From: Bacteroidota bacterium
GTDB taxonomy: Bacteria > Bacteroidota > Ignavibacteria > UBA10030 > BY39
Assembly (NCBI GenBank): GCA_030682385.1
Contig: JAUXOG010000060.1
Span: forward strand, 1 to 53,830
Reading direction: 5' to 3'
Length of the DNA stretch: 53,830 nt
The notes under the pieces: model-generated
What the model saw: only the letters and a program-made list of their open reading frames with translations
What the model was told of the DNA's origin: nothing
The model's database searches: none
Translations under genes and position numbers: made by a program
Shown: piece by piece, positions 1-53,830 of the stretch
Position numbering within the stretch: position 1 is the first letter of the stretch
Layout of the letters: each line of letters starts with the position of its first letter

Positions 1-2621
1 CGTCCGAGAACATCATAGACTTTAAGCTTTACATAACTGCTAACTGGCAACCCCGCCTGACCGGCGGGCAGGTGCCAACTGATAACTGTTGACGGGTTAA
101 ACGGGTTTGGATAGTTTTGCTCTAACCGAAATTCAGTCGGAACTTCTGTTACCTTGTTCTCGACAGAAAGTAAAACACTGTCCGGTTTGTTTGAATATAC
201 TTTTGCTGTGAAAGCCGGAATTGTGAAGCTGCTTAGCGTGGTTCCGGATGCAATAAACTCGGTTTGGTCAAAGACATCATACCAGTTACCTGAGGCAAGC
301 CAAGGAACATTACTCACTGTTTGCTGACTATTGCTTAAATTTGCAACACACATAATTTTTGCATCGGTGTTTATATCTTCAAATCCCCAAACTAACACAC
401 GTTCAGTATTGTATCGGTATAGCTTACGCAGCGTTCCGTTATAAAGCGCCGGATTGTTGAGTCGCTGGAAAATTAATTTTTTGTAGTAATGATAGTGCGA
501 TTGACCTGAAACTGTTGAAAGACGGTTAAACTGTACAGGGCGGTACGATAGTTTTTCACCGTCACTCTGAAAGCCGCGCGGTTCAGCAAACTCCATCCCC
601 TGCCACAACATCGGAATTCCGAGTGAGGTAAACATAAATGTTGCATAAAGTTTATCTCGTTGAATCGCCTGTTCCAAAGGTACGCTTTGCCAGGTAATCA
701 TCTCGTATATCAGCGATAGCTCATCGTGGTTGACTGTTGCGTTTACAGGTTCTGTTCGGTTTGAGTATCGATCAGGAGTCGAGGGAGTATCGCCACTTGG
801 GTAAGCGCCAAGGTCGAGTACCTTATCTTCAATCGTTGCAAGTGTTGGATGTTGTGCCGGTATTAAACATTTAAAAACTTCATCTCTAAAACTGTCGTGC
901 CAACCGCTTGTAATTCCGCTGTTAAAAATCAGCGCCGGACTTTCTGGTAAATGTTCAGCAATCTGATAAATTGATCCACTGTATTCTGTATGAATTCGAT
1001 TTGCCCATCCTAAAATTCCTTTCGTCGGCTCGATTGTTCTCCAACCGATGCCTTGAGTCAAATCGTATCTAAATCCATCTACTTTATAAACATCAATCCA
1101 CATTTTTAATGCGTTATAAATTAACTCCTGTGTTTCGGTCGTCCAATGGTCCATATCTTTAAAGAAGCAAAGCTCGTCTTCATTATATCGGAGGTCGCTG
1201 CATCTTTTAAAATAAGGATTGATATCTTCGTTCTGCGCCATTTGCCAGAGGGCACTCGTTTCGTTCAGATGATTGAAAACGACATCGACGATTACCGCAA
1301 TTCCTCTTCCGTGTGCTGAATCGACGAGAGCTTTAAAATCGGCTGGTGTGCCATAACCGGGCTCTAATGCCAAATAAGAATTGAGGTCGTAACCCCACGA
1401 GAAACCCGATTTGCCAATCATTCCATAATCGTTGATGGGCATTAATTCGATGGCATTAACACCGAGCGAATCGAGATACGGAATTGTTTCGATGAAGTGG
1501 CGGAATGTAGCTTCACCCGCCAGAAGTCCAAACTTTCCGCCGGCAAACTCGGAAACGTTGAGTTCATAAATAAATAATTTTTCCATCGGCGGGCGTTGGA
1601 AATTAGTATTTTGCCATACATAATCGTCGGCTGTTAAACCCGTCGAGTCGGTTGAGAAGCGGCTTCCGTTAATGCCATTCCATTTTCCCCACGGGTCGTA
1701 AATCAATTTATTATTTTCGATTTCATAAAGATATTCGTAAGTACCCATTGCAAGTTTTACGTTAATCCACCATTCGTTGTTAATCGTTGCACGACGCATA
1801 ACTATCGGAGACGCTGTTACAGGATTTTGTCCGACTGGTGCGATACGCAGGAGGACATAATCTTTTCCCGGCACGCGAATTCTAAAAGAAGTCGAGTCGT
1901 TAGATGTGGTGCTTGGCAGAGTTACACCGTGCTTCACATAAGCGGGCATCGGAATGGTTGCAATTACATAACCGCCTCGTTTGTACACAACCGAGTCGCC
2001 TTTGTCGTTGTAGCCCACCAAACGGACAAAGTAAGATTTTGGGATTGGCGAAGGAAGTGTATAATCAACTATTCGAGTTGCTCGATTAAAAAATTGAGTT
2101 ACATCAGTAATTGTGCGGGGCGAGGATTCGGTTTGTGCTGTTGTAAGATAGATTGAGGTGATAGAATCGCTATTCGCATGCACGAGTGAATTTGTAATTC
2201 TTGTAATTTGCTGCGAGACTTCGAAAGTATAAAATTGAAACCAGAAAAATTTTGTAAGCCGGAGAACAGAATTATTGTTATCGGCAGGGTTTGTTTCCGG
2301 ATTCAGAGGGTCGCTGTACCAGCCCGCTGCGGTGCTGTAAAATTTATGTTGCCAGACCGAATCTCCCATTCGTCTCCGTATATCTAACGGGTCCTTTATT
2401 TTGAATGTATATGTTTTTGTCCAACTCGATAATGTATTATCATAACTCATTAGTGATATCGGAGCGTTATTTACCCAACCGTTAAATTCACCGGGAAGAT
2501 ATAAAGCCGGTGAGGTTGGTTGGTATGTGCGAAAAGTAATTGTAACGCTATCGGGTGATTGAGCAAATATATTTGCAAAAATAAATAATGCTAATGTCGA
2601 TAAAAAGAATAATTTTTTCAT
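1..2621 (-). CDS. Secreted GH13 alpha-amylase-family glycosidase with T9SS sorting domain (3' end beyond window)
   Basis: Reading from ATG at 2621, the protein opens with a signal peptide (MKKLFFLSTLALFIFANIFA), then a CBM48/isoamylase-N-like beta domain (LYLPGEFNGW). A GH13 barrel follows with all three catalytic acids visible: Asp in DGFRYD (about residue 519), Glu in AEHLPES (about 555) and Asp in VNHDE (about 630). The protein therefore probably hydrolyses or branches alpha-glucans. A T9SS sorting domain starts at NYPNPFNPST and is cut by the window edge at residue 873, so the protein should be exported and surface-attached or released. It is the last gene seen of the minus-strand glucan locus: its start lies 2 nt past the stop of the other amylase, and its ribosome site (AAGGAAG) sits inside that gene. 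The sorting domain carries an in-frame repeat insertion encoding HLPAGQAG. Exact specificity (pullulanase, branching enzyme, amylase) cannot be fixed. Confidence 0.9.
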   Translation of the reverse strand, partial: MKKLFFLSTLALFIFANIFAQSPDSVTITFRTYQPTSPALYLPGEFNGWVNNAPISLMSYDNTLSSWTKTYTFKIKDPLDIRRRMGDSVWQHKFYSTAAGWYSDPLNPETNPADNNNSVLRLTKFFWFQFYTFEVSQQITRITNSLVHANSDSITSIYLTTAQTESSPRTITDVTQFFNRATRIVDYTLPSPIPKSYFVRLVGYNDKGDSVVYKRGGYVIATIPMPAYVKHGVTLPSTTSNDSTSFRIRVPGKDYVLLRIAPVGQNPVTASPIVMRRATINNEWWINVKLAMGTYEYLYEIENNKLIYDPWGKWNGINGSRFSTDSTGLTADDYVWQNTNFQRPPMEKLFIYELNVSEFAGGKFGLLAGEATFRHFIETIPYLDSLGVNAIELMPINDYGMIGKSGFSWGYDLNSYLALEPGYGTPADFKALVDSAHGRGIAVIVDVVFNHLNETSALWQMAQNEDINPYFKRCSDLRYNEDELCFFKDMDHWTTETQELIYNALKMWIDVYKVDGFRYDLTQGIGWRTIEPTKGILGWANRIHTEYSGSIYQIAEHLPESPALIFNSGITSGWHDSFRDEVFKCLIPAQHPTLATIEDKVLDLGAYPSGDTPSTPDRYSNRTEPVNATVNHDELSLIYEMITWQSVPLEQAIQRDKLYATFMFTSLGIPMLWQGMEFAEPRGFQSDGEKLSYRPVQFNRLSTVSGQSHYHYYKKLIFQRLNNPALYNGTLRKLYRYNTERVLVWGFEDINTDAKIMCVANLSNSQQTVSNVPWLASGNWYDVFDQTEFIASGTTLSSFTIPAFTAKVYSNKPDSVLLSVENKVTEVPTEFRLEQNYPNPFNPSTVISWHLPAGQAGLPVSSYVKLKVYDVLG
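34..88. repeat. Composite repeat: NNAACTG heptamers interrupted by a GC-rich palindrome, inside coding sequence
   Basis: Two heptamers ending in AACTG-type cores (34-47) and two more (75-88) flank a GC-rich inverted repeat (about 51-74, CCCCGCCTGACCGGCGGGCA). On the coding (minus) strand the insert reads in frame as HLPAGQAG within the T9SS domain of the amylase. The same palindrome family recurs at 4522, 49300, 51398 and 52279. Confidence 0.75.
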
Positions 2622-2623
2622 AT

Positions 2624-4099
2624 TTACTTCCTTGAAATTAAAATTGCACCGCTCATCGGTGGAATGTTTTGTATTGATATTTTTGATTTGTCCTTTTGTG
2701 AAACTGTAACATTGTTTATTAGGTCAATCCATTTTTTTACGTTCTTATCGGGCGACTGCAACTCAACAGTTTGGCATTTGTTCGAGTTATTTAAAATTAC
2801 AATTGCTTTTTCGTTTTCAAATTCACGCAAAAAGCCGAATAGGTTTTTCTTATCATCAGTTAAGATTGTTTTATAACTTCCCCTGCTGAAAACTTTGTTT
2901 TGCTTTCGTAGTTCAATAAGTTTTTTGTAGAAATTCCGGAGGTCAATGTTCCAATGTAAGGAATCCCAAACCATAGTGCGGCGGCAATCGGGATCGCGCC
3001 CGCCCATCATACCGATTTCGTCGCCGTAGTAAACCATCGGAGCGCCGATGTAAGTCATCTGGAAAAGCGCTGCTAATTTTGCTTTATCAAAATTTCCTTT
3101 TGTTAATGTAAGAAACCGTTCAGTGTCGTGGCTGCCTACAAGATTTTGAAGAGCATACTGAACTTTAGTTGGATATTTTCTGGGAATTGCAAGTAACGAA
3201 TCAAACTGTTTTACGTTCAATTTGTTGAAAACGAAATAGAGGTTCACTGCATCACGGAAGAGGTAATTCATAACAGCATCGAACTGGTCGCCTTTGAGCC
3301 ACGGAGTAGCATCTTCCCAGATTTCGCCAACGATGTAGCAATCGGGGTTGATGGACTTCACAAGTTTACGCCAGTCAATCCAGAATTCGTGCGACATTTC
3401 GTTCGGTACATCAAGCCGCCAGCCGTCGATTCCCATTTCAGTCCACTTACGCGTTGCCTCGAAAAGATGCTTCTTCACATCGGGTTCTTCAGCCATTAAC
3501 TTTGGCAAGTCGCCGATTCCCCACCAAGCTTCATAGTTCGGCTTTGCGGGGGGGAGTTGAACCGGGAAGCTGTGAACTTTGAACCAATGCAAATACTTCG
3601 AGTTTTTTTCTTTCTCGACGATATCTTTGAATGCAAAAAATTCAATTCCTGTATGATTGAACACGCCATCAATTACAACACGGATTCCCCGCTTATGACA
3701 TTCATCTAAAAGTTGTTTGAAAATTTTATCGTCTCCAAAATTATCATCAATCTTAAAATAATCGGTGGTATGATATTTATGATTCGAGTTTGATTCGAAA
3801 ACAGGATTGAAATAAATAGCATTAACTCCTAAGTCTTGAATGTAATCGAGTTTCTCGATAACTCCTTTTATATCGCCGCCGAAATAGTTGTAATATTTTG
3901 GAGTTGCACCCCAGACTTCTGTATTTGGTGGATCGTTAGCGGTGTCGGCGTTGTAAAAACGTTCAGGGAAGATTTGATAATAAATTGCATCGGCTGTCCA
4001 GTCGGGGATATCAAGCTGTTGTGCGTAGGATAGTTGAGCTATAAAAATAATAGCGGTAAAGAAGAGGATACTTGCTTTTTTAGTGGGTGTGCTTTTCAT
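2624..4099 (-). CDS. Secreted alpha-amylase family (GH13) enzyme, neopullulanase/cyclomaltodextrinase-like
   Basis: 491 residues with an N-terminal signal peptide (hydrophobic ILFFTAIIFIAQLSYA, then QQ). The mature protein starts directly on a GH13 barrel: AIYYQIFPERF, then the conserved region GVFNHTG. The nucleophile is Asp in GWRLDVPNE (about residue 229), the acid/base is Glu in GEIWEDA (about 257), and the transition-state Asp is in GSHDTER (about 324). A C-terminal beta domain follows. The family cleaves alpha-1,4 (and sometimes alpha-1,6) glucosidic bonds in maltodextrins, starch, pullulan or cyclodextrins. There is no T9SS domain, so periplasmic residence is likely, complementing the downstream surface enzyme. 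A 10-bp inverted repeat just upstream may control translation. Substrate preference cannot be read from the sequence. Confidence 0.93.
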   Translation of the reverse strand: MKSTPTKKASILFFTAIIFIAQLSYAQQLDIPDWTADAIYYQIFPERFYNADTANDPPNTEVWGATPKYYNYFGGDIKGVIEKLDYIQDLGVNAIYFNPVFESNSNHKYHTTDYFKIDDNFGDDKIFKQLLDECHKRGIRVVIDGVFNHTGIEFFAFKDIVEKEKNSKYLHWFKVHSFPVQLPPAKPNYEAWWGIGDLPKLMAEEPDVKKHLFEATRKWTEMGIDGWRLDVPNEMSHEFWIDWRKLVKSINPDCYIVGEIWEDATPWLKGDQFDAVMNYLFRDAVNLYFVFNKLNVKQFDSLLAIPRKYPTKVQYALQNLVGSHDTERFLTLTKGNFDKAKLAALFQMTYIGAPMVYYGDEIGMMGGRDPDCRRTMVWDSLHWNIDLRNFYKKLIELRKQNKVFSRGSYKTILTDDKKNLFGFLREFENEKAIVILNNSNKCQTVELQSPDKNVKKWIDLINNVTVSQKDKSKISIQNIPPMSGAILISRK

Positions 4100-4102
4100 T
4101 GG

Positions 4103-4132
4103 TATTGTTTCCTTATAATGTTGGAAACAATA
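4103..4132 (-). promoter_or_regulatory. Perfect inverted repeat in amylase leader, overlapping the ribosome-binding site
   Basis: TATTGTTTCC (4103-4112) pairs perfectly with GGAAACAATA (4123-4132) around a 10-nt loop. On the mRNA (minus strand) the purine-rich AAGGAAA lies in one arm, about 11 nt before the ATG of the 491-aa amylase. The structure could be an operator for a dimeric repressor or an RNA hairpin that hides the ribosome site. Neither role is proven. Confidence 0.45.
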
Positions 4133-4447
4133 TAATAAAAATGAGAGTGAGGCTCAAACTTGTCCAAGATAGTAAGTCGGATTTTGTTCACATCCGACCT
4201 ACGTGATTTAAAAAATTTGTAAAGACATCCCACGGGATGCTTCTACTTTGCTATCCCTCTTCCGCGTGATCGAGGCAGGTTTTTTTATGTTTTATCGAAC
4301 TCAACCCCTGTCAAGTTTTAAACAAAAATCCCTCGACGAGTCGAGTCGTCGACCTTCTCTTACCAAGAGAAGGGGGGCTTGTTTAAATTCAGTCGGGGGA
4401 TGAGTTTGATGCGGTAAGTGGATGTAAAACCGCATAATTGCGATAAC

Positions 4448-4490
4448 AAAAAGAGCCGACTCGTCCGTTAGCTACCGGACGACTCGGCTC
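4448..4490 (-). terminator. Intrinsic terminator after the LTD/CBM-like T9SS gene
   Basis: On the minus strand a 15-bp stem (GAGCCGAGTCGTCCG against CGGACGAGTCGGCTC, one mismatch) with an 8-nt loop is followed by five T residues. It lies about 70 bp past the stop codon at 4563 and separates this gene from the amylase pair. Confidence 0.75.
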
Positions 4491-4521
4491 GATTTAATCA
4501 TTGATCTATTTATCCTCCGAA

Positions 4522-4562
4522 GCCCCGCCTGACCACTCGATGCGGGAGAGCGGCGGGCAGGT
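4522..4562. repeat. GC-rich palindromic repeat abutting a stop codon
   Basis: On the minus strand the sequence after the TAA reads ACCTGCCCGCCG...GGTCAGGCGGGGC. It is the same family as the insert near position 51-74 and the copies near 49300, 51398 and 52279. It begins immediately after the stop codon of the upstream gene. Confidence 0.7.
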
Positions 4563-6959
4563 TTAGCGTAGGAGGAGCATCTTTTTAACTGACGTAAACG
4601 AACCGGCAGTTAATTTGTAAAAATATGTCCCACTCGAAAGATTGTCGGTGCTAAAATCGACACGGTAGTTACCGGCTTTCATTTCGCCGTTCATCAGTGT
4701 TGCAACTTCCTGACCTAAAATGTTGTAAACTTTCAGTGTAACTAAACCTGAAACAGGAATACTGAAATCAATTTTAGTCGTTGGGTTAAACGGATTTGGA
4801 TAATTCTGTGAGAGCGAATAATTTTCCGGAATTGCTCCGTTGATATCGCGAACAGATACAGGTCCCATCACTCCAAACACCATCCGTAAACGAGCTGAAG
4901 TTGGAGGAGGATTCGGGAATGCCCATGAGTGGTTAGTTGCATAGCCGGCTTCATTATCTAAATAATAGGCACCGCCAAGTTCAACACCTGGATAACCCGC
5001 CGCAAATTTAAATTCGAAGGTGCCGCCTGGAGTTCCAGCCAGCCAGAGGATATCGCGTGAATAAAATTTATCGCCGGCAGTTTCGTCGCCGTTGGTTCCA
5101 TCATCGTACAATTTAATAAGTGTGCCTGCTGTTGTATCGTCATAAGTCCAATTGCCTTGCCATGCACCAATAGGAGCTGCGCCGCCTTTAATCCAAACAT
5201 CTCGTAAATTAGTAATCGCCTGTGAAGTGCGGAAGTCAACAGGGTTTCTCATATCTATCACGAACTTTATCATTACATCATGAGGGAGTCCGGTAGCTTT
5301 CGGAATAATAGTTGGAAAAGCGACCGGTAAAACTGAATCTTGACCTGTCCACACGTATATTCTATCTGAGCCGGTTTCATAACCGCCGCCGTTATCAAAT
5401 CTTTCATCAGGATAAGCTTTGAATTTGTATTTTATTTCAGAATCAAGGGCAGCTTTAATTTTTAAGGTTGTCTCGAAAAGACCAACGGTATCAGGATTTT
5501 CCTGCATTTTTTGTTTACCCTCAAGAATCGGTTGTCCTGAAAAAATTAGTATTTTCAACGAATCCGTTGCTGGATTAAATCCATTGTTATAAATTGAAAA
5601 AATGTTTGCCCGGAAAGTAATATCTTTTTCAGTAATTGGTTTGTCGGTTGGACGTAAGCCACCGAACCATTTCCATACAATTGTAGTATCGTTCTTCATC
5701 GGGAACATGTTGTCTCCTGAGGGTTCCCATCCCGCACCATTTTCGATATAAAACTTATAAATAACATTTCGTGCGCTGTCAGGATGGAATTTTGCAACTC
5801 CCGAATAAAACATACTCGTTCCTTCTCGAGTGAGTAAATAAGATGAGCCCCAGTCGAATGGTGCAAAACTTCCGCGAATTCCAACCACTTGAGTTGCAGG
5901 GTCGAAACCAATTACTCCGGCAACATTAACTCTAAACCATACATCAACACTATCAGACGGAGTGTAGGGCGGGTTATTGAATCCTCTTTGATAATACCTT
6001 AGCGGAAGGACAGTATCTTGTGTTACGGTGAGAGCAGTGTTCCCCACGCCTTCCCAATCAGTAGCAAAGTATTGTACTTCTAAGTTTGTTCCCTCTGGAA
6101 AAGCATGTGTAACTTCCCAATAATCGCCGCCGATGTTTGTCATTAATGGTGATAAATCGTTCCAAGTTAATGGCAGAGTGTTGCCTCTAATTTGAACCAT
6201 TGAAGTCGGTACAATCGTGTCGAGACGGGTTGAAGTGTTGAGTTTGAAGGTTACGTTGTAAGTTGGAGGAGTTGGTGCAGTTTGTCCTAAATTGATAGCA
6301 CCCGGGGTTGCATTGGTTAGAATATCATTCTGAACCCATTTGGTCGTATCGTTGTTGTCGAACCCACCGCCTGTACTATTTGTAAAATAATTCACTGCGT
6401 TACTGGCTGAAGTCCGGAGATTCGCAGTCCATACTGCATCGGTAAAACCACCGATTGAAGTATTGGTTCCAGTAGCCACATAATCAATTGTTACCGAGGT
6501 CGATAGTGGCCCGGCTAATAAAACAATATTTTCATTTGTTGATAAATCTAATACCCGAACAGTATCCAGCACGCCATCCGGTATTGCTTTAGTAAAAAGT
6601 ACTAATTTTTTATCAGACGGGTCTAAATCTTGTGTATAAGCATTCGCACTGTCGGCAGGTGTAAGCAGAACACAAACAACCCGAGTGCCTTGAGGAACAT
6701 TTTGTAGATATGAGACATCCGGAAAATCGAGATGTCCTTCAGTCGAGCCGCCAGCACCTGCTTTCGTGCCCACATCTGATAAACGAAGACCACGCATATC
6801 AACACCGCCCGGTTTGATAACTAAAAGCTCGACAAATTCTTTACCAGATGCATTAACAGAAAATTCATTTATGATTACATCGCCGGGAACAACTTGTGAG
6901 AAAACTAATCCGGGGATAACCAAAATGAAAATCAAAAATAGTTTTAAAAACTTATTCAT
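4563..6959 (-). CDS. Secreted multidomain surface protein: lamin-tail-like, starch-binding-like modules, T9SS sorting domain
   Basis: 798 residues. A signal peptide (FLKLFLIFILVIPGLVFS) is followed by a lamin-tail-like domain (about 25-165; motifs VIINEFSVNASGKEFVELLV and DMRGLRLSD). Several beta-sandwich repeats follow, of the type VTFKLNTSTRLD, VDVWFRVNVAGV and KDITFRANIFSIY, each with a later ...YKFYIE or ...KFKAYP strand. These resemble carbohydrate-binding (CBM20/48-like) modules. The C-terminus (NYPNPFNPTTKIDFSI... to KKMLLLR) is a classic type A T9SS sorting domain. No catalytic motif is visible, so a substrate-binding role at the cell surface fits its place between a PorV-like protein and two amylases. 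Its gene ends at a terminator and at a GC-rich repeat. The domain names are from motif recognition only. Confidence 0.8.
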   Translation of the reverse strand: MNKFLKLFLIFILVIPGLVFSQVVPGDVIINEFSVNASGKEFVELLVIKPGGVDMRGLRLSDVGTKAGAGGSTEGHLDFPDVSYLQNVPQGTRVVCVLLTPADSANAYTQDLDPSDKKLVLFTKAIPDGVLDTVRVLDLSTNENIVLLAGPLSTSVTIDYVATGTNTSIGGFTDAVWTANLRTSASNAVNYFTNSTGGGFDNNDTTKWVQNDILTNATPGAINLGQTAPTPPTYNVTFKLNTSTRLDTIVPTSMVQIRGNTLPLTWNDLSPLMTNIGGDYWEVTHAFPEGTNLEVQYFATDWEGVGNTALTVTQDTVLPLRYYQRGFNNPPYTPSDSVDVWFRVNVAGVIGFDPATQVVGIRGSFAPFDWGSSYLLTREGTSMFYSGVAKFHPDSARNVIYKFYIENGAGWEPSGDNMFPMKNDTTIVWKWFGGLRPTDKPITEKDITFRANIFSIYNNGFNPATDSLKILIFSGQPILEGKQKMQENPDTVGLFETTLKIKAALDSEIKYKFKAYPDERFDNGGGYETGSDRIYVWTGQDSVLPVAFPTIIPKATGLPHDVMIKFVIDMRNPVDFRTSQAITNLRDVWIKGGAAPIGAWQGNWTYDDTTAGTLIKLYDDGTNGDETAGDKFYSRDILWLAGTPGGTFEFKFAAGYPGVELGGAYYLDNEAGYATNHSWAFPNPPPTSARLRMVFGVMGPVSVRDINGAIPENYSLSQNYPNPFNPTTKIDFSIPVSGLVTLKVYNILGQEVATLMNGEMKAGNYRVDFSTDNLSSGTYFYKLTAGSFTSVKKMLLLR

Positions 6960-6996
6960 TTGAAACCTCCATGTTTTGTTATTAGTGAATATTTAA

Positions 6997-8007
6997 TTAA
7001 AAAGTTACACCTAAAGAAAAACGCTGAACATCCTTAAACACACCAAATTGCTCAGAGCTGAAGTCAATAAATAAATCTGAATCGCTGTACAAATTATATT
7101 TCAGACCGATGCCGTACGAGAAACCTTGATTGGCATCGTCGCGGAATAACGATTTATAACCGGTACGAAGAAAAACATTGTTGTTCCAATTATATTCAAT
7201 TCCTAAGTTTACTGATTGGGAATTGTCGTTAGGATATAAAGCATCCACAGCCGCTGTAAAAGTAGAGTTTGAAAATTTCAGAACATCCATACAAACGCCT
7301 ACCCGGAAAAGCAACGGTAAAGTCCATGAGTCTGTTTTTAAAACTGCCGTTACCGCGGGATTATTACCACCGTCACCGGGGGCTAAATCGATTTTGCGAT
7401 ATAAATCTTTACCGCTCATCTGCATTTCGGATCCAAAGTTAGTTATGCTCATACCTATTTTCATATCATTAAAATAAGTTCTGAATAAAACACCGATATC
7501 GAGTGCAAAGGCACTTGCAGAAGTATGCCATATTCGTTGTTGAATATACTTAATTGTACCACCAATTGAAAATCTATCAGTTAGATTTCTTGCGTATGTT
7601 AAACCCACCGCCAAATCGGAAGCATCCCAAAACTGCTGAATGCCTTCCGGGTTTTCAATCGTGGTTATCTCTTCATCGCCGTAATCGAGATTAGTAATAT
7701 TCAAGCCGAAGGCATTTTCCTCATCTATAGCTACAACCAAACCGACCCAGTTAAAATCGGTTTCGACTAACCACGGGGTATGCGCAACAATAAGCTCGGT
7801 GCGATTCAACCGCGATATTCCGCTGGGATTCCAATATAGCGCCGAGGCATCGTTGGCGATTCCAACAAAAGTACCACCTAAAGCAGACGAACGTGGCGAA
7901 ACACCGATTCCTAAAAATGGAGCCGCCGTAGTACCCACTTTTGATTGAGCAAGCAACAAACCCGATGTAGCTAAGAGTAAAATCAGTATTGTATATAATT
8001 TTTTCAT
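6997..8007 (-). CDS. PorV/PorQ-family outer-membrane beta-barrel protein
   Basis: 336 residues. A signal peptide (LYTILILLLATSGLLLA) is followed by the family hallmark near the N-terminus (FLGIGVSPRSSALGGTFVG, then ANDASALYWNPSGISRL). Alternating beta strands run to a terminal aromatic (RFSLGVTF), as expected for an outer-membrane barrel. PorV is the shuttle that hands T9SS cargo to the attachment complex. Many FCB genomes carry several PorV/PorQ paralogues next to individual cargo genes, and this copy lies between two exported proteins. I cannot tell whether it is the general PorV or a locus-specific paralogue. It follows the 1243-aa gene by 8 nt, so the two are co-transcribed. Confidence 0.85.
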   Translation of the reverse strand: MKKLYTILILLLATSGLLLAQSKVGTTAAPFLGIGVSPRSSALGGTFVGIANDASALYWNPSGISRLNRTELIVAHTPWLVETDFNWVGLVVAIDEENAFGLNITNLDYGDEEITTIENPEGIQQFWDASDLAVGLTYARNLTDRFSIGGTIKYIQQRIWHTSASAFALDIGVLFRTYFNDMKIGMSITNFGSEMQMSGKDLYRKIDLAPGDGGNNPAVTAVLKTDSWTLPLLFRVGVCMDVLKFSNSTFTAAVDALYPNDNSQSVNLGIEYNWNNNVFLRTGYKSLFRDDANQGFSYGIGLKYNLYSDSDLFIDFSSEQFGVFKDVQRFSLGVTF

Positions 8008-8015
8008 ATTTCCAC

Positions 8016-11000
8016 CTATTTTATTACAGCTATCTTACCGTATTGAACACCAACTTCGGGTGCATCGACTACATAAAAGTAAACCCCGAAAGCTACATCC
8101 AAATTCTCTTTTGTCCGCAATTCCCAAGTTACTTCACCCTCAAACATATTTCCGCTATGATAAAGTGTGCGGATGTGTTCGCCCCGTGACGTATAAATTT
8201 CGATTTTAGAATTTACCGGAACATTAGTGAATGTGATTTTACGTTCACCCCTGCCTGTAACGCCTGTGGGTAAAGGTTGTTCCTGTGTTGTTGCCGATAC
8301 ATAAGGATTGGGAACGACCTTAACTTTTTTAATTTCAGATTTTGCTTTTTGAACGTTAATTTTTGCTCCAGTTACCGAAAATTCGAACTCATCAATTTGA
8401 CTGAATGGTTTTTGAATTCTTATGATAAATCTATCACCTGCAGTAGGTCGATGGAAAATTGAATCTTTTCCATAGAAAGAAATCATCCAAGTTATTGTTT
8501 CTTTGGATAATGAGTCAAGAATGACAATGTAATCATTATTAGATAATGTATCATTAATTTGTCCAGGATAATAAGGTTCTTTAAATCCATATTTGATCTC
8601 TTTCTTATTTTGAGGATCTGTAATATTGAAAATTTTGAAATTAGTCTTTTTTGCTGGAAAACTTGTTCCAGTAAGAGTGGAGAGTGATGTTGACCACTGT
8701 TCATAAGTATCGAAAAAAACGATTTCGTAGTCAAAGGGTGTTGCCACTCCTTTAATGTTTCGTGGATTCGTTTTGTCGTATAATCTGATATCGTAAGTAA
8801 GTACATTGGCGATGCTTTTGTCTAACCAGCCTGATTGTGAAGAATCATATTTAATTTCCCATTTATTCCTGAAATCAAGCGTAACTCCATCAAAAATATC
8901 ACTGTCCTTTACTTCGGGCAAATATGGTGTTCTGTGCATGTACGGACTTTTGTTAATTACAGTTATTGGTGCCGAAGGATTTGTGTTATTCACAACCTGA
9001 TAGTAAGAAGTTATGGGAATCATTTCTTCGTTATCGCGATGATCAATATTCGGTTCACCGACATCCGGCTTTCCGTTGCCCTGTGTTCCGTCGATATCAA
9101 TTTGCATTGAGTCGCCGTCGGCACCTACATCGTCTCTCCACGCAATAATATTTCCGGCAGTATTCTTTATATGATTTCTCCAATTATTGTTATTATCAAC
9201 ACTGTCCATTGAGGAATCGAAAAATTTTAAGGTGTACTTATTTCCATCTTTTATTTTAGTTGCATCGATAACATTGTAATAAACCGTTCCCTCCGATTGC
9301 CCTTTTGTTTTTGTAAGTTGAATACCCGAAGGAGGCGGCACATAACCGATTGATGGCTTTTGCGGAATTACAAATGCTGTATTTATATCGAGTGTAATTT
9401 TTCCTGTTGCATCGCGGGCAATGAATTTTGTGTTTTCAGAAGGAGGTAAATTTTTCTCAACATCGCCTCTATCGTAAGCTACTACAGCATAGTAGTAAAT
9501 TTTTCCATTTTGCACAGTGCTATCTACAAACGAGTGTTGAATACCTACATCGGAACCCAAAAAATATTTTACTCCTTTACCAAAATCATTCGGGAAGAAA
9601 CCCGATATTCCATTCTTCAAATCGAATTGTGCCAGCGGTCGATCGAAAAGCGGATTACCTTGCCCGTCCGAAATTACGCGGATATCGTTGAAGTTAGGTT
9701 CTGTCGAACGGTAAATTTTATATCCCTCAAAATCATTTACCTTTAAATCGGAATCAAAAGTTTTTTCTTCAGATGTTCGATCCCAATAAAGAGTAACCTT
9801 TCCGTCGCCCGCAACGACTGTGAGGTTGGGTTTTTCAGGCGGCTTTGCAAAATTATAGTTGTTGGAATAGATTTGCTTCATCGTCCGCAAATTAGAATAG
9901 AGCGATGCCGTATCCAATTGATGACGGGCAGGAGCTTCGCCAAAGAAAAGAGCTAACGAAAACCGTTCGGTTTTTCCGGCGGGTAACGGAAAATAACCTG
10001 AACCATATATAAAGTCGCCGTCTTCACCCCGAATCGCCATATTATTTACAAAGTTTGTTGGGACTTCAAAGAATCCGGGAGCCATCCGTTGCCAGAGGTT
10101 TGCATCATTTGCCATCGAGATGTTGCCAGCAGGAACAAAATATTCGAAACTCGTTAAGCCAATCATATCCGACTCGTCGATATCAGTTGCATCGAAACGT
10201 GGTTCGCCTGCATCGGGTCTGCCGTTGCCTTCGCCCGCGTCGCCGGTGCCGGCAACTCCGTCAGCGCCAACATCGTCGGTTGTAATATCCCAATCGCCGT
10301 CGTTATCAATACCATCATCACGAGCTTCATCAATTAAAATATTTGAAAGCCCGAGTCCTGTAAAATAGTTTTTGTATTTTAATGGATTTAATTTTTCGAA
10401 AAGAATTGTTCCGTCAGCTTTCCTTCGAATTTGTTTGTAGTGGACTTCGAGGTTTTCATCGATCATACCATCGAGGTCATCGTCGAAACCGTTGTTGATA
10501 ATTTCCTTTAATGAATCGCCGGGGGCAACTGAATAAGTTTTTCCTTGTGATACAAAATCTGTTCGTGAGGTTGGCACATCAACGACAGTTCGGGCAAATG
10601 TTTTTTTATCGATCAACACCAATTTGTTAGCAGGAAAATTCGGATTATTACCGGGTGAAAGAGCAGCGACCCGCGGCAAAAAATCAAGCTCCGTGAAAAA
10701 ATCTCCAGAGCCACTTCTTCCATCGCCATCGTTGTCAATTCCGTCATAGGAATTACTTGGACTTTCTAAAAATGCATAACCGACAAAACCGACATCAGTT
10801 GGCGTTGGCTGCCACTTCGGGTTTGCCGATGGGTCGATTGAGAAATTATAATCCCAACTGTAAGTTAAATCTTCTTTAACATCGAAGAAGCTTACATCGT
10901 CGTTCCACTCGGTGCCGTCGATTCCGACATAAGTTCCGACAATCATACCGAATGCAACTTTAGGATAATCGACTTTGCTTTTGTTTGTAATTTCATACAG

Positions 11001-11747
11001 CCAGAAGATTCCGTCTTGGGCAAGAAAATTATTCCATTGCATAGCACGGACTTTTACTTCTAAACCGAGTCCTTTGCGTGTCAGGTCGGCCGAGTCGGGA
11101 ACGAAAATAAAAGATGATGAATCGGCGCTGAATACTTTCCAGTCGGTTGCGTTAAATTCTTCATCGGCATTATCATCCATTTTAAAATATGTTTCCTGAT
11201 CGGAATTCATAACTCCTCTGCCGAAATAGCCATTCCATTGTGCATTACCTTGTGCATCAATCCATGTCGGTTGGTCGGGCCAATATGGGGGCCAAGTATC
11301 GCGAATGTTATTGACAGCGACACTTTTACCCAGTTCGTTCTTGTTTGGGTTTGCATAGCCCGGAATCGGCTCAAATCCCCAAAAAGCGCCTCCGCCAGGG
11401 GGTCCATCGCCTCCACCCGGTCGCGTAACGGGACAAATAACAACAGATGTAAAAGTCGTATCTATAATTGTTCCGTCTCTCCGCTTTTTCTTAACGGGGA
11501 CTTCAACAGCTACAAGTGGCGATACATCTCCGACGTATCCGTTGTCGTCGTATTTCCATGCACCGCGAGGACCGATACCATCGGGTTGAGCAATTACACC
11601 CCAATTGCCAAAAACAGTTTTTACACGGTTGCCGTTAAGCGTTCCTGATTTTCGAAATGTCCGGTCGCCACGCTCTTGTGCCAATAAAATTGAATCGCTT
11701 ATTAAAAATAATAGAAGTATTAATAGTATAATTTTTTTCATATTCAT
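8016..11747 (-). CDS. Very large secreted protein with fibronectin III-like segment and T9SS-like C-terminus
   Basis: About 1243 residues from ATG at 11747 (a TTG at 11762 is possible but has no good ribosome site). A signal peptide (IILLILLLFLISDSILLA) is followed by a large N-terminal region with acidic, probably calcium-binding DGIDNDGDGR-type loops (three similar loops). Around residue 650 a fibronectin III-like domain is visible (KPNLTVVAGDGKVTLYWDR ... GYKIYRS ... YYYAVVAYDRGD). The last 80 residues form a beta domain (KIEIYTSRGEHIRTLYHSG ... GVYFYVVDAPEVG ... GKIAVIK) resembling T9SS/FlgD-like C-terminal domains. The gene sits 8 nt from the PorV-like gene and directly after the TonB receptor. 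It may be the lipid- or receptor-associated surface partner of that receptor, but no known family function is recognised. Confidence 0.75.
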   Translation of the reverse strand: MNMKKIILLILLLFLISDSILLAQERGDRTFRKSGTLNGNRVKTVFGNWGVIAQPDGIGPRGAWKYDDNGYVGDVSPLVAVEVPVKKKRRDGTIIDTTFTSVVICPVTRPGGGDGPPGGGAFWGFEPIPGYANPNKNELGKSVAVNNIRDTWPPYWPDQPTWIDAQGNAQWNGYFGRGVMNSDQETYFKMDDNADEEFNATDWKVFSADSSSFIFVPDSADLTRKGLGLEVKVRAMQWNNFLAQDGIFWLYEITNKSKVDYPKVAFGMIVGTYVGIDGTEWNDDVSFFDVKEDLTYSWDYNFSIDPSANPKWQPTPTDVGFVGYAFLESPSNSYDGIDNDGDGRSGSGDFFTELDFLPRVAALSPGNNPNFPANKLVLIDKKTFARTVVDVPTSRTDFVSQGKTYSVAPGDSLKEIINNGFDDDLDGMIDENLEVHYKQIRRKADGTILFEKLNPLKYKNYFTGLGLSNILIDEARDDGIDNDGDWDITTDDVGADGVAGTGDAGEGNGRPDAGEPRFDATDIDESDMIGLTSFEYFVPAGNISMANDANLWQRMAPGFFEVPTNFVNNMAIRGEDGDFIYGSGYFPLPAGKTERFSLALFFGEAPARHQLDTASLYSNLRTMKQIYSNNYNFAKPPEKPNLTVVAGDGKVTLYWDRTSEEKTFDSDLKVNDFEGYKIYRSTEPNFNDIRVISDGQGNPLFDRPLAQFDLKNGISGFFPNDFGKGVKYFLGSDVGIQHSFVDSTVQNGKIYYYAVVAYDRGDVEKNLPPSENTKFIARDATGKITLDINTAFVIPQKPSIGYVPPPSGIQLTKTKGQSEGTVYYNVIDATKIKDGNKYTLKFFDSSMDSVDNNNNWRNHIKNTAGNIIAWRDDVGADGDSMQIDIDGTQGNGKPDVGEPNIDHRDNEEMIPITSYYQVVNNTNPSAPITVINKSPYMHRTPYLPEVKDSDIFDGVTLDFRNKWEIKYDSSQSGWLDKSIANVLTYDIRLYDKTNPRNIKGVATPFDYEIVFFDTYEQWSTSLSTLTGTSFPAKKTNFKIFNITDPQNKKEIKYGFKEPYYPGQINDTLSNNDYIVILDSLSKETITWMISFYGKDSIFHRPTAGDRFIIRIQKPFSQIDEFEFSVTGAKINVQKAKSEIKKVKVVPNPYVSATTQEQPLPTGVTGRGERKITFTNVPVNSKIEIYTSRGEHIRTLYHSGNMFEGEVTWELRTKENLDVAFGVYFYVVDAPEVGVQYGKIAVIK

Positions 11748-11769
11748 CTTTATTTTATTCAATGTTCAT

Positions 11770-14550
11770 TTAAAAATATATTGAAAGACCTAATTCAACT
11801 GCTCGAGGTTGAGAATAGAAAGTAGGATTTCTAAAATACTCGCCCAAACTATTTACCAACTCGGGTTGTTGATTTAGCCGTGCTTGCTGCTCATAAATCG
11901 TGAAGTCGGCTCTGCCTGTATCGGTATAAACATTTATTTCATTCTTAGTATCAAACAGATTAGTTATGCGTGTGAAGATATTGAATCGCAAAGCATCAAT
12001 TGCAAAATCTTTGAAGCCGCGAAAATCTACATTCATATAATAGGGCTTTATTTCGCTGTTGATAAGCAGCACGCCAATGTCGGCTGATTGCGGCGGAGTA
12101 TATGGAGTGCCGCTTCCTAATTGAATGATGAAACTAACGCCCCAATTGTTTGGAACGTTATAGTTCACTGTCGTATTCATAGTGTGGCGTTGATCCCAAT
12201 CTAAAGCGACTAACTGAGTTTCAGGAAGTCGTCCGCCCGCAATTGCATTTCGTGTGGACGACGGGTCGCTCGAGTTTCCTTTAGCAATCTGATAAGTGTA
12301 ATCGAGTGTTGCTGAAAGTCCTTGTGTGAATCTCTGATTTAGTGAAACGATAATTCCTCGCACAAAACCGAAATCGCTGTTCACATACTTACTGTATTTT
12401 GCCGAACCGCCGAAAATAAAAATTTCTTCAGCGCGTGTGCCTGCTAAATTCCTGATGTCACGAACGTAACCAGTCAAAAACAAACTCAAATTATCTGTCA
12501 ACTGTTGTTGAACTCCTATTTCGTAACTCACAGTTTGTTGCGGGTTCAAGTCGGCGTTTCCAACGACTCCGATGTTGCCCGTCCCGGTTCCTAATTTGAA
12601 GTAAGGATTCTGATACAATAAATCGAACGCCGGTAATTGGAAAAAATACCCGTACGAAAAGTGGATATTACCTCTATCGGTAATCGGGAAAGCAACACCA
12701 ATTCTCGGACTGTATTGGAATTTAGCCGATGGACGTTTGTACCAATAAGCCATTCGTTCAGCCAAAGTTTTAGCCGGCTCATCTTCCTGCTTAATCCCAT
12801 CACCATTGTAATCGTGAAAGCGGTTCGACGGTTTTAGAGGGTCAAAAACATTCGGGTCGGATTCGTCCGACAAAATCCAGCCATCAGACGTGAAATAATC
12901 AGCCCTGATACCAACATTAACAATCATATCCTGGAATTCCATTTTATCCTGAATGTAAGCAGAAAGTTCGATTGGTTTTCGTTTATAATAATTGTATGAA
13001 TATCCCGAAATATCCCCTATTCTCGTTTGAATGAACGGATTATTATCGTCTTTATCGGTGTTTGGGCTTCGGCTCAAATCGCCGTCCGACGGAATTAAGT
13101 TAATGTCCTCGTAGCCAATCTGATGCTGTCTGTATTCCGCACCGAATTTAATCAGATGCGTATGTATAACTTGCGAAGTGAGATCGACCTTTCCGGTCCA
13201 GGTTTCAGTGAAGCGGCGGAAATGCTGCAAGTTACCACCACCGGTTCTGAAACTATAAGGTGGCTGTTGACCGTTCAGGTTTGGATGTATATATCGCGGG
13301 TCGTGTATGTTTTCATATTGATAATGCTGATAAGTTTTGAAAAAATTAGAAATGCCGACAGTATAAAAAGTTGAACTTGATAACGAATGTGTAAGTGTTG
13401 ATATGTTTGAATACCCGTTACGGAATCGATTTAAGTTTCCATCCGGATTGTATTTTAAAGAAAAATCAAAATCCTGATATTTCACTTTATCTAAAAAATA
13501 ACTGTGAGTAAATTTTAGTGTTGGAAGAATATTTACCGAAGTTTTGAATTGGAAATATTTTTTTTCGTTCCAGTTCATCGGAATTATTTTTCCGTCTCCC
13601 GATTTATTAATTATCCATTTTGTGATATCGGGGTCGGAATTTTTTGTAATGTCGGATGGATTGTATTTTCGGACCCCCGACAACCAGCCGGCGTTATAAT
13701 AATATCTTGCATTCGTGTAGAAAAATATTTTATCTCTAAAAACGGGACCGCTAAAACTTCCTTCAAAATTTCGAATCGAGTAAGCATTAATTTTATCTAT
13801 TCCAAAAAATATATCTTTGTGTGAACTTAAATTGTCGCCGATATACGTAGTAAACGAGCCGCCGAATTTATTCCCTCCATCTTTCGTACTGATATTCACG
13901 ATACCCGACATTGCCTGTCCGTATTCAGCATTAAAAGCGCCGCTTATCAGTTGCAGTTCCTGAATCGCATCTTTACCAACTTCAATTACTACTCCGCCGT
14001 CGTAAACGTCGGTTACCGGAACGCCATCGACCCAGTAAGCAGTTTCACCGCTGCGCCCGCCTCGTATATGTCCAGCCATTACACCGGCTTGTAAGTTAAC
14101 CAGTTGAGTGAATTCACGAATCGGTAATGCCCGTATTGCTTCGGCGTTCACAATAGATGTTGATGCAGTTAAATCTTTCTGAACCATCGGGCGATCGGCA
14201 GTAATAATAACTTCCTGAATTTCGAGGACAGTTTCGCTCAATGTAAAATCCTGTTTTGTTGTTAAATCTATCTGAACTAAAATGTTCTTAACAGTTACAG
14301 GGTTATAACCTAAGAGCGATGCTTTTAAGATATATGTGCCGGGGGGAATATTCAGAATGGTGTAATTACCATCAATATCGGATACCGCACCGTATGTTGT
14401 GCCCTCGATAATGATATTAACACCGATAAGAGGTTCGTTCGATTTGGAGTCATATATTCTACCGGAAAATTTACCCGTATTACCGGCAAAAAGAGTCAGA
14501 GTGAATAAAAAAACTAAAAAAGAGTTAAAAAGTAATATTTTTATTTTCAT
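11770..14550 (-). CDS. TonB-dependent receptor with carboxypeptidase-like regulatory N-domain
   Basis: 926 residues. A signal peptide (LLFNSFLVFLFTLTLFA) is followed by a CarboxypepD_reg-like beta sandwich (about 27-110; GRIYDSKSNEPLIGVNI, DGNYTILNIPPGTY). A TonB-box-like stretch (EVIITADRPMV) precedes the plug domain (GETAYWVDGVPVTD, FNAEYGQAMSGIVNISTKDG), and a long beta barrel ends in Phe (LGLSIYF). It should import a ligand across the outer membrane using TonB energy. As first gene of the glucan-degradation operon it most plausibly takes up malto-oligosaccharides released by the amylases, although no SusD homologue is present. A GAGGAGATG ribosome site and a likely promoter precede it. 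Confidence 0.92.
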   Translation of the reverse strand: MKIKILLFNSFLVFLFTLTLFAGNTGKFSGRIYDSKSNEPLIGVNIIIEGTTYGAVSDIDGNYTILNIPPGTYILKASLLGYNPVTVKNILVQIDLTTKQDFTLSETVLEIQEVIITADRPMVQKDLTASTSIVNAEAIRALPIREFTQLVNLQAGVMAGHIRGGRSGETAYWVDGVPVTDVYDGGVVIEVGKDAIQELQLISGAFNAEYGQAMSGIVNISTKDGGNKFGGSFTTYIGDNLSSHKDIFFGIDKINAYSIRNFEGSFSGPVFRDKIFFYTNARYYYNAGWLSGVRKYNPSDITKNSDPDITKWIINKSGDGKIIPMNWNEKKYFQFKTSVNILPTLKFTHSYFLDKVKYQDFDFSLKYNPDGNLNRFRNGYSNISTLTHSLSSSTFYTVGISNFFKTYQHYQYENIHDPRYIHPNLNGQQPPYSFRTGGGNLQHFRRFTETWTGKVDLTSQVIHTHLIKFGAEYRQHQIGYEDINLIPSDGDLSRSPNTDKDDNNPFIQTRIGDISGYSYNYYKRKPIELSAYIQDKMEFQDMIVNVGIRADYFTSDGWILSDESDPNVFDPLKPSNRFHDYNGDGIKQEDEPAKTLAERMAYWYKRPSAKFQYSPRIGVAFPITDRGNIHFSYGYFFQLPAFDLLYQNPYFKLGTGTGNIGVVGNADLNPQQTVSYEIGVQQQLTDNLSLFLTGYVRDIRNLAGTRAEEIFIFGGSAKYSKYVNSDFGFVRGIIVSLNQRFTQGLSATLDYTYQIAKGNSSDPSSTRNAIAGGRLPETQLVALDWDQRHTMNTTVNYNVPNNWGVSFIIQLGSGTPYTPPQSADIGVLLINSEIKPYYMNVDFRGFKDFAIDALRFNIFTRITNLFDTKNEINVYTDTGRADFTIYEQQARLNQQPELVNSLGEYFRNPTFYSQPRAVELGLSIYF

Positions 14551-14596
14551 TTAAAACATCTCCTCGAAACAAAGCATTTATTTAATAATTATTACG

Positions 14597-14631
14597 CAAA
14601 AAAAATACAACAGTTTACAGTAAAAGTCAAA
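14597..14631 (-). promoter_or_regulatory. Possible Bacteroidota-type promoter for the glucan operon
   Basis: On the minus strand TTTG (14631-14628) is followed after 20 nt by TATTTTTTTTG (14607-14597). This resembles the -33 TTTG / -7 TAnnTTTG pattern but has extra T residues. The site lies about 50-80 nt before the receptor start, in the divergent gap shared with rpmH. Confidence 0.35.
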
Positions 14632-14762
14632 TTTTTGCTTCTTTGGTTTTATGACTAAATATGATTATCTTATGTCCAAATAAATACAGCATATTTAAGA
14701 ATTTATCTGGGATTGTCTGGAAGCAATCTTTTTTTTTGTCAATTTTATAGAAGGAAAGTATA

Positions 14763-14909
14763 ATGAAACGAACATTTCAACCGAGCAACCGAAAAAGAAA
14801 AAACGTTCACGGTTTCAGAGAAAGAATGAAAACTAAATCAGGACGTGAGGTTTTATCACGCAGACGCGCCAAAGGCAGAAAGAAACTAACCGTAAGCGAC
14901 GAAGGTTAG
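14763..14909 (+). CDS. rpmH: 50S ribosomal protein L34
   Basis: 48 residues, very basic: [20 protein letters not shown], then [20 protein letters not shown]. This is the full L34 signature with a short acidic C-terminal tail (TVSDEG) beyond the usual 44-46 residues. It is a structural protein of the large ribosomal subunit. A GAAGGAAAG ribosome site precedes the ATG. rnpA begins 7 nt after its stop, the usual arrangement. In many bacteria dnaA lies just upstream; here a TonB receptor gene diverges instead. Confidence 0.97.
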
Positions 14910-14916
14910 TCATTAT

Positions 14917-15327
14917 TTGAGATATACTTTACGCAAATCAGAAATTCTGCGCGGAGGTAATAGTTTCTGGAAAGTGATTTCAGCGGGGAATAAAATTATT
15001 GAAAAGAATATAATTTGCTATTTTCTGATTGAAGAAGCTGTTGCGGCTGAACAATGTAAAGTGCGGATAGGCTTTACAACAAATAAAAAAATCAAAGGCG
15101 CCGTTCTCCGAAATAGATTAAAGCGCCTGATGCGCGAAAGTTATCGGTTAAATAAACATATACTCGACATAGATTCATCAAAAAAGATAGCTCTCTCGGC
15201 AGTATTTATTTTCGGAAAAAAAAACACGCTGCCCGAAAAAAATATCGAGTTCAATATTGCGAACGAAGATATTATGAATATACTCAAGAAGTTGAAGATT
15301 ATGATTATGAATAGGATAGTTGGATGA
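14917..15327 (+). CDS. rnpA: Ribonuclease P protein component
   Basis: 136 residues. The protein assists the catalytic RNA of RNase P in removing 5' leaders from pre-tRNAs. It shows the family's N-terminal [10 protein letters not shown] segment, a central beta region ([20 protein letters not shown]) and the hallmark basic helix [13 protein letters not shown]. The start is TTG at 14917 (no ATG is available upstream of the conserved start of the domain). The gene overlaps yidD by 4 nt (ATGA at 15324-15327), so the two are translationally coupled. Confidence 0.93.
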
Positions 15328-15557
15328 ATGTTTTAGCAATATATGTAATCAAATTTTACAGGTTAGTCATCTCGCCACTGTTGCCGCCTAACACTTGCCG
15401 CTTTTACCCAACGTGTTCGGAATATGCTTTGGGGGCTTACCAGGAATTTGGTTTCTTTAAAGCAAGTTGGCTTGCAATTCGACGCATCTCGAAATGTCAT
15501 CCGTTGCATGAAGGCGGATACGACCCGGTACCTAATAAAAAAGAGAATAATATTTAA
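15324..15557 (+). CDS. yidD: Membrane protein insertion efficiency factor YidD
   Basis: 77 residues. It shows the full YidD pattern: an amphipathic N-terminus ([17 protein letters not shown]), the cysteine cluster [13 protein letters not shown], and [18 protein letters not shown]. The family lies at the inner membrane and helps YidC-dependent insertion. The start overlaps the rnpA stop and yidC follows 9 nt later, giving the conserved rpmH-rnpA-yidD-yidC order. Confidence 0.95.
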
Positions 15558-15566
15558 GGAGTATAA

Positions 15567-17357
15567 ATGGACAGGAACAGTGTAATAGGATTTGTATTAA
15601 TCGGAGTAGTTTTACTTGTATGGATGTATTATAATACTCCCAAACCGTCCGATATAAAAAAAACCGCAGCCGATACAACCGAACAAATACAAAAATCGAA
15701 TATTGAAAAAAACCGAACAATTCCATCTCCCGAAGAAAAACCTATTGCCGATACTGCCGGTATGTTCGGTAAATATTTTGCTGCTTTCAAAACCGGTACT
15801 GAAAAAATAATCATTATTGAAACAGATAATTATACTGCCGAGATTACAACGAAAGGCGGGTTGATTAGAAAATGGGAACTTAAAAAATATAAAACATGGG
15901 ATAAGCTTCCTGTTCAGTTAGTTGATTTCGATAAAGGGGGCGATTTTAGTTTACTATTCAATTCGTCGGATGGAAAATTAATCAATACTCGAAATTTATT
16001 TTTTGCATCAAATTATAAAGCTTGGGATAAAATCGTACTTCAAAACGATGCGACTTTTAAAGTAATACTAAACCTGTCTCTCGAAGGAAATCGGAGAATT
16101 GAAAAACATATAACCTTCAAGAATAACTCTTATTCCGTCGATGTCGATTACAAACTTGTTCGTTTGGAACCGGTCATCGCCAATTTTGAATATCAGGTTA
16201 TTTGGGAAAACGGTATTCGCTATGCCGAACACAATAGCGCCGATGAATCGCGTAACGCATTAGCGTTTGCATACTCGGGCGGCGAGTTAGCCGAATTGGA
16301 TGCAACTACCGAAGAAGTAAGTAAAACAAATATTAGCGGCAAAACAGACTGGATTGCATTGCGAACAAAATATTTTACCGTGGCTATAATATCGAAAGAT
16401 CAGAAAAGCACCGGCGCATATTTAGAAGGTACGCACCGGAAGATGCCTAATCTTGGCTTAAAAGAAGATTACAGCATTGCAATGAAAATGCCTTACCACG
16501 ATACACGCGATTCGCTTGCGTCGTTCATATTATTTCTTGGTCCTCTCGATTATAATATTCTTAAAGAATACGAGGTCGGGCTGGAGGAAGTACTTAGTTT
16601 AGGTCTGGCTTGGCTGATTCGTCCAATCTCTGTTTATCTCATTATTCCCCTGCTGGAATTTTTGCATTCCTTTATTCCTAATTACGGTTTGGTGATAATT
16701 ATTTTCTCAATCATTATCAAACTATTGCTGCATCCTCTCTCGAAGGCAAGTTTGAAATCGATGCAAAGAATGCAGGCGCTCCAGCCAATGATTGAGGAAG
16801 TCAGAACCAAGTATAAAGAAGATCCACAAAAAATGAATCAATCAATCATGCGGCTTTACAAGGAGTATGGTGTTAATCCTGCGGGTGGATGCCTCCCCCT
16901 TCTTTTACAAATGCCAATACTGTTTGCTTTGTTCACAGTCTTCGGTTCTGCTATCGCACTTCGTCAGGCTAATTTTATATGGTGGATAACCGACCTTTCA
17001 ATCCCCGACACAATAGTTACGCTTCCGTTCGTTATCCCGATGTTAGGCATTCAAGAAGTCAGCGGACTTGCTCTTGCGATGGGTATAACTATGTTTATTC
17101 AGCAAAAAATGACCATCAAAGATCCACGACAAAAAATGATGGTTTGGTTAATGCCGATTATGCTTACACTACTATTTAATTTCTTCCCATCCGGATTGAA
17201 CTTGTATTATTTTATGTTCAATCTGCTTTCAATTGTTCAGCAAATATACGTAACAAAAAAACATAAAAATGAACCGCTCCGAAAAGTAGAACCCAAGAAA
17301 AAAGGGGGCGGACTGATTGGCAAACTTTCTCAGAATATGCCAAAAATGAAAAAATAA
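15567..17357 (+). CDS. yidC: Membrane protein insertase YidC
   Basis: 596 residues, the long Gram-negative form. It has an N-terminal membrane anchor (VIGFVLIGVVLLVWMYY), then a large periplasmic beta-sandwich domain (about 60-340), then the conserved 60-kDa inner-membrane core from about residue 350. The core contains LVIIIFSIIIKLLLHPLSKA, the amphipathic MQALQPMIEEVRTKYKEDP helix, NPAGGCLPLLLQMPILFALF and several further helices, and the protein ends in a basic tail (KKHKNEPLRKVEPKKKGGG). It inserts membrane proteins with or without SecYEG. A GGAG ribosome site precedes the start, and a terminator follows. Confidence 0.97.
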   Translation: MDRNSVIGFVLIGVVLLVWMYYNTPKPSDIKKTAADTTEQIQKSNIEKNRTIPSPEEKPIADTAGMFGKYFAAFKTGTEKIIIIETDNYTAEITTKGGLIRKWELKKYKTWDKLPVQLVDFDKGGDFSLLFNSSDGKLINTRNLFFASNYKAWDKIVLQNDATFKVILNLSLEGNRRIEKHITFKNNSYSVDVDYKLVRLEPVIANFEYQVIWENGIRYAEHNSADESRNALAFAYSGGELAELDATTEEVSKTNISGKTDWIALRTKYFTVAIISKDQKSTGAYLEGTHRKMPNLGLKEDYSIAMKMPYHDTRDSLASFILFLGPLDYNILKEYEVGLEEVLSLGLAWLIRPISVYLIIPLLEFLHSFIPNYGLVIIIFSIIIKLLLHPLSKASLKSMQRMQALQPMIEEVRTKYKEDPQKMNQSIMRLYKEYGVNPAGGCLPLLLQMPILFALFTVFGSAIALRQANFIWWITDLSIPDTIVTLPFVIPMLGIQEVSGLALAMGITMFIQQKMTIKDPRQKMMVWLMPIMLTLLFNFFPSGLNLYYFMFNLLSIVQQIYVTKKHKNEPLRKVEPKKKGGGLIGKLSQNMPKMKK

Positions 17358-17371
17358 TTTGCGTACTAAAA

Positions 17372-17404
17372 AAATGCCGGACTTATGATTGAGTCCGGTA
17401 TTTT
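17372..17404 (+). terminator. Intrinsic terminator after yidC
   Basis: AAATGCCGGACT pairs with AGTCCGGTATTT (one G-T pair) around an 8-nt loop, followed by a T-rich stretch. It lies 14 nt past the yidC stop and ends the rpmH-yidC operon. Confidence 0.75.
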
Positions 17405-17425
17405 CACTTTACACACTAATAACGA

Positions 17426-18478
17426 ATGAGAGACGCTGAGAAAATACTAATAATCCGGTTAAGTTCTATCGGCGATATAATTCTTTCATCGCCTCTTATC
17501 AGGTGCTTGCGAAATAAATTTCCCAATTCGCAAATCGATTTCTTAGTGCGGAACGAATATTCCGACCTTGTAAAATACAATCCACACCTCAACAAAGTTA
17601 TTGAATTTGATATACGCGGCGGATTCAATAGCTTAAAGCAACTTACCCGTCAACTCAAACAAGAAAATTACAGTATAGTTCTTGATATTCACAACAGTCT
17701 GCGCAGCCGTTATATTCGCCACTTCAGCAAACCCAAAAGTGTTCACATTATTGATAAGCGAATAGCAGCCCGGTTTTGCTTAATAAATTTTAAACAGAAC
17801 CTTTATAAAAAAGACATCCCCGTTGCAGAAAGATATCTCGAGACAACAAAAGAACTTGGAGTTGAAAACGATAAAAAAGGACTTGAGATTTTTATACACG
17901 ATAATCACCAGAATAAAATTGCGGAGAATTTATTACAGGTTCGTTCGAGCGATATTAAACTGATTGTCGGGGTAGCTCCTTCAGCAAAGCATAACACAAA
18001 GAAATGGCAAGCCGGCAAATATGTCGAGCTTCTCGCACGATTAGTTTCCGAACAAGATGCTCTCGTACTTGCATTCGGAGGGATTGAAGATAAAAAGGAA
18101 ATTGACGATATAGTAAACAAAGTAAATGAAATTACCTGTAAGCAAGCGGCGGTAAATTTTGCGGGCGAGTTATCGCTATTAGAAAATGCTGCAGCTTTCG
18201 ATTATTGCAATGTTGTTATAACTAACGATACCGGACTTATGCACCTCGCGGCAGCTCGGAAGAAAAAGGTAGTTGCACTTTTCGGTCCTACAGTTCGCGA
18301 ATTCGGTTTTTTTCCTTACGGAACTGAAAATATCGTAGTTGAAGACAAGACGCTTAGTTGCCGCCCCTGCTCGCACATCGGCTCGAAAACCTGTCCTAAA
18401 AAACACTTTAAGTGTATGCAAGATATTTCTTCCGAAAAAGTTTACACCGAAGTAAAACATATTTTAAATATTCAATGA
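17426..18478 (+). CDS. Glycosyltransferase family 9 (LPS heptosyltransferase-like)
   Basis: 350 residues with a GT-B fold. The N-terminal motif KILIIRLSSIGDIILSSPLI is the classic heptosyltransferase opening. The C-terminal domain has GVAPSAKHNTKKW (sugar-nucleotide loop) and the signature NDTGLMHLAAARKKKVVALF with GPT, followed by a CRPC...C...C cysteine-rich tail (CRPCSHIGSKTCPKKHFKCM). The family transfers heptose from ADP-heptose to the LPS inner core at the cytoplasmic face of the inner membrane. Overlap of 4 nt with kdtA supports joint core-LPS synthesis. Whether it is type I, II or III is not clear. Confidence 0.88.
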   Translation: MRDAEKILIIRLSSIGDIILSSPLIRCLRNKFPNSQIDFLVRNEYSDLVKYNPHLNKVIEFDIRGGFNSLKQLTRQLKQENYSIVLDIHNSLRSRYIRHFSKPKSVHIIDKRIAARFCLINFKQNLYKKDIPVAERYLETTKELGVENDKKGLEIFIHDNHQNKIAENLLQVRSSDIKLIVGVAPSAKHNTKKWQAGKYVELLARLVSEQDALVLAFGGIEDKKEIDDIVNKVNEITCKQAAVNFAGELSLLENAAAFDYCNVVITNDTGLMHLAAARKKKVVALFGPTVREFGFFPYGTENIVVEDKTLSCRPCSHIGSKTCPKKHFKCMQDISSEKVYTEVKHILNIQ

Positions 18479-19761
18479 AAACCGTCTGGTTTATAATATA
18501 TAATGTTATCGTGCTTCCCCTACTCTGGCTGATAATTATGGCTGTCGGTTTATTCAAGCAAAAATTTCGTGTCGGAATTGCAGGTAGGAAAAATTTATTT
18601 CCAAATTTGCAGTTGCAACTCGCCAAGTGGAATGATGATTCAAAAAGGATTTGGTTTCACGTATCGTCGTTGGGCGAATTCGAGCAAGCAAAACCAATCA
18701 TATCAAAATTAAAAATCTCTCATCCCGAATATAAAATTATCGTCTCGTTTTTCTCACCTTCCGGATATGAACCATCGAAGAAATACAAACTTGCAGATGC
18801 TATCACATACATACCTTTCGATAGCTATTGGAATGCAAAAAAATTCATACGCCTTGTAAATCCCGCTGCCGCAATTATGATACGTTACGATTTGTGGCCC
18901 AATCATATTTGGCAATTAAAAAAGCGACGCATTCCCCTGTTGATCACAAACGCATCGATGAGTCCCGATACAGTCCGAAGGTATCCTTTGTTAAAATCGT
19001 TTCACCGGATTATTTACAACGAAGCCGATTACATTTTAACAGTTAGCGAAAACGATTTGGATGTTTTTAAAATGTTCAACCTCGACCATCCGAAATTTGA
19101 TGTAATCGGAGAAACAAGATTCGATCAGGTTATGCTGCGAAGTATCGAATCGAAAAAGAAACATTTAATTCCTGCACACATCACTACCGGAAAAAAAATA
19201 TTTGTTGTTGGCAGCAGTTGGGAAGAAGATGAAGAAGTTTTATTCCCGGTGTTTTATCAGCTTCAAAATTATAACCCAAATATTTTGATGATAATTGCCC
19301 CTCACGAACCTACAAATCAGAATTTAGAACGTATCGAAAACGAATTGAACGGTAATACCACATATATCCGTTTTTCAGATTTGAATGATTATAGCGGAGA
19401 GAAAATAATCCTAGTCGACAGCATCGGAGTTCTGATGGCTTTGTACCAATATGCCGATGTAGCATTTGTGGGTGGTAGTTTCAAATCGAAAATACATAAT
19501 GTGTTAGAACCGGCAGTTTACGGGATTCCGGTTGTGTTCGGACCTCACTATGCAAATTCTTCGGAAGCAGCGCTGCTATTGAACGAAGGCGCCGGTTTTT
19601 CAGGAAAAACTGAAGCCGATATTTTTGAAATTTTGAAAAATCTTTTTTTACACGAGGAATTCCGTATGCAAGCCGGAACCAAAGCGAATGAGTTTGTTAA
19701 GAAGAACCTCGGTGCAACCGATAAATTCATCGCCTATTTTGAAAAACTTTTATTAAATTAA
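18475..19761 (+). CDS. kdtA: 3-deoxy-D-manno-octulosonic acid (Kdo) transferase
   Basis: 428 residues from ATG at 18475, which overlaps the previous stop as ATGA; an in-frame ATG at 18412 would give an implausible extension. An N-terminal membrane anchor (VWFIIYNVIVLPLLWLIIMA) is followed by the GT30 signature WFHVSSLGEFEQAKP with the catalytic Glu, then IPFDSYWNAKKF and RYDLWPNH. The C-terminal nucleotide-sugar site includes VGSSWEEDEE, APHEP and FVGGSFKSKIHNVLEPA. The enzyme adds Kdo from CMP-Kdo to lipid A precursors at the inner membrane. The kdtA symbol is used; waaA is a synonym. Confidence 0.94.
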   Translation: MKTVWFIIYNVIVLPLLWLIIMAVGLFKQKFRVGIAGRKNLFPNLQLQLAKWNDDSKRIWFHVSSLGEFEQAKPIISKLKISHPEYKIIVSFFSPSGYEPSKKYKLADAITYIPFDSYWNAKKFIRLVNPAAAIMIRYDLWPNHIWQLKKRRIPLLITNASMSPDTVRRYPLLKSFHRIIYNEADYILTVSENDLDVFKMFNLDHPKFDVIGETRFDQVMLRSIESKKKHLIPAHITTGKKIFVVGSSWEEDEEVLFPVFYQLQNYNPNILMIIAPHEPTNQNLERIENELNGNTTYIRFSDLNDYSGEKIILVDSIGVLMALYQYADVAFVGGSFKSKIHNVLEPAVYGIPVVFGPHYANSSEAALLLNEGAGFSGKTEADIFEILKNLFLHEEFRMQAGTKANEFVKKNLGATDKFIAYFEKLLLN

Positions 19762-19764
19762 ATT

Positions 19765-20928
19765 ATGAGAATAGCATACCTTGATACGATAGCCGGAATA
19801 AGCGGCGACATGACATTGGCGGCTTTTGTTAGCGCCGGAGTAAGTTTAGATTCACTCGAGCGTGAACTTGGAAAATTAAAATTAGAAGGTTACGAACTTC
19901 GATTAAAAGAAATTGCGCGAAGCGGAATATCGGCTGTGAAATTAGATGTTGTAATTACAAACCAACCTAAATACCATAGGCACTTAAAAGACATCCACCA
20001 AATTATCGACTCAAGCGAGTTATCTGAAAAAGTAAAGCATAATGCGAAAAATATTTTCAAGGAACTCGCAATCGGCGAGGCAACCGTTCACAAAACAAGC
20101 ATCGAAAAAATTCACTTCCACGAAGTTGGTGCATTAGATGCGATAGTTGATATTGTCGGAACGGCTATTTGTTTAGAACTATTGCAGATCGAAAAAGTTT
20201 ACACATCTCCTGTAAAACTCGGCAGCGGCGGATTTGTAAACACTGAACACGGAACAATGCCCATCCCGACACCGGCTACTATCGAGATTCTAAAGAATTA
20301 TCCGACTGTTTTAACAAACATACCTTTCGAGTTGACCACACCAACGGGTGCTGCGATAGTTAAGGCATTATCATCAGGAGTTATTGCGATTGAAAGTTTT
20401 GAAATGAAAAGTATTGGATATGGTTCGGGCAGCAAAGATTTGGAAATTCCTAATCTCCTCCGTTTAATTGTTGCTGAACTCGAAACTCCAAAAACCGATG
20501 AATCACTTGTCGTGCTGGAAACCAATATCGACGATATGAATCCTGAAATTTATCCTTATGTAATCGAGAAGCTCCTTTCAGCCGGCGCTCACGACGCATA
20601 TCTGATTCCAATTATAATGAAAAAAGGGAGACCCGGAATTTTATTATCGGTGTTGGTTGAAAAAAACAAACTCGAAAAAATTACACCAATATTTTTTTCA
20701 CAAACCTCCACACTTGGCATAAGAATACATCACATAGAACGACAGAAGGTCGAGCGGAAGTCGATTAAAGTTACAACAACATTTGGCGAAGTTCAGGCAA
20801 AGCTAATAACTCACGGCAACATTCAACGTCTAACACCTGAATTTGAAGAGTGCAAACGAATAGCAGAAGAAAAAGGAATTCCTTTAATCGAAGTTTATAA
20901 AATGTTGGAGAAAGAATTTTTTGAATAA
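19765..20928 (+). CDS. larC: Nickel-pincer cofactor biosynthesis protein LarC
   Basis: 387 residues. Family signature IAYLDTIAGISGDMTLAAF at the N-terminus, IHFHEVGALDAIVDIVG (about residues 115-131), TEHGTMPIPTPAT and TPTGAAIVK, and in the C-terminal half LETNIDDMNPEIYPYVIEKL. LarC inserts nickel into the pyridinium bisthiocarboxylate mononucleotide made by LarB and LarE, giving the cofactor of lactate racemase-like enzymes. LarB and LarE are not in the window. In Lactobacillus the gene is read through a programmed frameshift; here both halves are in one continuous frame. It follows kdtA by 3 nt, probably co-transcribed without functional link. Confidence 0.92.
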   Translation: MRIAYLDTIAGISGDMTLAAFVSAGVSLDSLERELGKLKLEGYELRLKEIARSGISAVKLDVVITNQPKYHRHLKDIHQIIDSSELSEKVKHNAKNIFKELAIGEATVHKTSIEKIHFHEVGALDAIVDIVGTAICLELLQIEKVYTSPVKLGSGGFVNTEHGTMPIPTPATIEILKNYPTVLTNIPFELTTPTGAAIVKALSSGVIAIESFEMKSIGYGSGSKDLEIPNLLRLIVAELETPKTDESLVVLETNIDDMNPEIYPYVIEKLLSAGAHDAYLIPIIMKKGRPGILLSVLVEKNKLEKITPIFFSQTSTLGIRIHHIERQKVERKSIKVTTTFGEVQAKLITHGNIQRLTPEFEECKRIAEEKGIPLIEVYKMLEKEFFE

Positions 20929-20986
20929 GATGAAAATAAATAAAACAGTATATTAGCAACTTAATAAATTTCAAAACAGAGACAGA

Positions 20987-21376
20987 ATGAATTTAATAGG
21001 AACAGGCAAAGTAAAAGGACATATTCGGTTTGACGAAGACCGAAACTTCATCACATACATTCATCAAAATAAAAAACGCAGTTACAATAATCCCGAAGAA
21101 AAAGTCCATGCGGAAACATTTTTGTCATTAATTCTTATTTATGGCTATCCTGTAAACAGAATTCAGCAGTTTGTTTCGGTGCAGATGGGTGCACAACCCA
21201 ATATTAGTGAAACAGACATTATGAAAATATTTATCCCAGTTCCCACGCTTGCCAAACAAAAAGAAATAGCTGACCATATAATGGCAATCAAACAACAAGC
21301 CCAGAAACTGAAAGACAAATCGAAAAAAGCGTTGGCTCAGGCAAGCAAGGAAATAGAGTGCATTTTAATCGGTTAA
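20987..21376 (+). pseudogene. Deletion remnant of an all-in-one N6-methylase restriction protein (HsdR-N joined to HsdS-like C-terminus)
   Basis: 129 residues, open but chimeric. Residues 1-68 (NLIGTGKVKGHIRFDEDRNF ... NNPEEKVHAETFLSLILIYG ... FVSVQMG) look like the start of the HsdR N-terminal nuclease-type domain found at the front of large N6-adenine methylases. Residues 70-129 (ISETDIMKIFIPVPTLAKQK, EIADHIMAIKQQAQKLK) look like the distal end of a type I specificity (S) subunit. Proteins of the type HsdR_N / N6_Mtase / S exist as single long chains, so this ORF is best read as one with its whole middle deleted in frame near 21185. It has no methylase motifs and should be inactive. The SWIM gene starts 4 nt later. 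Confidence 0.7.
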
Positions 21377-21380
21377 TACT

Positions 21381-23081
21381 ATGCAATTTCCTTTAAACCA
21401 ATTTGAGCAATATATTGATGAAACCATACGAAAGCGTGGGTTATCGTATTTTAAAAACGGTTTTGTAAGTGAACTGGAAGAAATAACTCCTGGTGTATAT
21501 GAAGCCATTGTACAAGGAACGGAAGATTATACCGTTCAGCTAAAAATAAAAAACGGAACTATTTTAGAGCATACCTGCGATTGCCCTTACGACATGGGTC
21601 CGGTATGCAAACATGTTGTCGCCGTAATTTTTTATTTGCGAAAGGATGGGTTGGAGTTAAAACAAAAACCGTCTTCAAAAAAATCAACCAAAGAAAAGAA
21701 AACTGAAAGACGCAAAACGGTGGTTGAACAAGTAAATGAACTGCTCGATAAAATATCGCATGAAGACTTAAAACAATTCATTCGTGAAAAAACAGAAAAC
21801 AATCCACCTTTTCGAAATATATTTTTTTCTTCTTTCGCACATCAAAATACGAGCGAAACGAAAGAGTTTTACTTAAAACAAGTAAAATCCATACTTCGCA
21901 GTGCGGCAGGTCGAGATGGATTTATTAACTGGTCGGCAGCACGCTATGTTAGTACACCTGTGATCGAATTGTTAAATGCAGCTCAAAAACATTTTGAAAA
22001 TAAAAATTACCGAAGCACAATTTTCATTTGTTGTGCTGTGATGGAAGGAATGACCGAAGCCCTTCAGTATTCCGACGACAGCTATGGCGATATCGGAGGA
22101 AATATTGAGGTTGCCTACGATTTATTAAGTGATATTACTTCTGAAAAACTACCGGAAGAAATTCGAAAACTATTATTTGAATATTGTGTGCTGGCATATA
22201 AAAACCAAATTTACTCCGGATGGGCCTGGCATTTGGGAATGTTGAGCCTTGCTTCAGAAGTGATGAAAAATGAAGATGAAGAACAACTAGTAATTGCACA
22301 TCTTGATAAAGTTCAAAGGTCTGACTATGAACAGGATAGAGCGCAAAATATAAAGCTTCAAATTTTGAAAAAGACAAAGGAAGAAAATGAAGTCGATAAA
22401 TTTATTGAACAGAATTTATATAATCCTTCATTCAGGCGTGAAACTATTTTAAAAGCTATAAAAAACAAAAACTATGAAAAAGCTATTTCGATTACCAAAG
22501 ATGGAATACTTCATGACGAAAAAGACAAACCCGGTTTGGCTATAGAATGGTACGACTGGCTGCTGAAAATTGCTATTGCTCAAAACAACAAAGAGAAAAT
22601 AATTGAATATGCACGGTTGCTGTTTATTGACGATTTCATGCACGAGCAGGATTACTACCAACTGATGAAAACCAATGTGCAACCGGAAAATTGGAATTCT
22701 TTTGTAGAAGGTATCATTAAAGACATCACGAGAACGAAAAGAAGCTATGGTTTTAGTTTGCTTGCGAGAATTTATATTAAAGAAGAATGGTGGAATAGGT
22801 TGCTTGAACTCATTAAACAGAACCCTTCCTTAACTTATATAGAAGATTACTCTGAATATCTTTCAAAAGACTATCCGGTTGAAATATCTCAACTTTATAC
22901 CACTGGAATTATCCAATTCATGAAAAACAGTTCTGAGCGAAGCCACTATCAAACTGTTTGCAGGTATTTAAGAAAAATGATAAAACTCGGTGCAAGAGAA
23001 AAAGTGAATGAAATTATAGCAAAATTCAGGAAAGAATATCCTCGGCGGAAGGCTTTGATGGAAGAGTTAAATCGGGTTTGA
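21381..23081 (+). CDS. SWIM zinc-finger domain protein
   Basis: 566 residues. The N-terminal SWIM finger is clear at about residues 65-83: CDCPYDMGPVCKHVVAV, the CxC...CxH ligand set, preceded by the usual beta strand (YTVQLKIKNGTILEHT). After a basic linker (SSKKSTKEKKTERRKTVVEQ) the rest is all-helical and repeat-like (EKAISITKDGIL, KEKIIEYARLLF, and a final RREYPRRKALMEEL-like helix), reminiscent of TPR/HEAT arrays. SWIM fingers bind DNA or protein; the molecular role of this family is unknown. It starts 4 nt after the restriction remnant and lies in a decayed accessory island, so it may be the intact survivor of a larger cassette. Confidence 0.8.
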   Translation: MQFPLNQFEQYIDETIRKRGLSYFKNGFVSELEEITPGVYEAIVQGTEDYTVQLKIKNGTILEHTCDCPYDMGPVCKHVVAVIFYLRKDGLELKQKPSSKKSTKEKKTERRKTVVEQVNELLDKISHEDLKQFIREKTENNPPFRNIFFSSFAHQNTSETKEFYLKQVKSILRSAAGRDGFINWSAARYVSTPVIELLNAAQKHFENKNYRSTIFICCAVMEGMTEALQYSDDSYGDIGGNIEVAYDLLSDITSEKLPEEIRKLLFEYCVLAYKNQIYSGWAWHLGMLSLASEVMKNEDEEQLVIAHLDKVQRSDYEQDRAQNIKLQILKKTKEENEVDKFIEQNLYNPSFRRETILKAIKNKNYEKAISITKDGILHDEKDKPGLAIEWYDWLLKIAIAQNNKEKIIEYARLLFIDDFMHEQDYYQLMKTNVQPENWNSFVEGIIKDITRTKRSYGFSLLARIYIKEEWWNRLLELIKQNPSLTYIEDYSEYLSKDYPVEISQLYTTGIIQFMKNSSERSHYQTVCRYLRKMIKLGAREKVNEIIAKFRKEYPRRKALMEELNRV

Positions 23082-23186
23082 ATTGTCCTAAAATTTCAAA
23101 CCAACGCATTTGTGTTAGCACATTTGCAAAACCGGTGCGTGTTGCCACTATACATTATGCACAAACGGAAAAACATAGGAAATTCT

Positions 23187-23300
23187 ATGACTAAAGAAAC
23201 GGACATAAAACTATTTGAATCGAAACAGGTACGCTCTGTTTGGGATTCTGACGAAGAAAAATAGTACTTTTCAATTATTGATGTAATTGACGATAATTAA
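23187..23300 (+). pseudogene. Fragment of a phage antirepressor-like gene with nonsense codon
   Basis: From ATG at 23187 the frame reads MTKETDIKLFESKQVRSVWD SDEEK, then TAG (23262-23264), then YFSIIDVIDDN and TAA. Intact relatives (Bro-N/antirepressor-like proteins) continue EEEKWYFSVVDV, so a TGG to TAG change fits, and everything after the first 35 codons is missing. The family name rests on recall of that N-terminal pattern. Confidence 0.55.
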
Positions 23301-23337
23301 CAACTCGTTGAAGTTTTTTGTATATTTCAATTGAACT

Positions 23338-24226
23338 ATGCCTACTCATCATAAAATAATTATCAGCGACTCAAGACGGATGACAGAAATTCCTGATGAG
23401 TCTGTTCATCTTGTTATCACTTCGCCACCCTATTGGCAACTCAAGGACTACGGAACGGATAATCAAATTGGCTTTCACAACAGGCGGAGGTATCCAGATG
23501 GGTTCGTATCCTCACCCGAGAAACGGTATTGTGAAATTGGATTACGAATTTATCTTGATTTTAAAAAAACTTGGTGAGACAATCCTTGACCCATTTGCTG
23601 GAAGTGGTACAACTTCTTCAGCAGCAAAAAATCTTGACAGAAATTCGATAGGATATGAAGTAAATCCTGAATTCATTCCAATCATCAAACAAAAATTGGA
23701 AGTTCATCAGGAGGACTTGGACGGGACGACATACGAGTTTTTGAAACAAGACGAACTAACAAATGATTTTGAAAAGGAAATTCAAACATTGCCATACATA
23801 TTCAAAGACCCCCACACTTTCGATAAAAAAATTGATGTGGAAAAATTACAGTTCGGTTCTAAAATTGATAAGAATAGTCCAACACTAAGGGAAGATTTTT
23901 TTACGGTAAAAGAAGTTATCAGTCCTGAAAAAGTAAGGTTAAGCAATGATTTAACCGTGAAGCTCATAGGTGTGAAGGAAACTCCGATTATTAACGAACA
24001 GGCAAAAAAATTTCTTACTGAAAAAACAAAAGGTAAACGAGTATTCCTCAAATACGACAATGTAAAATACGATAGCGAAAATAATCTGCTTTGTTACCTT
24101 TATCTCGAAAACAAAACATTCATTAATGCTCACTTAATCAAAAATGGTTTGGTGCAAGTCGACAGCGATATTGATTTTAAATACAAAGAAAAATTTCAAA
24201 ACTTATTTATCGAAGCCAATATCTGA
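23338..24226 (+). pseudogene. Broken DNA methyltransferase fused to a thermonuclease-like (SNase) domain
   Basis: The N-terminal part (frame from ATG 23338) shows the methylase catalytic motif IV, VHLVITSPPYWQLKDYG, up to DNQIGFH. The continuation is found only in the +1 frame, which reads TTGGGIQMGSYPHPRNGIVK, LDYEFILILKKLGETI and then the AdoMet motif LDPFAGSGTT. So roughly 70 codons are missing and the frame is lost near 23475-23485. The C-terminal 110 residues (TVKEVISPEKVRLSNDLTVK, LIGVKETP, KRVFLKYDN, LCYLYLENKTFINAHLIKNG) match the OB-fold of staphylococcal nuclease-like proteins. Intact homologues would be beta-class methyltransferases acting on a specific DNA site. This copy should be inactive unless the two halves are made separately. 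Confidence 0.75.
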
Positions 24227-24283
24227 TAATAGTCGCACTAAAATAAACAAGCAAGTCTATGAAAATACTGCAAGTTTTGCCCA

Positions 24284-24595
24284 TTAAATTAGATGATCAA
24301 GATTGCGGGATCCGTGAATGATACGATGGATTTCTATCTGTTTTCCTCGAATAATGTAAAAGACAAGGTACGATTCGACGATCATCACACGATAACCAAA
24401 CTCATTTAGTTTCGGATGACGTGGTACACGTCCTAAGAAAGGATGATTTTCAAGCCGTTTAATGTGATCATCAAGCTTATCGACGAATGCCAAGGCACGA
24501 CCGGGATTATCTTTAGCGATGTAATCAAGAATAGATATGAGATCTTCTTGGGCGACAGGAAGATATCGGAGTGTATATTTAGCGTGCCCGCCCAT
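24284..24595 (-). CDS. RelE/ParE-family toxin
   Basis: 103 residues with the ParE/RelE-superfamily layout: YTLRYLPVAQEDLISILDYI, PGRALAFVDKLDDHIKRLE, the NHPFLGRVPRHP turn, and the C-terminal strands YRVMIVESYLVFYIIRGKQI with EIHRIIHGSRN. Members either poison gyrase (ParE) or cleave ribosome-bound mRNA (RelE); the RIIHGSR end is common to both. Its start lies inside the preceding antitoxin gene (17-nt overlap), the usual antitoxin-first order. It appears intact. Confidence 0.88.
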   Translation of the reverse strand: MGGHAKYTLRYLPVAQEDLISILDYIAKDNPGRALAFVDKLDDHIKRLENHPFLGRVPRHPKLNEFGYRVMIVESYLVFYIIRGKQIEIHRIIHGSRNLDHLI

Positions 24596-24857
24596 CGCGG
24601 ACTCTTCGTTGCAGTTTTGTTATCATCTGTTTGTGGGTGATACCTTTCTTCCCTTCTGCGGATTGAACTTGTGCAACACCGAGTTTTTCAAAGAGGTCAA
24701 CCTGAGCCTTTAGCTGTTCGTAATGGTCGATGCTCATTACAACTAGATCGCCTTCGCCATTCGTAGTTAAATAAACTGGTTCATTTTGGTCATGGCAGAT
24801 TGCAGCAATTTCGCGAGTCCGATTACGCAGACTCGATATAGACTTAATTATTGGCAT
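24579..24857 (-). CDS. Phd/YefM-family antitoxin
   Basis: 92 residues. The N-terminal dimerisation/DNA-binding domain is visible (MPIIKSISSLRNRTREIAAI, then EPVYLTTNGEGDLVVMSIDHYEQL). The C-terminal tail (SAEGKKGITHKQMITKLQRR) would neutralise the toxin encoded by the overlapping downstream gene. The family usually represses its own promoter, which should lie in 24858-24941. The pair sits between the decayed R-M island and the type IIG gene, a common place for addiction modules. Confidence 0.88.
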   Translation of the reverse strand: MPIIKSISSLRNRTREIAAICHDQNEPVYLTTNGEGDLVVMSIDHYEQLKAQVDLFEKLGVAQVQSAEGKKGITHKQMITKLQRRVRDGRAR

Positions 24858-24941
24858 TGTAAACTCCTATTATTCTTATGAACAAATTAATACCAAATTA
24901 TGACATAATCAAGTATGGGTTTGCGCACTTCATATAACAGA

Positions 24942-25018
24942 ATCTTCTAAGTCTTCTGCTGCTTCTTTTTAGCCGCCGGGAAAAGTATGTTGTTCAGGAT
25001 TAAGCGGTAGCCGGGCGA
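24942..25018. repeat. Left copy of 77-bp duplication of a gene 3' end
   Basis: 72 of 77 bases match 28492-28568. Read on the minus strand in the frame of the 487-aa neighbour gene, it encodes exactly the same last 23 residues and stop (SPGYRLILNNILFPAA, then KKKQQKT). All five differences are synonymous. It also supplies the last codons and stop of the R-M gene in a different frame. Confidence 0.9.
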
Positions 25019-28000
25019 GCTAATATTCCCCACTCCTCCATAATTTCTTTTGCTAATCTTTCAGCTATCGACCAGTCGTGAGCTTTGTGGATTGCGTTTG
25101 CAGATAATTGCTCGAATAGATTTTTTTCATATTTATGATATGCCGTTATAGCTTTCTTTACTATTTTTTCATCTTTTGGAATCTTGAGGATTGAGATATC
25201 AGGTTTTGCAAGAAGCAGCGCAAAGTTGGCTTTGTATTCGCTATCGGTTGTAAGAATTACTTTGCCGTTTGTATCTCGAATCTCATAGTTTCCAAAAAAG
25301 TGTTGATAGGAAAGCTGAAGACCTGATGTCGGATAGCGGTCAAATTTAATTTCATCGACATCACATCCATAAAATTCTTCAGGAAATCGCTTGGGTCCGT
25401 TTGGAATACATTCTTCAACTACAGATTTTTTTATTTGATCAAGTGCAAGCTTCACCGTTTCCTTTTGCTGTTTCTTACGCATCTTTGGAAGCTCAAGTCG
25501 CTCTCGGACCATCTCACATAACCCATCGTAAATTTTATCAAGATACTCATCGGGATCTAATCCAAGAGATTTGAGAACTGCAATATCAAGTGATTGACGA
25601 TCGTTTCTTTTTACTTCTTCAAATATTGGCTTGATTATCCTTTTTGAAAGTTGAGATACATTAAAATTTATTTTTGTATTCGGTACCAACATATTTTCGA
25701 CATCTTCTACTGTAAATTCTTTTGCATTACCATTATTCACATCTCGTCCATATGCTTCTAGATGTATTTGATTGAAAAAAGAATTTAGGATTAACAAGAC
25801 ATTTTTATTTTTAGGTTTCACAGAATATAATCTCTTATCCAAACAGAATTTTGATTTGTTGTGAAATGTCAAAAACCTATTTCTTGGTGCAGCTAAATAG
25901 ACTATTTCATCATCAATTACATTATTAATTCCATACCAATATTTTCTACTTGATACAGATTTAATGTCTGGAAATATCACTTTATCACTGTTTACTTGTT
26001 TTTCACCCCATTCTATATATTTTAGTGATCCAACGTGACCTAACTTTTTCAGTTCAGACTTAGATTTATTACAAATAAATATCAAGTCTTTGATATCTTC
26101 TTTTTCTATCAAAATTTTGGGAAATTGTGAAGAATCTTTTATTACCATTTTAAGGTATATTTCTTCAATTTCTCCTTCCCACCTTCGTGCATTCTTACAT
26201 TTCACAAATCCTTTCTTGGTTTTTCCTTTGACTGGTGTCAGGTAAAAGAAATCGTTTATGCCGGTTTTTATTCCGAATCTTACATCTGCAATTTCTTTTA
26301 GCGGGACAAGTTTATTCTTGCAATTTTCTAAAATCTCAAAATACACATCGGGTGCGCGGAGGTATTTTCCCCATTTTGCAAGTTCGGATTTTTCGTTCAA
26401 CTCACGCTCAATGTCCCCCTGCCGTACAATACGGACACGCAGTTCATCATTTTCAAAAGTCGAAATATTCTCTGCAACCTCCTTGCATTCTTTCTGGTAT
26501 TTCGATTCTTCAATTAGATTCACTAAAGAATCTAATTTCTGCCATCGCTGTGTTGACTGAAATTTCAAATCATAGGGAATAATATCCGATAATTTCTTTT
26601 TGAGTTTAACAAAGTGAACATTGTTATCGCTGCGTTTTTTTGCATCGGATTCTTTTTCGAGAACTGTAACAACCGTATTTACGGCGGCTTCCTCGAACCA
26701 CGGCTCAGCCCATGAGGCAATAATCATCTTTATTTTAAAATGGTCGACAAAAAACTGCTTAAGAACCGCACCGTAGGATACATCGAGCCACGAATTGGAA
26801 GTTATAATAGCAAATGAACCATCGCTTTTTAAAAATGTTGCAGTGTGAAGAAATATATAAGCATAAATATCTGCCTGACCCGATAGAGTTAAATCGAGCC
26901 AACCTTTTTCTACTGCCCGCTGAATTGTCTGCGGTGAATTAATGTGAGAAGGTTTAATACCTTTTAAATTGAACAGCTTTGAATAAGTAGAAAAATATTC
27001 TTCTCCAAGCAAGGCGGTTAATTGATTTTTATAACCTTTGAATTCTTTTTCGATAAGTTCCTGTCGGATAAATGGAAAATTTCCGACGAGGGCATCGAAT
27101 TCAGGAAGTTGAAGCTGCACTCGGACACCCGAAGCGCCAGCATAAGAAGGGGGAAAATCGAATGTGTCCCCTTTCCGAACGTCGAATATATCGGTTTTAC
27201 GAATGCGCGGAAAATTATCCAAATCGCCCACATCCTGACGGAATAAATTTATAGTCGAAAGCTCCGCGGGGAATTTTCCAACATCGAATCCCCAAATTTG
27301 ATTTAAACGGTCTTTATGTGTTCCGCGATTTTGAGACAAATATTTTAACCGATCATACAAGCGGACAAGAAATGTTCCTGAACCACAAGTAGGATCGCAA
27401 TACACACCATTGGGTTCGTTGACTACGGTTGCAATCACAAGGTCAACCAAATCCTCACGAGTAAAATACTGTCCAAGATTATGACGTTTTTCAGGATCAA
27501 TTATATCTTCAAATAACTGTCCTATAACATCTTCGGGAAGTTCGCCAAAATGGTATGCACGGAGTTCTGAAAAGAAATCGTAAATAATCGGATATGCATC
27601 TGCTGGAATGCCAAGCTGCTCAATAGGATCTTCCTCGAAAACTGCCTGCCAGTCTTTCTCACGTGCTTTTGAAAATGCAATACGAATTGTTTTGCTTAAA
27701 TCTTTCTCCCCAATATCATCGAGCGATGGTAGATCGGTAAAGTAACGTCGAATGGTTAGATAAAATATAACCTTTGTGATTAACCCATATACTACGTGAT
27801 TAGTGAGAACCTTTGTGTAATCTTCTGTGACAGGAATTCCTTGAACTCTAGCATATTGCCTTATTGTTTCCTTAAAAATCTTTTTATGCTGTGCGTGTTG
27901 AATGAAAGATTCAAAAATAGTGATCAATTTTTCGGTTGTATTCCTGATTAGATTTACAAAGAATACTTTATCGGGAAGGAATTTGTGGGGCTTACCTGTC

Positions 28001-28449
28001 TCGTGAAGATGAAGAAGATTATCGCACAACTTGCGCATTGAAGTTTTGATAAGCGACTGTTTGTCGCCGCGTTTCCATTCTTCTATATTGGATAGTATCT
28101 GTATCGTTTCGGTATCACAAAGTTCAATTCTGGTGCCTACGATTTTGTAAGTTTTAAGGTCTTGAAAATCCCATGTGAAAGCATATTTCACCTTCAAGCT
28201 GTTTGCCTTTTTTTTAAAGCGTTCTAAATTTTCTTTGCCACCAGGTGGTTTTAATTCAAGATAAGAAAACGCTTCACTTGTAGATCGATTCCGCCAGATA
28301 ACAACATCAGCAAAATAGGTTGATGTATCGACTTGAATACCTGTTTCACCAGTAGCTTCTTTGAATGGAAAGCTACCTCGCTTTATAATTTCATCCAGCC
28401 ATTGAGTAATTTTTTGAGTTAACTCTCGCTCGTTAGTTTTGATTTTCAT
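25000..28449 (-). CDS. Type IIG-like restriction-modification enzyme (nuclease plus N6-adenine methylase in one chain)
   Basis: 1149 residues. The N-terminal domain has a PD-(D/E)xK-like nuclease pattern (TYFADVVIW ... FSYLELKPPGG, about residues 45-75). The methylase core has GQYFTREDLVDLVI, the AdoMet motif I DPTCGSGTFLV (about 348) and the catalytic motif as GNFPFIRQE (about 453), where most relatives have NPPF or NPPY. A target-recognition region follows (KEIADVRFGIKTGINDFFYL and beyond), then a C-terminal helical region. One chain would both methylate and cut its own recognition site. The gene plus 42 bp upstream is flanked by a 77-bp direct repeat. Its final residues (ARPATA) and stop lie inside the repeat, so its natural end may have been replaced. 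It appears otherwise intact. Confidence 0.85.
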   Translation of the reverse strand: MKIKTNERELTQKITQWLDEIIKRGSFPFKEATGETGIQVDTSTYFADVVIWRNRSTSEAFSYLELKPPGGKENLERFKKKANSLKVKYAFTWDFQDLKTYKIVGTRIELCDTETIQILSNIEEWKRGDKQSLIKTSMRKLCDNLLHLHETGKPHKFLPDKVFFVNLIRNTTEKLITIFESFIQHAQHKKIFKETIRQYARVQGIPVTEDYTKVLTNHVVYGLITKVIFYLTIRRYFTDLPSLDDIGEKDLSKTIRIAFSKAREKDWQAVFEEDPIEQLGIPADAYPIIYDFFSELRAYHFGELPEDVIGQLFEDIIDPEKRHNLGQYFTREDLVDLVIATVVNEPNGVYCDPTCGSGTFLVRLYDRLKYLSQNRGTHKDRLNQIWGFDVGKFPAELSTINLFRQDVGDLDNFPRIRKTDIFDVRKGDTFDFPPSYAGASGVRVQLQLPEFDALVGNFPFIRQELIEKEFKGYKNQLTALLGEEYFSTYSKLFNLKGIKPSHINSPQTIQRAVEKGWLDLTLSGQADIYAYIFLHTATFLKSDGSFAIITSNSWLDVSYGAVLKQFFVDHFKIKMIIASWAEPWFEEAAVNTVVTVLEKESDAKKRSDNNVHFVKLKKKLSDIIPYDLKFQSTQRWQKLDSLVNLIEESKYQKECKEVAENISTFENDELRVRIVRQGDIERELNEKSELAKWGKYLRAPDVYFEILENCKNKLVPLKEIADVRFGIKTGINDFFYLTPVKGKTKKGFVKCKNARRWEGEIEEIYLKMVIKDSSQFPKILIEKEDIKDLIFICNKSKSELKKLGHVGSLKYIEWGEKQVNSDKVIFPDIKSVSSRKYWYGINNVIDDEIVYLAAPRNRFLTFHNKSKFCLDKRLYSVKPKNKNVLLILNSFFNQIHLEAYGRDVNNGNAKEFTVEDVENMLVPNTKINFNVSQLSKRIIKPIFEEVKRNDRQSLDIAVLKSLGLDPDEYLDKIYDGLCEMVRERLELPKMRKKQQKETVKLALDQIKKSVVEECIPNGPKRFPEEFYGCDVDEIKFDRYPTSGLQLSYQHFFGNYEIRDTNGKVILTTDSEYKANFALLLAKPDISILKIPKDEKIVKKAITAYHKYEKNLFEQLSANAIHKAHDWSIAERLAKEIMEEWGILARPATA

Positions 28450-28491
28450 ATTTTAGAATATGGTAAAATATATAATTTTAAGGTGGTTTCC

Positions 28492-28568
28492 ATCTTCTAA
28501 GTCTTTTGCTGCTTCTTTTTTGCCGCCGGGAAAAGTATGTTGTTCAGGATTAACCTGTAACCGGGCGA
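28492..28568. repeat. Right copy of 77-bp duplication, at the 3' end of the host gene
   Basis: This copy is the genuine 3' end of the 487-aa gene (stop at 28497). Together with 24942-25018 it brackets the 3.5-kb R-M insert as direct repeats. This suggests insertion with long target duplication or allele exchange with a diverged donor. Confidence 0.9.
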
Positions 28569-29960
28569 ATTTTTATGCAGATGTAAATCAGTCGGCGGGT
28601 CGCCTACTGCATGCTGAAAATCTTCAGGATCGTGTCCGCCATACCACGTAAATGTTCCGCGTCCATAATTGCCATGAATATATCGCACCTCTTCAGTCCC
28701 TTCTTTTTCAGCAAGTATGGTTGTAGTTTTTTTAATCAAACTCTTTTTAAAATTTGTAGTCTGCCCCATAAAGCCTTTGATTATGTTCGCATGATTTTGA
28801 GTAAGCATAGTTGGAACGGGATCGTATTTTGCCGAAAACTCGAACAACGTGAAATAATCGGTTTCCTGATTTACAAATCCTGCCATATCACTCGGCGGTA
28901 TATCGATATCCGAATATTCGTATCGCATAGGATTACGTTCAACTGTAAAATTCTCGAAAGCCAAACACTTCGAATAATCCAACATCTTCTGGAAGTTCGC
29001 ATCGGGCGGATCACCATCGTACATAACATCACAGATATCTGTATTTTCTGCGGCTAAAGCAATATCGAACGCATCTGTTGCCGAGCACATTGCAAACAGA
29101 AAACCGCCAGAGGCAATATATTCTTTTATCTCCCGTGCGACAGCTTTTTTTAATTCCGAAACTTTTCTGTAACCTAACTCCTTTGCTTTCTTTTCATAAA
29201 GTACTTGTTGTTCGATGTACCAAGGTGCAGTCGAGAAGGAAGAATAAAATTTTCCATACTGTCCTGTAAAATCTTCGTGATGCAAATGTAGCCAATCGTA
29301 TTCTAACAACTTCCCTTTTAACACTTCATCGTCCCAAACTTTTTCGTACGGAATTTCCGCGTATTCCATTGCAAGCACAACCGCATCGTCCCACGGTAAA
29401 ACATTTGGCGGAACATATACAGCAACCTTGGGTGCCTTCTCAAGACGTACTACATCCTGATTATTGTTATCATCTAAAACATCAGCATAAATTTGTGAAG
29501 CTGTTGCAGCGCTAATCTTTTCGAAATTAACTCCACGCACCAGACATTCCGACGCTACAAGCTGATGATTGTCGATCATAAACGAACCACCCCGGTAATT
29601 TAAAAGCCAATCTACTTCGATTCCTTTTGTCAGCGACCAGTACGCAATACCGTATGCCTTCAAATGTTCCGACTGTTTTAAATCCATCGGGATTAGAATT
29701 TTTTGAGCAAAGAGCGGCGAGCTGAGAGCTAAGAGTAAGAAGCAGAGAGCGATGAGTAATGAGCGAGGAGCTTTGAGCAAAGAGCTGTGAGCGGTGAGCG
29801 GTGAGCCAATAGCGTAGAGCGAGGAGTTGTGAGCAGTGAGCAATGAGCGTAGAGCAATGAGCGTAGAGCTACGAGCGTAGAGGAGAAGAAGCGAAAAAAA
29901 TTTCGTTGTTCGATATTTGTCTGCCTGAGACGAATTCAGCATTTGATTTTTATTTTTCAA
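28497..29960 (-). CDS. Conserved secreted protein of unknown function with repeat-built signal region
   Basis: 487 residues. After about 80 N-terminal residues comes a signal-peptide end (FLLLALSSPLFAQ) and a mature domain beginning KILIPMDLKQSEHLKAYGIA, with WLLNYRGGSFMIDNHQ, APKVAVYVPPNVLPWDDAVV, SGGFLFAMCSATDAFDIAL and NYGRGTFTWYGGHDPEDF. The GGFLFAMC and YGGHDPEDF segments look like a class I glutamine-amidotransferase or ThuA-like fold, but I see no secure catalytic triad. Relatives may carry an asparagine synthetase B label, which I cannot support from sequence. The N-terminal 60 residues (LLTAH, LLIAL repeats) are encoded by a 7-nt repeat array. The start overlaps the TPR gene stop by 4 nt, so the two are coupled. 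Confidence 0.75.
   Translation of the reverse strand: MKNKNQMLNSSQADKYRTTKFFSLLLLYARSSTLIALRSLLTAHNSSLYAIGSPLTAHSSLLKAPRSLLIALCFLLLALSSPLFAQKILIPMDLKQSEHLKAYGIAYWSLTKGIEVDWLLNYRGGSFMIDNHQLVASECLVRGVNFEKISAATASQIYADVLDDNNNQDVVRLEKAPKVAVYVPPNVLPWDDAVVLAMEYAEIPYEKVWDDEVLKGKLLEYDWLHLHHEDFTGQYGKFYSSFSTAPWYIEQQVLYEKKAKELGYRKVSELKKAVAREIKEYIASGGFLFAMCSATDAFDIALAAENTDICDVMYDGDPPDANFQKMLDYSKCLAFENFTVERNPMRYEYSDIDIPPSDMAGFVNQETDYFTLFEFSAKYDPVPTMLTQNHANIIKGFMGQTTNFKKSLIKKTTTILAEKEGTEEVRYIHGNYGRGTFTWYGGHDPEDFQHAVGDPPTDLHLHKNSPGYRLILNNILFPAAKKKQQKT
29705..29879. repeat. 25-unit degenerate heptanucleotide array, GAGCNNN on the plus strand
   Basis: Twenty-five consecutive 7-mers run without a gap. Position 1-4 is GAGC in 21 units (single changes such as GAGT, AAGC or TAGC in the others), while positions 5-7 vary freely. 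It lies wholly within the signal-peptide region of the 487-aa gene, where the 21-nt frame cycle gives a 7-residue repeat of the type SLLxAxx. Because 7 is not a multiple of 3, gain or loss of one unit would shift the frame. Shorter runs of the same core occur at 51507-51534 and 51588-51601. Confidence 0.95.
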
Positions 29961-31813
29961 AGGATATCGCCTCTTATTTCTCTTATTCTTCTTCTTGCTT
30001 CGTTGACATAAACTGAACCCGGATATTTTTCCAACAATTTTTGATATGCTTCAATTGCTTTTACTGAATTTTTTAATCCCCATTGATAAACTGCTGCGAG
30101 CTTCAACTGCGATTTATCTGCAAATACATTATCTGGAAATTTTTCTATTAATCGTTCGTAAGTGAATATGGCTTTCTCGTATTGCTGCATCATCGTATAA
30201 ACATCACCCAAAACCACCAACGTGTTTTCAACAATATCGGCATCGGGTTGTTTGGTCGTTAACTGTTCGAAAACTTCGGCAGCTTTGCTAAACTGCCTTT
30301 GGCGTTTTAGTAAAATTCCTTTTGAAAAATCTTTCAGCAAGTTTTCGTTTGTCAGGTTTTCTTGGATTACTACATTAAGTGCGATGGCATCGTTCGTGAT
30401 ATCAGAATTGGGGTTTGCTAACAGATTTTGCAGCTTTTGTTGGGCATCTTTGAAATTGCCCCGCAAGAAATCGGTTTCTGCGATAGCAAAATTTGCCTTT
30501 TCGCGTATGTCGGATTGAGCAAACCGCGACTCTGCAAGCCATCGGAATTTTTCAGCCGCTTTCTCAAGTTCGCCCTGCGATATAAAAACCTGTCCACTTA
30601 AATAAGCAGCATCGAGAAGTACAGGAATAAAATTGCTGAATTTTTTTTCTATCCGGCTAAGTGCTTCGGCAGCGTTTGTCAGATCGAATAAAGTATAAAA
30701 CTGGATAAATGCAATTCGATACAACGACCGTGCTGCAAATTCAGTTTGCGGATGGTTTGTAATAACTTGGTTGAAAGCATCTATCGCTGATTTATAAGAT
30801 GGTTTAAGGTCGGAAGATTTAATTGTGAAAGGTTTTAAATCACCGAACAATTTTAGCGTATCATCTTCAACGGCTGCTTCTTCAAGAGTTCGGGCGTATC
30901 CAAATTCCGACGCAGCAATGTTAATCGACTTTGGATATTTACCGATCAGTTCTTCGTAAGCCTTAGCAGCAGTTGGATATGCTTTATCACGAAAGGCACG
31001 TTCGGCAAAGTTAAAAATCTCGCGTCCGCCGGCTTTAGTTTTTTCGTCAAGTGTTTTAAAAATCGAGAAGGCTTTATCATATTTCTTTCCTTCCATATAT
31101 AACCAAGCCAATAACTGAATCAGTTGCGGGTTATCAGTATCGGTTTTGTATGCTGCTTCAATAATTGATGTGGCAGAATTCAGTCCGTCGGCTTTTCCTG
31201 TGTAAATAGAAATCCGCGATTGAATGAAGCTCAATTGTGCAGGGTTTTGTTTGAGTAGCAGCAGATATTGGCGCGTTGCCTCTTCGTAATTCATAGAAAT
31301 TGAATACAAATATCCGATATCGGCGGCAAACAAAAATTTATCGTTTAAAACTGATCTGCCTTTCTCGTAAACCTTAATGGCATTATCGAGCATCCTGCTT
31401 TCCACCATTGCGTTTGCAACAATGTAATACGAATTGATGTTTCTGCTATCGACGTCAAGCGCCGACATCCAGGCATTCAAAGCTTTATCCTTCTCGTTTG
31501 CTCGGGCGTAAGTTTTACCGAGCTGCGACAGTAAACCAACATCTTTCGGACGGAATTTTAACTGTGTGTTTATAATTTTAATTGCATCGGAATAGCGTTT
31601 CAGTTGGTCGTATCCGCGCATCAACGCATCGAAGAAAACAACATTTAACGAGTCGGCAGCATACAATTCTTCATAAATTTTTACAGCATTATCCCAATCG
31701 CCGCTGCTTTCATAAACCTGTGCCATACGGAATTTGTTATCAAGGTTTCGAACTTGAGCGAAAATTCCACAGAGAGATGTGAAGATTAAAATTATTAAAA
31801 ATATTTTTTTCAT
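29957..31813 (-). CDS. Exported tetratricopeptide-repeat protein
   Basis: 618 residues. A signal peptide (IFLIILIFTSLCGIFA) is followed by TPR-type helical pairs along the whole chain, for example GDWDNAVKIYEELYAADSLN, LGKTYARANEKDKALNAWMS, YEEATRQYLLLLKQNP, KAYPTAAKAYEELIGKYP and the C-terminal YEKAIFTYERLIEKFPDN and VKAIEAYQKLLEKYPGS. The last pairs resemble YbgF/BamD-like repeats. Such proteins are periplasmic or lipoprotein scaffolds; no enzyme motif is visible. The gene is first in a two-gene minus-strand operon and overlaps the secreted gene downstream by ATGA. It diverges from lon. Confidence 0.85.
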   Translation of the reverse strand: MKKIFLIILIFTSLCGIFAQVRNLDNKFRMAQVYESSGDWDNAVKIYEELYAADSLNVVFFDALMRGYDQLKRYSDAIKIINTQLKFRPKDVGLLSQLGKTYARANEKDKALNAWMSALDVDSRNINSYYIVANAMVESRMLDNAIKVYEKGRSVLNDKFLFAADIGYLYSISMNYEEATRQYLLLLKQNPAQLSFIQSRISIYTGKADGLNSATSIIEAAYKTDTDNPQLIQLLAWLYMEGKKYDKAFSIFKTLDEKTKAGGREIFNFAERAFRDKAYPTAAKAYEELIGKYPKSINIAASEFGYARTLEEAAVEDDTLKLFGDLKPFTIKSSDLKPSYKSAIDAFNQVITNHPQTEFAARSLYRIAFIQFYTLFDLTNAAEALSRIEKKFSNFIPVLLDAAYLSGQVFISQGELEKAAEKFRWLAESRFAQSDIREKANFAIAETDFLRGNFKDAQQKLQNLLANPNSDITNDAIALNVVIQENLTNENLLKDFSKGILLKRQRQFSKAAEVFEQLTTKQPDADIVENTLVVLGDVYTMMQQYEKAIFTYERLIEKFPDNVFADKSQLKLAAVYQWGLKNSVKAIEAYQKLLEKYPGSVYVNEARRRIREIRGDIL

Positions 31814-31837
31814 ATGTTGTAACTAATATAATAAAAG

Positions 31838-31872
31838 TTTTGTAATCTTTCCCTTTTCTTTGTATATTTTTG
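31838..31872 (+). promoter_or_regulatory. Bacteroidota-type promoter of lon
   Basis: TTTTG (31838-31842) is followed after 22 nt by TATTTTTG (31865-31872), matching the -33 TTTG / -7 TAnnTTTG pattern. Transcription would begin near 31879, which excludes the upstream TTG codon at 31860 as start of lon. Confidence 0.5.
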
Positions 31873-31919
31873 CCGCGATGAATCATCGTGCTACAGCAAT
31901 TCAAAATAGGAAGAAAATA

Positions 31920-34301
31920 ATGAAACCAGAATACACAGATATATTAGATTCAGATGTAATTCCGAAGCAGCTTCCCGTGCTGCCTTTGCGGGATGTAGTA
32001 ATATTTCCGTTTACAATTTTTCCGGTACTTGTAGGACGCGAATCGTCTCTTAAAGCCGCACAAAACGCAAACGAACGGAATAAATACATTTTTCTGACTG
32101 CACAAAAAAGTCCGACAATCGAAGAACCGGGCGAGAATGATATTTACCGCGAAGGAACAGTCGCAAAAATAGTTCAAATATTAAAACTTCCAAACGGTTT
32201 ATTGAAAATTTTAGTGGATGGAATTTCGCAAGCAGTTATCGAAGAGTTTATTCCTAACGACGAATTTCTTGAGGCACGCATTAAACTAATCTCACCGAAA
32301 TACGAAAGCTCTCCCGAAACAGACGCATTCGTCAGGCATATTTCAAGTTTATTCACCGAATACATACATCTCAACAGAAATCTTCCGAGCGAAATTTTAA
32401 TAGCTTACGAAAATATCAAAGACCCGTTCCGTAAAATTTATTTCGTCGCATCGAATATTACACAATCCGTAGAAACGAAACAAAAAATTCTTCAACAGTT
32501 CAATATCAAAGACTTATCATTCGAACTAATCCGATTGTTAAATTCTGAAATTGATATTCTGAAGATAGGCAGGGATATAGATACGAAGGTACACGATAAT
32601 ATTCAGAAAACCCAGCGAAAATTTTTTATACAGGAACAGATTCGAATTTTACAGGATGAGTTGGGCGATGAAGAGATGTCGCCTGAAATGCTGAAGCTGA
32701 AAGACCAGATCGAAGAAGCCATGATGCCTAAAGAGATTCTAGAAAAAGCGATGGAGGAATACCATAAACTCCGTAAAACCCCTCCCCAATCGCCGGAATC
32801 GACAGTTATACGGAATTATTTAGATTGGATGGTGAACGTTCCGTGGCATAAAAAGACAGAAGATAATTTAGATGTAAAGCACGTACAAAATATTTTAGAC
32901 GACGACCATTACGGATTAGAAAAACCTAAAGATAGAATTTCAGAACATATTGCAGTCCTGAATCTTGTGAAAGAGATGAGAGGACAAATTTTATGTTTTG
33001 TTGGACCGCCGGGAGTTGGAAAAACTTCGCTCGGTAAATCGATAGCTCGTGCATTAGGCAGAAAGTTTGTGCGTCTTTCGTTAGGCGGAGTTCGCGACGA
33101 GGCTGAAATTCGCGGACACAGACGAACCTACATCGGATCGATGCCAGGCAAAATAATACAATCGCTCCGCCGTGCCGGTGTGGTAAATCCTGTTATTTTA
33201 ATGGATGAAGTTGATAAGATGAGTATGGACTTCCGCGGCGATCCGTCGGCTGCCTTGCTTGAAGTACTCGACCCCGAACAAAACACAACTTTCAATGATC
33301 ACTATTTAGATATCGATTACGATTTATCGAAAGTAATGTTTATAACTACGGCAAATGTCCGGTATAACATTCCTCTTCCGTTGCAAGATAGGATGGAGAT
33401 TATAGAGCTACCAGGTTATTTGGATTATGATAAGCGCGAAATTGTTAAGCGACATCTGCTTCCTAAACAATTAAAAGAACACGGATTGACCGAAAAAAAT
33501 GTGAAGTTTACAGAAAAAGCTATTATAAAAGTGATACGCGAATATACGCGTGAAGCCGGTGTGCGTAATGTTGAACGTGAAATCGCATCGATTATGAGGA
33601 AAACGGCTAAAGAAATAGTTATTGCACAGCAAAAAGAACCCTCAAGCGATAAAAAAAATGCATCTATAAAAATAGATGAGCAAAAAGTAGAGGAATATTT
33701 AGGTGTGCCACACTTCCGCCAAAGAAAAACTTCAACCGAACGGAAAGTAGGATCGGTTATAGGATTGGCGTGGACAAGTGTTGGCGGTGATATTTTGAAT
33801 GTTGATGCTACAATAATGCCCGGATCAGAAAAATTAACGCTAACAGGAAAACTCGGTGAAGTGATGAAGGAATCGGCACAAGCAGCTCTTTCCTACATCC
33901 GCTCAAACACAAAGTTGATGGGTGTAAACGAAGAATTTTACAAAAATAAAGAAATTCATATCCATTTACCCGAAGGAGCAATCCCGAAAGACGGACCTTC
34001 GGCTGGACTAACAATGGCGATGGCAATGGTATCGGCAGCATCAAACCGTCCTACCCGAAGCGATGTAGCTATGACAGGCGAAATTACACTGCGTGGAAAC
34101 GTAATCGGAATCGGCGGTTTAACAGAAAAAATTCTCGCAGCCCAACGCAGCGGAATTACCACAGTTTTAATTCCATTTGAAAACGAAAAAGATTTAACCG
34201 AAATTCCTGAAAAAGTTAAAAAAGGAATAAAAGTAATTCCCATTAAAAAAATCGAAGAAGCTTTGCCTTATGTGTTCGGAGTCGCAAAGAAGAAAAAATA
34301 A
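31920..34301 (+). CDS. lon: ATP-dependent protease Lon
   Basis: 793 residues from ATG at 31920, chosen because AGGAAG lies 6-11 nt upstream and the likely promoter lies downstream of the alternative TTG (31860). Domains in order: N-terminal substrate domain (LPVLPLRDVVIFPF), coiled region, AAA+ module with Walker A GPPGVGKTSL (about 363) and Walker B VILMDEVDKM, and the S16 protease domain with catalytic Ser in PKDGPSAGLTMAM (about 694) and Lys in GGLTEKILAA, 43 residues on. It degrades misfolded and regulatory proteins in the cytoplasm. It is a true Lon and serves as an internal comparison for the Lon-like protein at 45858. A weak hairpin follows the stop. Confidence 0.97.
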   Translation: MKPEYTDILDSDVIPKQLPVLPLRDVVIFPFTIFPVLVGRESSLKAAQNANERNKYIFLTAQKSPTIEEPGENDIYREGTVAKIVQILKLPNGLLKILVDGISQAVIEEFIPNDEFLEARIKLISPKYESSPETDAFVRHISSLFTEYIHLNRNLPSEILIAYENIKDPFRKIYFVASNITQSVETKQKILQQFNIKDLSFELIRLLNSEIDILKIGRDIDTKVHDNIQKTQRKFFIQEQIRILQDELGDEEMSPEMLKLKDQIEEAMMPKEILEKAMEEYHKLRKTPPQSPESTVIRNYLDWMVNVPWHKKTEDNLDVKHVQNILDDDHYGLEKPKDRISEHIAVLNLVKEMRGQILCFVGPPGVGKTSLGKSIARALGRKFVRLSLGGVRDEAEIRGHRRTYIGSMPGKIIQSLRRAGVVNPVILMDEVDKMSMDFRGDPSAALLEVLDPEQNTTFNDHYLDIDYDLSKVMFITTANVRYNIPLPLQDRMEIIELPGYLDYDKREIVKRHLLPKQLKEHGLTEKNVKFTEKAIIKVIREYTREAGVRNVEREIASIMRKTAKEIVIAQQKEPSSDKKNASIKIDEQKVEEYLGVPHFRQRKTSTERKVGSVIGLAWTSVGGDILNVDATIMPGSEKLTLTGKLGEVMKESAQAALSYIRSNTKLMGVNEEFYKNKEIHIHLPEGAIPKDGPSAGLTMAMAMVSAASNRPTRSDVAMTGEITLRGNVIGIGGLTEKILAAQRSGITTVLIPFENEKDLTEIPEKVKKGIKVIPIKKIEEALPYVFGVAKKKK

Positions 34302-34382
34302 ATTACTAAATTCAAAAAAATGTTTTTAGTAGAGTAATTGTTTAAAAAGTTATATATATTAAATTAAATTTTAACCCGAAGA

Positions 34383-36080
34383 ATGAATTACCTTGTAACA
34401 GCCCGGAAATGGCGTCCGTTAGTCTTTGAGGATGTAATTGGACAATCGCACATTTCAACCACATTGAGGAATGCAATTTCGCAGAACAGATTATCGCACG
34501 CATATCTGTTCAGCGGCCCGCGTGGCGTTGGAAAAACTACTACAGCACGCATACTTGCTAAAGCAATCAACTGTAAAAGTCCGAAAGACTTCAATCCTGA
34601 TAATGAGTGCGAAATTTGCATTGAGGTTACAGAAGGAAGAAGCATGGACGTGTTCGAAATCGACGGTGCATCGAACCGCGGAATCGAAGAAATCCGTAAC
34701 CTGCGCGAGTCTGTTAAATACGTTCCGTCCAAGAATAAGTACAAAGTTTATGTAATTGACGAAGTGCATATGCTGACCAAAGAAGCATTCAATGCCCTGC
34801 TGAAAACTTTGGAAGAGCCGCCACCACACGTAATTTTTATTTTTGCTACGACTGAAGTGCACAAAGTTCCGGCTACAATTCTTTCGCGGTGTCAACGCTT
34901 CGACTTCAAGCGAATTGCTATTGAGGAAATTATGAAGCACCTCCGGACAATCGCACACGCCGATAAGATTTCGATTGACGATGATGCGCTTTTAATCATA
35001 GCTAAAAAAGGTGACGGCTCGATGCGAGATGCTCAAAGCATATTCGACCAGGTTGTTTCTTTTTGCGGAAACGAGATCACTACGAAGAAAATTATTGAAG
35101 CATTGGGATTGGTCGATCAAGAATTATTTTTCCGCACAACCGATTTGATTAAAAGCAAAGATACAAAAGGTGGAGTCGAATTAGTCGAAGAAATTTTAAA
35201 GCAAGGTTATGATATAAAAGAATTCTTAGCCGGCTTAAATGAACACTTCCGTAATTTGCTGATCGTTCTCACTACAGAATCCGCTCAAATGTTGGAAGTA
35301 TCAGAAGTTTATAAGAAACGTTACGTTGAAGATGCAAAACATTTTTCAGAAAACGATATCCTCAGATTAGTTAAAATAGTGAGCGATACCGAAACGAGTA
35401 TCAAGTGGGTGCAGCAGCCCCGATTTAAATTAGAGGTTGCACTGATTCAAATGATAAAAATGGATAATTCAGTCGAAATCGGCAAACTTTTAAATCAGAT
35501 TGAAGAGTTAAAAAAAAAGATAGATAGCGGTATTAAAGTAGAAGGAAAAGTAATGGCATCGCCACCTTCATTCGCTACAGCACAAAAATCAGTTACTATC
35601 CCTCCGACAAAAACATCGCTGATGAACTTAGGAGGTTACGGATTTGGAGCGAAGAATTTTTCATCACAGACAAGTTCTGTTGCTCAATCATTCTCGCCTT
35701 CGAAGTCGATTTCATTAGATGAAGCTGTTGCCAAATGGGGAGTTATTGTAAACGAAGCGGGGCAAAATCGTGTTTTTCTAAAAACTATTTTAAGTTCTTC
35801 AAGAATAATTGATTGCTCAAACGGTTCGATAAAAATTTCTTGTCCCAACGAATCCCACCTCGAGATGCTAAAAAAAAACCGTGACTATATTACAGATTTA
35901 GCGCAACAGATTTACGGAGCTAAAGTACGGTTCGAAGCAATAGTTGATTCCAATTTTACTGAAAATCCGGTGAACCATTTTTCCAACAATAAAACATCGA
36001 AAGAAAACCAGCATCCGATTGTTGAAGCTTTAAAAAATCAACTCGGAGCTGTCGAATTTAACTCAGACGAAAATTATTGA
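34383..36080 (+). CDS. dnaX: DNA polymerase III subunit gamma/tau
   Basis: 565 residues. AAA+ clamp-loader ATPase: Walker A FSGPRGVGKTTTARILAKAI, a cysteine zinc module (CKSPKDFNPDNECEIC), VYVIDEVHMLTKEAFNALLK, the SRC box LSRCQRFDF, and domain III up to about residue 365. The remainder is the variable tau region. In the clamp loader it opens the beta ring, and tau also holds the polymerase core. A run of nine A residues and G (35510-35519) lies in frame TTA AAA AAA AAG; a -1 slip gives GAT AGA TAG, ending a 381-residue gamma-like product right after domain III. See the separate entry. It follows lon by 81 nt. Confidence 0.96.
   Translation: MNYLVTARKWRPLVFEDVIGQSHISTTLRNAISQNRLSHAYLFSGPRGVGKTTTARILAKAINCKSPKDFNPDNECEICIEVTEGRSMDVFEIDGASNRGIEEIRNLRESVKYVPSKNKYKVYVIDEVHMLTKEAFNALLKTLEEPPPHVIFIFATTEVHKVPATILSRCQRFDFKRIAIEEIMKHLRTIAHADKISIDDDALLIIAKKGDGSMRDAQSIFDQVVSFCGNEITTKKIIEALGLVDQELFFRTTDLIKSKDTKGGVELVEEILKQGYDIKEFLAGLNEHFRNLLIVLTTESAQMLEVSEVYKKRYVEDAKHFSENDILRLVKIVSDTETSIKWVQQPRFKLEVALIQMIKMDNSVEIGKLLNQIEELKKKIDSGIKVEGKVMASPPSFATAQKSVTIPPTKTSLMNLGGYGFGAKNFSSQTSSVAQSFSPSKSISLDEAVAKWGVIVNEAGQNRVFLKTILSSSRIIDCSNGSIKISCPNESHLEMLKKNRDYITDLAQQIYGAKVRFEAIVDSNFTENPVNHFSNNKTSKENQHPIVEALKNQLGAVEFNSDENY
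35508..35527 (+). other. Probable programmed frameshift/slippage site in dnaX
   Basis: The in-frame codons TTA AAA AAA AAG include the A AAA AAG heptamer known from E. coli dnaX and a nine-A run like that of Thermus. In the -1 frame the next codons are GAT AGA TAG (stop 35525-35527). The position, at codon 376-379, is just past the clamp-loader core. Confidence 0.7.
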
Positions 36081-36236
36081 TTTGATGTAACAACATCCAA
36101 GGGTCATTAATAATTCGTTTCTCTACTCCCCCTATTTAGAAACATCCTCAAATCTTTTTTACGAACCACTAATTCGTATAATCAAAGTTTTCTATTGATT
36201 ACCGTCCGATTTTTTCTTAAATTTTACTGTCAATTT

Positions 36237-37634
36237 ATGAAAGTATATGAAGAAGATATAATTGCGGCAATTTCAACACCTATAGGTGAAGGGGCGATAT
36301 CAATTGTTAGAATCAGCGGTAAAGGATCGAATCAATTAGCTGATAAAATTTTTCAAGGTAAAACAAAACTATCTGAAGCTAAAACTCATACATTGCAATA
36401 TGGAACTGTAAAAACATCGGAGAATCTGATGATCGACGAGGTTTTAGCTGCGGTTTTCAAAGAACCCAATTCATACACCGCTGAGGATATGGTCGAATTT
36501 AACTGTCACGGTGGTTGGTACGTAACAAACCGGATATTGCAAGAAATTATTGTTAACGGCGCTCGCCTTGCCGAACCGGGCGAGTTTACTAAACGGGCAT
36601 TCTTAAACGGCAAAATTGATTTAATTCAAGCTGAGGCAATCGCCGATCTAATTAAAGCTAAATCCGAAATTGCCCACAGGGCTTCGATTTCGCAGTTAGA
36701 GGGAAATTTATCAAAAAAAATTCGTAGCATCCTGGATAAATTAACCAACCTGATCAGTCTAATCGAATTAGAACTCGACTTTGTTGAAGAAAACATAATA
36801 TTTACTAACTTAAAAAATACGGCGAAAGAAATAAACTCCATTACTGAAGAGCTAAATCTTTTAATAAAATCTTTCGAATATGGTAAAGTTTGTCGCGAAG
36901 GTGTAAAAGTAATTATCGCAGGTAAACCTAACTCCGGCAAATCAAGTTTATTAAACCGATTATTAGAAGAAAATCGCGCGATAGTTACCCCAATTCCCGG
37001 CACAACGCGAGATAGCATCGAAGAAAATTTTGTAATTAAAGGTGCATTATTTAAACTTGTTGATACGGCGGGAATTCGATTAACTACAGATTCGATTGAA
37101 ATTGAAGGCGTTCGCCGGGCTTATGAGAAAATTGACCAATCGGATATCGTATTGTTCGTAATTGATATAAATGATATTGTTCCGAGTGAAGACATAAATT
37201 TGATCAACGATATTCATTCAAAAGAAAAACCTCTCGTGATTGTATTTAACAAAATTGATATAGTTAATAATACAACTCAATTTCTTGATGATATTATTAA
37301 CAAACTCGGTTCCTTCTCAAAAGTTAAAATATCTGCATTGAGAGGTGATGGAATAGAAGACTTGAAAAAGATTATTTTTCAAACTTCAGTTTTAAGTAAA
37401 CAAACGCAGCCAGAGGGAAGTATTTATATAACTAACGAATGGCACAAGCAAGCTTTGGTTAAATCTCGAGAAAGCTTGATTCTTGCATTGGATAGTACAT
37501 TGAATGGCTTGAGCGGTGAATTTATAGCTCTTGATCTTAAGGCATCGATTGATGCTTTGGGACAAATTATCGGAAAGGTAACTTCCGAGGATATTTTAAA
37601 CAACATATTTTCAAAGTTTTGTATAGGAAAGTAA
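36237..37634 (+). CDS. mnmE: tRNA uridine-5-carboxymethylaminomethyl modification GTPase MnmE
   Basis: 465 residues from ATG at 36237; a TTG at 36195 would add 14 residues absent from the family. N-terminal formyl-THF binding domain (EDIIAAISTPIGEGAISIVR), conserved GEFTKRAFLNGKIDLIQAEA, then the inserted G domain with G1 GKPNSGKSSLLNRL, the switch PGTTRDSIEE, G3 DTAGIR and NKID. The C-terminus is FSKFCIGK with the essential Cys. With MnmG it modifies the wobble uridine of several tRNAs. mnmG follows after 24 nt with a parS site in the gap. Confidence 0.96.
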   Translation: MKVYEEDIIAAISTPIGEGAISIVRISGKGSNQLADKIFQGKTKLSEAKTHTLQYGTVKTSENLMIDEVLAAVFKEPNSYTAEDMVEFNCHGGWYVTNRILQEIIVNGARLAEPGEFTKRAFLNGKIDLIQAEAIADLIKAKSEIAHRASISQLEGNLSKKIRSILDKLTNLISLIELELDFVEENIIFTNLKNTAKEINSITEELNLLIKSFEYGKVCREGVKVIIAGKPNSGKSSLLNRLLEENRAIVTPIPGTTRDSIEENFVIKGALFKLVDTAGIRLTTDSIEIEGVRRAYEKIDQSDIVLFVIDINDIVPSEDINLINDIHSKEKPLVIVFNKIDIVNNTTQFLDDIINKLGSFSKVKISALRGDGIEDLKKIIFQTSVLSKQTQPEGSIYITNEWHKQALVKSRESLILALDSTLNGLSGEFIALDLKASIDALGQIIGKVTSEDILNNIFSKFCIGK

Positions 37635-37637
37635 TTT

Positions 37638-37653
37638 TGTTTCACGTGAAACG
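37638..37653. other. parS centromere site 1
   Basis: TGTTTCACGTGAAACG matches the ParB-binding consensus TGTTTCACGTGAAACA at 15 of 16 positions. It lies in the 24-bp gap between mnmE and mnmG, a classical location near chromosomal origins. Confidence 0.85.
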
Positions 37654-37658
37654 TATGT

Positions 37659-39569
37659 ATGATTAATAAAGATCAATATGATGTTGTAGTTATTGGTGGC
37701 GGGCACGCAGGTATCGAAGCTGCTTTAGCAACTTCGCGAATGGGTTTCTCCACTTTAATGATAACTATGGAAATTTCAAAAATTGGAGAACAATCATGCA
37801 ACCCTGCCATTGGTGGAACTGCAAAAGGGCATTTAGTTAGAGAAATTGACGCATTAGGCGGTGAAATGGGAAAACTTGCAGATTTTACAGGAATTCATTT
37901 CCGTATGCTTAATACCTCTAAAGGTCACGCGGTATGGTCGCCACGATGCCAATCTGACAGAGTTTTATACGCTTTGGAAGCTCAAAAAAGAATTTTACAC
38001 CAAGCCAATCTTGATGTTCTAGAAGATACAGTCGAAGAAATTATTGTCCGTTATTCCAGTGATTATAATTTAAAAAGTGTTAATGGTATAAAAACCCTGA
38101 GCGGACAAATTATTTCATCCAAAGCAGTCATATTAGCAACAGGCACATTTTTAAGAGGTCTGATGTTTACAGGTATGAATACAACTGTCGGCGGAAGATA
38201 TGGTGAACCTGCGGCTAATAATCTGACCTCCAATCTTGAAAATTTGGGATTCAAATCAGCACGACTTAAAACAGGAACGCCACCACGAGTTGATTTCAAT
38301 AGTATTGATCTTTCGCTCGTTGAAGAACAAATAAGCGATATACCTCCTTTTCCATTTTCTTATCAAACCGATGCAGTTACTAACGAGCTTGTACCGATGT
38401 ATTTGACCTACTCGAATCAGAAGACTCATGAAATACTAAGGACAGGTTTTGCTGAATCGCCACTTTTTACAGGTTTAATTAAGGGGCGAGGACCCCGGTA
38501 TTGCCCCTCGATCGAAGATAAAATATATCGTTTTGAGGAAAAAGAAAGGCATCAAATATTTTTAGAACCTGAAGGGTATAACTCAAATATTGTATATGTG
38601 AACGGATTTTCAACCAGTTTACCAGCCGCTATTCAAGAAGCAGCATTGCGGACGATTCCCGGATTAGAAAAGGTAAAATTAATTCGCCCCGGTTATGCTG
38701 TAGAATACGATTTCTTCCCAACAGACCAATTGAAGCTCACATTAGAAACGAAAGCAATATCAGGACTTTATTTTGCGGGCCAAATTAATGGCACTTCCGG
38801 TTATGAGGAAGCTGCTGCCCAAGGCTTGATGGCAGGTATAAACGCTGCCCTCAAACTTTTGAACAAAGAACCGTTCATCTTGAAACGATCGGAGGCGTAT
38901 ATTGGTGTTTTAATTGATGATTTAATAAACATTGGTACAGATGAACCGTATCGTATGTTTACATCAAGGGCTGAATACCGGTTGCTGTTGCGTCAAGATA
39001 ATGCAGACCGCAGATTAATGAATTATGGATACCAATTTGGACTTATACCAGAAAAAATCCATTCTAAATTGACTCTTAAGGAAAAGTTAATTAACGATAC
39101 TATTTCGTTTACTAAATCAATTTCATTATATTCTACAAAAGTTAATGAATACTTGCTTTTAAAGGGTGAGAGCCCGATTGCTCAAAAGGAAACTCTTTTT
39201 CATCTGTTGAAACGAACAAACACAAGGATGTCCGATTTTCTTTATTTTGAGGAGATAAAGGATGCCATTGTAATTCGATTATTATTACAGTACCCTGAGC
39301 GGATGAAAAATGAAATCTTTCAACAAATAGATATCGAAATCAAATACGAGGGTTACATAAATAGGCAGAGTGTGCAAATTGCTAAATTCGAAAACTTGGA
39401 AAGCTTGAGTATCCCTGCGAAGTTTGAATATAGTCATTTAAGTGCAATTTCTTCCGAAGGTCGTGAAAAAATGAATCGAATTAAACCGAGCTCAATAGGC
39501 CAAGCTGCTCGAATTCCAGGTGTTACACATTCGGATATTTCAGCATTATTAGTATATTTACACCGATAG
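37659..39569 (+). CDS. mnmG: tRNA uridine-5-carboxymethylaminomethyl modification enzyme MnmG
   Basis: 636 residues. FAD-binding Rossmann start [40 protein letters not shown] with the catalytic Cys, then [31 protein letters not shown], the second Cys motif [33 protein letters not shown] and the C-terminal helical domain ([16 protein letters not shown]) that contacts MnmE. It works as a dimer with MnmE on tRNA wobble uridines. Two near-perfect parS sites lie just before the start and immediately at the stop, which is characteristic of an origin-proximal gene. Confidence 0.97.
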
Positions 39570-39584
39570 GTTTCACGTGAAACA
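39569..39584. other. parS centromere site 2
   Basis: GGTTTCACGTGAAACA matches the parS consensus at 15 of 16 positions. Its first base is the last base of the mnmG stop codon, and rsmG starts 4 nt later. Confidence 0.85.
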
Positions 39585-39587
39585 ATT

Positions 39588-40304
39588 ATGGAAAATTTAG
39601 ATAAAAAAATCTGGCTACAAAATATTCTATTACAAAATGGTCTGAAATTAGAGAATGAACAATTGGACTCTCTGATACTTTTCGTCTATTTGTTATTAGA
39701 AAAAAATAAATTTATTAATTTAATTTCTCGAAAAGATACCGAATTTGTTTGGGAAAATCATATATTGCACTCGCTCGCTATCTGCAAATATTTTACTATC
39801 GAGGGTTCGCCGAACATTCTTGATTTAGGAACCGGTGGCGGGTTTCCAGGTATCCCTTTGAAAATTGCTTTACCGAAAATTAAAATAGATTTATTGGATT
39901 CTATCAGAAAAAAAGTTGAAGCTGTAAGTGAATTTGTTGAAGCACTCAAATTAGATAACGCCTCAGTGGTTTGCAGTCGAACTGAAAACTTAGGAGCTCA
40001 ATTTTACAACAAATATGATATCGTTGTTTCTCGCGGCGTTGCTCCTTTAATCGATCTCATAAAATGGGCAAAACCTCTAATGAACCGGTCCAGTAATTTT
40101 GAATTGGTATCCAATATGAAAAATGAAAAATATACGGTGAAAGCACCCATATTTATAGCTTTTAAAGGAGGGCAAATTGAGGCGGAGATACAATCTTTAA
40201 AGTTGGCTAATATTTGCGCATCAGTTTTTGTTTGCGATATATCGGTACAGGGTATTGAAATCAATCTACTTCAAGATAAAAAAATTGTGTTAATTCAATT
40301 CTAA
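39588..40304 (+). CDS. rsmG: 16S rRNA (guanine-527-N7)-methyltransferase RsmG
   Basis: 238 residues. Class I methyltransferase with the family motifs KFINLISRKD, ENHILHSLAI, the AdoMet loop NILDLGTGGGFPGIPLKIAL, DLLDSIRKKV, and DIVVSRGVAPL; the C-terminal KGGQIEAEI loop is also typical. It methylates G527 of 16S rRNA. In many genomes parA and parB follow rsmG; here murQ follows after 5 nt, although parS sites are present next door. Confidence 0.95.
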   Translation: MENLDKKIWLQNILLQNGLKLENEQLDSLILFVYLLLEKNKFINLISRKDTEFVWENHILHSLAICKYFTIEGSPNILDLGTGGGFPGIPLKIALPKIKIDLLDSIRKKVEAVSEFVEALKLDNASVVCSRTENLGAQFYNKYDIVVSRGVAPLIDLIKWAKPLMNRSSNFELVSNMKNEKYTVKAPIFIAFKGGQIEAEIQSLKLANICASVFVCDISVQGIEINLLQDKKIVLIQF

Positions 40305-40309
40305 AAATT

Positions 40310-41248
40310 ATGAACCTAAACAAAAAATTATTCGAACAATTAGAACTACTAACCACTGAAAAAGTGAATAAAGCTTCAAAAAATATAGATGCTTTATCAA
40401 CTTTCGACATATTAAAAATCATAAACAATGAAGATGCAAAAGTATCGACGGCGGTTAAATCTGAATTAAAACATCTCGCTAAAGCAGTAGATCTTATTGT
40501 CAAGGCGATAAAGTCGGGGGGACGTCTCTTTTATGTTGGGGCTGGAACAAGTGGTCGACTTGCAGTAATCGACGCCGCTGAGATGCCGCCTACATTTGGC
40601 ACCGATCCTAAGTTAGTTCAAGCAATTATTGCCGGCGGGAACAAAACAGTTTTCCGATCACAAGAGGGAGTTGAGGACCGCGAAGTAGAATCGATTAAAA
40701 ATCTTCGCAAGCTTCGACTCAACAGCAGCGATGTCGTTTGTGGAATTGCGGCAAGTCTTAGAACTCCCTTCGTATCTGCGGCACTCGCGTATGCAAAACA
40801 AATCGGCTGTAAAACAATTCTCGTTACAACTAACGCCCGTTCAGTACTACTCAACAAAAGTTTTGACACAATTCAAAATTCAATCGATGTAGCAATTTGC
40901 CCGGATGTTGGACCGGAAATTATTGCAGGCTCCACGAGAATGAAATCGGGAACTGCTCAAAAAATGGTTTTGAATATGTTAACTACTGCGTCAATGATAA
41001 GGTTAGGTAAAGTTTATGGAAACCTGATGGTTGACCTCAAACTTAATAGCCGTAAACTTGAAGAGCGGGCAAAGCGTGTAATTATGAATATCACAGAGGT
41101 CGATTATGAAAGAGCTGAAGAAGCTTTAAAAAAATCAGGTGGACATGTAAAGACGGCTATCGTGATGATTCTGAAGAACACCAACAAAGCTGAAGCTCAG
41201 AAAAAGCTGAAGAATGTAAACGGATTTTTAAGACCTGCTCTCAAATGA
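40310..41248 (+). CDS. murQ: N-acetylmuramic acid 6-phosphate etherase
   Basis: 312 residues. SIS-fold enzyme with the signature GRLFYVGAGTSGRLAVIDAA and EMPPTFG, then AGGNKTVFRSQEGVEDR, VCGIAASLRTPFV, PEIIAGSTRMKSGTAQKMVL with LNMLTTASMIRLGKVYGNLM, and a C-terminal UBA-like helix bundle (ALKKSGGHVKTAIVMILKNT). It cleaves the lactyl ether of MurNAc-6-P to give GlcNAc-6-P in cell-wall recycling. The stop overlaps the following DUF2461 gene by 4 nt. Confidence 0.96.
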   Translation: MNLNKKLFEQLELLTTEKVNKASKNIDALSTFDILKIINNEDAKVSTAVKSELKHLAKAVDLIVKAIKSGGRLFYVGAGTSGRLAVIDAAEMPPTFGTDPKLVQAIIAGGNKTVFRSQEGVEDREVESIKNLRKLRLNSSDVVCGIAASLRTPFVSAALAYAKQIGCKTILVTTNARSVLLNKSFDTIQNSIDVAICPDVGPEIIAGSTRMKSGTAQKMVLNMLTTASMIRLGKVYGNLMVDLKLNSRKLEERAKRVIMNITEVDYERAEEALKKSGGHVKTAIVMILKNTNKAEAQKKLKNVNGFLRPALK

Positions 41249-41961
41249 TCTTGAGAAATCCACTAAACGATAATATACAAGATTATCCACCATTCGATGG
41301 TTTTACTAAGGATGGAATAGGTTTCTTGAAACAGCTAAAGAAAAATAATAACCGCGATTGGTTCAATTTACACAAGCAAGATTACGAGATTAACGTTAAG
41401 CTTCCGATGCAATCTTTAATACTTGATTTAAAACCGCTACTACAAAAATTTGTTCCTGACTTTGTTGTTGACCCGAAACGTTCGATCTTTCGGATTTACC
41501 GCGATACCCGTTTCAGTAAAAACAAGACACCTTATAAAACTCACATTGCAGCGATATTTCAACCGACAAAAAATTGGAAAGATAGCGCCGGGTTGTATCT
41601 TCACATTGAGCCTGACGAAGTCTATCTCGGTGGCGGAATGTACATGCCGTCAACCGATGACCTGAAAAAAATCAGAAGTTCGATTGCTAATTATCCCAAT
41701 AAGTTTTTATCTATTATCGAATCGAAAAATTTTAAGTCATTTTTTAAAACTATAGAAGGAGATAAACTGAAACGAGTTCCGCCAGGTTTTTCCCCAAACG
41801 ATGATATGGCAGAATGGCTGAAGATGAAACAATTTTTCATCTCTTACTCCATGAAAGAAGAGGAATGCTACAAGAAAACCTTCCCCTCCAAAACGGCAAA
41901 TATTTTTGAAATTATGATGCCTTTAGTAAGGTTTATCAACGAAGCAATACACACGGATTAG
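41245..41961 (+). CDS. DUF2461 family protein
   Basis: 238 residues. Family hallmarks: FLKQLKKNNNRDWFNLHKQD near the N-terminus, a central IFRIYRDTRFSKNKTPYKTH with IAAIF, GLYLHIEPDEVYLGGGMYMP, then LKRVPPGF and a C-terminal segment ending LMPLVRF-like (EIMMPLVRFINEA). The family (also TIGR02453) is widespread in Bacteroidota and other phyla; no activity is established. Its ATG overlaps the murQ stop (ATGA), so it is translated with murQ. Confidence 0.88.
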   Translation: MILRNPLNDNIQDYPPFDGFTKDGIGFLKQLKKNNNRDWFNLHKQDYEINVKLPMQSLILDLKPLLQKFVPDFVVDPKRSIFRIYRDTRFSKNKTPYKTHIAAIFQPTKNWKDSAGLYLHIEPDEVYLGGGMYMPSTDDLKKIRSSIANYPNKFLSIIESKNFKSFFKTIEGDKLKRVPPGFSPNDDMAEWLKMKQFFISYSMKEEECYKKTFPSKTANIFEIMMPLVRFINEAIHTD

Positions 41962-42063
41962 TAATTGACTATTTGGCTTTTATTTTGTAATTTGAACGCA
42001 TCAAAATGTAATGGCAATTAATTTTAATTAATCAATTCGTTCGTAAATAAACAGGGGAGAGCA

Positions 42064-43848
42064 ATGACACAAAACAAAAAACTTTTATCTTGGGTAGATG
42101 ACATGGCGCGGATGTGCCAACCATCATCAATCTATTGGTGTAATGGTTCAGAAACTGAATACGACAAGATGGCTGAACTTTTAGTTAAAAATGGAACTTT
42201 TCAAAAACTAAACGGGAAACTGCGTCCAAACAGTTATTACGCAAAATCCGATCCTACCGATGTTGCTCGTGTAGAAGATCGAACATATATCTGTTCTAAA
42301 AACCGGGAAGATGCCGGACCCAACAATAACTGGCACGACCCCGCAGAAATGAAGGCGAATCTTACAAAACTTTTTACAGGAAGTATGAAAGGAAGAACTA
42401 TGTATGTTATTCCTTTCAGTATGGGTCCGCTTGGCTCTAATATCTCTCATATCGGCATCCAACTCACCGACTCACCTTATGTAGTATGCAATATGAAAAT
42501 TATGACTCGCATGGGAACTGAAGTTTTTAAAATTTTAGGCGATGGCGATTTTGTTCCTTGTTTACATTCAGTCGGATACCCACTTGCCGATGGCAAAGCC
42601 GATGTCCCTTGGCCCTGCAACAGCACAAAATATATAGTTCATTTCCCTGAAGAGAGAAGCATCTGGTCTTTCGGTAGTGGATACGGCGGTAATGCACTTC
42701 TTGGAAAAAAATGTTTTGCGCTTCGTATAGCTTCTGCGATGGGTAAAGAAGAAGGCTGGCTCGCCGAACACATGTTGATCGTAGGTGTAACATCCCCCGA
42801 AGGTGTGAAAAAATATTTCGCAGCCGCTTTCCCAAGTGCCAGCGGTAAAACAAATTTAGCTATGTTGACATCGGCGTTACCCGGTTGGAAAATCGAGTGC
42901 GTCGGCGACGACATCGCGTGGATGAAATTCGGTGCCGATGGACGCTTGTATGCTGTGAATCCCGAAGCCGGATTTTTTGGAGTCGCGCCAGGTACTTCGA
43001 TGCACACTAATAAAAACGCATTACTTACATGCAAAGAAAACTCTATCTTTACAAATGTTGGCTTAACACCGGATGGCGATGTTTGGTGGGAAGGTTTAAC
43101 CGAAGAAAAACCAAAAAAATTAACCGATTGGCAGGGAAAAGATTGGACTCCTGAATCACCCAATCCTGCTTCTCATCCTAATGCGAGGTTTACTACACCC
43201 GCAAAACAATGCCCTGTTATCGACCCTGATTGGGAAAATCCCAAAGGAGTTCCAATCTCTGCATTCATTTTTGGTGGAAGACGAGCTAAAACAGTTCCTC
43301 TGGTTTTTGAAACTTTCAACTGGCAGCACGGAGTTTTTGTAGGCTCAGCAGTTGCATCCGAGACTACCGCAGCCGCCGCGGGAGCTGTCGGGCAAGTCCG
43401 CCGCGACCCGTTCGCTATGCTTCCTTTCTGCGGTTATAATATGGCTGACTATTTCAATCACTGGCTTCGGATAGGTAAAAAATCTTCACCCGATAAACTT
43501 CCGAAATTTTTCAATACGAATTGGTTCCGGAAAGACAATAATGGAAAGTTTATTTGGCCCGGCTACGGCGACAACGTACGTGTTCTTAAATGGATTTTTG
43601 AACGAGTGGATGGAAAAGATAATTTTACCGACTCGCCACTTGGGAGAATTCCCAAAAACGGTAGTATGGATTTCGATGGAATGAATATTACCGAAGATGT
43701 TATCAAAGAACTTTTCCACATCGAAAAAGAAGATGGCATAAAAGAAGCGGATGGAATCCTTGAATTTTACAACCAATTCGGAGACCGACTGCCAACCGAA
43801 TTAAAAACCGAACTCCAATCAATGAAAGATAGATTCAATAAGATGTAA
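42064..43848 (+). CDS. pckG: Phosphoenolpyruvate carboxykinase (GTP)
   Basis: 594 residues, the normal length for the GTP-dependent class. Motifs: [13 protein letters not shown] near the N-terminus, [40 protein letters not shown], the P-loop [13 protein letters not shown], the metal site [28 protein letters not shown], and the GTP-binding [14 protein letters not shown] and WFRKD regions. It converts oxaloacetate and GTP to phosphoenolpyruvate and CO2 in gluconeogenesis. The gene has its own leader, a strong GGGGAG ribosome site and a clear terminator, so it is a single-gene unit. Confidence 0.97.
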
Positions 43849-43854
43849 CACTGC

Positions 43855-43905
43855 AAGCACACAGATTTTTTTTTAGTCAAACAAAGAACTGTGTGCTTTT
43901 TTATT
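43855..43905 (+). terminator. Intrinsic terminator after pckG
   Basis: AAGCACACAG (43855-43864) pairs perfectly with CTGTGTGCTT (43889-43898) around a 24-nt loop and is followed by TTTTTATTTT. The next gene starts only 8 nt later, so its own transcription must begin here or read through. Confidence 0.75.
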
Positions 43906-43912
43906 TTAAGTA

Positions 43913-44944
43913 ATGCAGACAAAAAATTTTAAACAAGTCATTACATCCTTTCTGCAACCGTTCCCTAAGCCGGATGCTGTGAATGGGTTTGTTCATTTAT
44001 GTCATAAAATGGCAGTTGCATATCTACGCACAAAATTTTTGAGTAATAAGTATAGCGAAAACCGGTTTGGAATAAATATAGACGATTTAGCCCTCGATGT
44101 GATTGCAGATATTTTTGCGCGCGATAATAATGGTAAGTTTGTTGAGATTCATAAATATTTCAAACAGTTTGGTAACCTGTCTGTATTATCCGATGACGAG
44201 TTGTTTGCCGGCTTGCGTCGCTTAGTGTTCAGTGCAACCAATGTGCGATTCTTTAATATATATGGAGAGTTTGACCCGGCATTATCAAAAATTATCCGCA
44301 ATATAAAACTAACACTAAAAGATCACACGTCCGTTAAAGTTATCGTTCATAACGAAGAAAATTTCCTCGCACCCCGGCAGACTGCAAACCTTCTTCTTTC
44401 CCTTCCCTTCATTCCCGAAGAAATATTATCGCCTGAATTTTATGACCGTGTTTCTTCAAAATCATCACTGCGAGATATGCTGACTGCTATCGGAAATGTA
44501 TTGGAAGAACAGAAGAATTATAAAAAGATAGCTTCCCTGACAGAGGTTGCAGTACTCATAAAAGAAGCTTATGCCTCTGACGCCATAAGAAAAATGGGGG
44601 ATGAAGAATTCTCTGCAGAAGAAATAATTTTCAACGACCAAATAAAATCAATTGCTCAAGAAGTTGTTAGTAATTTGAAAACTCAATATTTATCCCGTTA
44701 CATCGAAAAAGAAAAATTATCTAAAATTGAAATTGCGGCTATTTTTAAAGCGACCGAAGAAATACTTATAAATCAATTTTGTTCAGGTAATGGCGACCCG
44801 GCATCGTACTATGCCACTCTTCAAAAACAATTAAGAGATTTAAATAAAGAAATCTATTCCGGAAAATATCGTGTAATCCTCGAATACTTATCAAAATTGG
44901 CAAAAAATCAAATGTCTGATATTCTCAAGGAAGAATTAAAATGA
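43913..44944 (+). CDS. Uncharacterised helical protein, possibly sigma-factor-like; first gene of the Lon-like module
   Basis: 343 residues, no signal peptide, helix-rich. The N-terminal 130 residues contain CHKMAVAYLRTKFL, then NIDDLALDVIADIFARDNNG and DDELFAGLRRLVFSATNVRF. The order and spacing resemble sigma region 2 of ECF-type factors (a helix, then a DLxxDVFxxxF-like motif, then a basic helix), but the match is weak. The C-terminal half (KNYKKIASLTEVAVLIKEAY, AEEIIFNDQIKSIAQEVVSN, LSKIEIAAIFKATEEI) could hold a helix-turn-helix. The two genes that follow encode a small HxxxCxxC protein and a membrane Lon-like protease, the company expected of a sigma factor held by an anti-sigma. The role is inference. 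Confidence 0.5.
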   Translation: MQTKNFKQVITSFLQPFPKPDAVNGFVHLCHKMAVAYLRTKFLSNKYSENRFGINIDDLALDVIADIFARDNNGKFVEIHKYFKQFGNLSVLSDDELFAGLRRLVFSATNVRFFNIYGEFDPALSKIIRNIKLTLKDHTSVKVIVHNEENFLAPRQTANLLLSLPFIPEEILSPEFYDRVSSKSSLRDMLTAIGNVLEEQKNYKKIASLTEVAVLIKEAYASDAIRKMGDEEFSAEEIIFNDQIKSIAQEVVSNLKTQYLSRYIEKEKLSKIEIAAIFKATEEILINQFCSGNGDPASYYATLQKQLRDLNKEIYSGKYRVILEYLSKLAKNQMSDILKEELK

Positions 44945-45013
44945 TAAATTTTCTGCAAAGGGTTGAGTTTGCAACAAGATATAGTGTAAACATACATAAT
45001 TGAGAAAATTAAA

Positions 45014-45853
45014 GTGACAAATATACATATAAACGAAATAGAATTAGAAAAATTGGCGCTCGATACCGTTGAAGGTAACCTGCCGGATATTTCTAAAACT
45101 GATGAGCACCTCAGAACATGTCTCGTGTGTAAACAGAAATATCTGTTTTATAGGGATTTCTACATCAATTTTAAAGATGAACTTAACAAGCCTGAAGACG
45201 ACAGAATAACGCAACTCGTTAATCGCATGTCATTTTCAAACATTATATATCTGAAACCCTATACTGTACAACCCGACCTTGAAAGCGTCGGCGTTGGAAG
45301 AAACAGCTATGTTCTCGCCGCACAGACTGTGGCTGAAGAAGTACTTAGATATAAAACTACCGCCACATTTGCTTCCGAACATGTTCATGCGCTTGTAAAA
45401 ATAAATGAGGACACTGAAAGAAAACTTTATAGCTTATTTGTTTTATCCGAAAATGAAGAACACCGAAGTCATATACTAATTGGCATTGCCGATGGAGATA
45501 GCGAGAAGCTATTGATTCCAACAAACAGAGATGGATATGCAGAGCTGCCATATTCCAATCCTATAAACTGGAGAAATGCCACGTTAATACTTATGACACC
45601 AAGTGAAGTGATTGCGTATGATGATTTAAAAAATAGATCGGGAGAAATGATAAAGGGGTTGTTCAAATATAATTTTAAAACAGAAAAACACCAATTAACT
45701 TTTAACTTTCTGCCTGAGTCAAAAATCTTACCTCACCACATTTTAGTAATTTATGAAGACGAAACCCAGCTTTCTAAACAAATAGAAGGAACAACTATAA
45801 TTTTTACTGTTGATTCCGATAAGAAAATTAAAGAGATAAGATTCTTCTCATAA
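45014..45853 (+). CDS. Small zinc-motif protein, anti-sigma-like N-terminus
   Basis: 279 residues, GTG start at 45014. Residues about 26-40 read TDEHLRTCLVCKQKYLFYRD; H-x3-C-x2-C is the zinc-binding pattern of ZAS/HC2-type anti-sigma factors. The rest is mostly beta-strand (MSFSNIIYLKPYTVQ, HILIGIADGDSEKLLIP, ATLILMTPSEVIAYDD, ILPHHILVIYEDE) and ends IIFTVDSDKKIKEIRFFS; no transmembrane helix is seen. Placed 69 nt after the sigma-like gene and 4 nt before the Lon-like gene, it is a candidate for the regulated middle partner, possibly the protease substrate. No tested homologue is known to me. Confidence 0.55.
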   Translation: MTNIHINEIELEKLALDTVEGNLPDISKTDEHLRTCLVCKQKYLFYRDFYINFKDELNKPEDDRITQLVNRMSFSNIIYLKPYTVQPDLESVGVGRNSYVLAAQTVAEEVLRYKTTATFASEHVHALVKINEDTERKLYSLFVLSENEEHRSHILIGIADGDSEKLLIPTNRDGYAELPYSNPINWRNATLILMTPSEVIAYDDLKNRSGEMIKGLFKYNFKTEKHQLTFNFLPESKILPHHILVIYEDETQLSKQIEGTTIIFTVDSDKKIKEIRFFS

Positions 45854-45857
45854 ATAA

Positions 45858-48254
45858 ATGGCTAATCCGCTTGTAATCGAACAGAATTTTCAGACTCTAA
45901 AACAATCGCTGAAGTTAATTTCCAGCAGCCGATTGCGGATATTGCGGATTATGGAATTCATTGAGGATTTGCTTAATAGTCCCACCTTCTTTCCGGCTTA
46001 TGCGCCTGAACTATTGCCACAGCTTTCTAAATCAATAATTGAAACCGACTTTACCGGAACTAATCTCAACTGCTTAGAACGATGCGTTAAAATACTTGCA
46101 AGCATTGAAAATAATTTCCCTAATCTTGCCCGTTCCGACGGTTCGTCGGAACGAGGTCTCGTTGTGCTGTCGGCACAACGGACAAGCGATGTGGTTTTTA
46201 AGCAGGCACAACAGCACCTAAAAGAAGAATCTGATAAAATACAATCCTGGATAAAGTCTAAAAATGTAGAGGAGTTGGAAGGATATTCTCACAAGAAGTT
46301 TGACGTGGGTTCAGTATGGATGCCGATGGTAGAGCGAGAACAATTTCTCACGGCGGTCGAGCCCTTATTTGCATCACTTCAAAAATTAAACATCGACGCC
46401 GCATTCAGTAATAAAGATACCGGCTTTGACAAACTCCATATCAAACAACTTTCACACAAAGAAGAATCAGGAGAAAGTGATTTACTAAACACAGCCGAAG
46501 CCGCACGTTACCTGCTTGGTAAGTTCGCACATATAAAAGGCGGTAAAAGAGTTGCGATAAATTGCTCATTCAATAATCCAACATTTGTAGAAGGGCAATC
46601 GCTGCAAGCCGGACTTGCTGCCGGTTTATTCACAGAGTTGCTTCGACTTCATCAGCATAAAGAAGAATATGCATTGCGAGATGATGTTGCAATAACAGGC
46701 AGGATAGATAAACACGCTAATTTATTGCCGGTTGACGAAGGTGGATTAAAACTTAAAGTTGAAGCGTGCTATTTTTCGCACATCAAATATCTTATTGTGC
46801 CTAAAGATCAAGCGGGAATTTGCAAAGACGTAATTGGTAAATTAATTTGGGCTCAAGAACAGTCTTCGACTCTCCCGCCAAAAAACGGTGGTATCGCTCA
46901 GACTGAAGGTAATGCTGACCAAACAAAACAAGCTGTCATCCTGAGCGACCCTGAGTTTAACGAAGGGGAGTCGAAGGATGGACACCGTTCGAGAAATTTA
47001 GAAGTAGTTGGCATTTCCAACCTCGAAGAGCTTTTTTACAATCGCCGTTTAACCGACTCGAGGCGCATTTCGATAGCAAAACAAACCGTCAGGAAAGTAT
47101 GGAAACTAAGACGGCCTATCGCGGCAATGGTTATCGTAACTTTACTATTGGTCATCGGAAAAATGTTGTACGGACCGATTGATAAGAATCCTGTAACTTA
47201 TACGGCTGATGGAGAAACGCTTTTCTTAAAAAATATGTACGGTGAAATTGTTGATAAAATTTTTATTGGCAATTTTACTGTCGAAAATATAAATAATAAT
47301 ATTAGAGATGGTTTATCTAATAAGATAGTAAGCCTAATTGATATTAACAGAGATAAAATTAACGAAGTAATTTATACACAAGCATATCGAGACACTCGTA
47401 ATAATATTGTTCAAATATTCTGTAAAGATATAATTAAAGATTCAATATTATGGAGTGTAAACGTTGAGAGAAAATTGAAATTTCCTTATCATCCCTATGT
47501 GAATAGTTATTTATTTCATGTCGGAAATATCAGTGCGGGAGATTATGACAACGATGGGAGACCTGAGATTTACATAAACGCCTGTCATTTTAGTTATTTC
47601 CCTGGATTATTAATGAAGTTGGATGCACTAAGCGGTGAGAAATTAGCGGAATATATTAATATTGGTCAATTTCAACCAATGGAATTTGCTGACATTGATT
47701 CCGATGGTGTGTCTGAGGTAATTTTAGCTGGTGTAAATAACTCTTATGATATGGCTGCAGTTGCGATACTCGATACCCGTTTTATTGAGGGGCATTCACC
47801 AATTAGTAAAAATTATGATATTGAGGAATTCAAACCGGGGTTGGAAAAAGCTTATCTATTAATACCTCGGACGATTGTTGGGAATTACTTCAGAAATGAG
47901 TACCGACATAATAATACGCAAAATATAGATATCAAAAATTCAGAAAAAATGATTGTTATAGGGATAGCAGATTGTCCTCTTCCATCTAATAATAAGAAAA
48001 GGGCAGCTTATTTTGTACAATTGAATTTCGATTTAAGCGTTAAAGATATTGGAACGGGAAATGTTTATGACATATTAGCGAGGCAGCTATATGCGGAAGG
48101 AAAAATTACGCGTCCTGTGGATTATAAATATTTTGATGAATATAAAAAAGAAATCCTCTACTGGGACGGGGATAAATTTGTAAAATATCCTACTTTGAAT
48201 AAAAGGTATCTTGAAGCGGTAGCGGAGCTTGAGAAGGGGAAGGTCAGTAAGTAG
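45858..48254 (+). CDS. Membrane-anchored Lon-like (S16-type) protease with FG-GAP-like C-terminal domain
   Basis: 798 residues. An N-terminal helical region (about 1-180) is followed by a Lon proteolytic-domain fold without an AAA+ module. FVEGQSLQAGLAAGLFTELL gives the catalytic Ser248, DVAITGRIDKHANLLPVDEG aligns with DVAMTGEITLRGNVIGIG of the true Lon in this window, and GGLKLK gives the catalytic Lys300. A transmembrane helix (PIAAMVIVTLLLVIGKMLYG, about 415-435) leads to an exterior part. There, AGDYDNDGRPEIYINA and FADIDSDGVSEVILAG are Asp-rich FG-GAP/VCBS-type loops, typical of calcium-binding propellers. The layout suggests an outside sensor controlling a cytoplasmic protease. Two palindromic repeats are inserted in frame (46131-46180, 46937-46980). 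Confidence 0.75.
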   Translation: MANPLVIEQNFQTLKQSLKLISSSRLRILRIMEFIEDLLNSPTFFPAYAPELLPQLSKSIIETDFTGTNLNCLERCVKILASIENNFPNLARSDGSSERGLVVLSAQRTSDVVFKQAQQHLKEESDKIQSWIKSKNVEELEGYSHKKFDVGSVWMPMVEREQFLTAVEPLFASLQKLNIDAAFSNKDTGFDKLHIKQLSHKEESGESDLLNTAEAARYLLGKFAHIKGGKRVAINCSFNNPTFVEGQSLQAGLAAGLFTELLRLHQHKEEYALRDDVAITGRIDKHANLLPVDEGGLKLKVEACYFSHIKYLIVPKDQAGICKDVIGKLIWAQEQSSTLPPKNGGIAQTEGNADQTKQAVILSDPEFNEGESKDGHRSRNLEVVGISNLEELFYNRRLTDSRRISIAKQTVRKVWKLRRPIAAMVIVTLLLVIGKMLYGPIDKNPVTYTADGETLFLKNMYGEIVDKIFIGNFTVENINNNIRDGLSNKIVSLIDINRDKINEVIYTQAYRDTRNNIVQIFCKDIIKDSILWSVNVERKLKFPYHPYVNSYLFHVGNISAGDYDNDGRPEIYINACHFSYFPGLLMKLDALSGEKLAEYINIGQFQPMEFADIDSDGVSEVILAGVNNSYDMAAVAILDTRFIEGHSPISKNYDIEEFKPGLEKAYLLIPRTIVGNYFRNEYRHNNTQNIDIKNSEKMIVIGIADCPLPSNNKKRAAYFVQLNFDLSVKDIGTGNVYDILARQLYAEGKITRPVDYKYFDEYKKEILYWDGDKFVKYPTLNKRYLEAVAELEKGKVSK
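46131..46180. repeat. Double palindrome inserted in frame in the Lon-like gene
   Basis: Two perfect hairpins lie back to back: CGTTCCGAC/GTCGGAACG (46131-46153) and CGTTGTGC/GCACAACG (46160-46180). They encode RSDGSSERGLVVLSAQR, a stretch unlike the flanking helical sequence. Length and frame keep the gene open. Confidence 0.8.
46937..46980. repeat. CATCCTGAGC-type interspersed repeat inserted in frame in the Lon-like gene
   Basis: CATCCTGAGCG... ends ...GTCGAAGGATG and encodes ILSDPEFNEGESKD, just after the protease domain. It is related to the intergenic copies at 51536-51585 and 52398-52447, which share CATCCTGAGCG and CGAAGGA ends. Confidence 0.75.
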
Positions 48255-48559
48255 TAGGTAGAAATTAGAATGGGAGAAGGGGCGAGTGGGCGAAGCGGCG
48301 TTGTAAGTCGATTTTGCCCGTCTGCGACGAGGGCAAGCTAAATCGACAAAATGGAAAGGTGGAAAAAGGAGAGGGGTGGAAAGAAAAAACAATGGTCAAC
48401 GGCTCTATCGACCTACGGTCTCGTAGAGAATATTGGAGTGTTGGAGGAATGGATTGATGAAATGTCGAGATAAATTTGAAAATAGTATTGAAGTATTAAC
48501 AGCCATAATCCGCAAAACCGTTTTATTTATCCGCCAGAATTATACATCCTTTGAGAGAT
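48255..48559. other. 305-bp gene-free stretch with repeat-like purine tract and palindrome
   Basis: No gene is supported. It begins with a purine-rich, roughly 7-nt-periodic tract (GTAAGTAGTAGGTAG at the stop of the Lon-like gene, then GGGAGAAGGGGCGAGTGGGC). It continues with an imperfect palindrome (48307-48347; GTCGATTTTGCCC against GGGCAAGCTAAATCGAC) and a small CTACG/CGTAG hairpin near 48410. Part of it resembles 50295-50330. It separates convergent transcription units. Confidence 0.55.
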
Positions 48560-48901
48560 TTATTTCTTTGCCCGTAACTTGTAAATTGCTTTACCTTCGC
48601 TAACCGCAAGTTTTTTATGCGTAACTCGAAATGATTTACTGAACAGCTCGTCTGATTTCCTTTCCGGTACATTTTTCCCGAGCAACACATCCGGGTCTAT
48701 GTCTGCTCCATTTTCCCATACTATTGTACCGAGTGTTTTGTCAACTTTTAGAGAAGCAAAAAGTTTGTAATTCTGTTTTAGTGGTTCAAATATTTGTCCG
48801 CATAAAAAAGGTTCTAAATTTACAGTCTTAGTGCTTCCATTGCTTAGTTTCAATTTGACGGTGTAGCCGTTTAATATTTTTGCAGAGACAACTCTTATCA
48901 T
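48560..48901 (-). CDS. DUF2442 family protein
   Basis: 113 residues. The DUF2442 hallmark is visible: VKLKLSNGSTKTVNLEPFL, then FASLKVDKTLGTIVWENGAD and IDPDVLLG. A 40-residue basic C-terminal tail (ERKSDELFSKSFRVTHKKLA) extends the usual domain. DUF2442 genes commonly pair with DUF4160 genes in toxin-antitoxin-like operons, as here (9 nt downstream). Biochemical roles of the two are not settled. Confidence 0.85.
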   Translation of the reverse strand: MIRVVSAKILNGYTVKLKLSNGSTKTVNLEPFLCGQIFEPLKQNYKLFASLKVDKTLGTIVWENGADIDPDVLLGKNVPERKSDELFSKSFRVTHKKLAVSEGKAIYKLRAKK

Positions 48902-48910
48902 ATAGAAAAT

Positions 48911-49132
48911 TTATTTCAATGGTTCAATAAGTTTTAGTGTATAGCCGCGCCTTGCTCTATTCCAATTTAGTTCAAGCTCACTTCGGTGTAATATTGCCCA
49001 CTCGAGGACCAAAACCAATGCACGATTACGTAGCTTTCCCTCTATGATTTCAAGCGTGTCTATAGATATTTTCACTTCCTGACCGGAATATATTGCAATA
49101 ATAATACCGTAGAATTCGCTTATCCTTGGCAT
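48911..49132 (-). CDS. DUF4160 family protein lacking its signature segment
   Basis: 73 residues. The start MPRISEFYGIIIAIY and the end ISIDTLEIIEGKL, RALVLVLEWAILHRSELELN and LIEPLK fit DUF4160. Between them, SGQEVK stands where the family has about 20 residues including the N-P-P-H-F-H motif. The loss is in frame, so the gene stays open but lacks the residues most likely needed for activity. It precedes DUF2442 in the usual order. It could be a degenerate toxin-antitoxin partner. Confidence 0.75.
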   Translation of the reverse strand: MPRISEFYGIIIAIYSGQEVKISIDTLEIIEGKLRNRALVLVLEWAILHRSELELNWNRARRGYTLKLIEPLK

Positions 49133-49212
49133 GGTTAATTATAAATAAATACCAAATTAATTACAACTAACTTGGTCGGAAAAATGCAACGGATTTTTAA
49201 ATCTGTGTACAT

Positions 49213-49379
49213 CCCTGCCTGCGCCTGCCCGCTGCAGGCGGGGCAGGCAGGCGTGTGCTATTAGACTGGGCTGTCTATATTGCGCTCAGTGAATAATGAA
49301 TCCGCCTGCGTTCCCGAAAACGGAACTTCCGCTTGCTCCCGCAAAGGCGGGATTCAGCGGACGAGTCGGCGGACAGGTT
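49213..49379. repeat. GC-rich palindromic repeats between toxin-antitoxin genes
   Basis: CCTGCCTGCGCCTGCCC...GGGGCAGGCAGGCG (49214-49252) forms a strong hairpin. A second block (49298-49379) runs from AATCCGCCTGCG to CGGCGGACAGGTTA and belongs to the AACCTGYCCGCCG family. The second block ends at the stop codon of the nucleotidyltransferase gene. Confidence 0.75.
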
Positions 49380-49725
49380 ACGCTATTCTTATACCATTCG
49401 TCATAGCTTCGTAAGGAATAAGATTTTGCTTAGTAAAGTCTTTAGGATTGTATGCGAGCGCAGAAATGCGGAGGTCAATTTTGTAACGTAATTTTGCTAA
49501 TCGTAAGCTTTCCTCAAATCTTGTTTTTCGGAAATCAGATGAGACTACAACGATATCGATATCACTGTCTTTATGCGAGGTTCCCTTTGCAAAAGAACCA
49601 TACAAATAGGCCTTTATAACGACAATCTTATTTTTCTGAAGTTCTTTTACGAATTGCTTTGCAATTTTTATTGCTTCAGTAGTTTTAGGATTTTGGTTCG
49701 TGTTGTTCTTGTTTTTTTTATGCAT
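49378..49725 (-). CDS. MNT-domain nucleotidyltransferase (HEPN/MNT antitoxin type)
   Basis: 115 residues. The minimal nucleotidyltransferase signature is intact: AYLYGSFAKGTSHKDSDIDI, that is GSx10DxD, followed by the VVVS strand and a later conserved Asp in YKIDLRI. In HEPN/MNT toxin-antitoxin pairs this protein is the antitoxin and adenylylates the HEPN toxin. Its upstream partner is only a fragment (49668-49826), which overlaps the start of this gene by 58 nt. The stop codon lies at the edge of a GC-rich repeat. Confidence 0.85.
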   Translation of the reverse strand: MHKKNKNNTNQNPKTTEAIKIAKQFVKELQKNKIVVIKAYLYGSFAKGTSHKDSDIDIVVVSSDFRKTRFEESLRLAKLRYKIDLRISALAYNPKDFTKQNLIPYEAMTNGIRIA

Positions 49726-49826
49726 GATTCTGCTAATTGTTTCGTTGCCAATTTAAATAATTCAAACTTCTCGTCTGGATAACGTGCTTCTATGACGAAG
49801 CGATTCAATAATTCTAAAAATTCTTT
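49668..49826 (-). pseudogene. C-terminal fragment of a HEPN toxin
   Basis: An open frame without a start codon (preceded by TGA at 49829-49827) encodes 52 residues: KEFLELLNRFVIEARYPDEK and FELFKLATKQLAES, ending IKKTRTTRTKILKLLKQ. The RYPDEK(F) and KLATKxxAE pattern is the distal part of HEPN proteins that pair with MNT proteins. It is fused out of frame to a truncated DUF5615 gene, and its N-terminal helices are gone. Confidence 0.7.
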
Positions 49827-49971
49827 TCAATGAGATAGCTTGGCGTAAATGTTCCTCAGCGGTTTTTCCAAGCATTCCAATGTCCCTCGCGGTGATAGCG
49901 TCGATATTGCGGCTCTTCAACAATTCGCCTAATAGAACCGAAACATCTTCATCGAGATAGACTTGTACCAC
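49762..49971 (-). pseudogene. Truncated DUF5615 (PIN-like) toxin gene
   Basis: 69 residues. The N-terminal part matches DUF5615: VQVYLDEDVSVLLGELLKSR, IDAITARDIGMLGKTAEEHL and RQAISLKR, with the early Asp residues of the PIN-like active site. The expected continuation (a second acidic strand and NRRDF-like loop) is absent. From about residue 51 the frame reads through HEPN-derived DNA out of frame (IFRIIESLRHRSTLSRREV). The deletion joins DUF5615 and HEPN genes near 49826. It overlaps the DUF433 gene by 23 nt. Confidence 0.75.
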
Positions 49972-50224
49972 GCAATTCCTCTGGGATAGAATTACTCTTT
50001 ATAAAAAAATCAACCTTTTCTTTATGGTCTTCATAATAACTTAAAGCGTCGAAAACTTGTGCCAAAGTAATATGAGGAATATTTAGAATTATCTCTTCAG
50101 GTTGAGCGCCCATCAACCAAAGTTCAGCAACAGCACGGACTGCAACGCGTGTTCCTTTTATAATTGGTTCATTAGTTTTTGGTTTCAAAGCAATATAAGT
50201 ATGTTCAGTAATAGTTTCTTCCAT
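49949..50224 (-). CDS. DUF433 family antitoxin
   Basis: 91 residues. DUF433 hallmark: PIIKGTRVAVRAVAELWLMG, then QPEEIILNIPHITLAQVFDA and LSYYEDHKEKVD. The domain carries a helix-turn-helix and is usually the antitoxin beside a DUF5615 PIN-like toxin, exactly the pair found here. With the toxin truncated, it may persist only as a repressor or relic. It overlaps the DUF5615 start by 23 nt. Confidence 0.85.
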   Translation of the reverse strand: MEETITEHTYIALKPKTNEPIIKGTRVAVRAVAELWLMGAQPEEIILNIPHITLAQVFDALSYYEDHKEKVDFFIKSNSIPEELRGTSLSR

Positions 50225-50398
50225 CGTAAAGTTCCTTCAATTTCTATCAAATAATACAAAGTTATTGATGAAAAAGCAAAACGAGAATCAACATTGTAAG
50301 TCGACAAAAGTGAAATGTTGACCAACGGAAGAAGCTGGAAAAATGAGGTGTGTAGTACTATTTTTTCCCACTCAGTGAATAATGATTGAAGAATAACA

Positions 50399-50449
50399 AA
50401 AAACTCAACCCCCTAACAACTTTGTTTTTTATGAGATGGGGGATGAGTT
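50399..50449 (-). terminator. Intrinsic terminator of the HEPN/MNT operon
   Basis: On the minus strand AACTCATCCCCC pairs with GGGGGTTGAGTT (one mismatch) around a 24-nt loop, then five T residues. It begins at the HEPN stop codon. Confidence 0.7.
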
Positions 50450-50916
50450 CAAAAATCTGTTTCGAAAAGTGTATCGGTATAGCTTTCGACAGCGATTACT
50501 GTCGTTAGAAGGATTGGAGAGTATTTTAGAATACTCTGAAACAGAGTGTTCAAATCCTCGTTTACATATTCGTGAGCGATAAGATTCCTTAACTCCCTAA
50601 TCTCCTTGAAAATTAAGGCAGATGTAATAATACCTCGTTTTTCTGCACGGTTGAGTTTATCTATCAACGTGCCGGGTTCTTCCAACAAGATGGCATCTAT
50701 CAAACCGAATACTTTCTGTGTTAACAAGTCGCTCGTCCGGGCAAAACGTGATGTTAGGGCATCGAATGCTTCAAGTTCTTGTATGGAATAATCATTTTTA
50801 TTGCCGATGGCTCTACACTTATCCACGGAATACGAGAGAAGGTTTGCGGATTTCTTCAGAGATACGATTTTATTTTTCAGTTCAGCCGCCAACAATTTTT
50901 GCTTTTCTGTTTTCAT
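50449..50916 (-). CDS. HEPN-family toxin (HepT-like)
   Basis: 155 residues, all helical. The active-site motif Rx4HxY is present as RNLIAHEY in KEIRELRNLIAHEYVNEDLN, near residue 115. Preceding helices (YSIQELEAFDALTSRFARTS, DLLTQKVFGLIDAILLEEPG) fit HepT-like proteins. The family cleaves RNA and is silenced when the partner MNT protein adenylylates the motif Tyr. Its start overlaps the MNT gene by 4 nt. Both parts look intact. Confidence 0.85.
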   Translation of the reverse strand: MKTEKQKLLAAELKNKIVSLKKSANLLSYSVDKCRAIGNKNDYSIQELEAFDALTSRFARTSDLLTQKVFGLIDAILLEEPGTLIDKLNRAEKRGIITSALIFKEIRELRNLIAHEYVNEDLNTLFQSILKYSPILLTTVIAVESYTDTLFETDF

Positions 50917-51200
50917 ATATGCACGCCCTCCATTTTTATCAATTCCGCGAATGGGCTAAGATTGTCTGCTTTCTGGCAGACCAAATCAATTTTTTGATCG
51001 CCCAAGTTTTCTTTCAATAATACTTTAATCGTGAGAATATTTTCTACTGGTATTTCGTTCTCGGAAATTACCAGAATATCTATATCGCCCCCTTTTGCAA
51101 TATCGTATATTTTAGAACCAAAAATATACACTTCGGCGTCGGGGATTAATCCGAGAATTACCGATTTAACAATTTCAATTTCTTTCTTTAATAATCTCAT
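50913..51200 (-). CDS. MNT-domain nucleotidyltransferase antitoxin (MntA-like)
   Basis: 95 residues. Signature VYIFGSKIYDIAKGGDIDIL with the two metal Asp residues (spacing GSx9DxD, one shorter than the usual x10), then the third Asp in QKIDLVCQKAD. The overlapping downstream HEPN gene is the probable toxin, which this enzyme would modify and inactivate. It overlaps a small upstream ORF by 4 nt. Confidence 0.87.
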   Translation of the reverse strand: MRLLKKEIEIVKSVILGLIPDAEVYIFGSKIYDIAKGGDIDILVISENEIPVENILTIKVLLKENLGDQKIDLVCQKADNLSPFAELIKMEGVHI

Positions 51201-51403
51201 CTTAAATTAAATATAATCAAAGGATAATACACTATCAAGCCATTTGCTACCTTTATCCATTCTCGAGCTTGAGAAATTACACTGTTATTATCGGTTAAAT
51301 TTTCTTCCTGTTCCGATTCTTCCCACGCTAATTCTAATTCTTTATTCGATAATAATTTCAAAACCACTTTTTTCTGAACGAGACACTTACCACAAACTGC
51401 CAA
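51197..51403 (-). CDS. Small protein of unknown function upstream of MNT/HEPN
   Basis: Up to 68 residues. The 3' end overlaps the MNT start by ATGA, which favours a real gene. The first 12 codons (AVCGKCLVQKK) run out of the repeat block at 51398, so the natural start may be lost or lie inside, near KKVVLKLLSNKELELAWEES. The rest (QAREWIKVANGLIVYYPLII) matches no family I know. Confidence 0.35.
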   Translation of the reverse strand: MAVCGKCLVQKKVVLKLLSNKELELAWEESEQEENLTDNNSVISQAREWIKVANGLIVYYPLIIFNLR

Positions 51404-51585
51404 CCTGTCCGCCGAATCCGCTTCTGGCGGAGTAGGCGGACCGCCAACTGTCCACTGCCCACTACCTACTACCTACCAACCTTTGTTTCCTCACACTCCA
51501 TCCATTGCTCGCGGCTCACCGCTCACGGCTCGGAGTTCATCCTGAGCGTAGTCCCGAGCTTACGAGGGACGAAGCCGAAGGACTT
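51398..51585. repeat. Composite repeat block A: palindrome, heptamers, CATCCTGAGC element
   Basis: A 53-bp GC-rich segment (51398-51450) is identical to 52279-52331. Five CCAACTG/CCTACTA-type heptamers (51444-51478), four GCTCNNN heptamers (51507-51534) and a CATCCTGAGCG...CGAAGGACTT element (51536-51585) follow. The same order recurs in block B on the other side of the ParE/antitoxin pair. Two more GCTCNNN units follow at 51588-51601. Confidence 0.85.
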
Positions 51586-51633
51586 ATCGCTCTTCGCTCG
51601 ATTGGGACTTAGCAATGATTTTGTACATATAAC

Positions 51634-51930
51634 CTATTTCCGATTCTGCCAATGTTTAGGATGCCGGCTAAAATGAAAGCATGCAAACACCATAATCGTA
51701 TCTTTCTCGATCACATAAAAAATACTGTATGGAAATTTCCGAATTAATGCTCTGCGAAAATTTTTATAAACAATTGGGTAAGCTTCAGGATGTTTGATGA
51801 TAGAAGAAATGCAGGCATCTACAGCTTGGACGAACTCAGACCCAAGCCCTTTACGTCGTTCTTCATACCAATGAAATGCATCATGTAAATCCTCTACCGC
51901 ATCTGGTTGAAATACGACAGTTAAGCTTAT
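51634..51930 (-). CDS. RelE/ParE-family toxin with ATA in place of a start codon
   Basis: 98 residues if read from ATA (51930-51928). The body is a complete ParE/RelE-type toxin: LTVVFQPDAVEDLHDAFHWY, EERRKGLGSEFVQAVDACIS, the HPEAYPIVYKNFRRALIRKF segment, PYSIFYVIEKDTIMVFACFH and a final FSRHPKHWQ. The codon before SLTVVF, where relatives have ATG, is ATA, and it overlaps the antitoxin stop TAA. No ATG, GTG or TTG is available before the conserved start. Translation would need a rare ATA start, or the toxin is silenced by this change. Confidence 0.75.
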   Translation of the reverse strand: MSLTVVFQPDAVEDLHDAFHWYEERRKGLGSEFVQAVDACISSIIKHPEAYPIVYKNFRRALIRKFPYSIFYVIEKDTIMVFACFHFSRHPKHWQNRK

Positions 51931-52148
51931 CTAAAGGATTGAATTTTTTCTTTTACTTTATCCCAAGGGATACCGGCAGTCGGATTCAGCTGATATTCTA
52001 CTAAGCGGCGGTCGAGTTCGCTTTTTTGTTCTTCTGTTAGTCGAACTGCTTCCGGGATTTCTACTATACTGTCCCAGATTTCTTCCAGAAGTTGAAGACG
52101 TTCCGTTACACTAAGTTTTATTATTTCAGAAAGAGTAGTGTGGTTCAT
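51927..52148 (-). CDS. Addiction-module antitoxin (Unstab_antitox-like)
   Basis: 73 residues. SEIIKLSVTERLQLLEEIWD, SIVEIPEAVRLTEEQKSELD and RRLVEYQLNPTAGIPWDKVK form the typical short helical antitoxin called addiction module component, usually found just before a ParE/RelE toxin gene. Here the toxin frame overlaps its stop codon. An ATAATAT/ATATTAT inverted repeat lies just upstream (about 52156-52190) and could be its operator. Confidence 0.85.
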   Translation of the reverse strand: MNHTTLSEIIKLSVTERLQLLEEIWDSIVEIPEAVRLTEEQKSELDRRLVEYQLNPTAGIPWDKVKEKIQSFR

Positions 52149-52605
52149 ATTGTTATAATATTTGACAGGTATAATTTATTATATTATTTTTCATTATGCA
52201 AATTCGACGTGCAAAAACACCTGTCCTGAGTTTATCACATTTTGCAGGACAAGTCACGAAATACTTCTTACCCCCAATTGCCAACCTGTCCGCCGAATCC
52301 GCTTCTGGCGGAGTAGGCGGACCGCCAACTGCAAACTACTTACTACCAACTACTTACTAATTTCTTCCTCCAAACCGCTACTCTCCCCATCCCCCACTTC
52401 ATCCTGAGCGTAGTCCCGAGCTTGCGAGGGACGAAGTCGAAGGACTTTAAAACCGCTCAAATTCGGCACATTTTAATTTATTTTTAAAATATTTAAAAAA
52501 ATTGGCAGGAATTTTCTGCAAGACCATCTGTTTGTTACAAGATATATATAAACAAATTAAATCTTTTTAATAATCAACAAATAAAAAACATAAGGAGATA
52601 ACACC
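52149..52605. other. 457-bp gene-free stretch with repeat block B and leader of the secreted-protein genes
   Basis: It contains an AT-rich possible promoter/operator for the antitoxin, a GTCCTG/CAGGAC hairpin near 52223-52251, repeat block B, and from about 52480 an AT-rich leader. A strong AAGGAGATAACACC ribosome site precedes the gene at 52606. No coding sequence is supported. Confidence 0.6.
52279..52447. repeat. Composite repeat block B: palindrome, heptamers, CATCCTGAGC element
   Basis: The 53-bp palindromic segment (52279-52331) is identical to 51398-51450. It is followed by five CCAACTG/CTTACTA-type heptamers (52325-52359) and a CATCCTGAGCG...CGAAGGACTT element (52398-52447), in the same order and orientation as block A. 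The GCTCNNN heptamers of block A are absent. Confidence 0.85.
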
Positions 52606-53343
52606 ATGTCAAAATTCATTCTTGTCTTTTTTTTATTATTAGTTCCAATTCTTATTTTTGGACAGACGTTTAATACCCAAACAGTAACGTCAGGCAACAT
52701 CAATTCAAATCGGTCTATTTCTTATGGTCCCAGTGGAGAACCGTACATACTATTTCACAATCAATATTCTCTTCATCTTTCATTTTGGAATGGTGGTAGT
52801 TGGCAGACAAATCATATTGGAGGGACTTGGAGTAACATCAAGATATTCAGAACAGATACTTGTTTTTACTATGTTGGTTCCTCTGGTAGTTATATATATT
52901 TTCACAGATTATCATTTGCAGGTATTGCAACCCAATTAGGAAATTTTGGTCCTGTAGGAGAATGGTCTGCTTGCTTGGCTAATGATAAAATTAATATTTT
53001 GATTGCTTACCATAATGGCGGGTTATATTTCCGAAAATTTAATTTATTAACACATTCCGCTAGTACAGCAGAAATTGCTGATGGACTCAGTAGCTCTGGT
53101 ACCCAATCAGACATTACACAAGGTACTGACAACAGAATCTGGATAAGTTATAAGGAATACAATAATCAAGATATTCGAATGGCAAGGTCTAAACATTCGG
53201 GTGGCTGGGATTGGTGGTATGTTGAAACAACAGGTGATGTAGGAAATTATTCACAAATCGCTATTGATGCGAGTAATGTGGCGCACATAACTTATTATGA
53301 TGCAACTAATCGTCGTCTAAAATATGCAACTTTTAACCCATGA
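52606..53343 (+). CDS. Secreted beta-propeller-like repeat protein
   Basis: 245 residues. A signal peptide (FILVFFLLLVPILIFGQ) is followed by 40-50-residue repeats with aromatic and Asp-rich strands: GPSGEPYILFHNQ, QGTDNRIWISYKEYNNQDIR, IAIDASNVAHITYYDATNRR. These resemble BNR/sialidase-type or YncE-like propeller blades. No T9SS sorting domain or catalytic motif is visible, and the protein is short for a complete propeller. The last blade closely matches the start of the overlapping next gene, so the two may derive from one longer protein or act together. Confidence 0.75.
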   Translation: MSKFILVFFLLLVPILIFGQTFNTQTVTSGNINSNRSISYGPSGEPYILFHNQYSLHLSFWNGGSWQTNHIGGTWSNIKIFRTDTCFYYVGSSGSYIYFHRLSFAGIATQLGNFGPVGEWSACLANDKINILIAYHNGGLYFRKFNLLTHSASTAEIADGLSSSGTQSDITQGTDNRIWISYKEYNNQDIRMARSKHSGGWDWWYVETTGDVGNYSQIAIDASNVAHITYYDATNRRLKYATFNP

Positions 53344-53830
53344 ATACGATTATGAATAAAAGGAAAATATTTTTTTCCCTGATGTTCATATTTCTTATAT
53401 TTATATTTTCAACTATTACTTTTAGCCAAGTTCCTACTGTAACAACAATCGACAGCGTTGGTGATGTGGGAAAATATTTATCTATGAAAATCGACTCCTC
53501 GGGAAAAATTTGGTTAAGTTACTATGATGCAACAAGGCAGATCATTAAAATTGCTCATAAAGAAAACAACAATTGGATGATTAATGAAATAAACCAAGCA
53601 AAGTCATCCGGCAATTATACATCGATGGTCATTGATCCTTTGAATAAAATAAGTATAACCTTTTCAGACCCTGTATATAACGAGGTAAAATATATCGGAT
53701 GGTTACCTATAGCACCGCTAGCTAATTTATCGGTAATTGATTCGATAAATAATCCTGGTTATTACTCATTATTGACGAAGGATACATTAGGTAATTTGGC
53801 GATGACATATGTTGCAGAAGCTACTAAGCA
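53340..53830 (+). CDS. Secreted repeat protein, paralogous to its neighbour (3' end beyond window)
   Basis: It starts at ATG 53340, overlapping the previous stop as ATGA, or at ATG 53352 in the same frame. A signal peptide (FFSLMFIFLIFIFSTITFS) is followed by the same blade type (VGKYLSMKIDSSGKIWLSYY, DATRQIIKIAHKENNNW, SMVIDPLNKISITFSD). At least 163 residues are visible. Co-translation with the upstream gene is likely. Sorting or catalytic domains, if any, lie beyond the window. Confidence 0.7.
   Translation, partial: MNTIMNKRKIFFSLMFIFLIFIFSTITFSQVPTVTTIDSVGDVGKYLSMKIDSSGKIWLSYYDATRQIIKIAHKENNNWMINEINQAKSSGNYTSMVIDPLNKISITFSDPVYNEVKYIGWLPIAPLANLSVIDSINNPGYYSLLTKDTLGNLAMTYVAEATK

Follow-up and report, generated by a model that had tools for sequence, protein, structure and literature searches.

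A membrane-anchored Lon-like protease encoded beside an anti-sigma-type protein: a candidate envelope signalling module in Bacteroidota

Among described systems, the one nearest in logic to the locus reported here is CalpL/CalpT/CalpS, a type III CRISPR-linked set of Lon protease, anti-sigma factor and ECF sigma factor (PMC11417357, PMC12751052). Cleavage of CalpT by CalpL is thought to lead to degradation by Clp (PMC11417357). Such wiring, in which a Lon-like protease frees a regulator by cutting its inhibitor, has so far been known only from this CRISPR defence system. In the RseA/DegS/RseP system and in RsgI intramembrane proteolysis, an outside signal results in anti-sigma cleavage and in an XAA-type end readable by ClpXP (PMC10202637, PMC12203970); N-terminal fragments of RsgI anti-sigma factors that carry such an XAA end are broken down by ClpXP (PMC12203970), and RseA is handled along the same lines (PMC10202637). 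Class I anti-sigma domains (ASDI, zf-HC2), finally, are defined by a motif across helices 2 and 3, and zinc-free members are common among them (PMC7406223).

The locus analysed here occupies positions 43913-48254 of the window, i.e. of the whole stretch of 53,830 nucleotides that was analysed (contig JAUXOG010000060.1 of a Bacteroidota bacterium). As in CalpL/CalpT/CalpS, three genes encode a Lon-type protease without AAA+, an anti-sigma-type protein as its probable substrate and a regulated partner, and signal-triggered cleavage is the shared proposed logic. The sensor of CalpL/CalpT/CalpS, however, is a cytoplasmic SAVED domain binding cA4, whereas here it is an outside FG-GAP region on a membrane helix; the partner there is the ECF sigma factor CalpS, whereas P1 is without sigma profile match; and several protease genes can serve one pair here. 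The trio would work like CalpL/CalpT/CalpS and like regulated anti-sigma proteolysis, yet falls outside the former, having no SAVED domain and no recognisable ECF sigma factor. The profile search of this genome gave no match to SAVED, with the control search silent as well, and the P3 profile reaches CalpL (7qda) at E=0.13. The first-pass annotation had proposed a CRISPR-free, membrane-sensor analogue of CalpL/CalpT/CalpS; this is partly supported, namely by the conserved trio, the anti-sigma-type P2, the intact dyad, the membrane anchor with its FG-GAP exterior and the lack of a SAVED sensor, while no search recognised P1 as a sigma factor. Full-text searches for an anti-sigma factor with FG-GAP and Lon, or with a Lon-like protease, whose coverage leaves out most subscription papers, returned no description of this module.

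On balance, we favour the reading that the locus is an envelope-to-transcription signalling module in which the protease cuts P2 at a VLAA motif and thereby frees P1. Its features are as follows (positions in the window).

43913-44944, + strand: gene 1, P1, 343 aa; candidate sigma-like partner, helical, its family unnamed
45014-45853, + strand: gene 2, P2, 279 aa, GTG start; soluble anti-sigma-like protein with zinc-finger domain, linker and beta-sandwich domains
45014-45232, + strand: P2 residues 1-73; anti-sigma-type domain, ligands His5, His32, Cys36 and Cys39
45284-45334, + strand: P2 residues 91-107; linker with pLDDT<50, holding the conserved VLAA motif
45311-45322, + strand: P2 residues 100-103 (VLAA); proposed protease site and latent XAA degron
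45350-45850, + strand: P2 residues 113-279; predicted beta-sandwich, weak FNIII/Ig-like fold matches
45858-48254, + strand: gene 3, P3, 798 aa; membrane-anchored Lon-like protease with FG-GAP exterior
46311-47057, + strand: P3 residues 152-400; Lon S16 proteolytic domain without AAA+
46599-46601, + strand: P3 Ser248 codon, catalytic; conserved in 54/54, invariant in A1, A3 and A12
46755-46757, + strand: P3 Lys300 codon, catalytic; conserved in 54/54
47109-47171, + strand: P3 residues 418-438; single membrane helix, N-in/C-out by charge
47196-48197, + strand: P3 residues 447-780; outer beta domain of FG-GAP-like type, with homology to the exterior found in the two-gene modules

The membrane-anchored Lon-like protease

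According to the list of open reading frames, the three genes share the + strand and are separated by gaps of 69 and 4 bases. As a single sequence, the third protein, P3, matches Lon_C at E=6e-4 and FG-GAP_3 at 1.6e-5, both slightly short of the Pfam cut-offs, and a profile built from nine P3 homologues matches the archaeal LonB 1z0e at 2.5e-8 in addition to other Lon proteases. The AlphaFold2 model of P3 (pLDDT 88.7) corresponds to Lon protease domains with a Foldseek probability of 1.00 and TM scores of 0.75 (6wys) and 0.70 (8dvh). Ser248 and Lys300, which make up the Ser-Lys dyad expected of a Lon S16 peptidase domain, are identical in all 54 homologues, which reach down to about 20% identity, and G246, S248, T280, G281 and K300 are invariant across 21 diverse rows with identities down to 16-20%. 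Dyad, proteolytic fold, T-G motif and GxS motif are shared with LonA and LonB (S16), whereas P3 lacks AAA+ (no AAA match in Pfam) and the Lon substrate-binding domain and carries a helical N-terminal domain and an outside FG-GAP part instead. The window also contains a gene for a true Lon, complete with AAA+, at 31860-34301.

The helix at residues 418-438 is preceded by seven K/R residues and followed by one, which gives an N-in/C-out orientation and thus places the protease inside and the FG-GAP part outside. Sequence and fold together establish P3 as a protein with one membrane helix, an FG-GAP region outside and a Lon-like Ser/Lys protease inside. What had been noticed from the letters of the DNA, namely three close same-strand genes at these coordinates, the last encoding a Lon S16 core without AAA+, a Ser248/Lys300 dyad, a transmembrane helix and an FG-GAP exterior, was borne out. 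Compared with RseA and RsgI, the anti-sigma-type protein is soluble here; with a cytoplasmic Ser/Lys protease built into the membrane protein, no site-1 or site-2 protease would be needed.

The anti-sigma-type protein and its partner

In P2, the H32-x3-C36-x2-C39 motif and His5 are all invariant in 35 aligned homologues, of which nine are soluble P2s from the window's own clade and the other 26 are fused. The model of the N-terminal region consists of four helices (8-20, 26-35, 37-58 and 63-73), with the Hx3Cx2C motif spanning helices 2 and 3, the arrangement by which ASDI/ZAS domains are recognised; the anti-sigma-type motif described in the first-pass annotation is thereby confirmed. With the ASDIs, P2 shares this motif position, the extra N-terminal His and the four helices, and both families contain zinc-binding as well as zinc-free members (PMC7406223), the zinc ligands being gone in many Lon-linked P2s from more distant genomes. 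The Pfam family zf-HC2 does not match P2 itself, and 19 of the 35 family members match it, at best with 1.5e-3. Unlike in ASDIs, the gene that P2 always adjoins, P1, is no recognisable ECF sigma factor, and the protease form adds a beta-sandwich C-terminal region and the LAA linker.

P1 is predicted with high confidence to be a helical protein. Searches of Pfam, NCBIfam, PHROGs and PDB, the last by sequence and by fold, returned nothing usable as a known family; matches to Microvir_H (0.03) and kinesin light chain (0.4) were rejected as noise. Although the first-pass annotation had made its reading depend on a sigma-like fold of the 343-aa protein, none was found: Pfam and NCBIfam made no Sigma70_r2 or r4 call (two family members reach just 0.02-0.05 to sigma models), no sigma factor occurs among the 50 PDB fold matches listed, hhalign probabilities against seven, then 25, ECF sigma factors from this genome and its relatives were 0.4-1.7%, and ECF HMM scores were no better than those of shuffled sequences, bar one non-colinear match. 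Likewise, the C-terminal half contains no region 4-like HTH signature, and upstream of 65 P1 genes no shared promoter motif rose above shuffles.

The predicted helices 20-43, 56-68 and 94-120 could nevertheless correspond to those of sigma region 2, and the most conserved one (D58, D62, F68) has region 2.2 shape. The region 2-like pattern noticed earlier is visible by eye, but not significant: the three sigma-2 helices thread best at residues 23, 55 and 96, where the predicted helices lie, with p about 0.095 (0/60 shuffles in a first round, p=0.095 with 2000), and the threading is not used as support. P1 and P2 were also modelled as a single chain with the in-frame intergenic stops read as glycine, a modelling device that gives no interface score. 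We infer the sigma-like identity of P1 from its linkage to an anti-sigma-type domain; P1 may be a divergent sigma factor or another protein held by an anti-sigma-like domain. In the latter case, the protease switch would be the same and P1 would be some other effector or regulator, inhibited by a recruited domain. The absence of a sigma profile, PDB sequence or listed fold match and of the HTH signature speaks for this alternative, which we nonetheless consider rather unlikely, given that this class of anti-sigma domains owes its name to sigma factors and has been studied with them (PMC7406223) and that the shape of the D58/D62/F68 helix and the place where the threading lands, the latter not significantly, point the other way.

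A conserved linker motif and the proposed route of release

Between the anti-sigma and beta domains of P2, the structure model contains a stretch with pLDDT <50 (residues 91-107), and within it a short motif is conserved across 31 protease-linked P2s (A103 in 30/31, L101 in 27/31 and A102 in 24/31). In information content, these LAA columns stand near the top of the whole protein; the linker around them is unconserved. The pattern [LF]AA is found in 23 of the 31 proteins versus 1.6 expected from shuffles, and in seven of eight held-out P2s; changed motifs occur in several Lon-linked P2s (L111, L121, L122, L125, L127, L134, L140 and L142). Among 31 fused two-gene proteins, in contrast, [VIRM]LAA occurs in two, both times within the membrane helix, and in none outside it. 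Judged by these alignments, the [VI]LAA motif of soluble P2 tracks the protease form. It also resembles the XAA degrons read by ClpXP after cleavage of other anti-sigma factors, and ClpX is present. Because of this tracking and this resemblance, the conserved [VI]LAA of the soluble P2 linker, which is new here, is proposed as the putative site of cleavage by P3; the conserved residues fit a cut in the middle protein.

The favoured mechanism would then run as follows. P1 would be the regulated output, most likely as a very divergent sigma-like factor, and would be held by the N-terminal anti-sigma domain of P2, as domain type and gene linkage suggest. The protease of P3 may be switched on by a ligand outside the cell or when the FG-GAP parts cluster; it would then cut the P2 linker at the conserved VLAA and so part the beta domains from the anti-sigma domain. 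With an ssrA-like -LAA now at its end, the released fragment could be degraded by ClpXP, which would free P1. The two-gene sister form described below does without a Lon domain, its anti-sigma domain being part of the membrane protein. Against this mechanism count the failure of every search to recognise P1 as a sigma factor, the missing shared promoter motif, the altered LAA motifs and lost zinc ligands of Lon-linked P2s, and the LAA kept in one Lon-free genome.

Alternatively, the Lon domain might spare P2, with the LAA linker serving as a docking site from which a shape change releases the P1-P2 pair, or with another substrate being cut. A conserved short linker motif can indeed serve docking as well as cleavage, and CalpL binds CalpT before cutting (PMC12751052). 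One Lon-free genome (G104) also keeps LAA, whereas in the two others that have P2 and no Lon protein, one P2 lacks the motif and one is cut short ahead of it, in line with cleavage at VLAA. Full conservation of the dyad in 54 proteins, however, means that selection maintains proteolysis, and apart from P1 the unit has no other conserved gene than P2. We therefore regard this alternative as quite improbable compared with cleavage of P2 at VLAA.

Fused and protease forms across the phylum

Two architectures exist: either a single protein fuses the anti-sigma domain to membrane helix and FG-GAP region, or a soluble P2 is combined with a P3 of Lon domain, membrane helix and FG-GAP region. The same genome holds two paralogous loci of the former kind, each with P1 followed by one HxxxCxxC-domain/membrane helix/FG-GAP protein, and both architectures are seen in several classes of the phylum. 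P1 is carried by 36 of 60 relatives. A zinc-finger gene follows directly downstream on the same strand in 42 of the 43 loci found via P1, nine of these 42 having a P3-type gene next, and in the single locus without adjoining zinc finger P3 lies two genes on. On a P1 tree of 65 rows, the architecture label needs 3 changes versus 22 when shuffled. As the sister form fuses the finger to helix and FG-GAP region, the form with the protease can be seen as one version of a membrane anti-sigma module. P3 and the two-gene anti-sigma proteins have homologous FG-GAP exteriors, and the two-gene modules show, as independent support, that finger and FG-GAP exterior belong to one signalling unit.

In 395 genomes of the phylum, the Lon/FG-GAP protein (counted at E below about 1e-9) was detected in 38 and P1 in 53, the latter in all 38 Lon genomes (hypergeometric 4e-41, with the relatedness of the genomes uncorrected). 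A lack of co-occurrence in other genomes, which had been set beforehand as a point on which the reading would fail, is ruled out by these counts and by the 42 of 43 P1 loci with a zinc-finger gene. A profile scan retrieved two named relatives, an Ignavibacteriae MAG and a genome of an uncultured Chlorobi. P1 genomes without P3 contain, by a wider Lon profile, ordinary Lon only. P1 lies within five genes of the Lon gene in 41 of 54 cases, and although the other 13 sit away from it, as might be the case for a protease of general envelope quality control whose operon just happens to include a sigma/anti-sigma pair, such a role is very improbable in view of P1 in every Lon genome and the homologous exteriors.

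More broadly, we tentatively suggest that the phylum may hold widespread CRISPR-independent, one-component transmembrane proteases in which an extracellular FG-GAP sensor directly controls a cytoplasmic Lon-like cut in an anti-sigma protein, at its built-in LAA degron, and the release of an unrecognised sigma family. If so, Lon-like sigma release would be a general envelope-signalling design in this phylum rather than a CRISPR speciality, with a transmembrane receptor protease replacing the site-1/site-2 protease chain. It would also imply a possible new sigma-like family missed by current profiles and an exact, testable cleavage site, and the natural swapping of modules, between fused and protease form and with several protease sensors per pair, would afford a clear evolutionary comparison.

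For the lone Lon genes in the genomes checked, P1 is encoded elsewhere, mostly with an adjoining P2. In some loci (L110, L112 and L128), a single P1/P2 pair is accompanied by Lon genes numbering two to four, a sign that more than one sensor may feed the same output.

Spread of the fused module and of P2-type genes

The fused zinc-finger/TM/FG-GAP module, which pairs P1 with a single protein lacking the Lon domain, was also found in genomes G076, G092, G104, G377 and G404 (L198-L209). Since these lie beyond the order of the window, the fused form is no local invention. Genes of the P2 type (anti-sigma-like) are present in three genomes without a Lon/FG-GAP protein:

L210 5235-6059 (G161), lacking the LAA motif, the proposed P3 cleavage site
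L203 6008-6232 (G192), truncated (74 aa)
L201 3287-3805 (G104), intact

Gene neighborhoods of the modules

A single P1/P2 pair can be accompanied by two to four nearby Lon/FG-GAP genes (L112 5598-12688, L110 3132-7758 and L128 3479-17348), the L128 array being interspersed with an apparent transposase-like gene and an apparent ATPase gene.

Directly upstream of the window module lies a GTP-type phosphoenolpyruvate carboxykinase gene (42064-43848), and an apparent ATP-type gene (L045 6799-7998, G000:C139) directly precedes one paralogous module; both were assigned by sequence reading.

Other genes of the window

For the 1248-aa protein encoded at 8016-11762 (minus strand), no Pfam match was obtained at 1e-5. 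Downstream of P3, a group of small minus-strand genes (48560-51200), in which a 155-aa gene without match adjoins one of two nucleotidyltransferase-domain genes, resembles toxin-antitoxin type cassettes.

25000-28449, minus strand, large protein with N6 DNA methylase/Eco57I restriction-modification domains
49378-49725, minus strand, nucleotidyltransferase-domain protein
50913-51200, minus strand, nucleotidyltransferase-domain protein
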